Assembly (NCBI GenBank): GCA_000310025.1
Contig: FN649730.1
Span: 299,041 to 363,040 of the forward strand
Reading direction: 5' to 3'
Length of the DNA: 64,000 nucleotides
From: Ectocarpus siliculosus
Taxonomy: Eukaryota > Sar > Phaeophyceae > Ectocarpales > Ectocarpaceae
In this document: piece after piece, positions 1 to 64,000 of the stretch
Position numbering within the stretch: the stretch's first letter is position 1
How the letters are laid out: every line of letters begins with the position of its first letter
The notes under the pieces: generated by a model
Told to the model about the DNA's origin: nothing
Database searches by the model: none
What the model saw: only the letters and a program-made list of their open reading frames with translations
Position numbers and translations under genes: made by a program

Positions 1-24
1 GGGGGGGGGGGGGGGGGGGGGGGG
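1..24. repeat. poly-G run at window start
   Basis: The first 24 bases are all G. This looks like a scaffold edge or gap-filling artefact rather than biology; similar homopolymers flank the N gap at 10465-10492. Confidence 0.6.
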
Positions 25-1423
25 TCTATGACACGACATCCGTCACTGATTCTGTATCACTCTATGGCCATACAGGTGTCGAATCCACCTTCTTTTTCTT
101 TCTGCTTCTCATGACGTTGATAGTAGGATACAGCATGCACAGCGCGGCCGGCGAGGGCGGCCGGCGCAACCGTGTACCGTTAGCAGCGCTCGCTGTTTGG
201 TATCTCGTGGTGGGAGAAGGTCCGGTGGCGTCGCAATGCACACGGATGCGTCGGTCACGCTAGGTTGATGGAATATGTGGGTGCACCGCCATAGGTTGTA
301 CTGTAGGCGATATCAGATACAAACTAACGTTTTAACAACGACATAATCGCAAGCAACGGAGTATGATATCCTATGTAGTCTTTGGCTCCTCGATCTGAAC
401 GTGCGTAGGATGGTGGTCATTTGGCGTCTTCGGAGTGGAAGAAAAAATTCCCGCTCGCATGCTGTGGCTTTTAGGGGAACCGTGCACCTTGTGTCATGTA
501 GGAAAAGTACAAGACATTCAATCTTGACATACGCCGGTCATGCGTGGTGTGTATACTCTCGGAGCTCTTCCCACGAAAGATAAGGCAATCCCAAATAACC
601 GTCAGAGAAAATATCCAATATCCGCGATGGGGCACAAGCTGATCTCCGTGCGGGTAAATGTCTTGGATCCTTTCGGTACCGTGCGCAGACAAGATAGCGA
701 AGGACATCCGGGGTTGCTGTTACCCATAGAGGCCGCTCAGCTATTAGTGGTAAGCCACGCAAGTACGATGCAGAAAAAAAGAGTTGGGTTGCACTTCATC
801 ATCTGCGCGACGACTTCTCTACCACAAGGATCGTCAGGGGTGCGAGACCATGTACTCTAGTTTCGGTCAAGTTTTCGTGTTTTTGATGAGATCTCGAGTA
901 TGAAGGATATGACACCGAGGATGAACCAAACCACAAAGGACACATGTTGACCATCCATAAAACATGTGTCGATAGCTGCACGTGTGAGCGTTGGACAACC
1001 TAAACCACCCCCCAGGAATTGCACACCCGCATCGTTCTAGAACAGCAACGGGGTGCTACTGGTACGCCGTTGTATGGATGCGCAACGGATACTGAAGGCC
1101 TTGGTACAGCAGTAGCTTTGTTGTTTCTATTAGAAACGAACCCCCCACAACCCGAAATCTAAGAGGCGAATCGAAGACAGACAACGACGGCCGTGTATGA
1201 TTGACCGCGTGCTGTCCTCTATTGCCGTAGTGTTCGCTGGTGGGCATGGGAGCTCTCTTCTGGCAGACACCATGGGTATCCCCAAGGACCTGTGCCGCTG
1301 ATGGATCATCCCGTTTGTTGCCACATGCCCTTCGAGTTGAAAATCGCCTACTGCTGTCCACACAAACAGGAAACACAACACGATCGACTGCTGACCGCCT
1401 TCCTATCCGAGAGCCATCCCCAC
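25..1423. other. no gene recognised
   Basis: No convincing exon was found here. The minus-strand gene beginning at 1836 should continue into or beyond this stretch, but no following exon could be placed with confidence. Confidence 0.4.
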
Positions 1424-1836
1424 CTCCTGGAGGTCGTCTCCGAGCCACTGGACAGCGATCTCGCAGCGGTATTAGCCATCCCATTCACTGCGTCACTCCC
1501 GCTCCATGTTCCGGTCCCAGCTAGGCCACTCAATCCCCTGTTGGGACTGCTGCCACTGCCGAACACATAGCGACTGCCGCTACCGTTGCTCTTTGAAGCA
1601 GGGCCGATGGCGCCAAAGCAGAGATTTCTCCGCTGCACAGAGGCATTGCTCGCGGTGTTAGTGTTTTCGTCTGCGGCGCCTGCTGCTGCGTTGTTGTTGT
1701 TGTTGCTGCTGCGGGTGGACAGCGAACGAAGGAGGTGGGAAGCCTGGTCCGTGCCAGACTTGGTACCCAAAGCGTGCAATCTTCGGAGCATCGCCATGAG
1801 CACTGGGAGCGTTGCCTTGCCCCGAACTTTATTCAC
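1424..1836 (-). CDS. first exon of a probable nuclear-encoded mitochondrial protein, partial
   Basis: An open frame starts with Met at 1836 (a second Met follows at residue 15). Its N-terminus is rich in Arg, Leu, Ser and Ala with almost no acidic residues (MLRRLHALG, then HLLRSLSTRSS), which is the composition of a mitochondrial presequence. A Ser/Asn/Gly-rich low-complexity stretch follows, including an Asn run and a GSGSRYVFGSGS segment. A good donor (AGGAG followed by GTGGGGAT) ends the exon at 1424, after GSETTSRR. The frame stays open to about 1348 if that donor is not used. The mature domain is not visible, so the function is unknown. The gene points away from the plus-strand frame at 2399, so the two may share a 560-bp promoter region. 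Mitochondrial targeting is inferred from composition only. Confidence 0.4.
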
Positions 1837-2398
1837 GTAGGGACGACGCGTTTCTCTCTCTCGTTGTCTTCCCCCAGAGGCTGTCGTTGTGCTTGCTTCT
1901 GCGTGCCACGCACAGCACAGCCTCTCAGCGCATCTCCATCTGGGGTGACGTGTATCCTGGGGTACCCCTTTGATTCACGGAGCACCCAAATGTTGCCTGA
2001 AATGTTGTGTTGCGCCTGAGGCAGGAGGTCGAATCAGATACACGCGTCTTGTTCCCCCTCTCTCTACGTGCACTGCTTCCACGAGGGTGTTGGTTGCGAC
2101 ACGGTATGGCTTCCTTCGTCATGGGTGGTGGCGCGCAGTCGCCAATCGAGTGGGAGTGGATGGATGACCGGCGTAGGTAAGGGGAGAGCGAAGAGCGTTT
2201 TCCTTCACGCGAGCCCGAGCCGCAATCTGTTGTTTGCTCAGTTGATTTGACAATGTGGCTGATGGATGGGTGCAACGGGATGGCTTCGGCTCTGCGCCTC
2301 CGATCAATAACATTGGCACCGTAAGCAGGAGACTATTATCTACTTTCAGCATCTACACAGGCGGTATGTTTGATATTTGATATTTATATGCATGCAGC

Positions 2399-2614
2399 AT
2401 GTTTTTTCTCCGCAAATTCGCTGGAGCAACTCGTTTCCTCCGCGCCCGCCGTTCGCTCTTACTGTTACGGCTGAACCAAGCTACCGTCTGTGCCGCTAGA
2501 GGTCTCACCGCCGCCCAAGTTCCCCTAGCACCCATCACGGGCGTTTGTTTCTACAAGCAGCCGCAGGACCTTTACTTTTTTTGGCACACACTTAGACAAA
2601 GCTCAGGTTGGTAG
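2399..2614 (+). CDS. possible presequence-like first exon, unassigned
   Basis: A 71-codon frame begins MFFLRKFAGATRFLRARR and continues with further Arg, Leu and Ala and no acidic residues in the first 48 positions. This again resembles a mitochondrial targeting sequence. It is divergent to the minus-strand exon at 1424-1836. No downstream exon could be linked to it and no homologue was recognised. It could equally be a chance frame or one truncated by an unseen donor near 2540. Confidence 0.2.
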   Translation: MFFLRKFAGATRFLRARRSLLLLRLNQATVCAARGLTAAQVPLAPITGVCFYKQPQDLYFFWHTLRQSSGW

Positions 2615-4616
2615 TTGGTAGCTTCAATTTTCAAGCGGACCGTTTCTTGGACCGGTACGGGCCGCTCCGCCGAACCGGTTGGGGCTTGTGTCTATCAAGG
2701 ACCGATTCCCAAGGTATCTGTAAATTGACTTTCACCAGGATCGGTACACATGGGCGTCGTCTGCAGGACACTGCTTCGATGCTCAGTCTGAGAGCACCTT
2801 CGGGAGTCGATCCTTAAAAGAAGCTGTGGCAGATATGTAGATAGATATATCCCTATCGAAATACCCCGTCCTGGCCCCAAATGGATTTCGAAGGTTGAGT
2901 TTCAACAGCTGGACCGCAGCACTCTTTCACCCAACAGACGCAGTCCGTTACCTTCTTTGTTGCGCGTAAAAGAACGCTGGTTGTTGTTGTTGATGTTGTC
3001 GTTATCGTCCTATTTATTATGGCGACGGTCCCCCCACATCTCGTGGTGAGACGCGTACCTACTATTATACATGTGTTTCAGTGTGTGTCGAGTGCTACAC
3101 TTGTCTCCGTATGTTTTCCTACAAACTACAACCGTCCAGGGTCACACAGGAGGGGGTAAAACAGATGTTACACGTTAGAAGTTGTCTGTCGGGTAACCAG
3201 AATTGTTCGATTTTTGGATTCTCACGGAAGCTGCGCACACTTTCCCGGCGTATGAACTCCCAGATGGGTTAGCTATGACGCCTTTTCGAGTTCGGCGATC
3301 GAGTCGTCTTTCTCGTCTGGCGGTATGAGCGCGGTGGTGAGCTCTGCGCAAGGAGGGAGGGCGGGAGCCGGGGCGACGTACACTATCCACTTCTCCAGCA
3401 TGCAGCAGGTGGGTGTGATTGGAGAGGGCGGGGGAGTGATTGTCCCCGGGGTGTCCTTGCAAGTCTGTTGCCAGAGTCTGTGTTCCAACGACCCAAAGAT
3501 TCAACACTACTGCTGCTACAACATGACTGTTGGCTTGTGTGCGTGGTTCAGGCGAGCACAGGCGCGACGACCTGGTTGATTTTTGTGTGCAAGTACACAA
3601 GGGCTGTTGTGCATTGTTCGCACTCTGCCGTAGATATGAAGCGTGCGGGTCGATAGTTCACCCGATGCCCCCGTTCAATTGCACAATTTCAGGAGACATG
3701 CACGGTCAGGACTCGTCCAACGCGTTAGCCTAATAGAAAAAAATGTGTAAGGCATTGTTCCTTTCCACATCGCACCCCTTCTAGAGAGACGTCACTCTCA
3801 GCCCACTCCGGGTTCTATAGTTAACGCCCGCATTTTCCGAGCTTGGTAGTCAAGAAAGTGAGCCTCGATAACTCGACAATCTAAGAACTTGAGCACCATT
3901 TGTGAGCTCGCTTTTGAGCCCCTACTCATGTACGGACCATTCATAGCATAATCCCAGGAACTAAGAATTCCAGCCTCCCCCAACACTAGAGGTTCTGAAG
4001 TACGGGCACGTACTGAACCACCCTAAGTTTCCTTTGTTTGCCTGGCGCCCGTCCCTCCCGATGATTGCATGCCGTTTTCGTCTATTTTGAAGTACAATTT
4101 AGTGTGCTTGGTTCCAAGATCTAATCTGTCTGTTTGGCACCCGGCGGTTTGACATTTCAGGTGAACAACGCTTCGAGCTTCGTGAGGAACGTCAGGAGAA
4201 ACGTCGGTGAGATATTCCAGTAAATGGTAATATTCACGGGTCGGGGGTAATTAGCTGGGCATGGTAAATGCGCGCATTTGCCCGCCGTCGGGATGATGCG
4301 GGGTGAAACTGCCCAGAGACTCGCCGCCGCCGGGCACAGGAAACGAGGAGCAACCTGCCCCCCCCAAAACTCCCTAAATCCTCTGGCGCGCGTTCGCACA
4401 CGCTTTGCCGAGGACGACAAACTTATGAACGAATCACATAGACACACAGAGATATACCCCTTTTGCTGCCCTCCGTTCTTTGCATTAGTGGCTTCCTAGG
4501 CGAGGGCACACGCGTGATGTCTTTCTCTGTGAAAGGATTTGTAAATTGGCGTCAGCGCATCGATCATTAACCAAATTTTGCCCCCCTTCCAGGGACCTTG
4601 ATTTTCCTCGCTGGTG
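2615..4616. other. no gene recognised
   Basis: Only short frames are present. A minus-strand frame ending at 3273 with an acidic tail (DEKDDSIAELEKAS) and an overlapping plus-strand frame at 3325-3579 are both possible exons, but neither has a convincing partner. Confidence 0.35.
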
Positions 4617-4660
4617 CTGACGTCTTTTCATTGGCGAGCCGGTTAGCGCTGTCGATTCTA

Positions 4661-4709
<49 letters not shown>

Positions 4710-4973
4710 CTCGGGGTCCCAGTTAATGGCAATTATAAGTTTTTTTTTGTGTTTTCAACCGCACTAAGACTGACGTCTTTTCACTGGTCAGCCGGTTGGC
4801 GCGGTCGATGCTAATAATAAAAACATACACGCACACACATCTCGGGGTCCCAGTTAATGGCAATTATAAGTTTTTTTTGTGTTTTCAACCGCACTAAGAC
4901 TGATGTCTTTTCACTGGTCAGCCGGTTGGCGCGGTCGATGCCAATAATAAAAAAACACACACACACACATCAC
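4617..4973 (+). repeat. three tandem copies of a tRNA-Ile-like repeat with (CA)n tails
   Basis: Three units start near 4617, 4771 and 4891. Each carries TGACGTCTTTTCA, then a segment resembling the 5' half of tRNA-Ile (GGTCAGCCGGTTGGCGCGG, then TCGATGCTAATAA), then A-rich DNA and a (CA)n run. The run at about 4663-4709 is the longest. Between units lies a shared block containing TCGGGGTCCCAGTTAATGG and TTTTGTGTTTTCAACCGCAC. The last two units are spaced 120 bp. Single diverged copies occur near 24800-24925 and 63197-63242, so this is a dispersed family, probably a tRNA-derived SINE or its fragment. Confidence 0.7.
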
Positions 4974-4997
4974 TCGTGTCGCATGCACCTGTTGCAG

Positions 4998-7900
4998 TCG
5001 GCGTGCCATCTCACGAGACGTGGGAGTGGAAGAACAACGGTTCGAGGTGGGAGGCCGTCCCCGTCCCCATCTGTCTACAGATATCGGCGAGCCGGGACTT
5101 GCGGGGGGAGACGTCGACGACTGCCCACATCAACAGTCTCGGTGAGTGTGTGGTGATACAGCTGGAGGATAACGCGATCATCGGGCGCTGCCTTTTGCAC
5201 CCGTTGTTGCTTTACAGTACTGCTGTATCTTGCCGCCACCAACGGCCATGATTCAGTTGTTGCTGTGGTGGTGGATGATTGCGACCGATCCTTGTTCACC
5301 GCCGCAGGAGTTGTCTGTAGACTCTCAACGGTGATGAACTGCATGTGTTGTTCTTCTCAGGTCAGTCCGTCTGGACATGTGCGGTCGCTCACAGGCTTTA
5401 GGGCAGGCCCCGCATGGCTAGAAGTTTGAAGAGCAGGAACCGGCGCTTACCACACGCGTGTCGTCTTGTTGCTTTTGTGCTCTCATTTTTGATCTCGTTG
5501 GGCGGACTGTTGTGCATCAAGTCTATGTATTTTCTGTGCGCTGATCGCAGCAGCCTTCCAATTCAAAGAATCGTGCTATGCATACGTGCTGCTGTATCGA
5601 CTGTCGACGTCCGCCACGTTCTTGTCTTCCTTCCGATCTAGGGTTACACAGAACATTTTTACTACAACGTGGCTGCTGTTGTGGTTATTTTTCTGGTTGT
5701 GGCAGATGTTATGGTCCCAAGAGTTTATGTGAAGGCCCCCATGGAAAATCAACCATCTGTGCGTCTGACAAAGATGGATTTTATGATTTTTTTCACCTCA
5801 CGCCCCCTCGCCACGCGTCCTCTCTCACGTCTTCTTCCTCCCTGCTACTGCCGCTGCTGGGACTACCACCGCTATCTGCACACACCCTGTCGGGCTGTGA
5901 CTTGACCTCAGCGCACGAGTTCGACTTTACGCAGATGACGGTGACCCGCCTAGCGGTCGGGGTTGTGGTACAGCTCCGTCTCAAAGGTAGGCGAAATTCA
6001 CCTGACTGTTGGTCGTCTCCGCATGTTTTTATCGCGAATTCATAGTAATGGAAAAGGCGCGCGTGTTCATGTTGGATGCATGCCATGATTGGTGTAAACA
6101 GCTCGGTTCAATGCCGGAGATTTGTAGCTGTCCGTGTTTCGTTGTTCTATATTCGTCGGAGGTAACGGTACACGGAACGTGGAATCTGTTCTTGCCACTT
6201 GGACGAACGCCCCCGGGGATGGTGAACTATCCTCCCCAGAGCGCAACATACGCTGCCCGCGACTAGACCCACTTGAAATAATCAAAACTGTGCGTCGCCT
6301 ACGGTGGGTCACTTCTGTATCTATACTGTACCCACAGAGGGGCATCCACGGCCCCCGTTGCGCAATTTTTCTGTTCTTGCATCTCGCATCTGCAGCTACC
6401 TCTATTTTTGACCGCCTGTCACGTGTGCGGATACCGCACGGGTTTGTGGTGCCTGCCGCTCCCTCACCTGCATGCTCCCGTTCGTCGAGAATAAACCCGA
6501 GTTTTTCACTTGTTTTTGTTTTTATTACGTTTTTATATATTTTTTTCCCTTAGCCAGCCGAGGTGCGGTTGCGGGCGCAGCAGCAGCAGCAGCAGGGGCA
6601 GGGGCAGGGGCATCAGCAAGAGGGATGTCCACGAGGTCGGGGGCTTCTGCGTCTCCATCTCCTCAGGTTTCGACGAACGGAGACAGGTCTGCGGAGTACC
6701 AACGAATAATTAACGAAGCGACGGACTGCACGGCGACGGCGGCGGCAAACAACGAGACTTGCACCCGTAAGGATAAGGATGCTGAAGTGGTTATTCTCTT
6801 TGTATATCTTTCATACAGTAGTGGTCACGCTGTAATGCCGGCTGCCCTGTATAATGCCGGTGAAGTCATCTGACACAGATGGGATACTCAAGTTGTTTCA
6901 TACTTGATTATTGTCGGTTGCCGGCTATTTTGCCGGCTCACGGGGTTGGCACTCACCGGCACAACGCCAGGATTACTATTGTAAACGCTTTCCAAAACTA
7001 TGCAGTGCGGCAGTTACATCCCTCGCATGTCCGTTGAACTGTTGCTCGTACCTCTGGATCTCACTTGACTTTTCGTAGTTTGGCGACTGCTGCAGTCTTG
7101 GGATGAAGTTATAGCAGGGGTAAGGGTGGCGGCCGGAAAGACATACCAAAGATGTAAGGCCACGTGTTCGACGACCTTGCCACTCTGAAAGATGCGTACT
7201 TGTGTTTGAAAGAAGGCCATACGAGGATGAGACGTGTGCTGGTGAGCGCAAAAATCGAGGAATAAATTAACGCACGAGGGTTACGTAGAAGCAAACGAGA
7301 CGAGGCCATAAAAGAGGTATTTCTGCCACACCAATTTGTTTCGAAGGTGGAGACACAGGAAATGAGGGAAAATAGACCGAGAGAGAGAGAGAGACGAAAA
7401 CACCAACGCCTTACCCATAGATCTCCTGGTAGGTTATAGGACAGCTCAGGCAGACATACAGGCATGTTTAACCTCGTCTCGTTATTGTTTGGACCTCGTC
7501 GGTCCTTTGTCGCCCTCCCCTGATGCCGTCCCACCCTCGTTCGGCGTCCTCTTCGCGCGATTGCGATGCCATCAACAACGGCGACGCCGACAACAACGCC
7601 GACGATTATCGACGACAACGAAATGGCGACAACAACGACAACTGCCCACGACAATAATGACGATTTTTTTCGACAACACTTGACAACGCAAAAAAAAACT
7701 GCAACATCGACGACCACGACGACGATGATGCCGAAAACAACGGCAACGACGACACATCACCAACGTCAGTGTGCATGGACCCTTTCAGCCCGCAGGAGCC
7801 GGCGCTGCTGCTGTCGCAGTGCCAGGGGCACTACATGCACGCGCCGTGCATCATGCAGGTGTTCAAGGCGATGGGGCCTAAATGCCCGACCTGCTCCAAG

Positions 7901-10420
7901 ATGTACGGTCCGCTGCACGGTGAGAGGACGCAAACACCCGCCCTCGGCGATAACACGCACATGTCTCTCTTTTGTGTACGAAATCCGTCTCGAAGGGGGT
8001 GCGTGGTCAGGGTCCAATGACTTGTGTCACCAGCATACTGTAAGCCGCCCCCCCTCCTGCTTCATCAATAGGATAGATGGGCTAGGGAACCAGTTTTGAG
8101 CCACCTTTGGCAGCGTAGGAAGGAACGAATGGCCATCGGTAGTCGGTCCTGTCGGAACAATGCTCCGTCCTCTTGAGGACGCGTGGTCTAACAACTGAGA
8201 CACGCAAAACAGAAGACTACGCCCGCCTCCCTGCTAAATCCACGAGCGATTCCACCACTGTAGGGCGGGTAGCAGGGCCACTAGAACGCTCCGGGCCTGA
8301 CGCAGATACACTTTCATTTGCCCCGTTGTCCTGAAATTTCCGTTCTAGGACGTTTTTTGTTCGCCTTTCCCCGTGACGTCTATTCCGCCCCCCGCCCCAA
8401 CCCCCACTCTCGTGTTTTCTGTGTTGAAACCTTAACCTGTGGGCTGCTATTAAATTGGGGCTTCCGCCTCGCAGGTGACCAGCCTGACGGGACAATGACC
8501 GTGCGAACCCACCGTCGCGGAGCAATACCCCTTTCGGGCTACGAGTCGGACGGTACGATTCTCATCCAGTACAGCTTCCCCTCCGGCACGCAGAGCTCGA
8601 AACATCCCAACCCGGGGAGCGCGTACCACGGCACCTCGCGAACGGCCTACCTGCCGGTGGGTGTTGGCGTGAACTATGATTGTTTTTGTCGTCGTCGTCG
8701 TTGTCGTTGTTGATGATGATGTTTCTTGTTCTGTTGTTTTTAGTGTTTCGCCAATCTCGAATGATGAAAATCTTCGAGAGGACCACCCGAGGTAGTGTTC
8801 GGTGTTTGTTTTTTATGGGGGGTATTCTCAAGAACAGAAGGTCTGACGTAAGCCTCATGATCCTCACGATCTACCCTTCCTGTTCGTGAGCCACAACCGC
8901 GCTCATGTGCACGATAGTCTCCCCAGGCAGACGCGTTAAATAGTCGGCGGCGCGTGCAAGGTTACGGATTTGTGTTTGCGTCCTTGCTTGAGAGTCAGCC
9001 ATCGGTACACCTAGAATAGTTCGGCTTCCAGCAGGTTCAATCCGACTTTTAGCTATGCATACGCTAAATTCGGGATCTTTTTGCATGACAATCACTTTGT
9101 TTTCTCCCTTTGTGTTCAACCACTTTTTTGTTTTGTTTCTGTCAACCTGTTCTCCACCGATGGTGGTGGTACTTCAGGACAATGCGGCGGGCAGGGAGGT
9201 ACTGGCACTGCTGAGGAAGTCGTTCGAACAGAGGATGACTTTCACCGTCGGGACGTCCATTACCACAGGTGATGCATCATTGCGGGCGTTTCGGTGTTTT
9301 TTTTTTCTGGCTAAGAGGTCCCTGGTCTTGGTCCTTCATATCGCTTTGCTCATGTAGCTCCGCCCTATGTACAGTACTACGGCGAACCCCGTGATTTGGG
9401 AAGATGCAGAATGGCCACGTTAGGCTCGAATGTAGGAGTTGGTCGATGGCCAGGCGCGCGTGAAATATTGTGTTGGTCTGGGCATGGCGCTTGATGACCT
9501 TCGGCAAAGTTGATGATTGTGTTGGGGATAGCAGGCAGGACACTGGTGGGCTTGGTCCGCGCGACAATCGCTTTGGTCGCTAGGGCAAGCAATGAGACTG
9601 GGCGATTTGTATTTTGGCTGAGTATTTTGGGGTAGTCTTTGTGGGCCTCAGGCTGCGTGAGCTGCACGAAGTTTGCTGGCCTTCCGTTATGACTCTGAAC
9701 GATGCGCAGGGAATCGCAAGAGAGGTTAACTCGTCGTCAGGCGTTAACTCGTGGCCAGACGCAAGGCAACACTTTCTCCAATGAACAGTGCACACGTTGA
9801 GGAAAAAGATTGTAGGGTCCAACTCAAGACGTTTAATGTTCAGCGATGTTGGACGTAAATTGCATTTTGAGCGAACCTTGCCGCGAGCACCCCAACGCTC
9901 CTCCCTAGCAGCGGCCCCGCATTTGGTACATTCTTGACCTCTCCATACCCCTCGAAACCTGGACCGAGACCGAAAACCGCGTTTCTAGTCCTATCCCTTA
10001 CCGTGATGTCATTCCTCGTTATCATCGAACCGTGACCGTTGCAGGCCGTTCTAACTGTGTCATCTGGAACGGCGTACACCACAAGACAAACACCACTGGA
10101 GGTGAGGTGTATCTAGTAGTAGGTCCCGCCACGTGTTGACTGTGTGATGCGATAGGAGCAGCTTGTGTTGCTCGCTGCTGCCGTCTTTGTTGTTGCTGCT
10201 CTTGCTACCGAAGACGCTTGTAGATGTCACGTTTGTCCAAGGCACGGCAAGTTGACCAACTCTCTGTGCGTATCCCGCTGTTCCTGCTGTTCGTGCTGTT
10301 CCTGCCGTTCCTGCTGTTTCTGCTGTTTTCCACGATGGTTGCGATGGTCTTCCAGGAAGCTCTTCGTTCGGCTACCCTGATCCTGGCTACTTCGGACGGT
10401 ATGGATTCGTTCTGTGTTGA
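4998..10420 (+). CDS. Deltex-like E3 ubiquitin-protein ligase (WWE-like, RING, DTC)
   Basis: Eight exons join in frame: 4998-5141, 5912-5986, 6554-6766, 7770-7919, 8475-8656, 9178-9268, 10045-10101, 10356-10420. The first two give a WWE-like region (TWEWKNNGSRWEAV, then HEFDFTQM). Exon 3 is an Ala/Gly/Ser linker ending ETC. Exon 4 completes a RING (CTLCMDP, SQCQGHYMHAPC, CPTC). The remainder is a Deltex C-terminal domain with GTILIQYSFPSG, KHPNPG, AYLPDN, FTVGTSITTG, IWNGVHHKT and FGYPDPGYF. In animals such proteins ubiquitinate substrates through RING and DTC, and the DTC domain binds ADP-ribose/NAD. The true 5' end is not determined. At the 3' end the frame stops with TGA at 10418-10420, slightly short of the usual DTC end. 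Alternatively it splices at 10396 into the nearby N gap. RING and DTC assignments are firm; WWE is moderate. Confidence 0.9.
7564..7763 (+). repeat. CAA/CGA-rich low-complexity tract in Deltex intron 3
   Basis: The region just upstream of the RING exon is an imperfect mix of ACA, ACG and GAC triplets. It gives long threonine- or asparagine-rich frames on both strands that are not coding. Confidence 0.6.
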
Positions 10421-10450
10421 ATGGAACCCTCCTATGCTTACGTTCTGGCA

Positions 10451-10580
10451 CCCCCCCCCCCCCCNNNNNNNNNNNNNNNNNNNNNNNNNNNNTTTTTTTG
10501 GGGGGTAAGGATTTTTTTTTTTTTGAAAAGAACCCTTCTTTTGTTATTGTTTGGGCCCCCCCCCCCCCCCCCCCCCCCAC
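10451..10580. other. 28-base N gap flanked by poly-C and poly-T
   Basis: A 14-base C run is followed by N at 10465-10492, then T and G runs, a second T run and a run of about 21 C around 10558-10578. This is an assembly gap just after the last recognisable Deltex exon, so the 3' end of that gene may be incomplete. Confidence 0.9.
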
Positions 10581-13500
10581 CCGCACTACGTGCGAATCCA
10601 GCCTCGCACTGGGGATTTTCTTCCCTAGACTGCGAGAAGTGTCGTTAGCATGTGAACACAACATTATTTCATGTGTGGTGATCAAACTTGAATGATCCCA
10701 GCGCAATTGTTCGTGGAACGAACTAATGTAGTGTTGTGCACGTCTTTTTGTTTTTTTTTGTTCTGGTGTGGTTATTTGCACGTAATTGTTTGGTGCAGAC
10801 ATCTAAGGCTTCCAATGACTATCGGTCCCTCGCTCTGCATGAAGTATCATCTTTTGTTCACTCACATTCTCGCATGTTCGTATCTGTTGTCTGTCACTTC
10901 CAATATATGTTAATCCATTGCAGTAGCGGATCAGCAAGGGATGAGTCATATTTTCGATAGTGGCCGCTCGCCATACGGGTATATGCGACTAGAAATCATG
11001 CTCTGTTGTCATGCCTGTCTCGCTTACATCTTTCCACCCTCAACACTTGCTTTGTTTCTTGTACCACTGGCATGGTGTCGCATGACCGGGCCTCCTTAAA
11101 ATCGCAGGGTCAAGGCGGAGCTACTTGCCAAGGGCATCCAATGAGAACGCCCCGTCGCGTGGCTTTGCTTCGCGGATTAGAATGCATTCGACGGTTCTGC
11201 GTTTGTATGTAGATGGGCTGCTGCTGTGAAGGCATTAGCGAACATGGATGCGCCCGCGGATACGGGATGCGCAAAACCCGTGATGCAGTGACGTTCCTTT
11301 GTAGCCAAGGACGGATTCCGACAAGACGAAAGACATCAAGGAACCTGGTGTGGTCGACCACCGCGGCAAGGTAGCTTGTGTCGCACGCTGAGCTGACTTT
11401 TCGGGGTCCCGGGGCCTCCACAAATATTCTGGTAGAGAGGCTGTCTTGGCCGAACAGGAATGGCTGGCCCTACCGGAGACATGACATGTAGAGTAGTACC
11501 CCGAAGGACCCGTGTCCTTGTTGTTGACTGCCTTCTTTTGTTGCTGAACAATCACGACGTGGACAAATAGGTGTGTGCTCGTGTGTGAAGTGACTATTTT
11601 GTTCATGTTTTCCTTGCAATTGGAGGGGCGTGCGGAACAGAAACGTAATTTAATGAGGGACGGGTTTTGAGACTAGCCACGGCGTGCCGTGTGCTTTGGA
11701 CTTAAGATGCGCGGGTCGTGGCAACGCGCCGTTGTCTTGTTTGTACCCTCGGATGCGGGGCTGTACCCCTCCCCCCCCCCCTCGGCTTTCACCTCTTTTG
11801 TTTATTGCGGCGCCCGTACTCAGCGCAGGCTTAGCTCTTCGATGAGCCTAGCACCGTTATCACACTCTTGATCCTGAAAGAGAATTTCATGATTTCATGT
11901 AGCGGGGGTGGCTGACTGCGAACCACTGCGATTCAACCACCATTTATTCCGTTGTTCGCTGCTTGTGGGATAGGTTCTAAGTAGGCGGAAGGGGGGGGGT
12001 GGCGTGAGGGAAGTTCGTTTGTTGCTCCTCATGCTGAACGGCACGTCCCTTGTTGGAGTCGGGGGGGGCGGGAGGGGTTCGAAATTGAAGCGGGGGGGGC
12101 ATGCTTGTCCTTGACGGTTATTGCTATTAGAGCACCTTTTGGCCTGGACCAGCTGAGCGTTCTCTCCGTGTGGTGTATTATCGTTCCCGAATGCCGGCCG
12201 CTGGTTGGGGTGCCGTTGTGAATGAGACTGTGAGTTGGACTACTGTAGGTCGTCCTTCAGTGCAGAACCAGTACACAATTCCACGACAGTGGCAGGGGAT
12301 GGACGATCCACGCCCCAGAGCGCAGAACCGCAACAGCAACAAGTCGAGGCTGCGTTGAGCTTTCTGTGCCGCTTTATGAGGACCGCGTTAGTTGCTTGCC
12401 GCTGCTCCTGCTGAACCACAATGAACTGCTGTAGGCTCACCTGTGCGGTGTGCTGTGGTTTCGAAGAGTGGTGCTTTTGGCTGGGCCTCCGTACACCCCA
12501 CCTTTGTTTTGCCTGTCCCGCGGAGAAGCGGGGCAACCTACGTCATCGTTTTGCAAGCATTGGCCTCATCGACGCTATCGTGCGGTATGGTACGAATCAC
12601 AGTCGAACCGACGGTCAACCACGAGGGTTTGATGCCTATCGCACGCTACAGGGTGATTTCGCGAGGGCAAATGAGCACCGATGGCGTATCCCCTCGGCCG
12701 CGAGGCCCGTCCAACATCGTGGGGTGGTGCGTTCGGGGGCGGGCGGCAAATGTTACTGCTGTAACGGAGATACTGGGGTACCTGGTTGTGGCAACGGCGA
12801 CGCGCCAGGCAAAGATTTTGGTGTATTTCTGCCCTTGTGCAGTCGATGCCTTGTAGCGAAGGAACCAGCTCTAGTCCGGTTCGCATTTTTTTTTTTTGCA
12901 AAGCTTCCTTTTTTTGACTGCCGTTTTGGTGTGGTCTCTAGCTGCTCCTGGATAAGCAGGCGTGGAGAGCTCTTGACAGCAGCAGTGCCGGTAGAATCGT
13001 GTCACTGCCCGGCGTAGTGCCGATGATATTGCGGGGTACAGATGAACGTCGTGCCGGCACGACTGATGCTTGCGTTTTTTTCTGTCCCTCGGTTGTTCTT
13101 TTATACTTTGAATAGTGCCGGTCCCGCCATCGTGCTGATGATTTTGTTGGGCATATACCCCTGGGAGAGGAGCTGGAGGTGAAAGAGGGCACTGTTGACA
13201 GCCCTCACTGTAATCTTCGATGTGCTCTAGTGATAGTGTTCCTGTTTAGCAAGCGGCTACCTGCTGGTCCGTGCGTAGGTTTCAACCCAAAAAAGTAGCG
13301 GAGGGAGGGAGTCGACAGAGAAAAAAATGTTTATGTGGAGTATTGATGGTTGTGTGGGCGTAAGGTTGTTCGTCCCATCTTTTCTGGCAGCCAGTCTACA
13401 CACCTTTCGGCGTACCTTTCAGATGGATCACCGGGGGGGGGTCACGATAGTGCAACAAAAAAGATGGACGAGCCGAAGTCTGTGCGGTGGCAGAGCAAGC

Positions 13501-13813
13501 GGGTGAAAATAAAGCAATTGTAGACTATGAGACTCTTTGTAGACAACGCGACGTGGAAAAATTTATCGACGAACGCTCCCAGATATTACAGGGCCGTGGG
13601 TGCAACCATATTGGCACGGAGTGTTGGTTTCACTTCTGTCCTGTGGCGACTTGCATTCGTTTCGTTGGTCATCGTCTCCTTCAACGTTCTTGTGTGCTGA
13701 AGTCCTGTCTCTGACATGATGGTTGTTCGCACACCGACCAAACCCGGCATTAACTGTTCGTTGAACACGTGGCCTTGTTTGTGGAATTGCGTTAGCGACC
13801 TCGCCACCGGCAT
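10581..13813. other. no gene recognised
   Basis: Several frames of 60-198 codons occur (for example 12421-13017 plus and 11110-11421 minus). None shows a known motif, consistent splice borders or a partner exon. G-rich runs lie near 11990 and 12060-12100. Confidence 0.4.
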
Positions 13814-14020
13814 GAATTCAACCGGCCTAGTGCCGGAGTCGTGTGGCTGGCCTCCCTGCAGCAGCTATCGTTCGGGAAAAAATTCAGTAAACCTGTCGAC
13901 GAGGTTGTGTGGTCAGCCTCACTGGAAGAGTTATCGCTCGCGGCTCATTTCACCCAGCCAATCACTGGTATCGCGTGGCCGGCCCCCCTACGGAGTCTGA
14001 CGCGGTTTGGGGTGAGAGCC
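13814..14020 (+). pseudogene. FNIP/LRR-type repeat fragment
   Basis: The frame shows about three repeats of FNIP type, each with a VVW-A-SL--LS core: VVWLASLQQLSFGKKF, VVWSASLEELSLAAHF and IAWPAPLRSLTRFG, joined by -KPVDE- and -QPITG- turns. FNIP repeats normally come in long arrays built on FNQPI-like cores. Here a stop lies directly upstream in the same frame, and related sequence appears frame-shifted before it. The feature is best read as a relic of a larger repeat protein. FNIP-repeat proteins are numerous in brown algae and amoebae. No start, splice partner or flanking domain was found. Confidence 0.5.
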
Positions 14021-15412
14021 TGGTCTGAAGGCGTCTGTACTCTGCAACAGATGCGGCCAGCGCGCTTCTTCCCACGCCAGGGTGGCTGGGGGATTTCATT
14101 GTATTCGCACTTTTGCTTGGTAGACAGGGCTGCGAAGGTAAATATTGTAAGGAGAGACACCACAAGGGTCCTTGCAAGGAGCGACTGCTTGTGGTCAGTG
14201 GCCTTGGCATGGCCGTCCAGATCAACATAGGTGACGAGGGGTGGAACCATCACGAACGCCATGCGTTCGTTGCTGTGAGTTTTGAATCGCCTAGTCCCAC
14301 CCCCTTTGCCTGGTGAACAAAACACAAGAATAATGATCCCTTCGGTTCCAGCTTAGGTATGGGTGTCTGCATAAGTCAATTCGCCACACGAAAATGCTTA
14401 ATATTCAATCTCTCTGCGCCTCAAACCGCAGGTCTAGGGTGTGCCTGTGAGCAAAGAAGCACATCCTTAGGGGTCGCAATACGACGCACGCGAAATACTA
14501 CACCTTTGTTGCGCCACCCAAAAACAAAAACATTACAATTGTATCCAACGGACAATCAAATGCAGTGGACCGCGAATTTCCGGTTACGCTCCTGACAGGC
14601 GCTATCCCTATCAATCGAACCAAGCATCGCCTACATCTATCCGGGAGCGAGGCATCTAGACTATATCCTTCCTTAGCCTCGAACAAATCCATCAGGATCA
14701 TCACACACAAACTTTGCCTGTTGCCACGACGACTCAGCCCCGTTACAGATCAGCCCTATTTTTCGGAGGCGTCGATAACAAAACGCCTTGTGAGCTGTAT
14801 TAATAGTGGCTATCACGCTGAGCTCAATCTTCATTCCACAAAATCGGAGTTCGCTACATAGTCTCCGACCACATCTTCCTGTCTCATCTCAGAGAAAACC
14901 TCGGAAACTCGGGGTTGTGCGGCCGACTCAATGCCTTCGTTTGTTACTTCTACTCTTCGAGAGTTTTGGGTTGGTTCCGAATGTGTCATGCCCTGTTGCA
15001 CCTCAACGTCCATTCATTCCAGATTGTTTCCCCTATCACTCCTGTGTGACAGGAGTTGAGCTCGGCATCGACCGGGTGCCGCCTCGAGATTTAATCGTGT
15101 TACATGTCAGGATATCATGCCCTAGATTATATTTTCATGCAGTTCTTCCTCTACAAAACAAAGCGAGATGCTGCCAGCCCACACGTCGAAACATAATTCT
15201 AATTCTTGCAAAACGAAAAGAGTGAAAACATTACAGCGTTTAGTAACAGAAAACTCCTTGCCCCCGTGCGTTCGGCTCGTTCAAGGTTCAATTTCCGTTG
15301 CCAAACATGAATATTGACGAGATGTTAATCCAATCCCCTGCACGTTCGCTGTCACCCCTGAAATAACCAACCAGTCCTCAATCAACCCCAATCAACGTTC
15401 ACTCGATTCCGT
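14021..15412. other. no gene recognised
   Basis: Scattered frames only; nothing with a motif or credible exon borders. Confidence 0.4.
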
Positions 15413-15576
15413 TCAGTAGTAGTCGGTCTCTTTCGACCAAGGGTCGTCATCGTCACCCCCTCGGTCATCTCCCAACCCTCCGCTCTCAGCGCTACCCCGC
15501 CTGCTACGGCTTCCTCCACCGTCGCCGTCTTCCTCGTCGTACTTGCCCCCGGCCTGGCGCAACATCATCAAGATGG
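15413..15576 (-). CDS. acidic C-terminal exon of an unidentified minus-strand gene
   Basis: Reading from an acceptor at 15577 (ACAACCAAAG), the frame encodes AILMMLRQAGGKYDEEDGD, a Gly/Ser/Arg stretch, then a run of aspartates and WSKETDYY, ending in TGA at 15413-15415. The composition and the clean stop look like a real acidic protein tail. It is the next plausible minus-strand exon downstream of the UNC119-like gene (last placed exon 17504-17640) and could be its terminal exon. However, the phases do not join directly (the UNC119 exon ends in phase 0; this one needs one carried base), so an intermediate exon would be required. UNC119 proteins usually end soon after the MHNKA motif. Alternatively it ends a separate gene. 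Confidence 0.35.
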
Positions 15577-17503
15577 CTTTGGTTGTAAGACGTAATGCAA
15601 AAACCGCATTCTAGCCGTTTACGAGAATGGGCTCAAGTTCTGGTACTTTGGGCATACATTTCACGATTGTAGCCGCCAAAATCTCAAATGGCGGCCGAAT
15701 CAACAACAGCCCCACCGGTATTTATGGTGTCCAATTAACCTCCCGCAGATGGTGTCGTTTCGAACTTTTGGGCAATCTGCCTAGAGAACGAACATACGTG
15801 TCTGAGTCATCGAAGGCCCAGTAGAGTCTCCTAACTCGACAGGGTCAAGGTATGAAGAATCTTCTTGGCGGGGCAGATTCACAGGCATAATATCCACATT
15901 TTTCGGAGTCTTGGTCTTTTCTTCGTAAGTTAAAACATGATTTCCGTTCATATCGTTATCTTGCACGGAATTCGCTCCGCAAGGCGAGACAAGGAAGGTT
16001 CCCTCCCCCGTGTGCGCGCCCATGCATGACTCACCTTTTGCTCGCCGCCGTTGTTGTTGTGGTTTCGGTCGCCGCCCTCTTCGCTTCCATCGCCACTGCA
16101 ACCCCCCTCCTCTTCATCTTCGGGACATCAGCAGCAACAGGAGCGAGTAGTATAGGGATTTGTCAACGCAGTCAACGGCGTTCGCAGAGAGGCCACGTTT
16201 CACTCGTTTCAAAGTGCAAATACGTTTGGATAGCAAAGCAGCGAGCAACATCACAGTCATCTCCAACTACATCTACAAATACATTAAACGACGATAGCAG
16301 CAACAACCATAACAAACTCAGCAAACCCATCACATGGCGCACGAAGCATACGCAAAGTGATGGGGGGCGAAAAAGAAGTTAGGCTTAGCACCTATAACAA
16401 CAGGCCGGAACAAAGATGTAAAGGACGACAACCTGCCGCTGCTTCGGGAGCCCTCCAGGTGTGGCGCAATATCGAAGCACCAATAATGTACATAACACCT
16501 GTGCAGTTCCACGTTGACTGCAGTAAACAGGCCCACAACCGGCGGTACGGTACTGCGAAACCTATGGTGACATTCGCGCAACTGGTGACATGTAAGGATT
16601 CGTAGGGCACGCTGTTCGTGGACTGAGTGTACTCTTCCGATTGAGAGGGCTGAGGGTGCACCGAATACTACGCATTCTGTCTCAAGGCACCAGGGAGGAG
16701 ATATTTCTCGACATCGACACTCACCAGAATCGTATTTTGACGCCTGTTTCTTTGTCCCCTTGGCCCCCGCATACCGGTCCTGTTCAATGGGAATGCCAGG
16801 TAGGGGAGGACCGTAGCGGTTGTTCGCAAGAACTTCGTGTTACGAGACAGGCATCAATTTCTTGAACTGATCTGAACCCCTTAACTACCACACATTAAGT
16901 GATATTGCTTGGCGCAGCTCGTGATCAGCCATGTACGTCGCGCCTTTATGTTCCCCCCAAGGACGACCGGCTTGCAACCGCGGGCCAGGCGTTATAAACA
17001 TCCCGATGTGACAATGGGCAGCAAAACCCAACCACGAACACCACGCATCGATCGGGCCTCTGGTCAATCTTGACGATAACCCCCATCGAAAGGAACCTTG
17101 AAGCAAACATACCTGGGGTATTGGTTACGGTGGTGGTAGATGTTGACACAGCTCAAGCGTGGCAATGAGCCCGTCACTTGTCTATCTAGTCTGCGAGCGT
17201 ACTGGACCGCTGGAGCCGAGAGCGGCTGCTCGTATTCCGGCTTGCCCATACCACCAACCCATAAACTACATTCACACGTGCATATCCCTCTGAGCTTCGA
17301 ATGCCCACTGAACACGACCTTGTCGCGCTGAACGCGACCTTGTCCGCGCACGCTACATTTGTTTGCGGTAAGGTCTTCTTTGACGTATTGCGTAATAGCA
17401 AAGGAGGTATCGTGAGCTTTATACGAGCGTTGTTCATGCAAATAGCATAGGGTAGCGCAGGAGGCGGGGCGCTGTCGTTGGAGCAATAGAAGAAGAAGCT
17501 CAC
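15577..17503. other. no gene recognised
   Basis: Frames around 15781-16101 (minus) and 16392-16661 (minus) are open but carry no recognised motif. A missing exon of the UNC119-like gene could lie here. Confidence 0.35.
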
Positions 17504-20500
17504 CTCGTAGCTCTTTTTAGCCTGGGCGGTGTCCTCAGGGACGTACTTGTAGCTGGCCTTGTTGTGCATGATGAGCTCGTCATCCACAAAGTAAAAGCTG
17601 TCCGACTTGGTCTCAAACGGGTTTGCTATCATTTCTTCGACTTTGTTGTGGTGATGTTTTTTATCGTTGTGTTGGCGAAAACATGGCGGTGGAAGGGTTA
17701 CGAAAGAGGATGTTAGCAAGTCGGGAACATCGAACAGGAAAACGTCACAATGTTTTCTTGTCCTAGATGCTAAGAACTCTCAAACAGCAAACATGTCTCG
17801 GTCAGGAGTTGATTGGAGCGTGGATGTGCTAGACGATGGTTCCCTACAGTGACATTTGACATAGAAAAATAGGAACAACATGCAACCTTAACCTTCCCAC
17901 CCAAGCTGGGATCGGTTGGGCAATACTCCGGTATACGGCTCGAGGCAGTTTTTTCGTAAGGTTCCTTCCAAGAATAAACCTTTTAAAAGCAATACCGCTC
18001 CCCCTAAAATCCTCAAAATCCCCCATGACGCGGGGAAATCGGCAACACTGGACGCTATGGAGACACCGCACAGCAGCGCCAACAACAACAACAACAACAA
18101 CTACGACGACGACAGAAACAACGATGCACTCACTTAGGTCCTCGTCAAGCGGAGGAACCTGGTAGACCGCGTCCCAAGTGTTCGTGCTCGCAGGGATGCA
18201 AAAGCCGAACCCAAAATCGTAGCTCTTGACCAACTAGTTGTTTGGTTCAGAATACGAGCAACGTGCAAGGGCAGGAAGCCAGGTCAGTGTTAGAATGTAC
18301 GTAGGTGATATCGGAAAAGACATGCGCAAGGAAATCGTATGCCTTCGCGGACAACACGCATACTCGGGTTGGTGTCCGTTACTCTGTTCATTCGTCAATA
18401 ATGGCAGCGCGTCTACGCATTCTAGCCGTTTGCCGCACGAGTCAACCACTAAACAGCATAACGGGAAAACATGAAAAACCAACGCGGTTACCTTCTCTGC
18501 AAAGTATGAAAGGTCGCACGGAGTAGTTTCACAGGCGATGGACACCTTCTCCGTCTCTTTGACATTTGATTTACAGAGCACTCGTGATGGGTCACCATAT
18601 GATCGAACGGTGCTATCTAAACGTTGGATTGCCAACAATTCGGGGATCTAATCCCGGCATGGCATTGCCGATGATGAGAAACTGCTTGTTGTGAGCACGC
18701 ACACTCGACTAAACAATTGACGAGGAAAACAGGATAGCTTGACACTTTTCGTGAAAAAATTACCCAGAGGAACTACAGTATGTACAGCTGTGACCCTGGA
18801 TCGTAGAAATTTCAGCAGAGAAAGCAAGACCGTGCGGTCGGAATATGCTATACACGTTTCAATAGACTAGGTGACAAGCGGTGCAGTTGATAAGCGCGCA
18901 ACCGTCTGGCGCTTGAGCGTGCGTTGGAACCACGGCCACTGCCAAGTCACACGAGCTGGGATTGTTCCCGCGCTGTGTCCAACCAAAGTTTAGGGTGTAT
19001 ATTTTCGTGAGCACACACAACGTTCGGTTTCAACGTTGACGACCGAACGAAAAAACAGTTTGTTTCTCGCGAGTGCAGAAAAAACAACGAAACCTCCTGT
19101 TTGATCTTCCTCGTGTGTGACCCCGGCTGGGGTGTAAAAGAACAAACCGGACATGTTAAAAATCGACGTCCAGAAGAAATGGCATGGCGCACATTCCTAC
19201 GCCAGATGACACGTTGCACAAACGACATGTTAGAAAATCATGCTTATTAAGGCCGAAATAATGCAAAATATCACCCGCGTTTGTAGTTATTTTGTTTGTG
19301 TTCGCCCGATCTCTCGGACCCATGGATTCACGATTACGCCCCCCACACCTTCGCTACGCTTTGCTACGCTTTGCTACGCTTTGCTACGCTTTGCTACGCT
19401 TCGCACAAAACTTACGGTTTCCCTTGAAAACGACCCCTCCTTACCTGGTCTCGAAAGTAGTGTCTCTCCACCATTCTAAAGTTTGGTACCTCCTGCTCTC
19501 CCACGGAAAACACCAGTGACGTCTGCCCATCCCGACCAACAATCAATCAAGAACAACAAGGTCATACGAAGGGATTGTGAGGTTTTGGAATACGTTTTTC
19601 TAGATCCAGTTTATTTTGACATGTACAGGGGTTTTACTGATGGCGCGGGAGGATGAATCACGTGGAAAACGTGATATATCAGGGAGGTCAGCATGCTATC
19701 GACCTTTCAGCACGGAGACGAACAGTAGAGCGCTTCCATGCAACCACTAGACCGGGCGTTCGGCAATCGGTGGCCCGCCAAAGCGAATGTCCCCGAACAC
19801 TCGAATGCATGGCCGCTATAGTACAAACGCAGCTCTATATAACGGTTCTGGAAGGCTCAAAACACCCTGGTCTCCACCCGGACCTTGGTGCTATGCCGGA
19901 TGAAGTGCGAAGAGTTTCTCTGTCTAAGCACTCCCGATTTCTTGGATTGTCAAGAATGACAAGTACTGGCTAGCGGAGGACACGACAACAGATAGAAAGG
20001 TTGGTGAGTGCCACCCCAGTAGGAGCTCACTTGTATCGACGGTAACCGAAGAACATCTTCCGAAAACTCGTACTTGATGAGGCGGTACGCGTTCTCGTCC
20101 AGGCTGCCCAAGTCGAGGTCAAGGTCAATCGGAGGCGGGTAGTCCCGCCCCACCTATAGTATCATTTGGTACACAACAACAGTTGTTGCTGTTGCTGTTT
20201 CTCATGAAAACTCAAGGAAAAAATGGGCTAGTGTTCAAACTCGGCTCACGAAAAGAGCGCCCGAAAACCGTATGTTCGCATCGACGTCAAGCGACACTCG
20301 TCACAACGTAGCTTGTTCGGTGGTTGAGTCAGACATGGCGTGTCCTTTGCCAAAAGTTAGCATCGTAACGTCCTGTTGGTCTCGTTGCGAGTACAGTGGT
20401 GATAATGGCGCTGGTCCCACATGTTTGCAGGGTTCACGGGTTTTCGTGTAACGCTTCGTTTAAACACACCAATCGCGCGCGTAGCCAACGAAAAGTGCCT

Positions 20501-22115
20501 CGATGAAACAAGGAGGAGGGCATAGTCTCTCACAGTCTTCCGCAGCATTCTAGAAATCGCGCATAACACGGCCAAGATGTTCGAGAGCCTCATCTCTGTT
20601 CGTGCAAGCTTGGCGCTAGCAATGTGCTTTCGCATTTCAGCTCGATTCTCACCATGAAAATTATGTTCTTGGTAACATAATCGCTGATGGTAAACTCGAG
20701 AAACTCGATCTGGTATTTGTTCGCGGAGAGCGCGCACAAAAAATCTGAAACCATCACGCGCGAAAGAGGCAAGGGGTCATGTTGCATGCGAGCAGGTATC
20801 GATAACGATTGATTTAATCAGAGATGGTGCGACCACTAGTGGACAAGACTAACACAGCCTTCAGTGTCACAATGAGTCCAGGCTGCGTAGTACTCGCTTT
20901 CATCTTTTCACAGCTGTTCGGAGTCTATGGCGTTCTTCGGTCCAATGAACATGTGCCCATTATCCTTATTATCTTTAATACTGTAGGTGAAGGGGTGTCA
21001 TAGTGGAATCAACCTGCCCCCAACGGCAGTGGCATAATGGAATGTGTTCGAATCTCCGCTGCATACACGAAATCAAATTTGTGACGAGGAAGAACATACT
21101 CAACTCTCCTTTGACACTTCGCAGTAATGTCAGCGTTCCGCTGCATACACGAGATCGAAGTTGTGGTGAGGCAGAGCATGCTCAACTCTCGTGTGACACT
21201 TCATGGCAAAGGGCGGTTTTCCTGACAAATGTGCCCGCTGTTCCTGGATCGAAAGCCGCATTCATGGAGTGGTTGACGGACAGACCGAGCGACGATGTTT
21301 GTGTGGTGTCGCCGCACCGACAATCTAGGTAAAGTATCATGATAAACGAGCGGCGTTGCCCACGCGGTAAATGTGAATTGACATTGCTTATTTTCTTCCA
21401 CAACGCACGGCGGCGATTTTTTCCGTGGATTTTGTTCGTCCACCTCTATCTCCGTTGTACATAGACAGTCTTTCAGAGCAAGCTCTTTACAACCGCCCGG
21501 GTTGATGCCATGACATCTATGCGCTGCAAGGAAATCAGCACATCCCCTGTCCCGCCCCCCGTGTGTAGTCCTTGGTTGGTGCTACATATGTAAGCATGTG
21601 TGTGTGGGCGGCTGTGTACTGTTGGATGTGTGTCCCGGATACATGCATGCGTGATGTGACGTGCCATGTCGTGCGATCCGATTTGCTTGGCTGCCTTTGG
21701 GGAAATGTATCCGCCTTGTTGATTGCCCTCATGTTCTACTCGTTAGGTACTATCAAGCATCGCATCTGCAGGAGCGATGTTGTGGCGCTGCTTTCATGCT
21801 AGGCCGACAAGGACAACAGTCAACACCCTTTGACCGCTTGGACCCTTGAACAAGCTACAATATACCTGCGATGTTCACAGAAGCGTTGAATGAGACCATC
21901 CTGCAGTACTGAACGTGACGGCACGGGGTTCGGTGGCGGTGCTTCGTATCTATCGCTCGACGAAGACACAGTCCCTTAGAGCTTGGAATTGCAGTCGGAT
22001 CTTTAAACCAGCCTCGTGTGATTGCATACATACCTTTGCTTGGCTTGGTGAACTGTAAAACGTCAGCAGGGCAGACCCGAGGAAAAGATCTTGGCGATCT
22101 GGGAGACGAAGACAT
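17504..22115 (-). CDS. UNC119-family lipid-binding chaperone (GMP-PDE delta fold)
   Basis: Six exons in frame: 22034-22115, 20653-20744, 20031-20153, 18492-18554, 18134-18233, 17504-17640. UNC119 proteins bind N-myristoylated cargo in a beta-sandwich and deliver it to membranes, notably cilia, releasing it to ARL GTPases. Family signatures are clear: [14 protein letters not shown] then [14 protein letters not shown] near the N-terminus, [32 protein letters not shown], and [19 protein letters not shown] followed by [11 protein letters not shown]. The start is Met at 22115 (context AAAACCATGT), giving [11 protein letters not shown]. Exon 4 is the weakest: where relatives have RMIERHYFR, this has DLSYFAEK, so it may be mis-placed or diverged. 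The last placed exon ends at a donor in phase 0 after KKSYE; the true C-terminus is not located. It is divergent to the FET-like gene, 328 bp apart. Confidence 0.85.
19350..19401. repeat. 10-bp tandem repeat, about five units
   Basis: TTTGCTACGC-type units repeat from 19350 to 19401, with the first and last units carrying TTCG instead of TTTG. The repeat lies inside the long intron between UNC119-like exons 3 and 4. Confidence 0.85.
21056..21206. repeat. two diverged copies of an ~85-bp direct repeat
   Basis: The segments starting CCGCTGCATACACGA near 21056 and 21141 both continue through a CTCAACTCTC block to TGACACTTC. A tRNA-like pair (TGGCATAATGG and GTTCGAATC) lies just upstream at about 21031-21055. 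All of it is within intron 1 of the UNC119-like gene. Confidence 0.6.
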
Positions 22116-22443
22116 GGTTTTCGTGAAACCCAGCAGCTGTCACCACCGCAAGTGCGCACTACTAGCTTCCGTGGCGAGGTGTAGCGACTGCTGCCTCGCT
22201 TTTAACCTTTCCACAAGGCGCGGCAGCTGCCACATATGGATATGACCGAGGATAGAGGCACCGCTGACGGTTTCGCAGAAAATACGACGAGAGGCGGAAG
22301 GCGTGCGTCTCGCGGACAGGTTGGTCCGATTCTGCGGTGCCCCGTGGCTTGCCGTCGCGCTCTTGTTGTGGGTGTGCTCGCACACGCACATCGTCTCTCA
22401 CACCCTAGACGCCGTCGCAAATCCCTTTGCTCTTCGCTAAAAC
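22116..22443. promoter_or_regulatory. 328-bp divergent intergenic region, probable bidirectional promoter
   Basis: This interval separates the start codon of the UNC119-like gene (22115, minus) from that of the FET-like gene (22444, plus). It must contain both 5' UTRs and core promoters if the two starts are right. No TATA box is evident at a convincing position. A shared promoter is inferred from spacing only. Confidence 0.45.
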
Positions 22444-25400
22444 ATGAGCTACTACAACAACGACGGTGGTGGTGGCGGGTACGGAGGTGGTGGCGGATAC
22501 GGGGGTGGTGGGGGCCGTGGTGGCGGCGGATACGGCGGTGGTGGATATGGAGGAGGAGGAGGAGGAAGGGGTGGCGGTGGCAACAAGCGCCCAGGGGATT
22601 GGTGAGACACGAAGCAAGCGTGTATGGGAACGCCGTGATGATTGGACAGGGGAGATCGCGCGAGATCTACCCTCATATGCGTGGGTGGCTTTGTGTTGAT
22701 TTTTCCTGGCTACCGATCTACATGGTTTTACTTTCGTGTGTGCGCACCGCGCAATTTTACATATCTCTGTTCACATCGATCGCCGTTCAGCACCGCACAA
22801 CCTCCCAAGCATTTTTTCGAAGAGCATGGTGCCCTGGTCTCCCGTTCGCACGAGTAGTACCCTCATGAGATTGAACGTTCTTGCCACGACGAGCACCTCT
22901 CGTAATGTGGCCACGAATTCTGCTTTTACCTTTGCTCCTGCTCTCTTGCGCGCTGCTGCAAATGGGTGACAGGAGAGACCCGCGAGAATCCCAAAACAGA
23001 ACCTCCAATCATTGCTCCGATGAAAAAAAAAAATTCCAAGCCGCTTGCGCAGCCTTTACCGTCAAGCTGCTGTAGAGGCATGAGCGGACAGATAACGCGC
23101 TTCCCGTGGGGTTGCTTCGCTGATTGTGTGCTGACGTCTCACGCACTAGCGCACTTGTGCTTCATTCAGTGGCAGAGCACCGGATGCTGGTGAACAGGAA
23201 ACGCGAGACCACAGACTCTCTCTTTTTCCGAACCGCGCGGACCCTTGCTGCCAAATGCAAATGAAAGAACACTGCGGCCAAACACCTAGAAGTACATATT
23301 ATAGAACACCCCGGTGCAACTGCCGCTACTAGCACTGCCATCCAGCGAGAGAGAAAGAGATAGAGGGGGAGGGGGGAGTTGCTCCGAGCTCTCATGTCTT
23401 AACATAAGTATGCATCATGTACACTGGTTTACGTACACTCGGTCTACATACATCTGCATCTGCACCCAGTCTGCTTGGTACTAATGTGTATGTGGAATCG
23501 TGGCTTACTACTTATATTTTAGGTTGCATTTTTTTCTCGACCCATTATGCGTAAATGGATGCCCAGGATCAATTCGTGATGGATTCACCGTGTTGTCATG
23601 ACCCATGTGTTTCTACCAGCTGGTTTCTACCGTTCCGTTGTTTTCATCGCGCAGAACCTTTTATTCAGAAGGGCTCCTGTCTGTGTGACCCCGGCTGATG
23701 CCTAACCGAAAGGTGCATGGTAGAAACTGACACGCAAACTTTTAACTTTTACAGCAGTCGAAACTCGGTAAAGGATTGTCAGGTTTGAGGACACCCCCGA
23801 AGACACTAAATGTTTTTTTCCCATGACACAGGGACGAATGGAAGAAAGGCTTACTCAAACTCAAAATAAGCCAAGTCTCCTGTCGGTGTCAATGCACGTA
23901 CTGAAAAGACTTCACCACATCCCTTTCGACTGAGGTTATACATCATCTCGAACGGGTAGTCGTTCTGTGAGGTTATGTTTACTTTCTAAAAATCCCCAAC
24001 GTGGATCTCGCTGCTTGCTGTCGAAAAACACGTACTCCCAAAGCGAGAGCGAGAGCGGCTGCTCGTGTGTCGGGGGACAGCAATACATGAGTACTGTCGA
24101 TCTCTCTCGGCTGTTGCCTGCTCGTCTGGCGGTCGTATGCGTCCACCATGATGACACGCGGAGAACGAAACACGCCTGATGAAGTCTGTGCACATCACAT
24201 GAGCGCACCAAGACCCCTTTGCGGGTGGGCGATGGTTTTGTGATCGAGATATCGGAGAGAAAAACGAACTTGTCGCGGAGCAAATAGAGTACACACACCT
24301 GTGTCAAAAAAGCGGACAGCACCTAGCTTTGGAATGCTGTGCATTTGTACACTTGTGATACTCAAGCAAAGCGTAGAGAAAGGAATAGGGGGAGATACCG
24401 GCAGCTCTTCGCGACGAATGGGGCGAAATTGAGTTCCAACATGCGTCACCGGCGGTAGTAAGAGCGTTATCGCCATGGGTTTGGGGCAATCTGTTATCCT
24501 TTTCCTAATCCCTTCCACTATCTTGCAGTCGTGCAGGATGTTGATGTACTGGTATAAGCGAAAGCGTGTTCAAAGACAACCAAGCAACTCGATTCGAGTT
24601 TTGAACAAAACTCGGCCCCGGGCTTCCGGCCGGCCTTTCGTGCTTTAGTCTACTTCCCTGCCAAAGGCGCATCTGTTGAAGGTATTTCATGTCTCCATTG
24701 CCACCGGGGATGTTTAACTATCTTCCGGTGAACGTTAAGGACATGTCCGTCCGTGAAGGACACGCTTCAAATGGGAAAACCATCTGTGTGGACTCCCCGA
24801 GGTTTGATTGTAGATGGTAAACACACACAGTGTTTTGTGTTTTGTGTTTTCAACCACACTTGAGACTGACGTCTTCTCATTGGTCAGCCGGTTAAGCGCG
24901 GTCGATGCTAGTAAGAAAGACACCACACATCCAAGTCCGGGTTCGTCGGAAGCATCGGCCTTGCCATCACGTTTTCGTCGCGTATCCGTCCTTGTCTCTG
25001 TCCCGGCGCTGCTGCCTTGAAAATCGGGGCTAGCGCTGTCTGTCCCTCACGGGCCGGTGAAGACAGGTCGGCGAAAGTCCTCTTAGCTGCCTCTCCGGGC
25101 TGGTTTGCGTTTACTATTTACAACTTCGCACACAACTTGACCAAGTCACTGGTGTCCCTCGTACCTGTCGTCATGGTGTCTGTTGTCGCCAACGAAAATG
25201 ACGATGCAGGGAATGCCCCAGCTGCGGAAACAACTGCTTTGCCTCTCGCAGCGAGTGCAACCGCTGCCAGACCCCCAAGCCGGCCGGGGCGGGCGGTGGG
25301 GGCGGTGGCTATGGCGGCGGCGGTGGCGGCTATGGCGGCGGTGGTGGCGGCGGATACGGTGGCGGCGGCCGTGGCGGTGGCGGCGGCCGTGGCGGTGGCG

Positions 25401-26279
25401 GGAGGGAGGGCGACTGGTGAGATTGGTGCAGATGTGAAGAGCGTATGTAACTCCAGGATGGTTAACTTTGGGTACTGGTGTTGCTGCGAGTTTTAGGCTT
25501 GTGCTCCGCCGGTGTGTTTATTTTCGGTTTAGATACAACATTCCACACTAATTCCAGTATGCTAACACACACCGACAATTAACAGACTGGCAATCAGCGG
25601 CGGAGCACAAGTCGCAGCGAGTTGTGTCGAGCTCATGGTGCGCATGTATTAGGGTATTTTTTTCCGAGAGCGGAGGTGATGAAAATGACGGAAGCTTGCC
25701 CGCTTGCGATCATAGGCGTGTAGGGGTGGTTACGTCGCAGCATGATCATCTGTCCCGATCGTGGGAGCCAGTGCCCAGCGGTTGTGTAAGCCATCTTGCC
25801 GAGCGTTTGTGCGCCTACCTCAAGCCCACACTTTTCTTGAACATGACTGCTGATTCTATTGCAGTGTTGGGCACCGCATCCCACACACCCATACACCTTA
25901 GAAACCGCGGGACATTCCCAGCTCTATGCGGCGTCACGGTCCTCGCATCTGTCGCAGCCGAGCTCTGCATTCCGCACACCCTTACTGCTGTTCTTTGACG
26001 AATAACAAGAGTACCCCCCCCCGATGAACAACAAAATATGTTGTCCGCTCGTCAGGACTTGCCCTAGCTGCGGCAACAACTGCTTCGCCTTCCGCCAAGA
26101 GTGCAACCGCTGCCAGACTCCCAAGCCTGGGGGAGAAGGTGGTGGTGGCGGCGGCGGCGGCGGTGGGTACGGCGGCGGCGGGCGTAGCGGTGGCGGTGGG
26201 TACGGTGGAGGCGGTGGTCGCGGTGGGGGTGGCGGCGGCGGCGGAAGGGAGGGAGACTGGTGAGGGAGAAATAGATACC

Positions 26280-26320
<41 letters not shown>

Positions 26321-29300
26321 TTGTTTTGTTGTTTTTGTTGTGGGTGGTGGCGGTGGTGATGGCGACGTTGCTTGGAGACGAATTTTGCAGGGTTTTATCT
26401 TGATCTGGAAGGCATTGTAGTTGTTGTGCTGCTTCGGTGAGTTCGCCCAAGAGACGAGAGACGGAGGACCTATTGTCACAATTGTCAGTTGTCCTTGCGT
26501 GGTTCATGTTGTGATTGTCATTGAAATGTTCCACTCGCCTTGGTAACCTCTTCCTACCCCTCACGCACTCCGGTTCAAGGAGGAAACCTATCCCCCCGCC
26601 CCCGTTTTTTTTTTTTTTTTTTTTGTTCGCAAGAGACCAAAAGCAATGATGTGCCAGATAGCCCAAGAAACGTGTCGACGGCCATGATGCTAAAGAGTAG
26701 TAGTTTGGGTACCGCGGCCCCCACCTCCATGCTCTTTCCCTAACGAGGAGTAGTCTGGTGGGACAAGCAGCAGTCCATGGGGAAGAGCCTCCCGTTCACC
26801 CACTGCGATGATTGAAACCCTAACCCTATCATGGTGTTCCAGCGGGTAAGTACCGCGTTGATGACAAGCCCTGCCTTTGGTGCGGCGGTCCGTGCAGTCG
26901 GTGGCTGCAGTGGTTCTGCGCTCTCTCTTGTCCCAGACCCATCGTTTGGAGGCTTTTTTGCTCAGTCTGTGTGCAAGACCCTTGCTGCTTGGCTTGCTGC
27001 GGCAGAGACCCTCGCTTGTTTTTGCACGCGGGCAACAGCTTCATCGCGCTCTCGTACAGCATGGAACACCCGGCACCAAGCGTTGACTCATATATCACAT
27101 CAGAGCGTTATCCTTGTCTCTTTATCAATTTTCGTCACAACCAATCCATCTCTATCCATAAATAAAAGGGCCTAGGAAAAATTGGCAATGGTTTCATAGC
27201 ATTAGCTCATAGCGGGAACATGCGACTCGTGTCTAAGCTTCGGCCGGTTTCCCCCCCCTTTTTTCGGACATGACATGCACACAGGACGTGTCCCAGCTGC
27301 GGCAACATCTGCTTCGCCTTCCGCAACGAGTGCAACCGCTGCCAGACCCCCAAGCCTAACGGTGGCGGAGGCGGAGGCGGAGGCGGGGGCGGAGTCGGCC
27401 GCGGCCGTGATGAAAGGTAGAGTCCCGTCAAATACAGCGTGGCTTGCTCCCATCTTAAACGTGATATCATTTTTAATCTTTGGTGTGTCGACATGATGAG
27501 CGTTGTACTAGTGTCGGGCGGTCCGATGTCCGAAACCATATACATGACTTTCTTGCGATGCGGAAACTCGTGTACATAAACACACACACGCGCGCGGCAT
27601 CGGCCTGCCGTGTGAGGATGTTTGGTGCTGGCAGCGTCAGCGTCTGCGGCGTCCTGTCGTCCTCCGGGTTGACATTGATTGTGTTATTTTCCTCTCTGAG
27701 GAGGGGTGGCGCATTCGACGAGCCCGACCCCATCGACTCCTCCCGGCCTTAGCCCGAGGGCCGGCCCGAAGGGTGAGGAGCCACCTTTCCCCAGCACAGA
27801 GAGCGGCCAGCAACGTCATGCAACGTCATGGGGCGCATGGCAGACGTGAGTTTTGAGGGTCGTCAATGCTACCGCGCCTTCGGCGAAAATGGGCGCCAGA
27901 GAAAGAGAAGAGAGAGGGAGAGAGGAGGTGTGGTCTGCTCTGCGCCGGGGTTTTCCCACCGTTGTAAGCGTGTTTGTTCTCTTCGGGTGGTTTTTGCGGA
28001 GGACGAGGTCGTCATGAGCTTTGTGGTAGTAAAAAGAGGGCTCTTTCTCACCAAACGTAAATACACTTCTGCACACGTGGTGGGCATTATTTTTTCCTTT
28101 TGACACCACCTCTCTAGCTGTCGGTTCTTTGCTACATGCCGGCCCTTCGTCTACATGGCCCCCTGGCGTTTGAAACATCCGTTCCACGTAGCGTAGGGCC
28201 CTCCGGTTTCGGCTACTAGAGAGAAAGGTCTCCCTTGCTTGCTTGCCGGCTTGTTCTTTCTCTTTTTTTCGGGGACTTGTGCTCTATTGTACCGCATGGA
28301 ATGACCGCGTGAAGTGCCCAAGCCAGCGCTCTTCTGGGATCGTTTGTTGTAGTTCGGACTTCACCGACGTGGAACGTGTGTGCTCATGTGATGAGAAAGA
28401 GTTGGATATGAGCCCGAGTAGTGTCGCGGTTGAATCGATGGCGTCGATGCCGGGATGCTTCGTAAACCCACCTTAAGCTAGCGTGCGTCTATCTTTTCTT
28501 TGGTTGAGCCCGCCGCGAAGATTGTTGTGGTGGAGAAAGATTTGTCGTTATTGAGTGTGGTCTGGTGTAAAACGCTACCGGTACTCTTGGAAGAAGCGAG
28601 AGCCAGTTTCGGTGGTACACTTGCTTGCAAGACTGTGGATGTAGTCCGGCACGTGTGTCTGGTGATTTCAACCCTACCACATGACAAGAAAGGTATTTGT
28701 GCCAACGCGGTCTTTTTTTTGTTTTTTTTTGCGCACGTGTCCCCTCTCACCCGCCGCCATCGACGCACAGGCTTGTTCCAACGACCGTCGCAGCTGTCTG
28801 ACCTGACCCCTGATGCGCCCGCACGCCGAGCGGGGGAAATTGGTCTGGGGTGGCTGAGGCCTTCTCCAGCCGGGGGGAATTCAAAACTATCCGAAACAAC
28901 TAGAGAGAGAGAGAGACACGAGTGTGTACTTGCTCATGCGCACGCTTGGCGTTAGTGGCAATTTTGCAAGTCAGCAGAAGTGTCACCCAGCTGTAGAAGG
29001 TCGGGAAATTGTCAACATGTGCAAAGTTGTTTGTGTAGGTGTTGCTCAGTGTAGTGGTCCATGATGAGCGAACCGTGTGGCCCTACGTGGGTTCAGCACA
29101 CATGTGGTCGACGCCGGCTTGTTGATTTGTGTCGTCACCGCCTTGCCTCACGATCTCCCCTGTTATTGTGCCGCCGCATGCCATCGAGCGTGTCGTGTAC
29201 TGCGAATTGCCCAATGTACAGCTAACGCGGAAGCCTTGCTTTCCTTCTTTCTCCCATCTCGTCCGTTGTGTTTGAACGCACGTTTCTGAGAGCCTAAATC

Positions 29301-30870
29301 GGACTTTCAACAATTTTCCACCTAGAGGCACCCCAAACCCGTCACGTGCTGATAGCAGCTTCTGCACACAACCTACTCGCAAGTGTACACAGCAGGGCCC
29401 AACGGCGGACGCTGGCACCTTGTTCTCTCCCTCGCTTATCCCTGCCCCCCCCCCCGCCCACGATGTGTTTTAACCTGCGTGATTTTCGTCAAAGCAGGTC
29501 TCCTCCCCGCCGCAGGGAGAGGTCGCGCTCTCGCTCGAGGGACAGGGGTGGAGGTGGCAGGGATCACGGTCGGGAGGAAGAACCTGCCGGCACGGAGTCC
29601 ACATGGTACGTCGAGATGCGGACGAATCACACGATCGGGTAGTCTTTCTGTGTGTGTCTTTATTATTCCTTATCACTCTTGATGCCCCCACCCCCGCGAT
29701 GCCAATGGCGGTCAGTAAATACGGCCGTGCCCTCTAGAGGTTGTCTTGATGCCCCCCCCCGCGACGCCAACAATGCCGTGAAAAGGGAGCAACACACAAG
29801 TATTAGTTGTGTGTTTGAACTGTGTCGCGGCATGCGTGCGTTTCAGCGATGCCGTCGTAGTTACCGGTCCACGGAACCTTGTTTTGAGGAGCCCGCCTTA
29901 ACCTTGGCCTGCCGTCGGTGGCGCGTTTTATTGGTTTTTCAGCGGCAAGGATTGCGGAGACGAGTGCGACAACAACCGTGTCTACGTGTCCGGCCTGCCC
30001 ACGACCATCACCGAGACCGACCTGGTGGAAAAGTTCAGCACCATCGGCATCATCGCCCGCATCCGCCAGGCAAGTGGTTTTCGTTGGTTATGGCAACTGC
30101 TTGAGGGCCACCCGCACGGCATTTTATGTATGAGTTTTCGTGGATGGTGCGATCGCTTTCCGCGGGGCCTCCTGCAGCCTCTGTTGATGTGTGTGCGCCC
30201 GTCAGGGAGGTGGCTATGTGAACGATGGTTTGCTAGACTCAGATCCAGGGGTTGCGGTTTTCCCTTGTTCTCGTAAGTGTTTCTGATAACAAAGTGGGGG
30301 GTGCACCTCATGAAAATCAAGACGCCGATGACTATCGTCACTCGCGTGCGAGAGCAATCGTTAACCCTGGGTGAGACATTGCTACCGCAGTACACTTCCA
30401 ATTCCACCGACATTCCAGTAGATTATGGGTGTAAGGCACATGGAAATCCCGCGGATGCTCCAGTTCCACCGACATTCCAGTAGATTGTGGGAATAAGGCA
30501 CGTGGAAATCCCGCGGATGCTCCAGTTCCACCGACATTCCAGTAGATTGTGGGAATAAGGCACGTGGAAATCCCGCGGATGCTCAACTTCTGCTGCCGCT
30601 GACTCCCCCCCCCACCCGCCTACCCCCGTCTCTCTCTCTAAATATCCTGCGCTTGCCGAGCAGAAGAGGGGCTACAAAGACCAGTGGCCGTTCTCCGTCC
30701 GCATCTACAAGGACGACAACACGGGCAAGCCTAAGGGCGACTGCATCATCAAGTACGAGGAGCCCAACTCCGCACACGCCGCCCTGAGGTGGTTCGACGG
30801 GATCGACTTCAAGGGGGGAAAGATCGGAGTTGCCATGGCCGCGAAGCCCTCCCTCAACAACCGCTACTAA
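22444..30870 (+). CDS. FET/TAF15-like RNA-binding protein (RanBP2 zinc fingers, RS, RRM)
   Basis: Seven exons give 380 residues: 22444-22601, 25210-25416, 26056-26259, 27285-27416, 29498-29605, 29943-30069, 30664-30870. Residues 1-52 are Gly/Tyr/Arg low complexity beginning MSYYNND. Three RanBP2-type zinc fingers follow at about 54-77, 123-146 and 191-214, with cores ECPSCGNNCFASRSECNRC, TCPSCGNNCFAFRQECNRC and TCPSCGNICFAFRNECNRC, each with a Gly-rich RGG-like tail. Next comes an SR/RS stretch (RRRERSRSRSRDR). An RRM follows at about 283-370 with RNP2 RVYVSGLP and RNP1 KPKGDCIIKY, ending LNNRY. FET proteins bind RNA and associate with TFIID and splicing factors in the nucleus. The RRM (KYEEPNSAHAALRWFDG) matches that family closely. 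The intron after exon 6 has a GC donor (CAG, then GCAAGT). Finger exons 2 and 3 are symmetric cassettes. Confidence 0.92.
24800..24925 (+). repeat. dispersed copy of the tRNA-Ile-like repeat
   Basis: Inside intron 1 of the FET-like gene the sequence TTTTGTGTTTTCAACCACAC is followed by TGACGTCTTCTCATTGGTCA and GCCGGTTAAGCGCGGTCGAT. This is the same order as the array at 4617-4973, with a short CA-rich tail. It is a single diverged copy. Confidence 0.65.
26280..26316. repeat. (GTT)n microsatellite, about 12 units
   Basis: An uninterrupted GTT run lies about 20 bases inside intron 3 of the FET-like gene, directly after the exon for the second zinc finger. On the minus strand it reads as poly-Gln, which is not coding. 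Confidence 0.9.
30400..30584. repeat. 62-bp tandem repeat, three units
   Basis: Units starting near 30400, 30462 and 30524 share TTCCACCGACATTCCAGTAG and AAATCCCGCGGATGCTC. Units 2 and 3 are nearly identical and unit 1 differs at a few bases. The array sits in the last intron of the FET-like gene, about 80 bp before the terminal exon's acceptor. Confidence 0.9.
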
Positions 30871-33800
30871 ATATCGATTTGCGACGTTCCGGAAGGGAAT
30901 GCGCTATGAGGGGCTTAACGAGAAATTGTGGAACCTTCATCAGAAAAAGGTCGTGAGATCTGGACTTCCAGAACCCGACGAAATCGGAAAAGGTCGTGAG
31001 ATATGGACCTTCAGAACCCATACTAAACAAGGCAGCGGTCGTGATTCTCAGCGGCCTGGTAGGTAGTTGAGACCCGAGTTGCCGACCTATAACTTGTGTC
31101 GCCTCGCGACCTGCGCTTTTCATTTTTTGTTTATTTATTTGATCCTATTGGCAGTGGTAGAAACGGTTCACCATCATAGTCAAGTGTTCCCAGCGACCGC
31201 CATGACAAAGGTGTTTCGACAAGGCGGTTACTTTCGAGGCTTACCTTCTTCACGGGTCGGATTCGTTTTGTGGTAGAGCATGAGCGGTACGAGGTATCGT
31301 GAGGGATGGGATGGGACAAGACGAGCCTCGCCATGATCGCAAAGGCTGTCTTAAGACCAGCTTGACACCACGGGGCCAGGAAAGCTACCGCGGTGGTAGC
31401 AGAAAAATGAACTTCTCTTGGCTCCAAGTGCAACATCGCTGCGACAGCGGCAGTATTTGCCCCCCGAAGCATTCCGCTCCAGGCCAAGCCTTTGCCTAGA
31501 GAAGAACCCGCTGGTTTGGGTCGCGTGACTCGCTGTACTTGTACAATGCCTTGCCTTCGAAGGAAAGCCCGGACATGATCCAGACTACAGTCCGAGCTTT
31601 GTTTTTGCACGGAGAGTTTGCACTATTAGACACAAAAAAGCTTGGGTCTCCATCATCGACCTAAGTTCACTTTTTCTGTCCCTGTCATTTTCATAGTTAA
31701 GGGTGTGCGGTAAAGAAGAGGGGTCGTGGACAGACAGTTTTTGTGTTGTTTTCTCCGAGCCTGTCCTCCCGTCGCGACGGGGGCAAGAGGGCGGAAGGCG
31801 TGAAAAATCACGAGCAGATGAGTAAGAGCGAATTGATAATTTATCTGATTGTGTGCTTTGCCTATAGTGTGCGAGGGGATTTGGAGGGCGGTAGATGGCG
31901 TGTTTTTCGGTTGGGAGCGGTGGCGCCATGTACCCTTCTTTGTCTAGGGTGCGCTGTACGTTGCTGTGTCCTGCCCTTCTTGGTTGAATGAGCAGCTGGT
32001 GATGATGTCGGAGATGGGGCGATATCTGTGCAAACCTGTTGGTTGCCATTTCTTCTACTCTACAAGTGTAGCACCTCGGCGCGTGTGTTGCATTGAGTGT
32101 GGATCATTCATGCTTTTTTTCGGGAAACTGGATTTTGTCTAGCGGTTATTAGTGGCGTATGAAGTACGGTCGGAAAGTTGCAGCAGCAGGCGTGGCAGGT
32201 TTTTACGAAGGGATTGAGCAATAGAAGCAGCGTGGGGACCATTCAAAAGAAAGCGTGTGGGGGCCAAATCGAGCAGCGTGAGGTAGTTTTTCGATTCTTT
32301 CGCCGGGATGCCAATCATTGGGGTTGACAACTTGGCGAGGTTTTTTTGAGCGACAACGCTTCATCTGAATTCATCTGAACGAAAAGACGGAGATATGTTA
32401 TCATCATTTCTGGAATTAATGAAGACGATTGGTTTCTTCGGGCTGCCTGCGCTTGATGCGTCTGGTGTGAAATGTCTTGAAAACACGTGCGTGGTGCACC
32501 TGAACCACAAGTCCGGGAAGATTTCCGACCCTTTCCATCTTCCCGCGTTGTTCACGAACCATCCGAAGCCACGTACGCGTTGGTTTCTGCAAACATGACA
32601 CACTCCACCTTCTGCCTGGGCACGTTTGCCTAGGTAAAATTTGCCACTTTACCTACGCATACGTGCGTGCATGTCCGGTTTGTCATTACAACCTTCGGGC
32701 GCAAAACTAGTCGTGAAGTGTACCTCGCTGGCTAACCCTATAGACCAAATGTCTTTCGTTTGAGTCATCCTTGATCGACCTCTCCATGGATTTTTTCTGT
32801 TTTTCGTGTCGCGTTTATGATGTGAGTGTCTTGTTTTCGGGTTGGCTCGTGACTCACTGATAATCGCTTTGCTTTCTTGGGAGAATGGGGAGAGGGAAGA
32901 GAGACAGATGTAACACTGTAGATGAAAAACCTAGTGTGGAAGACGCCAACATCACAGCAGCAAGTGTCAAAAGAAAAGCATCAACAGTTGTTGGAGTGTT
33001 CATGGCCGTTTGTCCACCACTTCTCGACATGGCACCAATCGGCAGCACCCATCCGCAGGCATCCTACTCGGATGTGCTCAACCCTTCCTTCATAAATATT
33101 TCACTGTCCGCGGGGTTTAAGGCTCCCTTGCCACATTGTCTGACTGGCATCCTTTGCACAGCGCCTCGTACCTCGTTCTGCCTGCGCTGCTCTTTGTGGC
33201 GACGGTGTTGAAGAGGGCTTCATGCCGAACACAAACACGTGAAATCTATCCCAACGATTTTGAAACAAGAAAACACACCGAAACACAGAAAGCTGGGTAC
33301 CACTAGACTAGGCTTATATGCCATTTTTTTGGGGGGGTGGGATACCGAACGGCAGCCGAGCAAAGGTCCAAACCTCACCCGCCCTTGGCGGTTTCGCCAG
33401 GACAAACACATCTATATGTCGACACAACAGGGGTGAACACCACTAACCAACACGAATGTGAAGTTATCTCGAGGGGGTCGCCTCACGAACGGCCAACACC
33501 AGCTCAGCACTCTGGCTCTATCCCCGTCATGAGAAAGAAAATAAGTCAATGGATGCTCTACAACAGCTAGAGAGACCGATCTTTGTTGTTTCTCCGTGCA
33601 GAAAGGCTCTCGCGACGACCACTCGAGGTTGTAGTGAAGCGTTTTTCCACGATGTGGCACTACTAACCTCCTCTCGCTTGACATCTCCCTTAAGGGCGGG
33701 CGAGATATCCCACCTTCCTAGTCACACCTCCGCTTCATCTCGAGCGTTACCTGCGAATGAAAGCTTTTACAAACTCTTGGCATCCATCCTACAGTATGTA
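30871..33800. other. convergent intergenic region, no gene recognised
   Basis: This lies between the stop of the FET-like gene and the stop of PLC-like copy A. A roughly 34-bp direct duplication (GGTCGTGAGAT, then AGAACCC) occurs at 30943-31020, probably in the FET 3' UTR. A 67-codon plus frame at 32395-32598 (CLENTCVVHLNHKSG) is the only other notable frame and is unassigned. Confidence 0.4.
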
Positions 33801-36800
33801 TCACCACCCTTTGGGGTAAGCTCCTGCCTCCCTGGCAGCGTTTTCAAGCTGGTCCGCTTGCTTCCACATTGCGGCAGCTGTGAGCGCGTCGATCTCGTCG
33901 ATGCCGCCGGTCAATGTTCCTTCTTGACCCTCTGATGACAATTCTAATAGCTCCGCCTGCGCATTGAATTTTGTTCATGTGTGGCAAACATTCACATGTA
34001 CATTTTCTGTCGACCGTGGTTTTCATTGAATTTCGTTGTGAGTATACAAAATCATAGCGGAGGCTGCGCCCGCCAAACAGAGTTCGTCCCAGAGGTCACT
34101 GCGGAGGTACCTGTTACATCCGATATTTTCCCCGACTTTCCTGTCCAAGAGTCTCTACCAGCATATTTTTCATTGGTTTCCGGACGTACGTGCGAAAAAC
34201 TATCGCTATGAACATCGCCGGGCTAGACCAGTCCAAAAGACTCGTCCGGGTCCTTAGCTATCATTTTCGTTTTATTGCCTTCCCCGTAGCACGCTTATAT
34301 TTTCATAATTTGTCGAAATAGTGAGAACAATCAGGAATAGGAACCTGGGACTTCGGGCTCCATGTTTGTTTGCGGGTGGACTGTATGCAAACAACGACGA
34401 TCGAAGACGTTCGACAAGTACATGCCGCAGCTATCTTTCCATACATAGCAACAGCAACAGGTGAATCTGTTCTTGTACTTTTTTGCATCATTTTCACACG
34501 ACAGACAGAGAGTAGAATGAGTGGCACAAGCGGCAAGAGTCAGCCAGTGCACGGAAAGGCGAATCGGGGCATATGCATGAAGGTCCGTAGGTGTAAAACA
34601 TTGGGTCTCCCACACTTTCTACAGTTCCCAAACGACCCATGGGACTCCCATGGGTGACCCATGGGACGCCCATGGGCCGCCCATGGGCACCCCGTCACTA
34701 CAAGTAGGCTTCCCATGAGTTTCCCATGGGTCACCCATGGGCATGCCCGTCAACCGAACCAGTGGACTCCTAAACAATAGATTATCTACTGTAACGGGCA
34801 CGATAGCGGCCAACAACCCTAACGCTAACCGTAACCCTAACCCCAAGCCCACACGATACGTGCTAGCTAGGTTGGTGCTTGTGGCTAAGTTCTAGGTTGT
34901 TAGGCCGGTGGCGAAGTTCTAGGTTGAAGTGCCCACGGTGGGCACTTCATGGGCCGCCCATCGGTCGCTCATAAGCATGCCCATGGGTCACCCATGGGCA
35001 GCCAGCCCATGGGCAGCCCATGAAGTGCCGATGAAGTGCCCATGGGCGGCCCATGGGTGACCCATTGGTGTCACATGGGCGGCTGAACGAAACTGTCAGT
35101 AGTGTGGGAGATTGAATATATCAGGGGAGTCAGTGTCTAGGAGTCGATTTCAAATCATTTTGAGCCGTCCATGATGATTATTTTTTGTCTTCCAGGTGGG
35201 AGCTTATGAGTTGAGAACGACGACCAGACGATGGGTGCGAACTCCGAGCGACCATCATTGATAGAAGGCCCCCTAAACAGCACGGGAGCAGAAATGCAGC
35301 GTAGTCTGCAAGTGCGGATAGACCACAAACATGGATCGGACCGACAGCTGAAAAAACTGTGTCGACGTGACGGCACAAACGAAGTTGCCTAGCACCACAC
35401 AAGCCAACAATATCGCGGGCTACAATAAACTTTGCTTTCCTGTTCAGATGTACCGTTTTTCTTTGTGACCCATGTTGCCATCAAAGGAACAAACAGGAGC
35501 AGCCGTAACGACTACAAGAGCGCCATACCTCGGCTCGTAAGGCTTGCGCTTCGTCCTTGATACGCTCGGCTTTGTCATAAAATGCTCTGTCTCCGTACGT
35601 CCATGCCTCGTCCGCGTTCCACGTAAAGTCAGCCGCTCCAGAGTAGCCATCACCGTCGCATGTCGCCTGCTCAACCATGGTACACAGCCATTCGGCATCA
35701 TCATCAGTATTATTGTGAAGGCAGAGCAAATCTTGTTGTTTTGGTCGAGGAATAGCCACAACCGCACCAACAGCAACAACAGCAACAACAACGACAACAA
35801 CGACCGTAACAACAACACTTGTGGCGAGGTGGTAGGCGAACGGTTTTCTGCATGAGTACATGTAGGCCTTGTTCTCCTTGATCTGATACACAGCCAGGAA
35901 GGCCCCCGGGCGCATTTTGGGAACATTCGATTTCAATAAAGCACCAAGACGATAATCGAGGAAAATAACTTGACGAAAGAGTGCGAGGAAATGAACATCC
36001 TGTAACCACGATGGATCTCGAATTACTGTCATCCAGGTGCGCCCGAAACAACAGCTTTCTACCGTCGCTTCGGTAGACAGCTTTGCGCGGCAGAGGTTGC
36101 CAATCCTGACCTCAAGCGATTCAAGCCTACCCTGTCCCAAAGTGAATGTCAAGGGCAGCTGCTATTGTTATCATACCTCGGGCACGAGACTGGCTGCGTT
36201 GTGTCCACTTGTTCAGTCGCAAGGGGGCTGCTGGTTGGAACTGCTTTGTACTGGACCTTCAGGCCCATCTAAATGGGACCCCGACTTTACTTGGGGGAAT
36301 TTCCGTTGGCGTTGGTCCAAGCAGCGCGACTTTCCATGGGTATTTCCGTGCGCGTTGGATCCAAACAGTAGGCAAACCCTACTCTATCGGCCTCGAGACT
36401 CACGTGGGTGTACGTGGTCGGGAGGGTGTAAGCAACTCCCGATTCGCGCGCCCAGCTGGACGAAAGCGCCCCTCCCGGTGACAGAAGGTTGACCCAAGCG
36501 TCCTTCACGCCCACCTGTCGAAGTACACATAAACACAAAAGTCACCTGTGCTTACAGAACCCATCTATCCGACGTACTATCGGGCGATGAGTTGAATAGC
36601 CCAATAGCGGAAACATTTTGGCGATGCGTACCGTTTGCGGTTGGCGATACAGGTTTTAAAGGTGTCCCTTCTTTTACGTTTAAGAATTCATCTCACATCT
36701 GCACTTGAAAATGACTCGAAAACAATTGAAACGACCTCTCGGGTTTTGGAATGGATGGGGAAGGCAACCAAGTGAGAGATTTTACATCGATGATCTGCGG

Positions 36801-39800
36801 ATGGACCACAGGCGAACAGTCTAGTTCGAGTTTTGACGTCGTTCGGCACCGTTTACGTGGAACGTGCAAAAGTGAAGCGCACACAGTACAGGAATGAAGT
36901 ACGATAATTGAAATGGGCGGTGTCTATAGGAAAGGGGCTGTGATCTGTCGAGCAATTATGCACGTTGGTTACGTTGACAAACATGGATCATTCTACGTCC
37001 AAGCGGTTTCTGTCCACTTAATGTCTCATGGTGGCTGTCAATATTAGATAAAATAAGACCATCTGATCAGTCAACGTTGACTGATCAGATGGTCTTATTT
37101 TATCCAATAGTCAAGCCCGTACAAACGGCCACAAACAAAATTATTTCACTCACGTCCGTCATGGAGACCCTGAGGGCGGCATTCTCTTCAGCTGTGCGGG
37201 GACAGCCGAACACCAGCCCCTGTGAGAGACAGACCAGCTCGGCCGCGCTAAAGTACCCAGCAGCCCCGCTCGACACTACCCACTCGCCCCTCTCCCCTGA
37301 ACCTGGCAAAAGCGAGGAAGTGAAGCGATTGAACCCAATTTGCACGGATTCCGGGTACCTCCGCGCGCCTGCGCAAAGAAAGTAAGGTACACTACGAAAT
37401 GCGACCAGGGAGGGGGCGCGCAGACCCTAACCCTAACCCTAACCCGACCCCAACTTAGCCGATTCTATACTATATCCAGTATATTTGCGGGCTTAGAAAA
37501 ACCTGCGTAGACTATTGTTGCGCTACCAACGATCTCTTGCCATGAAGATTGGCTACACGGTATCATCCACAACAACGTTATTTTGGGTGGCATCCTGGAT
37601 TGGCTCGTTCTCAACAGTGTGTTCTGTTGCAATGCTTCGCCGTTACGCGGTCTGGGTACCTTGTGGGTTTGAAGGTACTGTACCACGAGCTGCTTGACGA
37701 GAACGGCCTGTCTGAATGTAAACAACAAGAACAAGACCAACAAGGATCTCAATATAGTGCGTTGCACTTACTATCGTTGCGACAAGCGTAGGAGTGTATA
37801 TCATCGCTCTCTTCCTCGCTGGTCGACGCAGATCCGCTCGTCCACCTATGCGTGATTGAGACGAATGACACCGACGACAATCATTGGTCGAGACAACACG
37901 TTGTGAGCACCGCCAGAAACGTATGGATACGTGCGCATGATGTCTCGCCACAAACGGGAAACATTATTGCATGTATGTCGTGGTGAAGTAGGAGCTGCGG
38001 GAACGTCTTAGCTGCGGAGACGATGTGACGCCTCAAGGATTTGTTGAGTGTGTGTTTTTCAAGCACACGATTTTGGGGGCGGCGGCAGGGACGAGGCTGT
38101 ACGGGGACGGGGTATGTTGAGGGCGGGGAGATGAATAACGCAACGAAAGAAAAAAAAAAGGTCAGATGTTGGTTGCCCGTTCTTGGTGTGAACCACGGCA
38201 GTCGGGCGCACAAACGGCATCTTAAATATCGCCGTGCACTACCCGGGCAAGGATGACTGGCTGGAGACATTGCGCAATGATTGTTCGACCAAGCACGAAC
38301 AAAGCGAAGATAGAGAGAGAGGGGGAGAGAGAGAGAGAGCCGTGGCATTCATGGTGCTTTCTCGGGCCGCCCTGAGACCGCCAGAGAGAGAGAGGCATAT
38401 CGAGGTTTCGGCAAGGTCAAAAGCACGTTCAATGCCACCAACCCGGCACCAGCAACACCAACGCCACACGGCCAACAATATCAACGACGGTGGCGTCGAC
38501 GACAACACCACCACCACCAACACCACCACCAACAACCACAACAGCAAGAACAGGCAAGAACAACAAGAACAACATGAACAAGAATCTGAACAAGAACAAG
38601 AACAAGAACAAGAACACGCGAACAACAACAACGAACCTTCCTGTCTCCTGGTGAACCACGGCAGCGCGGGGGCTGGAAAAGTAGGCGTGGGGCTCGCCTT
38701 CTTCCCAAGACCACATGGTTGCCTCCAGCAGACGGCTGTCCATCCTGTACACGATCGTTTGATTGACGCCGTATGGGATCATGTCGTGTCGATTGGGAGA
38801 AAGTGAGCGGAACAGCGTGATTAAGGCGAGGAAGAGCGTCGAATGAACAACAAGATTGGTGATTGATGGGGGGCGAGGAGAGCAAACGCGAAGGGTATCA
38901 ACTCGTCGTATAGGCCCTGGGAACCTAACGAATAGCTGGAAAAGAATCAAGGAAACATGACCGTTATACCCACAGAACGATTCGCTTATGGCACTGTTCA
39001 ACCACATCGGGGGAATGCTTGTTTCTTGTTGAATGCCCGAAGAGCGACCACATGGTCGTTTTCGCTCGCGAAATCCAACATCTCCGTAAACTGATCCACA
39101 CAGAAAAAGCGAGAAAACACAGGTAAAAAATAAAAATATTTGCTGTCGTCTTTCCTAAAGATGCCTAAAAATAATGATGAAGCCGCGTCCAGCCTTCTTC
39201 AACGAAAGAAAGTGTAATAGGCAGAGCTTATAGCTGGCCCTTATCGCGCTGCTGGCCCAAATCTAACTTTGCATCTCATCCCGAGCAAAAGTCGCAATGC
39301 TGGAGACGTCCACCACTCCTACGAGCTGAGCTGCGAGAGCCGAGCATCTACCTGTCGAAGGTGGGGATTAGCCCGCATTTTAGAGCGTCCATCGCGTCCG
39401 ATGCTCCGAAAAACTCATCGGCTTCAGGCAAGAGCGCGTAGAGCGTAACGTCGGTGTACTCGATGACCCAGGTCGAGGCTTCACCCTGACGTTGATGTTT
39501 CGTATCGTCGTGGTAGGTGTGGGTGCAATCATCGGGGGTGAAAATAAACAACGAGAAATGTACTGGAGTATTCTTTGCCCAGTACTTGCCTGCCCGCCCG
39601 AACAGCAGTGATGCCTACATGTTATGTCCAGATGGGGATCTCAAGGGTGGGGCGGCGACGCGAAATCGTGTTATTGACGGTGGTCAATAGATTTAGATTT
39701 CTGCCAATTGTAAAGGACTATCGATCATACTACCATGAAGAGCGGCTGGTGGTTGGTGGCCAAACTGGTCATGTCGCGAGCAGCCGACTGTGTAGTAATC

Positions 39801-42800
39801 ACCGTGGACATGCTTGAAAACACAACCACCCGAAAGATTTGTGGAAAAGTGAGCTTCGAGCCCCCTGCAACTTTGGCCGTGGCTCAATTTTTGCCCACAG
39901 GCACAGCCTGCCGGCATCTACACTTATCTAGGGCTGTTGATATACCTGCACGCGAGACCACGATGGGCTCCGAGTCCTAGTCGAACAAGGTGCGGAGGTC
40001 CTGAACCGAACTGCAGATATGTTATCCTGCAAGATTCGAGAGGGAGATAGACAATAGTCGTGAGAACGCACAAATTGTGTTGTGCTGTTCACCTGTCTTC
40101 CTCGCTACACAAAAGTTCTCGCTCTGCCAACGGATTAGCTACATTCACAGTATTACGTTCTTCTTTGTCCGTTGACATGCTACTACTGTCGCAAGGCTTC
40201 ATGCGTACCTCGTGGAAGAGTCCGTCAGCGTCGTTCTCTCGACTTATCCTGAACATCGTATCGGCATCCTCCTCGCCGTTCGTGCCGAAGACCAGCCTCT
40301 TGCCCTGGGACACGAGGTACTCCGTGGTCGGCCATTGCTCGGACCCGCTGACTCGTAAAACGTCGATCAGCACGGTGGTTTTCATGAGGCGGTTCGTTTA
40401 ACGTGAGGATCTCGTCGTTCGTTTGCATAGCCATTGAGCGTCCCGCGTGCTGTCCGTGTGTTTGGTCTCTTTTCTACAAGTCGGCAGCAACAATAAGCTC
40501 GTTGTTCTTCGAGCGCAGTTGACGCTCTTTCGTGTTTGAGTGGGATTCATGATCGATGCCTTCTGGCGAGAGTGGCAGCAGCTGTCGGCTGTCGGCTAGT
40601 TCATGTGGCAAATACGCGAATGCTTGGAACGCCTTGTTCTACTTACAATTATGCGCATGCGTACTTGTGCGTACACCGCCTCCCACGTTCGGAAACGATT
40701 GCACACGTTGTTCAATATACGGCCAGAAACAACATCAACAGTAACAGTAACAGCAACAACTAAAGCAGCAGCAGCACCACCACCACCACCAACGCCATCA
40801 CCACCACCTCCACATATGTCAGATGGTCCACAGCGCAACAACCGCTACAGACGTTCCGGAGAAGCTGTTGATGGAGCCATTTCTAAACAGAAATCGAACA
40901 GGTTTCACCTGATTCTGTTCCACTCGATGAAGTCCAAAGGTCCGAAAACAATTTCCGTTCCGAACACTGTCGTGATGTAGTCGGGCAACAGGCTGACCTG
41001 TGATAGTAAGTAGTTGAGTCGATGACAACACGAACTTTCACACAATGGTGACGAGTGAGGTAGCACGAGAGGTGCCGCCCCGTTCACGCTTTTTGGTGGT
41101 GTTGTGTGTATTAGGTCTTGTGTTCAGGTGGCAGCGAAGTAGCATCAGAAAAGGTGTAGACGCTGTTATTCTTGATCATGGTGGCTTGTGCGTCCACAAT
41201 CGCTAGTCTGCGATGCGTCACGTTCGCTCCCGAGCTGGTTGGTCCAACCCACTAGAAACGTCAACGCCGTTCACATACAGCATCAAGAGAATATACACGG
41301 AGCCGCAAAGAATCCTCCGAATCCAAAATAAAACCACGGAATGGAACAGTATTAGAAAAATTGGCCCCCGTGGTCTAGTTGGTATCCTCGAAACCTTCCA
41401 GAGGCCAGGTCAGCGGTTCGAATCCCGGCGTAAGCGAGCTTTTCTTGCAAAGTGAGTTTTTCTCTCGCTTCCGCTCCTGGCCAGAGGATAGCGCTAGTTC
41501 GTGTGTTCACAGAGGGAAGAGAGTGCTGAACTCTTCTCGCATTAAAAATCGAAGGCAAAGTACCGCAGGAGGGGAGGGTAGAGATGAGCTCATCTGTGTG
41601 ACCACGGAGTGGAGTAAGACGGCACTAAAAAAATAGTCCTGTGAGCGCTGATTTGAAGTGAAGACAAAAAAAAACAAGACGACAAGGTACGACAGACGCC
41701 AGATATCGCAACAGACAGGTGATGACAAGCGATGAAGGGGAGGAAGCTGATGTTTTGGCAGCAGTTGCGTATATGGGAGCATTCTGTTGCGTTGGAAAAG
41801 ACATGTTTAATTGTTTGTTTTTCTACGCTGGGGTTTTATTTGCGCGAAAATTCGAAAATTCAACGTCGACTGTTCCTTCTCGGTCCTCCATTTGGTTACC
41901 TGAAGGACATATCTCCCTCTAGCTCAATCCGTCGATATTTTTGACACGTGTCTGGTCTCTTGCTTTTAGGCACCCCATCTCCTTCGGCACCTCAAACCGA
42001 AACTGAAAGTCATGGTTCCAAGGCGGACACGTCCTCGAAATCGAGAACACAAAAAATAAACTTCTCGGTGGTCATGAACCATCGCAAGTACGGCGCAACA
42101 CGGCGATGGGACTCCAGACAATGGTGCTCAGTACACGAGAGGGCACGCGGAGCTCGTACAACGAGCGTGATAATATGAATCAACGAACCAAGACCGATGA
42201 TGAACAGTTTTGGGCGGAAACCTACCGACACGCTCAACAAACGAGAGCAACACACAGCGCAAAGCACAACAACAACGCCCACGTTATCTCCGGTGTAGTC
42301 CTCGATCTTGATGAAGAGCAGCTCTTCGGAGTTCTCCGGTAAGTCTAGCCAAGCGGAGATCTCATCGAAGGTTTCCTTCAGCGAAGGGGCTGTGCTAGAA
42401 CACCCAGTGTCGTCCCCAAAGTCTTGAATTCCCAGCGCCTGGATATGGGAACAATTGAAACTAAGACATTCCGCCCACCGATTGACGAAGCGTCAAATGT
42501 GGGGGTGAAGAAACAACGCGCCTAGAAACATGCACCGTGCCTGCTGACCCGTTCTTGACCTACAACGCGTCGGTGGCTTTCGTCTAAGTCACACGGAGTA
42601 ATCTCTGTCGAGTTCAAAACATTTTCTTACGTTTGTCTAGATCTCGGGGCAGCAAATGCGATGTGACACTACCATATTGATTTAGATGCCAGCGAGACCG
42701 TTTTATCGGACGGGTCCATGTGGAGTTAATCTCGCGCTTAAGTTTGTACAGATTGATATAAGACGCTTACGTGAGAGCATTAAACTCAGGTTCTTATGAG

Positions 42801-45585
42801 CGGTTAGTGTTGTACGCGGAACCATCCTGTCTCAGGTTACCCTATGGAGAATCTACCGTTCCCGAGCCGAGGATGGTTTGCAGCTGCTTTCCGACGGTTT
42901 TACAACCCTCACAAGCGTTGACCCCGAAAATTCAGGGAGACTCTGGTACCAGAACCATCTGGCGCCGCCAATCGGAAAAAACACCTTCCTCTGTTTTTCA
43001 AGAAAACATGTGATTGTACCCTGTTCTATCAACAGCAACTACTTTTTATTTGAATCACCGCCCACCAGATAGGCCAAAGGTGGGGTAGCTATGGTCATGA
43101 CCGTCGTCTTAGCCGGGGTGCAACTGCCCTTACCTATAGTCTGTTGTCTTAAGTGAGTGTGCTAAGAGAGCGTCCAATCGCAGTAGGAACATCAACAGTA
43201 GGTAGCAGTATTGACTCAATATTTTCGACCTTCCTGTGGCTATGGGTTCGTGCCTGATTCAAAGTTCAAACGCGGCTTCGACAAATCGTACCTCGCAAAG
43301 GTACCATCGCAGACGAGAACACAATTCGTGTATCTCTTGAGCAGATGAAGGGCGGGTGTGGCACACGAGAGTTGCTTCTTCTTGGCTCCTTCCATCCCGC
43401 ATGAGCTCCTCCACGTAGTGGATGTCCAACTGCACAACAACGCAGATGGTAAAGAACAGGCCCAGCCGTCCCAACATTCGGGGTGAAGACAACATCCGCG
43501 AAAGAGTTTCACGTGGGTTTCAAGGCAAAAAATTTGATAGTGTTACCAAGCGTGCCCCTCAATAAACCCATTGGTAGGCACATGCTTCGTGGTACCAGAG
43601 GCAGCGTGCCAATGGGCAAACAGATTGCGTTCTCCTTGCTGCCGCCCCTCGCATGTCCTCTCCGGGATTTTGGTCGCCAAATGTTAGGCAGGGTGGACAC
43701 GAACCAAGTAGTAGGACACTCAATATGCACGCAAGAACAGGTGTAGCCAAGTTGTTAATCCTACTGAGAAGGCTGGCTCGGGGGCTAAATACCTGCAGCC
43801 CGACCTTCCATGTGTGGAACAACGGTCACAGAAGATTTTCTGTTCTTTGTCATACCTCGAGTCCCCTCACTCCAAGGCAGGACAGCTGCTGTGTGAGACT
43901 GTACACCTGATTCGGTACCGTCTTGGAAAAATGGGTGACGAAGAACACAATGGTAGGGGAGAGGTGTTCAGTGGTGATCGAGTTTCCAGGTACGCCACAA
44001 AATTGAAAACTCCATACGGTCATTCATTGACTAGGCAGGGATTCGCTGCGACAGGTGCAGAGCGCACAGGAGTGCGGTGAGTTGCGTGGAGACCCCATCA
44101 ACAACCCGTGAGGCAGAACTCGGCGTGATGGGTCGAATAGAGTATGACGGCTGATCAGGACCTTTTGTGCTGCGTGACTTGTTTCACGAGTCCCCACAAT
44201 CAAAAACAAAACAACGACAAAAATATTGTGCTGATTGCTCACCGGATAAAGAGTGTACTCACACAGTTGCACCTAGAGGCAGGACGGCTACACGACTACC
44301 TCAATCACGGTTTGTTGAAAGCAACAAGATAGTTAGAGTGTCACGCGAAATAAGACATGTAAATATCGACTAGAATCTGTTTGCGAAGTGGATTACTGCA
44401 TTTTACGGCTAGATGCAAACAGAGCCACCCATACGGACTTGCGCCCGACGTAAGCACAACTGAAAAGGACCGTTCTTGTTGTAGTTCCTGTGTCCTGAGA
44501 ATCGGTCCCATTCTCATTGCATCGACCCACAGACTGGAGAGGATACTGGCGACGTCGGCGGCATTGGCAACAAAGTAGCATACCGTCGAACAGCTACACT
44601 TTTCAGTAGCTTTTTACAGCACCGCCAAAACCGTTTCTCACCTCCCATTGCGTGCTCACTCCTGCCTCTTCGGTGTTGTACGAGTTGTGGGTGGCAACCA
44701 TTGGCACCTTATTCAGCGGCATATCATACCTACAACACGTAGAGGTTGCACAAGGTTTCAGACATTGACTATCCAACGTGTTTCCCGTGCTAGCTCAACT
44801 CTCTCCCCCTGGCCTGATCTGTTCCTATTGGATGGTGTCGAGCCACTCAGCAAGTAATCGTCGGCGTCTCATGGCCAAGAAAACCCCACGTACTACACAT
44901 ATTAGCCACAGGGGTAGACAGTGAAATATATACTGTGGTTGTCAAACTTATCATGCAAAACATCACGGGGCCAAATCAGTCAGTTCACGATGAAATGATC
45001 GATGTCTTGCAATCTTTCGGTCGAGGACTTCCAAAACATCACGTCGGCACACGCTCTTCCTGATGATGGAAAATAGCGACATTGGGTACTTCTCGTTGCA
45101 GCATGCATCCATCAGGAGGGCCCTTGTTTTGGATACTCTTGACTCCACGAACCCTAACATCGGGTTAAACAAAGGCGAAAGAAGTAGAACCACAGGCACT
45201 GGCGCAACAACATTGGTTTGGAATGAGCACAATGGCCTGTGCGATGATCCGGAAATATCGCGGAGGTTGACACTGTTATTACTCGGTGCTCCCTTCAAAA
45301 CAGCATCGCAAACGTGACGACAAATGGCGCAGAAATGCACCCAAAACCAAGCGGCGGATCAAACTCGATTTCGTCTTAGAACACTCACGTCAAGAAGCGC
45401 TGCAGGGAGGATGCACGTAGCAGCCAGGGCGACGTGTTCGGAGATTGCGTAGCGGTGCCAAACCCGGTGCCAAAACTTGCCGCGTTCACCACCCAGTACC
45501 ACCACAAGAGTGTCTTTGTTGCGGTAGTCACTGAGGACACAGCCCCCCACCGCCGCCACCACCGTTTATTGGTTTCGACCGTCAT
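33801..45585 (-). CDS. PLC-like phosphodiesterase with C-type-lectin-like region, tandem copy A
   Basis: Fifteen exons give 607 residues: 45389-45585, 44642-44729, 43856-43921, 43292-43429, 42283-42438, 40909-40997, 40209-40347, 39946-40026, 39352-39485, 38637-38744, 37772-37845, 37154-37302, 36404-36514, 35529-35666, 33801-33956. A short hydrophobic stretch (LLWWYWVV) near residue 30 may anchor or export the protein. The X-type fold follows: PMVATHNSYNT (H80, N81), LTQQLSCLGVRGLELDIHY (E117, D119), LVCHT (H141), LFIKIED (E209). These match the catalytic His, Asn, acidic residues and second His of the PI-PLC superfamily. Later, MWSWEEGEPHAYF, HSYACRND, ELVCLSQGLVFGCP and DAWVNLL resemble a C-type-lectin-like fold. 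Bacterial and fungal secreted PLC-like proteins have the same arrangement. Substrate is unknown. The frame appears intact in every exon. The start at 45585 is the upstream Met of the exon and less certain than the rest. Confidence 0.88.
34606..35111. mobile_element. 506-bp CCCATGGG-palindrome element with terminal inverted repeats, copy 1
   Basis: The ends are imperfect inverted repeats: TCTCCCACACT and ACAGTT on the left, AACTGTCAGTAGTGTGGGAGA on the right. Inside are two clusters of the 8-base palindrome CCCATGGG and near variants, spaced by TGA, CGG or CA (about 34635-34745 and 34945-35085). Between them lie a telomere-like segment (34817-34846) and the block AGCCCACACGATACGTGCTA. No coding capacity is credible. 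It lies in the last intron of PLC-like copy A. No target-site duplication is obvious. Confidence 0.7.
37047..37104. repeat. perfect 58-bp palindrome
   Basis: The 29 bases 37047-37075 (ending GATCAGTCAAC) are the exact reverse complement of 37076-37104, with no spacer. It lies in the intron between PLC-like copy A exons 12 and 13, about 50 bp downstream of the donor of exon 12. It could extrude a cruciform or fold as an RNA hairpin. Confidence 0.95.
37425..37445. repeat. interstitial telomere-like CCCTAA repeat
   Basis: Three and a half CCCTAA units lie in the intron between copy A exons 11 and 12. A shorter instance is at about 26817-26828. Confidence 0.8.
38487..38630. repeat. CAA/ACC/GAACAA low-complexity tract in a copy A intron
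   Basis: Triplet and hexamer repeats (ACC, CAA and AAGAAC units) begin a few bases inside the intron after copy A exon 10. A shorter CAA-rich tract occupies the same intron position in copy B near 54725-54785. Confidence 0.75.
41363..41633 (+). repeat. tRNA-like head with Pol III A and B boxes, probable SINE
   Basis: TGGTCTAGTTGG at 41371-41382 matches a tRNA A box and GGTTCGAATCC at 41415-41425 matches the B-box consensus exactly, at tRNA-like spacing. The T stem and the acceptor ends do not pair well, so a functional tRNA is unlikely. Sequence continues to an A run near 41626-41633, consistent with a tRNA-derived SINE. The boundaries are approximate. It lies in the intron between copy A exons 5 and 6. 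Confidence 0.45.
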
Positions 45586-46227
45586 CCGCTACTCGGTTGT
45601 TCTTCCTCCTGCTTGAAGCCCTCCTTCTCTGTGGCCAGCCCCGACGTGTGCCAAGACGTAACACGCACGCTGTCGGTTCGCAAAAGAGTGTCGCTACTAC
45701 GGCGGGACAGGGGAACCTTTTTGGAAGAATCTCCTTCTATGTACAAAAGAGTGATCTTCACGATGTCAAGAGGTCTCCGAAGGCTCGATCGGTGGGGATA
45801 TTGCAGACATTGAGCGCGACACTGGAATGGAGCGCCGGCCGGCTCCTCGATCGATCGTAGTTGACGAATTCTCAGATCACTCGGGGTGGTGCGGGTACTG
45901 TGGTGTATAGACTATACAGAGCGTTGATGCGCGACACGTACCTAAACACGTGCACATGAATAGGTGCATCTCCCGAACCGCTGAGCCCAACCACCTACTC
46001 CCTCTGATCCGTAATATAAGGTCGGAAGGACAACAAGCGGCGGAACTCGAGCCATTGTACTCTTTTTCCGAACGTTTTTTTTTGTTGGTTCTGCCGCCCT
46101 TTCGCGGGAACCGGTGCTTTTGTCATTCCCTACCAAGAAAGGTTGCCCCACCCCAGCAAAAGTCGCTCGAAATCACTACCCCAACTTTGAAGACCCGGTC
46201 AAAAGCCTTCCTCATCTGTGGTGAGGC
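45586..46227. other. upstream region of PLC-like copy A, no gene recognised
   Basis: This stretch should hold the 5' UTR and promoter of copy A. Short plus-strand frames here have no motif. Confidence 0.35.
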
Positions 46228-46613
46228 ATGTCTGCTGCTGGGGGCGCCTCCCAGGTGCCAAAACGCAAGAATTTCACCACGTTGGAAAAAGAGGACGGCA
46301 CCTCCTAGCTGGCAGCAAGGATGGGGTGCTGAGGCGAGGTGCGTACAAGGCAGCCGGTGAGGAGTTCGGCTGCAATTGGAAGACGATTATGAGGTTGTGG
46401 AAGAAGGACGACCAGCAGCGCAAGTCTGGGGTCAGTAACCCCGATTTGACCTCTGGCCGCAAGGGCAGCCAGAAGGGGGTTCCTATCGATGAACTGCGTG
46501 CACGCCTCCGTGAGATCCCGCTGAACGACCGCACCACACAGCGCCGCTCGGGATTCCACAGCCTACCGTGCACCGTAATCTCAAGGCGCTCGGATTGAAG
46601 GCACGGTAACTGC
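46228..46613 (+). pseudogene. degraded Tc1/mariner-type transposase, N-terminal part
   Basis: The frame opens MSAAGGASQVPKRKNF and stops at TAG within 28 codons. A shifted frame then carries GAYKAAGEEFGCNWKTIMRLW, a helix-turn-helix, and ELRARLREIPLNDRTTQRR. A third frame gives PQPTVHRNLKALGLKAR, a second helix-turn-helix, before another stop. The order matches the DNA-binding half of Tc1/mariner-superfamily transposases known in stramenopiles. The DDE catalytic half is not visible. At least two frameshifts and a nonsense codon make it inactive. No terminal repeats were found. Confidence 0.65.
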
Positions 46614-49600
46614 CCCACTTGAGCAAGGAGAAGGCTGCCCGGGGGGGGTCACCAATCCCCCGGCGGTACCAGATTTCGGAGGAGGCGTGGACCAAGGGCA
46701 ACGCAGCGCTCGCGGCGGGGGCGGGGGGTGGGCCGGCTGCGTAGAACGGGACGCGCGAGTACTTTTGTTTTTGCTGCAGGTCGTCTAGATGCGAGTACTC
46801 CTATTCTGTTGCAGGAAGGGGCACAGCGTTGTTCTTGTGTTACTCTTGTCAGTAAGCTGAGGTACGGTAGTCGACGATCGTCAGATTGCTAACAGTAGTG
46901 GTGGTACCGAGGAGGTCTAAGGAGAAGCAAATGAATTGTGGAGCTGTGGTGAAACGATGCAAATCATCTTGAAGACCGGTGAAGACCAGAGTCCTCCGGG
47001 ATACTCATTGTCGAATATGTGCGAGCACTACTGCTGTACTCCGTGCTGTACAGAGAGAAACAATTCAATACCGCCTTGGCGGCGACTTTGCGCTGCCCAA
47101 ACGGTACCCTGACCCCCGCCGAAGTTGATATCCGAGCTTCCCCATCCGACACATGGGGTGCTGCTGTCATGCACAGGCCCGGGAAGCCGTTGTTTGAAGT
47201 CGGGGATGCATCGTTAGAGCCTGCAGTTCCATTCTTCCGTGCCTGCTGGACGGAATACTCAGCCGCCGTAGTGAAATCACGCTCTTTTCCCGTGATTTCA
47301 CTAACCAGGGGATGATAGCGACAACCCCCCTCCCTTTTCATTTTTTTTTTCTCTTTTTTTTCCAATGTCATATCCGATCACGTATCAAAGTTATCCGATG
47401 TCCCACAACCACTACATGGCTTACTATGGGCCATATAGTAGTTATCGACCTTATATCCTGATAATCCTTGTCGACCTTATACTACGGATCAGAGGGAGCA
47501 CGGATGCACGGATGCCCACCCAAACTGTCTTGTAGAGCGTGTAACCTACAGGGGAGAGAGCGCTGCTGAATACTGCTCAGGGAATCGTAGAAACACAGTT
47601 AGCTTCCACTGACGCTATGGATTCGTTGCTGCTGTAGCGTGTCCCAGACTTGTGCAGGGGAGGAACTGTTGCGCGATACATGACTGAGAGAAGTATAAAA
47701 TAGTCTGCCTCCTGCATATGGTATGCATACTGTACAGTAGTCGTGTTGTTGTCCCATGGTAGTTTTAATAGAGAGAAGGGTTCGGCCGTCCCTTTCATTT
47801 GTCTATAGCAGTGAAGTCGATGTGTGTTGCTAAAAAATCATAGTTTTCTTCTGCGAATTGTAGCCAAAGAGAATCAATCTTCCAGAGAGATACATCTCAC
47901 AGTAGTACTTACATGTAGGTGTGCGAGGTCAACCACCTACTACACAAAGTCTTGTACACCGGAGTGGCATCGTGATGATTCGTGGCAAAAATCATGTACC
48001 ATACAACACACAGCACTACTTCTACTCAACACGGGGATGACGTATGGCACGCGTGGGGAGAGCGAGCGAGAAAGAGGTCAAAGAGGTCTGCCGGCCCCAC
48101 GGCAGGCGCTGCATATTCGACACTACAACTGTGCGCCGCTGCCGACCTATTGTTTAGCTATAGAATATCCCGACCTATCGCGAGTTCCTTACCTTGACGG
48201 AGCGAACACGCCTCTCAATCCACTCGCCAACTCTCTGGGCGAGCGCAAGAGAGTGTCGTCAGGTTGTCTAGGGTAGGGGGAGAGCATGGGTGTGTACGTA
48301 TTATCTGAGTATTATTGTGTCGCATATCGTACCGAAACTTTCGAAAAAATATCGTTTGTCCTAAAACCCAGAATCACCCGCTCCCGATCGTTGAACGCCC
48401 ACCCACTCCCGATCGTTGAAAAATGTGTGTAAGAGGCGTACTTCGCCTTTGATCGGCGCACAAATGTTGTAGTTGTATCTATGAACATTGGAACAAGTCG
48501 TGCCCATCAATTGAAGCAAGCAGCATGCCACGTCGGAAAAGCTGGCCGATGGCCGGCGTACATGGTAGATTTGTTTTGTTGAATCGATCCCTTCGACCTT
48601 GTCGCTGTTACTGTTATTATTGATGTTTGTTGTCTTCACCGTGAAAACCATTCGAACCGTGAGAACCGTTCCGTTCTCTTCTTAGAACCTCCTAAATATC
48701 GGTACCGGTCCGACTGACGCGGACGCCTTCCGCGGTCACAAGCCAACTTCCCAACAAGGGTCTACGCTTCTAGAAAACAAGCGAAACAGAACTGGACTCA
48801 GAAAATCCTCAATGAAACGCGATAGCAAATCGTGTTTGACAAACCTTTGAGGTGATCGGACCCGAAAAAAATACGTACACATACATATGAAACAGGAAGG
48901 ACCCATCCAAACAAAAGAAAGAGAACCCATCGCTCCCGCTCTGCACGCGATGAAGTATATTCAAACATAGTCGACCCTGGGAATTTTTGCCACCACCCGC
49001 ACACATTCATCTCACCCCGTGAAAGAGGGAATCATCTTCGAGAGGAGACGGGGGAGGCCTTACACGTTTTAATGGTCTTTTCCACATTGAAGAAACACTT
49101 TTAACTACCCCCGTAAGAAATGACATAGTCAGAGCGTCCCTTGGTAACGGTTGCCCCACAACACGTGGGTGTTTATTGCCCAAATTATTTTCCATCCGTC
49201 ACCCGTCTAGTATCGTTTCCCAGCGTCCACCATATCTACGTTGGAAGGCTCAAAGCTCAGCGATATGTTGTTTCCTCGTTTCGTCCAAAGCACTGAAACC
49301 GCTTGATCGTGATTGCATAAAAATAACAAAATAACCTACTCCTGTAGAACACTCGTTCTCGTATGACTCCAAATCGTAACGCTTAAGCTCGATAGGCAAG
49401 TCCATTCAGAAGATTGAACTGCGAGAGACAACATAGTGGCAACCCCCCACGACTGATCCCCCCTCACCCATTCCGTCTCCAACTTCACCACTTTGCGAAT
49501 CTCTGCGGCAATGGGCTTCTCGACTTTCCATTATATGGCCTTCGGCGCCGTGCGATTCTGGCTGCTTGGTTTCTGCGGGACTCGCTTCGTGCGGATCGGC

Positions 49601-50044
49601 GCTGGTGTAGTTGTATTTCACTCTTGGCGAGCAGTAAAATAACAAATGAAGGCTTTGTTGAACATCTGGTCGTATGTTATTCTCTGCCCGTCTTTTCCTG
49701 GTGGAGTTACGTCTTCACGAGATCTAACCAATGGTGAAAGTCGCTCAGGGTTGCGTTCGTCCTCTAAGAGAGAGCCGATCTCTACCGCGGTAGGCTTGAG
49801 CTGCCACGTCTCTCCTCAGTTCCTCACCGATGAGGGTGCCACATTCACCGGAAACGGTTTTCATGTTCTAGAGTACACCCTCACCCTCTCGGGTAGCACT
49901 TCTAACCCTACCCGTCGGCTTCCGCCTCCTGGTACCCGTCGGCTTCCGCCCCCTGGCTACGCTCTCCAGCTAGTTGATCGTGTCAGCGTGAGCAACCGCT
50001 GGGACTTCCGAGGACCGGGAATGCTTCGCGACATCTTCACGGCA
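46614..50044. other. intergenic region between the PLC-like paralogues
   Basis: No gene recognised. A 24-bp direct duplication (CCCGTCGGCTTCCGCC) occurs near 49910-49957, just downstream of copy B. Homopolymer T tracts lie near 47340-47362. Confidence 0.4.
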
Positions 50045-53000
50045 TCACCACCCTTTCGGGTAGGCCCCGGCCTCCCTGGCCGAGTTCTCAATCCTTTCAG
50101 CCTCCACCCGCATCGCGGCAGCTGTCAGCGCGTTTGACTCGTCCATGTTCGTCGATTCGTCCTCGGATGACTCAGATAGCGCCTCCAAAGCGTCAGCCTG
50201 TTGTTATATTTTTTTCGGGTTATTTCCGTGCATGGAATGTGTTTTAGTTGACTGCATTCCCGCGGTTCCTTCTCCTGTTGCCGTAGACACCATAGTGCAC
50301 ACGAGTTTACCCCATCGGAGATAAGTGAATGCCATGAGACGCGCTTGAGAGGATCATTCACCCCAATTATGTGGCGAACGTCTCAGAGCAATCTTTGGGT
50401 GGGAGTTTAACTATGATTTTCTCGCTAACTTTGGCTTCACTTACAGGTCGGGGTAGGCGGCAGCCCTAGGAACAACGGTAAATCTCCCAGCGTGCAACGC
50501 GACTGACCGATGTATATTGTGGCTTGTCCGTGCTACTGAGTGGCTGGAGACAAGCTTGTCTCCGACCACTTAGTAGCACGGAGCCATAATTCCGTACCAC
50601 TTTTCGGGTGAGTTGCGTAAAGGCTGGTGAGCGCGACGTTCCGTTTGTGACAGGGAATTCGCCCTGGAGCGACCAGTTTCACTTCGTTATCCGCAATCAC
50701 TCGATGGGACGGATGGGTGCCCCTTCAAGCCACTCCAACTGTATGAACTTGTTTTACGCTTTCTTGTTTTCGTTTCATTTGTGTAAATGACCCATATTGG
50801 AAATGAATTCGAGTGTGTATGCATGCGTATGAATTGGAATGAATCAGTACAAGACAAATCCTGGCTAGGTATATGACAATGCAACCATCTCGGGCAACCC
50901 CTTTCCTCAAAGAGCTTGTGAGAGAAACCAAGAGGGACCTTTTGAGGCTTGGTCAGGTGCATTTTTTCGTTTATAGTTGAGGAGAGGGACTGCCCAATCT
51001 CCCATACTACTGACAGTTTTGTTAAACCGCCCATGGGTCACCCATGGGTAACCCCATGGGCCGCCTATGACTGCCCACGAAGTGCCTTCCGTGGGCACTT
51101 CAACCTAGAACTCGCCACCGGCATATCAACCTAGAACTTAGCCATCAGTACATCATCCGAGAAAATAGCCACCCAGCGCCAACCTAGCACGTATCGTGTG
51201 GGCTTTGGGGTTAGGGTTAGGGTTGGCGTTAGGGGTATTAGCCGTTATGCTCCCGTTCCAGAGCAGATGATCTATTGTTACGGAGTACACTTGTTTCGGT
51301 TGAAGGACACTCAATGGCCGCCCATGGGCAGCCCATATGGGTCACCCATGGACATGCCCATGAGCATGCCGATGAGCATGCGCATGGGTCAACCATGGGC
51401 CGCCCATGGGCACCACGTGGTGCTCATGAGTGACCTATGGTTGACCCATGGGTGACCCGTGGGCGACACTTCTGTCGTGCTTATTGAAGGTAAATGTGAA
51501 GAAGCGATAGGTAGCATTCTTGGTGGGACCTGCTCGGAGCTCTACACTTGAGACAAGAGTATGCAGGGCAAGGGTAGATCGGCGAAACACCGGAAAACAC
51601 GTTGTCGGACCAGGAGGACCACACGTACCCGCCTCGGGTCGCAAGCTTTGTGTTTGGGTCTCCTTACGTCACCATCAGACGGCAAGAATAGCATCAAGGT
51701 GAGCGACGACAAAAGCGAGAGCAACGACATACCTTCGATAGTAACTCCGAAGCCTCCGCCTTGATACGCTCCGCCTTCTCGTAAAACGCAGTGTCGCCGT
51801 AGGTCCACGCGTCGCCGGCGTCCCACGTGTATTCAGCCGCTGCAGAGTAGCCCCCACCATCGCACGTCGCCTGTTGGCCGGCAGATGTTATGATTCATGT
51901 TGCTCAACAAGTGAAACACTTTGTTGCTGCTGTCGCAATTGCTCTTGTCGTTGTGTTGCTGGTGGTGGTGTTGGTTTAGTTGATGAAGATGGACTGCACT
52001 CTCTTCGTGCTCTATTCACGTGATCATATTTATTTTATTCATCGCCACTGCTTTAGTCCATATCGCACAGAGACAATATTGTAGCCGCAGGCCACCTAGT
52101 GCAATATGTAAGCATACGCATCAAGGCCATGCCAACTGATCCAGCTTTGGGTTCGATGAAGGCGTAGCTGGCAATGAATCGTAGCCTTGAGACTCACGTG
52201 GGTGTACGTTGTCGCGAGGGAGTAGGCCACGCCCGACTCACGTGCCCAGGTTGATGAAGATGCTCCTCCCGATGATAGAAGATTGAGCCATACGCTCTCC
52301 ACGTTCGCCTGCCGAAGGGCACAAACAATATATTCGTATTTTCGGCACACAGAACCAGCCCATACAGTAACAACGTAGACCCAAAGACACGGGCGGCAAC
52401 ATTGCATTGTAAGCTAATAGTTCAACAGCCGGGTCGGCGTTGAGGGGGTGATATACCGTTTACGCCAAGCCGTCAGCAGTCACTGTCCCAATCAGTGCAT
52501 TCCAGAGCTTCGGAATACAAAACAACAACGTGTTTTACCGGGACGGTGCCTTACGTCGTCCAACCCTTGACTCTGTGAGGACACACTTCATCAGAGTGGA
52601 ACACCTGAATGCGCTCTTCGGTAGCAATTTTTTCTTCCTGGGACCTCCTCTCTGACAACGGCTAGAAGAAGAGCCAATCACCCTGTCTGCCGCCGAATGC
52701 AGTTGAGTTTTAGAAACTGCGTGCCAGACGTTAATGGTGGCCCATGATCACTTGCATCCGCCAGGAGTCCTAGCCCATCACATCTCCCGTTGCTGGTAAC
52801 ACTCACACCAACTGGTTTGGTTGCTCTCGGCCCAGTCACATCCGTTGACAAAATCACTCACATGCGTGCATAACATGCAACCGCCGGTCACTATTAGAAT
52901 TTCATTCGACCACGTGAAAAGTTTGAGGTCGTTTGTGCGCGCTGTTGAAGTAAATGTTAAATACTGAAACGTATGATCGGGGTCGTCCTTGAATGGGTGC

Positions 53001-56000
53001 ATACACTCGTGCGAAACATTGACGTGTTCCATTGACTGCATCCCTGTGATGAACGTCACTGTTGCTGTTGACGTTGTGAACATTTGTCGTGGTCGAACTA
53101 CTCTCAAATGGATGCCATTGGGAACAAAGCGAGTGATCACTTTCGTCGATGACCTGAGGGTATGCTGCAGATTCATATCACATAATTCGACGAAGGAATA
53201 CAGACCAATGCACTCAGGGATTGGGTACATCGGTTGGCTTGAGAAATGTTCATCTGAAATCGCTTTCGATCATTCAAGCTTAATGCATCGGCCCCGTCAT
53301 GAGTGGTCACAATATCGATCTGGTAACCGTTGAGTCACAGCAAAGTGAACCTGTGGTCTTTCGGATGGTGACCGACACACGAAGCAACTCACATCCGTCA
53401 TGGATTCCCTGAGCGCGGCGTTCTCTTTCGCAGTTCGTGGGCAACCGAAGACCAACCCCTGTGCAAGGCAGACCAACTCAGCCGCGCCGAAGCACCCGGC
53501 TGCTCCATTCGACACCACCCACTCGCCCCGTTCGCCTGAACCTGAGGGTGAAAACGTATTTTCAACCTCCAGTGAAATTAGCAACATCGGATTGATATTT
53601 CCGACACTCTGCCATGTATGGTCTTGTTAACATTATCAGGTGAGCCGACGTTGCTCTGGACGATAACCCTCTTTCTCAAAACTAGCTCCACGTCGTTTTG
53701 CCACCCCTCTCGCCGCAGGATGGATGGGGGAGAAAAACCTATTTTCGTTGCCATGTGGCACCTACGCCGAGAAATGGAGTCGACAGATGAAGTTTGGATC
53801 TACAGGTCTTTTCCAGCTTCTGAACACGGTCAAGTCGTGGTTTGCCGACGCTTTCAAAACATTAGAGAGGGAAGCCCTGGGTCGTGCGACTGAATTTATT
53901 CCCATTCATTTGACAAACAAGCGAAATATTGACAAGAATGAAATACAACAACAGCAGCTGCAGCAACAGAGGAAACACCTAACCGCCAACGTCACTCGCG
54001 CTTACTATCATCGCGACATGCGTAGGAGTGCACTTCGTCGCTCTCTTCCTCGTTGGCCAATGCAGACCCACTCGTCCACCTGTGCGTGATCGAAACACAA
54101 GTTCTTATTGATTGGTGTTTCACCCGTCCATTTTCATCCAAACATTTCAAAGAGGATTTCAATGTGCAGATAATAAGGTTAGGACGCACGTCTGGGCATC
54201 GACGGATTATCCTTTGCGCCGGTTATCTATATTGTTAATAGAAGATGGAAAATATTTCGAAATAGACGGTGTCCACATAACTGAAACGGAATTCGGGATT
54301 GCCAGGTAAAGCTTGTCAATATTTCGGGGGGCAGCTACAAGGCTCTCCGGAGGCGGGGTTGGTTGTTAGCAGAGAATGAACGAACCACAAGCAAGAAAAA
54401 AGTATGGGCCGGAAAGATCACAGCGTTCGTCGTAGATCTAGATTGGCAAACATCAGGTAAGGGCCAGGCCAACCCGTGGGAGAAACACGGCCTTGTCTTT
54501 AGGCATGAGCCACATGAGGCCGGGCGATATGTTGAATTCTGATCATCGTGCGAAGATTGGTGAGTCCAAACCATTCGAGGGGATCATTGGAACCTCCTTC
54601 GTGCCTCCCTGAGACCACGGGCAACGCTACTCTGGCCGGCACGAGACATTGGGGAGGTGCTGGGTAGAGGCGGGAGGGGCTTACAGTATCGAACATAGTC
54701 GCAACGGCACACACGAGATATCACCGACGACGACAGCAACAAAGCCACAGCAGCACACAACAACAGCGATGACAACAACGATGACGGACCTTCCTGTCTC
54801 CTGGTGGGCCACGGCAGCCCGGGCGCTGGAAAAGTAGGCGTGGGGCTCGCCTTCTTCCCAAGACCACATGGTTGCCTCGAGCAAACTGCTGTCCATCCTG
54901 CAACGATTGATTGGTTCAAGCAGTGGGACGGTTAGGCCGTGTTATGAGGGCGGCCCGCATCCTGGTCAAAGATGCGCTTGGTCGATAACATGTTGGCGCA
55001 GGCGGAGGCGAACCTAGCTGGTGCTAGTCCGTGGAAGACAACGGCCGACTTCAACAGACCGAAGTGCAGCGAAGTGCCCGTGTGGAGTGAAAGACACTTC
55101 ACACAAGCAGAACTGGAAATTCTTCACGGATACCTGTCGAACGTTGGGATTAAACCGCACTCAAGGGCACTCATCGAGTCCCCTGCTCCGAAAAACTCCT
55201 CGGCGGTCGGTCGGAACTCGTACAGCGTGAGGTCGGTGTATTCGATCATGAAGGTCGCAGCATTACCCTGTTGTCGTGTTCATTTTGTTCACCGGGGATG
55301 AGAGGGAAAACAGAAATGCTTGAGCAAATGACTCATGCCGAGGTTGCTCATACCATGTCTTCAGGTTGCTCATACCTTGGGGTATCACTGGAAATATATT
55401 TTTACACCGCACTCAGTACGCTCCCCAATCAAATGCAGTTGTGTTGCAGTTTGCGGAACACAACAGGTGCTCCGATGATGGACGTTATCGTAGTCGGGAC
55501 AGCCCTCGACCGACGCCAAGGTTTCGTCCGATGAGCGATCACTGTGCTCTCGGATACCAACCGTGACAGTTCGACGTCATTTTCATCGCTCTTCCCCTTT
55601 GTGGTCCACGCTTTACTATGTACTACTTGGTTGCTCTCCTTTTGCCACTCTGGCAGGAGTGGGTATATTGGAGGGTTACGCTACCGCAGAAGGGGAATGC
55701 CTTCATGGGGCTATCACGGAAAGGGTTAAGCATTTCTCTTTCCCGTCGTCGACTTTGACTCCACGGATGAGAGGCATTCCTTTAAGGTTTAGCATGGTGG
55801 TCTATTCTAGTGCTTGCCGCATATATATCCGGCGGTCTCGTTGAACGTAGAACGTTGTATGGGCTCTGAAGAGGCGGTTCGAAACGACCAAATACGATGC
55901 AAGCGACGCACACCCCCGAAAAAAAATATCAGGAACAATTCAAGGTTTTCGTTGCACGCACGCTCAGCTGCTTTCCCAATTTGTTGTGTCCCACTAGGGT

Positions 56001-59000
56001 CCGGAAAAGGCTGCGCTTTCAGTTATGTGCCTGTGTTTGCCACAAGTGCAACACGGGTTTCAACGTAGCGGACTTGCACTATCATGCTCTTTCAGTATGG
56101 AACGTTGGGTGCCGTCTATGTACCTGCACACGAGACCACGATGGATCCCGGGTCCTCGAAGAACAGGGCACACCGGTCCTGAACTCGACTGCAGTGGAAA
56201 TATCCTGATCAAAACATGAACGGAAACAGACCGCGTGGTACTCATGGATCTCGTCTTTGCATCGTTGTTGGTAATATTCATCTGCCGCCGCCCTCCGGCC
56301 GTGCTAGAGCTTGTCAGACGCAAACAGCCCTGATTCGGTATTCCCCCGAAATCATCGGCACTTCCCAACCGGTGCACGACCTTCCTCCGGCCACTTGACG
56401 AGGAGTTCTCTCCTGAAACTCCGCACGTTGTCGCTGCGGTTCCGAGATTTCGTTCGCGGCAAAAGATGACTTGTGGAACCCTCCATCATGCGACTCGTTT
56501 TCAGCACACTGTGCGGCGATCGTTCTATAGAAACGTCTCCGCCCGCGCTTAGAGCACCCTCGGCGCGTAGGGGGCAAGTATCTTCCACAGTGGGGGCTTA
56601 TCGCTGATACAGGAGGATCCATCCGACAAACGCTATCATTCTTTGACCCGCACAGGAACCATGTATCGCAGCACCATTTTCATCATAGCCAACTGAAACA
56701 ATCCCAATCGATGCACAGAGTGGTCGACAATTCAACATCATTTAATATTCACATGCCCCCAACATGAAGGTAGTCTCACTCCTCTTCCCTCCGTCACTTT
56801 GTACCTCGTTGAAAAGCCCGTTGATGTCGTTGTATTCGTTGATCTTGAACATCGTGTCGGCATCTTCCCGAACGTTGGAGCTAATGACCAGCCTTTTGCC
56901 GTTAGACACCAAGTTCTCCGTACTCGGCCACTGCTCCGTGCCGCTGGTTGGTCAACGTTGAACAGTTTGTTTGTAGAATACAGTCGGAGGGTTAATGATT
57001 GGTTTGGAGCGAGTTCATCGCCACTGTTTTGCTGCGAGGTACCCTGTATTTATGGTTGAGGAGCCTACCAGGCCGACTAAGGTTTAAATATGAAATAGTC
57101 GTTACTTTGCGGTGGTCGTCGTCGTTGTTGCTGATACTGGGTACTCAACGGCCCTCCGTATCGTCACGTCTTCCATATACAAGCGCCTATGCATACGGAC
57201 AAGAATAACATTATTTCATCCCAAGTCTGATCTGAATTTGCGCAGAAGACTACCGACGTGCCCTGTTTGCCTTAGTCGCTGCTTCCGAAAGATGCGAAAG
57301 TAGCAATCAAACGGGTCTCCAAGTCGTCAATGTCGACAGTGACAACACAAAACATTGTGATTTAGCTGCTTGTCAACACGTGAGACAACGGCGTTTGTCG
57401 GGCAAGACGTTTCTTGCACCGCACACTAGGAAATCTTCACCTGATCACTTTCCACGTGATGAAATCAAGAGGTCCAAAAACCATGTCCGTCCCGAACACT
57501 TCCGTGATGCAGTCGGGCAACAGGTTAGCCTGTTCCGTTTGTTGAGTCGACCGCATGCAAGCGGGCTTGATGAAAAAAATAACATGCATTGCCGACTCTC
57601 GCGATTTGATTTGTTCTTGTCTTCGTCGCTGAATATGTTGTTGCTCTTGTCGTTGATATTCTTGTTGTCGTGTGTGTTGCCAGTTACGTTTCATCACCTT
57701 CCTCTCCCGCACCAACGGGGGAAACGTTCCTGTGACCACAGTTTGACAAACGCTCAGGGAGTCCCGTAAACCTATTTCCCTTAATATGACAAGTGCAAAC
57801 AACCACAGGGAACTCATCACAATTTGTTTTCAGAGGACAGAAATATTGGCACGTCATGGATGAACGTTGTTGACGTTTTGCATCCACGAATAGAACGGAT
57901 CTCTTTCTTTCGCGAAGACATGAGGCGAGATTCCACCAAAACCACAATAACGTTGACTACGAGATGAAGTGAGACAATGAAATCGACGATAAAATATCGG
58001 CTCACCTCCCGCCCGAAAATGTCAGCTACAAGGTACTTGAATCTCGTATTGGCAAGGGAACGCGTCAGAACATCCCTGCTAGGAAAGCAAATGATGCGAA
58101 ATGTTGAAGTAACATATTATTTATTCGTGCTCGGGTCGGACCCCGACTTTACCTTCGTGCCTCCCGTATCCCCAAGGGTATTCTGCCTCTGTCACAAATC
58201 TCGCTTCTTGCTCGGGCGTCACGTCTTCGTCTCGATACACAGCCACAACTCCAACCGCCCTACTGTGCCACGTTTGGGTTAGATGGACAACTGCGGCCGC
58301 CCTCTTGGTCGAATTCTACGTTGCTGCACACCCAAGGCACCGTGAGACAAATGGACCCACAAGCCGTTGCTGAAGCATCCCGCGGAACAAGCAGAACATA
58401 CAACACAGACATGATCGTTTCAGGATTGACATAGTCCGCCCATGCACCGCAGTGTCGCCGGTGAAGGTCTCACGACGAGTTATAATAATATTGGTAGTTG
58501 TCGTCCAACACGAAACGATGTAACAGAAAGCCCTACCCAACCTTCGTAAAACCAGATGCTAAAGAACGCCACCCACTCTGTTTCCGACGTAGGTCTCGAG
58601 TTTGATGTACAGCAGCTCTTCGGAGTTCTCCGGTAGATGCATCCAAGCGGCAATCTCCTCGAAGGTTTGCTTGAGTGTACGGGCAGTGTTCGGGCAGCCG
58701 GTAGCGTCACCGTAGTCATAGATGCCCAAAGCCTGGAAATAACAGTGCCGGATATGTCAATAGTCTCGGAAGACTAGCAGTGAATCTGAAAGGTCATACC
58801 TATACTGACAATGGTGGCAATCAAGTGGTTGAGCAAAGTCGTTTGTTGCTCGCCTCCGTCACTATGGTTGACATTGGGATACATCCTTGAAGCACCATTC
58901 CTACTCCGGGTGGAGATACGGACAGTAGGAGCCTGAAAATGCTCGGTTTTCAGGAAATTCTGTATGCGTACAGGTTTCTTGTACCGCCCCCTTCCTTTGG

Positions 59001-62000
59001 CGATCCGGAATCCCTTCAGAGCTCCCTATTTAGTACAACGATCGTTGATGCAACTGTACCATGCACCCCTCTTGACGAAATTGTGTCCAAAAGATAATCT
59101 AATGATGGTACTGTATGTGGGTATACTGCCGTCCGTTGGCGTTGTAATGGCCGTTGTACCAGCGTACGATGATACCTAAAGTTCGCGGTTGCTGGTAAGA
59201 TACTTGTTTTATCCGCCTGTCAACAGCGTTGTGTACACCGTCGTTCCCGTTGTTCAAATTCAAGGGTAGTCGTGGGTGGCGGTGGGTGAGTTCCATTCCG
59301 TGCGTCCTACCTCGCAAAGGTACCAGTGCATACGGGAACACGCTGCCTGTATCTCGAAGGCATAAGAAGAATGGGTGTGACACACAAGAGTGGCTTCGCC
59401 CTCGCTTGCACCGTCCCGTGCAAGCTCCTCGACGAAATGGATGTCCAACTGCGCGACGCAGGAGGAGCAACACACAGCGAAAGGAAGCGCCCCCAGCATC
59501 ACAATGAACAAGACATGATTGTAGAAGGCGCGAGCGTAAGAGACGTACGTCTCTTCTATACATATATATATATATGCAGGAGTATGCAAACTATATTCCA
59601 GCCTACGGTACGAGGGATGCTCTAAGATGGAACGGGAACGGGAAGTTTGAGACGCGCACTTAGTTGTGTACCCGTTCGTCTCTGCCACCGTACTCTGCCA
59701 CCCAATTTCACCATGTTCTACACCGAATGGTTTTTTTCACGGAAATGCGGAGGCCAGAACGCGACAAGGGAAGTGACCCATTCGTCTTCGGTGGAACGTA
59801 CCGTCAGTAAGGTAGTTGGCAGCATCTACGTGCACAGAGTTTACAGATAGCGCACCAGAGAAAATTGTGGTCTTTGCGTTCAGGTATTGTGGCGAAACTC
59901 CACGTGAGCGAGTACCTGTGGCTCAGCCATTGCTTAGACATTGTCCGACAAACGACGGCCTTACTGCAGAATGTATGGTTTTCTTTCTGAAGTGGGTAAA
60001 GTATTGAGCTGGAGTTGTACACGGAAGAGGGAACTGCCTGAACAAGCTTTGGCCAGAAAACGGAAGTCTTCGATGAAAAGTATTCTGAACTGCACGAGGA
60101 AGCGTTCCACGCACAACGTTTAACCACTCCCGAGCGAATCTTGCAAAGAAAAACAAGCATGCATGTAAATTATCCGCCTTCGTTTCGTCCTCCTCTCGTG
60201 CTTCGAATGAATAACATCGGCAGAAACTGACGTGCTTGTTGAATAATGTGGTGAGAAACGGGGCATCATGCGATATGGGCTGCGTGTACCATAATATTGG
60301 GGTTGCGAGGTCGTGCTGACAAGGTTCTCTCTCTTCCATGTTGGACGTATGTGCGTTTCCAGCTGTGTGCTGACCTTTGAAAGCCTCGGCACGCACTGAT
60401 TGTCGCCATTCCCGGTCTTGGTCAACCCTATCCTTCTTCTATGTATCAAAAGTACAGTGTGGAAAAAAATCGCAACACAATAAGGGCTACTAATAGACGT
60501 ATGTCATACCTCGAGTCCCCTAACTCCAAGGCAGGACAGCTGCTGCGTCAGGCTATACACTTGGTTGGGCACTACCTGCAGGAAAATGTTGGGGTTTACG
60601 TACACAAGCAATATCGTGTGAGGGGTACTCATCAACATGCGGCCGCATGTCTACCTTAGGTCAGCATATTGGGTTCTCGTTGATCACACAGGTATTGACT
60701 GCACTGGGCACGTATATTCCGCAAGGTGTAGGGCAAGTTGCATCCAAAGTATCCTGGTCTTCGGTAGATATTCTTACAACCAACAAAGAAAGGAAAAACA
60801 GCAAGGGTTGCGATCAACGCCGTGCATGGTGCGAAAACCCAATGTACCCTCACGGGCCGTGGGCTAGGATAAGTCCTGCACTCGTTCATGTGCCGTGAGA
60901 AACTTCTCCCTTCATCATAACACTTTTCGAGTGCATACGCATGGAGACATCAAATCCACTACTTCCCCGTTGATGGCAGCCACACCACCATTGGGTAAGA
61001 ACGCCAACTGGCATCATAATGAAATACTAAATCGTTGAGAACTCTAAACCTCTTACCTCCCATTCGATGCTCACTCCTTCCTCTTCAGTATTGTACGAGT
61101 TGTGAGTTGCGATCATGGGCACCTGGTCCAGCGGCATGTCATACCTGTAGGAAGACGCATCCGCAGTGGTGATAAGACTTCCGATTATGCCACATACTTG
61201 CCGCTAATCCGAACCTCACTTCTACGGAGGGAACGATCTCTATTGGAAAGTGGAAGGGGGGGTTACGCCTTTCATCCACTATGTCGTTGGTGAAAGTCTT
61301 CATCAAAGTCCAAGCAAAAAGGTGCTTGTACCTAGAAATTGCCATCGAGCTAGAGGCCACCGTTTTTGCGTCGAAACTACAGTGGCATCTGGAACTTGCA
61401 TTTTGTGATGGGAGCTTGAACGGAATACGGTGGCAAGCAAGTCCATGTACAGCTCTTTTTCCGTCAAAATAGTAATGCTTCGAGGCAGAAAGACAAAACC
61501 CGTTTGGAGAATAAAAAGAGGATCTCGTCACCATGCGGGCGAGGGAAAATTGTGTGCAATCAGCTCCAAGCCTAAAAAATTGTGTTCTTCATGACCGTTT
61601 GCATCCGCCTCTTGAACACACTGTTCTAAACCATTCGTGTTTTTCTTGAATCTTTTCTCTTGAACGGTAGCTGCCACTGTATGGTCTTCGAACATGGTTC
61701 CAGCTCCCAACTTCAACAAGACTAAGCTGTTCTCACACATTCAGCCAGCCACAATCGTAAGGACAAAGCAAAAGAGACATTTCAAAGTATGACAAATCAA
61801 GAGCTCTCGAGCTGCCGTCCACTCACGCTAGGAACCGCTGCAGGGCGGATGCGCGAAGCAGCCACGGCGACGTGTTCGGAGATTGCTGCTGGGCGGCGCT
61901 GACTGTGCCACGAAAAGGCAAGTTGATCGCCCACCACCACCAAAATACCGTCTTCGTCGTCGCAGAAGTCGCAGACGGGGCAACCCCCGTCCGCTGCCGC

Positions 62001-62113
62001 TGCCGCCGCCGCCGCCTCCACTCACTTGGTTCAATAGAATCGGCAGCCTTCTCTCTTTCCGTTTTGCTGGCTCGAGCTTCCCCTTCTCTCCACCCCCCGA
62101 TCGGGCCCGACAT
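50045..62113 (-). CDS. PLC-like phosphodiesterase with C-type-lectin-like region, tandem copy B
   Basis: Fifteen exons give 636 residues: 61827-62113, 61057-61144, 60510-60575, 59311-59448, 58577-58732, 57441-57529, 56805-56943, 56124-56204, 55134-55267, 54790-54897, 54006-54079, 53393-53541, 52198-52308, 51733-51870, 50045-50197. It is the full paralogue of copy A. Exons 2-14 have identical lengths and all splice phases agree. Key motifs: PMIATHNSYNT (H110, N111), VRGLE and LDIHF (E147, D149), LVCHT (H171), YIKLET (E239). Next come WPSTENLVSNGKRLV, MWSWEEGEPHAYF, ELVCLAQGLVFGCP and VWLNLL (lectin-like, about 400-520), and TAAAMRVEAERIENSAREAG at the end. Exon 1 is longer than in copy A: a basic stretch (WRRRRRQRQR) precedes a short hydrophobic segment (VFWWWWAI). 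The reading frame is intact. The reaction is inferred as metal-dependent cleavage of a phosphodiester lipid or similar substrate. Confidence 0.9.
50528..50581. repeat. 54-bp near-perfect inverted repeat
   Basis: Two 27-base arms meet at AAGCTT with no spacer (CCGTGCTACT outward, GGAGACAAG inward) and differ at three positions. It lies in the last intron of PLC-like copy B, which also contains the palindrome-rich element at 50998-51480. Confidence 0.9.
50998..51480. mobile_element. CCCATGGG-palindrome element, copy 2 (inverted, one end eroded)
   Basis: This is the same family as 34606-35111 but in reverse orientation. It begins TCTCCCATACTACTGACAGTT and runs through a CCCATGGG cluster, the AACCTAGAACT block, TAGCACGTATCGTGTGGGCT and a telomere-like GGGTTA segment (51207-51237) into a second CCCATGGG cluster. 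The far end lacks a recognisable terminal inverted repeat, so that boundary is approximate. It sits in the last intron of PLC-like copy B. Confidence 0.7.
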
Positions 62114-63196
62114 GACAAGCTCTACTCACACTTGGCAACAAAGGGATCGCCGTTTACTATGGAGCGCGTCGGGAACTTGACAACTCCTTCCTGTTGATGC
62201 ACAACTGTTTGTATGATGCACCGTTGCTGGAAGGCCTGATGGGTTCGTGAGGATGATGTCGACAAGACGTGCCCATAACGACATGGGTGATTTCGTGGTC
62301 GATGTCGAAAAGAGGAGAGCAGTCTGAGGAATGGGACCCCACAACATTGCTGAACATTGCCATCAGAGAAGCATGCACGTAAGCAGTTGACTGCATGTGG
62401 AATGATACGTTCCTACACTGGACTATAGCTAGCGTTCACATGTGCCGCAAGGTGGTGCGACGGACGTGGAAGTACGCTGTTCCCACCATGTACTGGGTCC
62501 TCGAACTAATATAGGACCTGGTACACACAACGAAGCCGCTTGCAGCTTTTGAGTCTGTTGGTATCGCAAGCCAATAGCCAGTAATTTCGATCTTTTGCGA
62601 CCAGAAAGCAAGGTGTGGTGCGTGGCACAAGTGCCAATGCCCGTACAACAGCACATTGGATCGTAGTGCATGTCTTTGCGTAGACTACACGGAACAGCAG
62701 TAGTCTCGATCTGTAGACTTGACTATTTAGTCTACTGCAAGCCATGCATAGACTACAGCCAATCAATCATGACGATAAACTAACCCCTCGAGAACAAGCT
62801 TTAGGGCATGCCACCTTGCGTCAGCCTCGGCTGGCCTCGGGAGGCTTGACACCCATGTCTCGAGGGTGACGTTGTAGCAATGGTTGTACTGGTAGGCAGT
62901 TCCATGACGAGTGTACAGTAAATGTGGGCAATATGAAAGCAACGGCACCGATTCTCTCGTGACGTGCGTGGCAAGCAACACAGCAAAGTCTGCTCGTTCC
63001 TCACCTGGCGGGGTGCACAACAGCAGTCTCCTCCGTCCAGCTGCGAACGAATGGCATCTCGCACACAAGTCTTCACAAGCCGTAGAAAAATGCGGTGCAT
63101 TTGTTGCCGTTTCATGCCCGATGATGGATCTGCACATCTGCTGTGCACACACACGACACACGACACACACACGTACCCCAACGACACAATACGTTC
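62114..63196. other. upstream region of PLC-like copy B; one unassigned open frame
   Basis: This includes the expected promoter of copy B. A minus-strand frame at 62763-63170 encodes a fairly protein-like stretch (AYQYNHCYNVTLETWVSSL, then ARWHALKLVLEG) with a possible donor after LVLEG. No family was recognised and no partner exon was found, so it is not called as a gene. Confidence 0.3.
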
Positions 63197-63242
63197 ATCT
63201 TCTCATTCATCAGTCCGTTAGCGTGGTCGATGCTACAACAAA
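63197..63242 (+). repeat. fragment of the tRNA-Ile-like repeat
   Basis: CTTCTCATTCATCAGTCCGT followed by TAGCGTGGTCGATGCTACAA matches the core of the repeat array at 4617-4973, with CA-rich DNA on both sides. It is diverged and truncated. Confidence 0.5.
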
Positions 63243-63721
63243 AAGCAGCACACACGCAAACGCGCAGTCTACACTGCAAAATAACACCTCGATCGGACAA
63301 TATTTTTGTCCCCCGCCTGGAAAACGTGGCTGCCGCCGTGCTGACAAACGTACAAGAAGAGATCTTTGCTCGCGGGTTGCCGTTGGGCTCTGCTGTAGTG
63401 TACACGCTTCTCTTGCGCATGTGTGGCGACTGGCGACGTGGCGACTGCGATACAAAGCATTGTACAACAATAACAACCACACACTTTGCCGTTTGCCCTC
63501 GCAGGCTGTGTCTGTGATTCTCTGGGACCCTTTGGATTCTCGGCGTTTCGGAAAATAAGTTTCGGGGTAATTTACATTTGGTTGGGCCATAATATTCCAG
63601 CAGCAGTCGCTTCAGGCTGACTCTTTATGGCTCCCCATAGTTGGACCGACGGATTTTTTTGGACAGGCCCCGGATTTCGACCAAAAGACAGACCTCTCAC
63701 CACATCACCACAGAGTTCTCC
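63243..63721. other. no gene recognised
   Basis: Overlapping frames occur on both strands, but none has a motif or credible exon borders. Confidence 0.35.
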
Positions 63722-64000
63722 CTCCATGATTGTCGGGTCGTCACCAGAACTTGAAGGCTGTACGCACCACACCTGTAGGCGTCTTTGAAGCTAGTGGTGA
63801 CGGATTCTATACGATAGTTTGGCCAAACTATCGTTTAGAATCTCCTACGGATTCTCCACACGGATTCTTACTTTTGCTCACATGGATTGACATTTCTCAG
63901 CACACACAGACCCAACAGCAGTCACCACTAGCTTCAAAGACGCCTACAGGTGTGGTGCGTACAGCCTTCAAGTTCTGGTGACGACCCGACAATCATGGAG
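63722..64000. mobile_element. foldback element with perfect 80-bp inverted repeats, reaching the window edge
   Basis: Bases 63722-63801 (beginning CTCCATGATTGTCGGGTCGT) are the exact reverse complement of 63921-64000. The 119-bp centre begins with a second near-perfect palindrome (63803-63842, 40 bp, one mismatch, centred on TTTGGCCAAA). It has no coding capacity. The structure is that of a foldback or MITE-type element. The right arm ends at the last base of the window, so the repeat may extend outward and any target-site duplication on that side is not visible. Confidence 0.85.

Follow-up and report, generated by a model that had tools for sequence, protein, structure and literature searches.

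Transposons of the hAT superfamily prefer nTnnnnAn targets and have ends of the YARNG type. Target-site duplications of 8 bp are made by Zisupton, one of the KDZ (Kyakuja-Dileera-Zisupton) elements, according to an excerpt from one published account (PMC12730594), and an excerpt from another (PMC12477816) reports 8 KDZ families with 6403 copies in Ectocarpus, as well as giant transposon families that carry nested insertions and are in some cases entirely non-autonomous. We analysed a 64-kb stretch of the Ectocarpus siliculosus genome (the window), in which two palindrome-rich blocks lie in opposite orientation. Relatives of the block number in the hundreds across the genome, and its sequence features indicate a non-autonomous, MITE-like DNA transposon family with terminal inverted repeats, for which we leave the superfamily unnamed. 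The two copies in the window very probably represent independent cut-and-paste insertions into corresponding introns after a gene duplication.

Two elements in introns of tandem paralogues

The window contains two tandem paralogues, A and B, both on the minus strand and matching in 15 stretches of 72-88% identity, which we read as exons (Table 1). The original prediction placed one CCCATGGG-rich element of about 500 bp in the last intron of each of two PLC-like paralogues, in opposite orientation. Both elements do lie in the last coding intron, and their opposite orientation was borne out by the main blastn match of copy 1 on copy 2, which was on the minus strand (72% over 394 columns), and by the strands assigned by a family profile. 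The PLC-like label is weakly supported, with a Pfam PI-PLC-C1 match at E 0.019 that scores 14.5 bits where the cut-off is 29.9. All 18 exact CCCATGGG sites in the window fall inside the elements (12 in copy 1 and 6 in copy 2), compared with about 1.1 expected from base composition for the whole window. The GGG end of copy 2 is lost or decayed; with one end missing, a repeat of its flank was sought near by as a clean target-site duplication and not found. Copy 1 is complete, and its flanks match at 5/8 positions, which is not a clean duplication.

Table 1. Coordinates of the elements and host paralogues within the window
Feature	Position	Strand	Remarks
Copy 1, 512 bp and complete, from GGG end through CAA end	34603..35114	+	0 mismatches at both 24-base ends; family profile matches 34603-35114 (+) in two pieces
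Copy 1, GGG terminal repeat (GGGTCTCCCACACTTTCTACAGTT)	34603..34626	+	exact match
Copy 1, CAA terminal repeat (CAATCTCCCACACTACTGACAGTT)	35091..35114	-	exact match
Left CCCATGGG array of copy 1	34636..34741	.	sites 1-5 on exact 11-bp step
Telomere-like stretch and CACACGATACGTGCTA block, copy 1	34817..34865	+	conserved across family
Right CCCATGGG array of copy 1	34980..35057	.	site positions
Copy 2, CAA end present (21-base core: 1 mismatch)	50995..51484	-	high end approximate; family profile matches 50995-51464 (-), envelope to 51484
Telomere-like stretch and CACACGATACGTGCTA block, copy 2	51185..51235	-	
Paralogue A, conserved exons (read as such)	33800..45448	-	span covers conserved exons only, gene ends may lie beyond
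Paralogue B, conserved exons (read as such)	50044..61886	-	span covers conserved exons only, gene ends may lie beyond
Last coding intron of paralogue A, contains copy 1	33957..35528	-	1572 bp, GT-AG
Last coding intron of paralogue B, contains copy 2	50198..51732	-	1535 bp, GT-AG

A dispersed family with defined ends and 8-bp duplications

A genome search with copy 1 returned 406 first-look candidates, of which 40 were scored; all 40 matched, and 39 of these were places other than copy 1 itself. With copy 2 there were 405 candidates, and again all 40 that were scored matched. The element is dispersed, and its ends could be defined as 24-bp inverted terminal repeats, CAATCTCCCACACTACTGACAGTT and GGGTCTCCCACACTTTCTACAGTT, that are unequal in their outermost three bases (CAA versus GGG). 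Allowing up to 2 mismatches, the 21-base core of the CAA end occurs at 176 places in the genome (88+88) and the 24-base GGG end at 163 (88+75), compared with 0 places for reversed control patterns of both. Both ends were present in 54 of 81 loci examined, giving complete short copies with a median length of 474.5 bp and a longest open frame of 88 codons at the median and 143 at the maximum.

The family leaves target-site duplications of 8 bp. At least 6 of 8 bases match in 32/54 complete elements, 12 of which have an exact duplication, compared with 33/2862 (1.15%) mismatched pairs of flanks used as a control. Three of the 32 duplication-bearing copies have one insertion in common, leaving 30/52 independent cases. 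After collapsing this triplicated insertion, the targets lean to NNCNNGNN, a preference chosen post hoc from the data, with C at base 3 in 14/30 and G at base 6 in 15/30 (p 0.00017). Together, the ends and the duplication length let annotators delimit complete copies.

Palindromes are dense in the two subterminal arms, where they often follow an 11-bp step, and the core between the arms has a telomere-like stretch. Such a block might instead be host regulatory or telomere-derived sequence, immobile and held in the intron by selection, as the consensus base frequencies of the telomere-like stretch (0.915) and the CCCATGGG palindromes (0.907) against the spacers (0.608) could suggest. However, the remaining core is nearly as conserved (0.888), the same ends recur at well over 100 dispersed places with 8-bp duplications, and the copy 1 search scored 39 of its 40 places in other parts of the genome. 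Where the origin of the block is concerned, this reading is largely refuted, and we consider it most improbable. Because the CCCATGGG columns barely exceed the rest of the core, reading the arrays as binding sites rests on their spacing and placing.

Two probable insertions in old paralogues

The original prediction allowed that the element had either inserted twice into the same intron or flipped in one copy; the former fits better. Under the flip, one ancestral insertion was duplicated with the gene and one copy was later inverted through recombination between its terminal repeats, which are inverted and could recombine, and the matching introns of the two paralogues would follow directly. 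But this requires an element at least the age of the gene duplication, and it looks much younger: the elements are 80% identical, whereas the paralogues agree at 82/155 fourfold sites (53%; 10 of 15 exon pairs used), corresponding to JC distances of 0.23 and 0.74. This difference in age favours double insertion over the flip. The intron flanks outside the elements, which the original prediction had proposed to align, are unalignable between A and B, with no match below E 0.37 on either strand and hence no sign that the flank was inverted along with the element.

Comparison with the rest of the family points the same way, if less sharply. Copies 1 and 2 have an identity of 0.799, where the family averages 0.813 (sd 0.041), and each ranks its partner well down its list (51/73 and 48/73). 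Derived bases common to both occur in 2/288 columns (0.7%, 39th percentile), below the 1.1% of an average pair. Since one pair among the three loci with a common insertion reaches only the 66th percentile of identity, both the identity and the shared-base tests are weak. The tree places copy 2 in a seven-row clade (98/89) without copy 1, with bootstrap unsettled, and in an AU test a clade uniting copies 1 and 2 is not rejected (p 0.197, log-likelihood 21.5 lower), in keeping with a flip. On balance, we regard an ancestral insertion followed by a flip as very unlikely.

A second copy could also have arisen after the duplication by exchange between the paralogous introns, with copy 1 or copy 2 being transferred by gene conversion or ectopic copying, and the proximity of the paralogues and the placement of both elements in matching introns are compatible with this. 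Yet no alignable intron flank accompanies the element, the distance from donor site to element differs (414 versus 248 bp in the introns of copies 1 and 2), and the top identities of the two copies are with elements in other places (0.88 and 0.885, compared with about 0.80 between the partners), so exchange is hardly credible. Two insertions have a cost of their own: a given 1.5-kb intron would receive a second copy with a probability of only 0.2-0.3%, and 64 kb would hold at least two copies with one of 0.4-0.9%. Insertion orientation is free, and the opposite orientation of the copies therefore needs no flip. Read as two independent insertions, the inverted pair would require no new mechanism: for a short and abundant transposon to land repeatedly in old gene duplicates would be a fairly ordinary event.

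Longer relatives and the search for a transposase

Longer relatives with family ends exist, two of which keep both ends. When 100 listed places per end (of 176 for CAA and 163 for GGG) were paired, we obtained 47 inward rows (46 different pairs) shorter than 20 kb, of which 40 spanned 100-908 bp and one was a long element, an 8.67-kb relative (L060) with an exact 8-bp duplication and a nested insertion. In the six further inward rows, which make up five pairs of 6-18 kb, an end is shared with a short copy, and these were read as chance.

In L060, 8 of the 15 longer ORFs were compared with Pfam, revealing nothing at E values up to 1. Across five long relatives no transposase was recognised among the 79 of 165 ORFs (at least 75 aa) that were scanned, a set from which the other 86 (including some longer L061 frames) and the ORFs of L062 and L086 were left out; the 79 gave six single weak matches (best E 0.0029, PAN_3), which we read as chance. 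Profiles for KDZ/CxC2 (PF18758 and PF18803) had no match in the genome, and control genomes were also without a match. The Merlin/IS1595-type profile PF12762 had none either, with one control matched, although a match that is weak or split between exons may escape such a search.

We also examined whether hAT transposases and the family have ends in common. Among 20 hAT matches, 8 loci were fetched (one, L087, cut by a contig end), and good family ends flanked the gene on both sides at 0 of these 8, so hAT ends common to the family were rejected at this scope. At one locus (L090) two 11-base matches, each with two mismatches, bracket the gene, with no CCCATGGG present; by our estimate a locus would carry about 1.6 of these, which puts them at chance level. 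At another locus (L091), the hAT match lies 2.4 kb away from a separate end of the family.

Proposed mechanism and comparison with known transposons

A transposase encoded elsewhere and acting in trans would bind the element ends, probably aided by the CCCATGGG palindromes just inside them, often 11 bp apart. By what we infer to be cut-and-paste, it would excise the element and reintegrate it at a target staggered by 8 bp, producing the 8-bp duplication. That a KDZ-type partner supplies this enzyme is a guess. A bolder and improbable idea is that the family represents a lineage of DNA transposons making 8-bp duplications, with a transposase that falls outside the described superfamilies and reads CCCATGGG on one helix face, and that the telomere-like core has a function, perhaps in recruiting telomere-repeat binding proteins, and is not a passenger. 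A literature search for MITEs with unequal CAA/GGG ends, 11-bp-step palindrome arrays and a telomere-like core found none among the listed matches, and one with the string CCCATGGG found none on transposons by title among the matches listed. The family offers a compact system in which to test the role of phased palindrome arrays at transposon ends and for the spread of short telomere-like stretches to internal chromosome sites.

The original prediction recognised no element family here. The kind can now be given as a terminal-inverted-repeat DNA transposon with 8-bp duplications, and no superfamily name is assigned. Like MITEs, its copies are numerous, short, dispersed and transposase-less, with no long open frames, terminal inverted repeats, a duplication of fixed length and longer relatives with the same ends; unlike MITEs in general, it combines unequal CAA/GGG termini, dense palindrome arrays and a telomere-like core. 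Its duplication length is that described as usual in hAT elements, but two hAT elements of the Ectocarpus siliculosus genome end in TAGGGTTG and TAGTGTTG, and the family's targets lean to NNCNNGNN and not to the hAT preference. With KDZ elements it has in common the 8-bp duplication of Zisupton, and its 8.67-kb relative has, besides an 8-bp duplication, a nested insertion, as do the giant families reported in Ectocarpus.

The paralogues and their intronic elements

The window carries two tandem paralogues on the minus strand with 15 matching stretches in common (72–88% identity), which we read from the sequence as exons. These genes had been called PLC-like; their paralogy holds, while the phospholipase identity is weak, with a PI-PLC-C1 match (E 0.019) under the curated cut-off. 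A similar element of about 500 bp lies in the last coding intron of both, in opposite orientations, as originally predicted, and all 18 exact occurrences of CCCATGGG in the window fall within these two copies. The element ends in unequal inverted repeats, CAATCTCCCACACTACTGACAGTT (CAA end) and GGGTCTCCCACACTTTCTACAGTT (GGG end).

Positions of the two element copies, their introns and other repeats in and near the window
Feature	Window position	Description
Copy 1	34603–35114	inverted relative to copy 2
Last coding intron holding copy 1	33957–35528	GT–AG
Copy 2	50995 to about 51464–51484	inverted relative to copy 1; GGG end absent
Last coding intron holding copy 2	50198–51732	GT–AG
Palindrome	37042–37109	68 bp, 97%
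Palindrome	50527–50582	56 bp, 89%; shares its intron with copy 2
CCCTAA telomere-like run	37425–37448	part of neither copy; lies between two paralogue A exons
130-bp tandem unit	4617–4971	
Piece related to the tandem unit	24840–24929	20 kb off
Inverted repeat	63668–64000	continues beyond the window end (L095, C5:362708–363094); arms of 134 bp at 99% identity with a spacer of about 119 bp; resembles a further hairpin or terminal-repeat element

A dispersed family of short elements

The genome searched comprised 189 Mb in 492 contigs, with the window at C5:299041–363040 (C5 being contig FN649730.1). Copy 1 as query produced 406 first-look candidates; all 40 that were scored matched, copy 1 itself among them. 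For copy 2 the candidates numbered 405, and again 40 of 40 scored places matched. This search, proposed with the original prediction, revealed dispersed copies with definable ends and 8-bp duplications. The 21-base core of CAATCTCCCACACTACTGACAGTT was found at 88 + 88 genome places and the whole of GGGTCTCCCACACTTTCTACAGTT at 88 + 75 (each with ≤2 mismatches), and the reversed control patterns of both ends at none.

We examined 81 loci, namely the 39 other scored places of the copy 1 query, 20 from the copy 2 query, 20 chosen by their ends and both window copies; seven long stretches were counted apart. Complete elements were present in 54 of the 81 (312–910 bp, median 474.5), none with an open frame above 143 codons, although this sample is biased toward well-kept copies because it was drawn from the best matches. 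Their 8-bp flanks agreed at six or more positions in 32 cases and exactly in 12, compared with 33 of 2,862 mismatched flank pairs. Three loci (L013, L029 and L037) have flanks 81–97% alike and, judged by that likeness, represent a single insertion copied as part of a longer duplicated segment, so that independent support for the duplication comes to 30 of 52. The flanks of copy 1 agree at only 5 of 8 bases and, for copy 2 with its missing GGG end, the 8-bp flank was not found again at 51401–51800 (≤1 mismatch).

Each complete element contained 2–17 CCCATGGG sites (mean 7.6), concentrated in both subterminal parts, with 409 in 26,796 element bases versus 4 in 35,722 flank bases. Successive spacings (n = 355) were 11 bp in 147 cases, 22 bp in 44 and 33 bp in 10. 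Across the aligned core of the copies, where the array alignment is loose, the consensus base was carried on average by a share of 0.907 in palindrome columns and 0.608 in 15 spacer columns. The corresponding shares were 0.948 for the block following the telomere-like stretch, 0.934 for the end, 0.915 for the telomere-like stretch itself and 0.888 for all other columns. Thus only the spacers stand out, as the variable part, and the palindromes and telomere-like stretch exceed the rest of the core only slightly. The CACACGATACGTGCTA block was found in 66 of 74 cores (≤2 mismatches); at least one perfect CCCTAA was present in 60 of 74, and at least three consecutive units in only 3. Genome-wide, (TTAGGG)4 occurs 143 + 173 times, counting overlapping registers separately, and among the runs listed one (C3:3073801–3073842) falls inside a family copy, L015.

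One insertion or two

Two origins had been offered for the opposite orientations: a double insertion, or a flip in one copy. If the element were older than the gene duplication, its divergence should roughly equal that at neutral gene sites. Fourfold sites of the paralogues were identical at 82 of 155 positions (406 codons from 10 of 15 exon pairs; the other five, whose frames or gene ends were doubtful, were excluded), a Jukes–Cantor distance of 0.74, versus a distance of only 0.23 between copies 1 and 2 (0.799 identity over 288 columns), which favors double insertion and argues against a flip. Nor did the flanking intron itself appear inverted, since the sequence outside the element gave no alignment on either strand (best E 0.37); the copies lie 414 and 248 bp from the donor site. 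Exchange between the two introns after the gene duplication might have supplied the second copy, but it left no trace in the flanks and is highly improbable.

The identity of the two copies is close to the family's pairwise mean (0.813, sd 0.041), each ranks the other 51st or 48th of 73 by identity, and derived bases common to both number 2/288 (39th percentile of 2,701 pairs). These identity and shared-base tests are weak, with the three loci sharing one insertion giving identity percentiles of 98th, 66th and 94th, and the weight of the two-insertion conclusion therefore falls on the divergence and on the flanks. In a phylogeny built from 73 of the 74 cores, copy 2 fell in a seven-row clade (98/89) with copy 1 outside, with the bootstrap unsettled, and a grouping of copies 1 and 2 in a single clade was not rejected by an AU test (p = 0.197). 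Given the divergence and the unalignable flanks, copies 1 and 2 are very probably independent insertions that followed the gene duplication.

For the chance of this coincidence we assumed 255–406 copies, the lower figure being 176 places divided by the fraction of copies (27 of 39) with a CAA core at ≤2 mismatches, and the upper the first-look candidates of the copy 1 query. The expected density is then one per 467–743 kb, with a 0.2–0.3% chance of a second copy in one given 1.5-kb intron and a 0.4–0.9% chance of at least two copies within 64 kb, for a pair singled out only after being seen. Such coincidences are to be expected once every paralogue intron and every transposon family is considered.

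Long relatives and superfamily

An 8.67-kb element (L060) has both family ends and is flanked by an exact 8-bp duplication (CGACTACC); it contains long CCCATGGG arrays and, at about L060:1226–2474, a nested young repeat. That repeat gave 230 first-look candidates (40 scored; 39 other places 95–99% identical) and is apparently missing at the corresponding place in another locus, L061. At its right end the 8.67-kb element, together with flanking sequence, forms a palindrome (L060:8606–8947, 93.6% over 342 bp). Close relatives of its interior lie on C83, C9, C33 and C24, with another on C16. The C24 relative (about 4.9 kb) has both ends, with 5 mismatches in the CAA end and no matching duplication in its 8-bp flanks; the other four stretches have at most one family end each. 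No transposase was recognized among the scanned ORFs of the long relatives.

Target-site duplications of 8 bp indicate hAT, KDZ and a few other superfamilies. The genome gave 20 matches to hAT genes, and two of eight fetched loci (L088 and L093), both with transposase matches, are full elements with exact 8-bp duplications, but their ends, TAGGGTTG and TAGTGTTG, differ from those of the family. Good copies of the family ends bracketed the hAT gene at none of the eight loci, one of which (L087) is cut by a contig end; two chance-level, two-mismatch 11-base matches bracket it at L090, and a separate family end lies 2.4 kb from the hAT match at L091. Pfam KDZ models matched neither this genome nor the control genomes. 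Among the papers listed in literature searches, whose scope lay outside the supplementary transposon library of PMC12477816, none was seen to describe the family, and it may well figure in that Ectocarpus library under a number. The same paper describes KDZ transposons as abundant in Ectocarpus and potentially giant with nested insertions, and PMC12730594 gives 8-bp duplications for Zisupton; a KDZ-type partner for the family is therefore a plausible guess.
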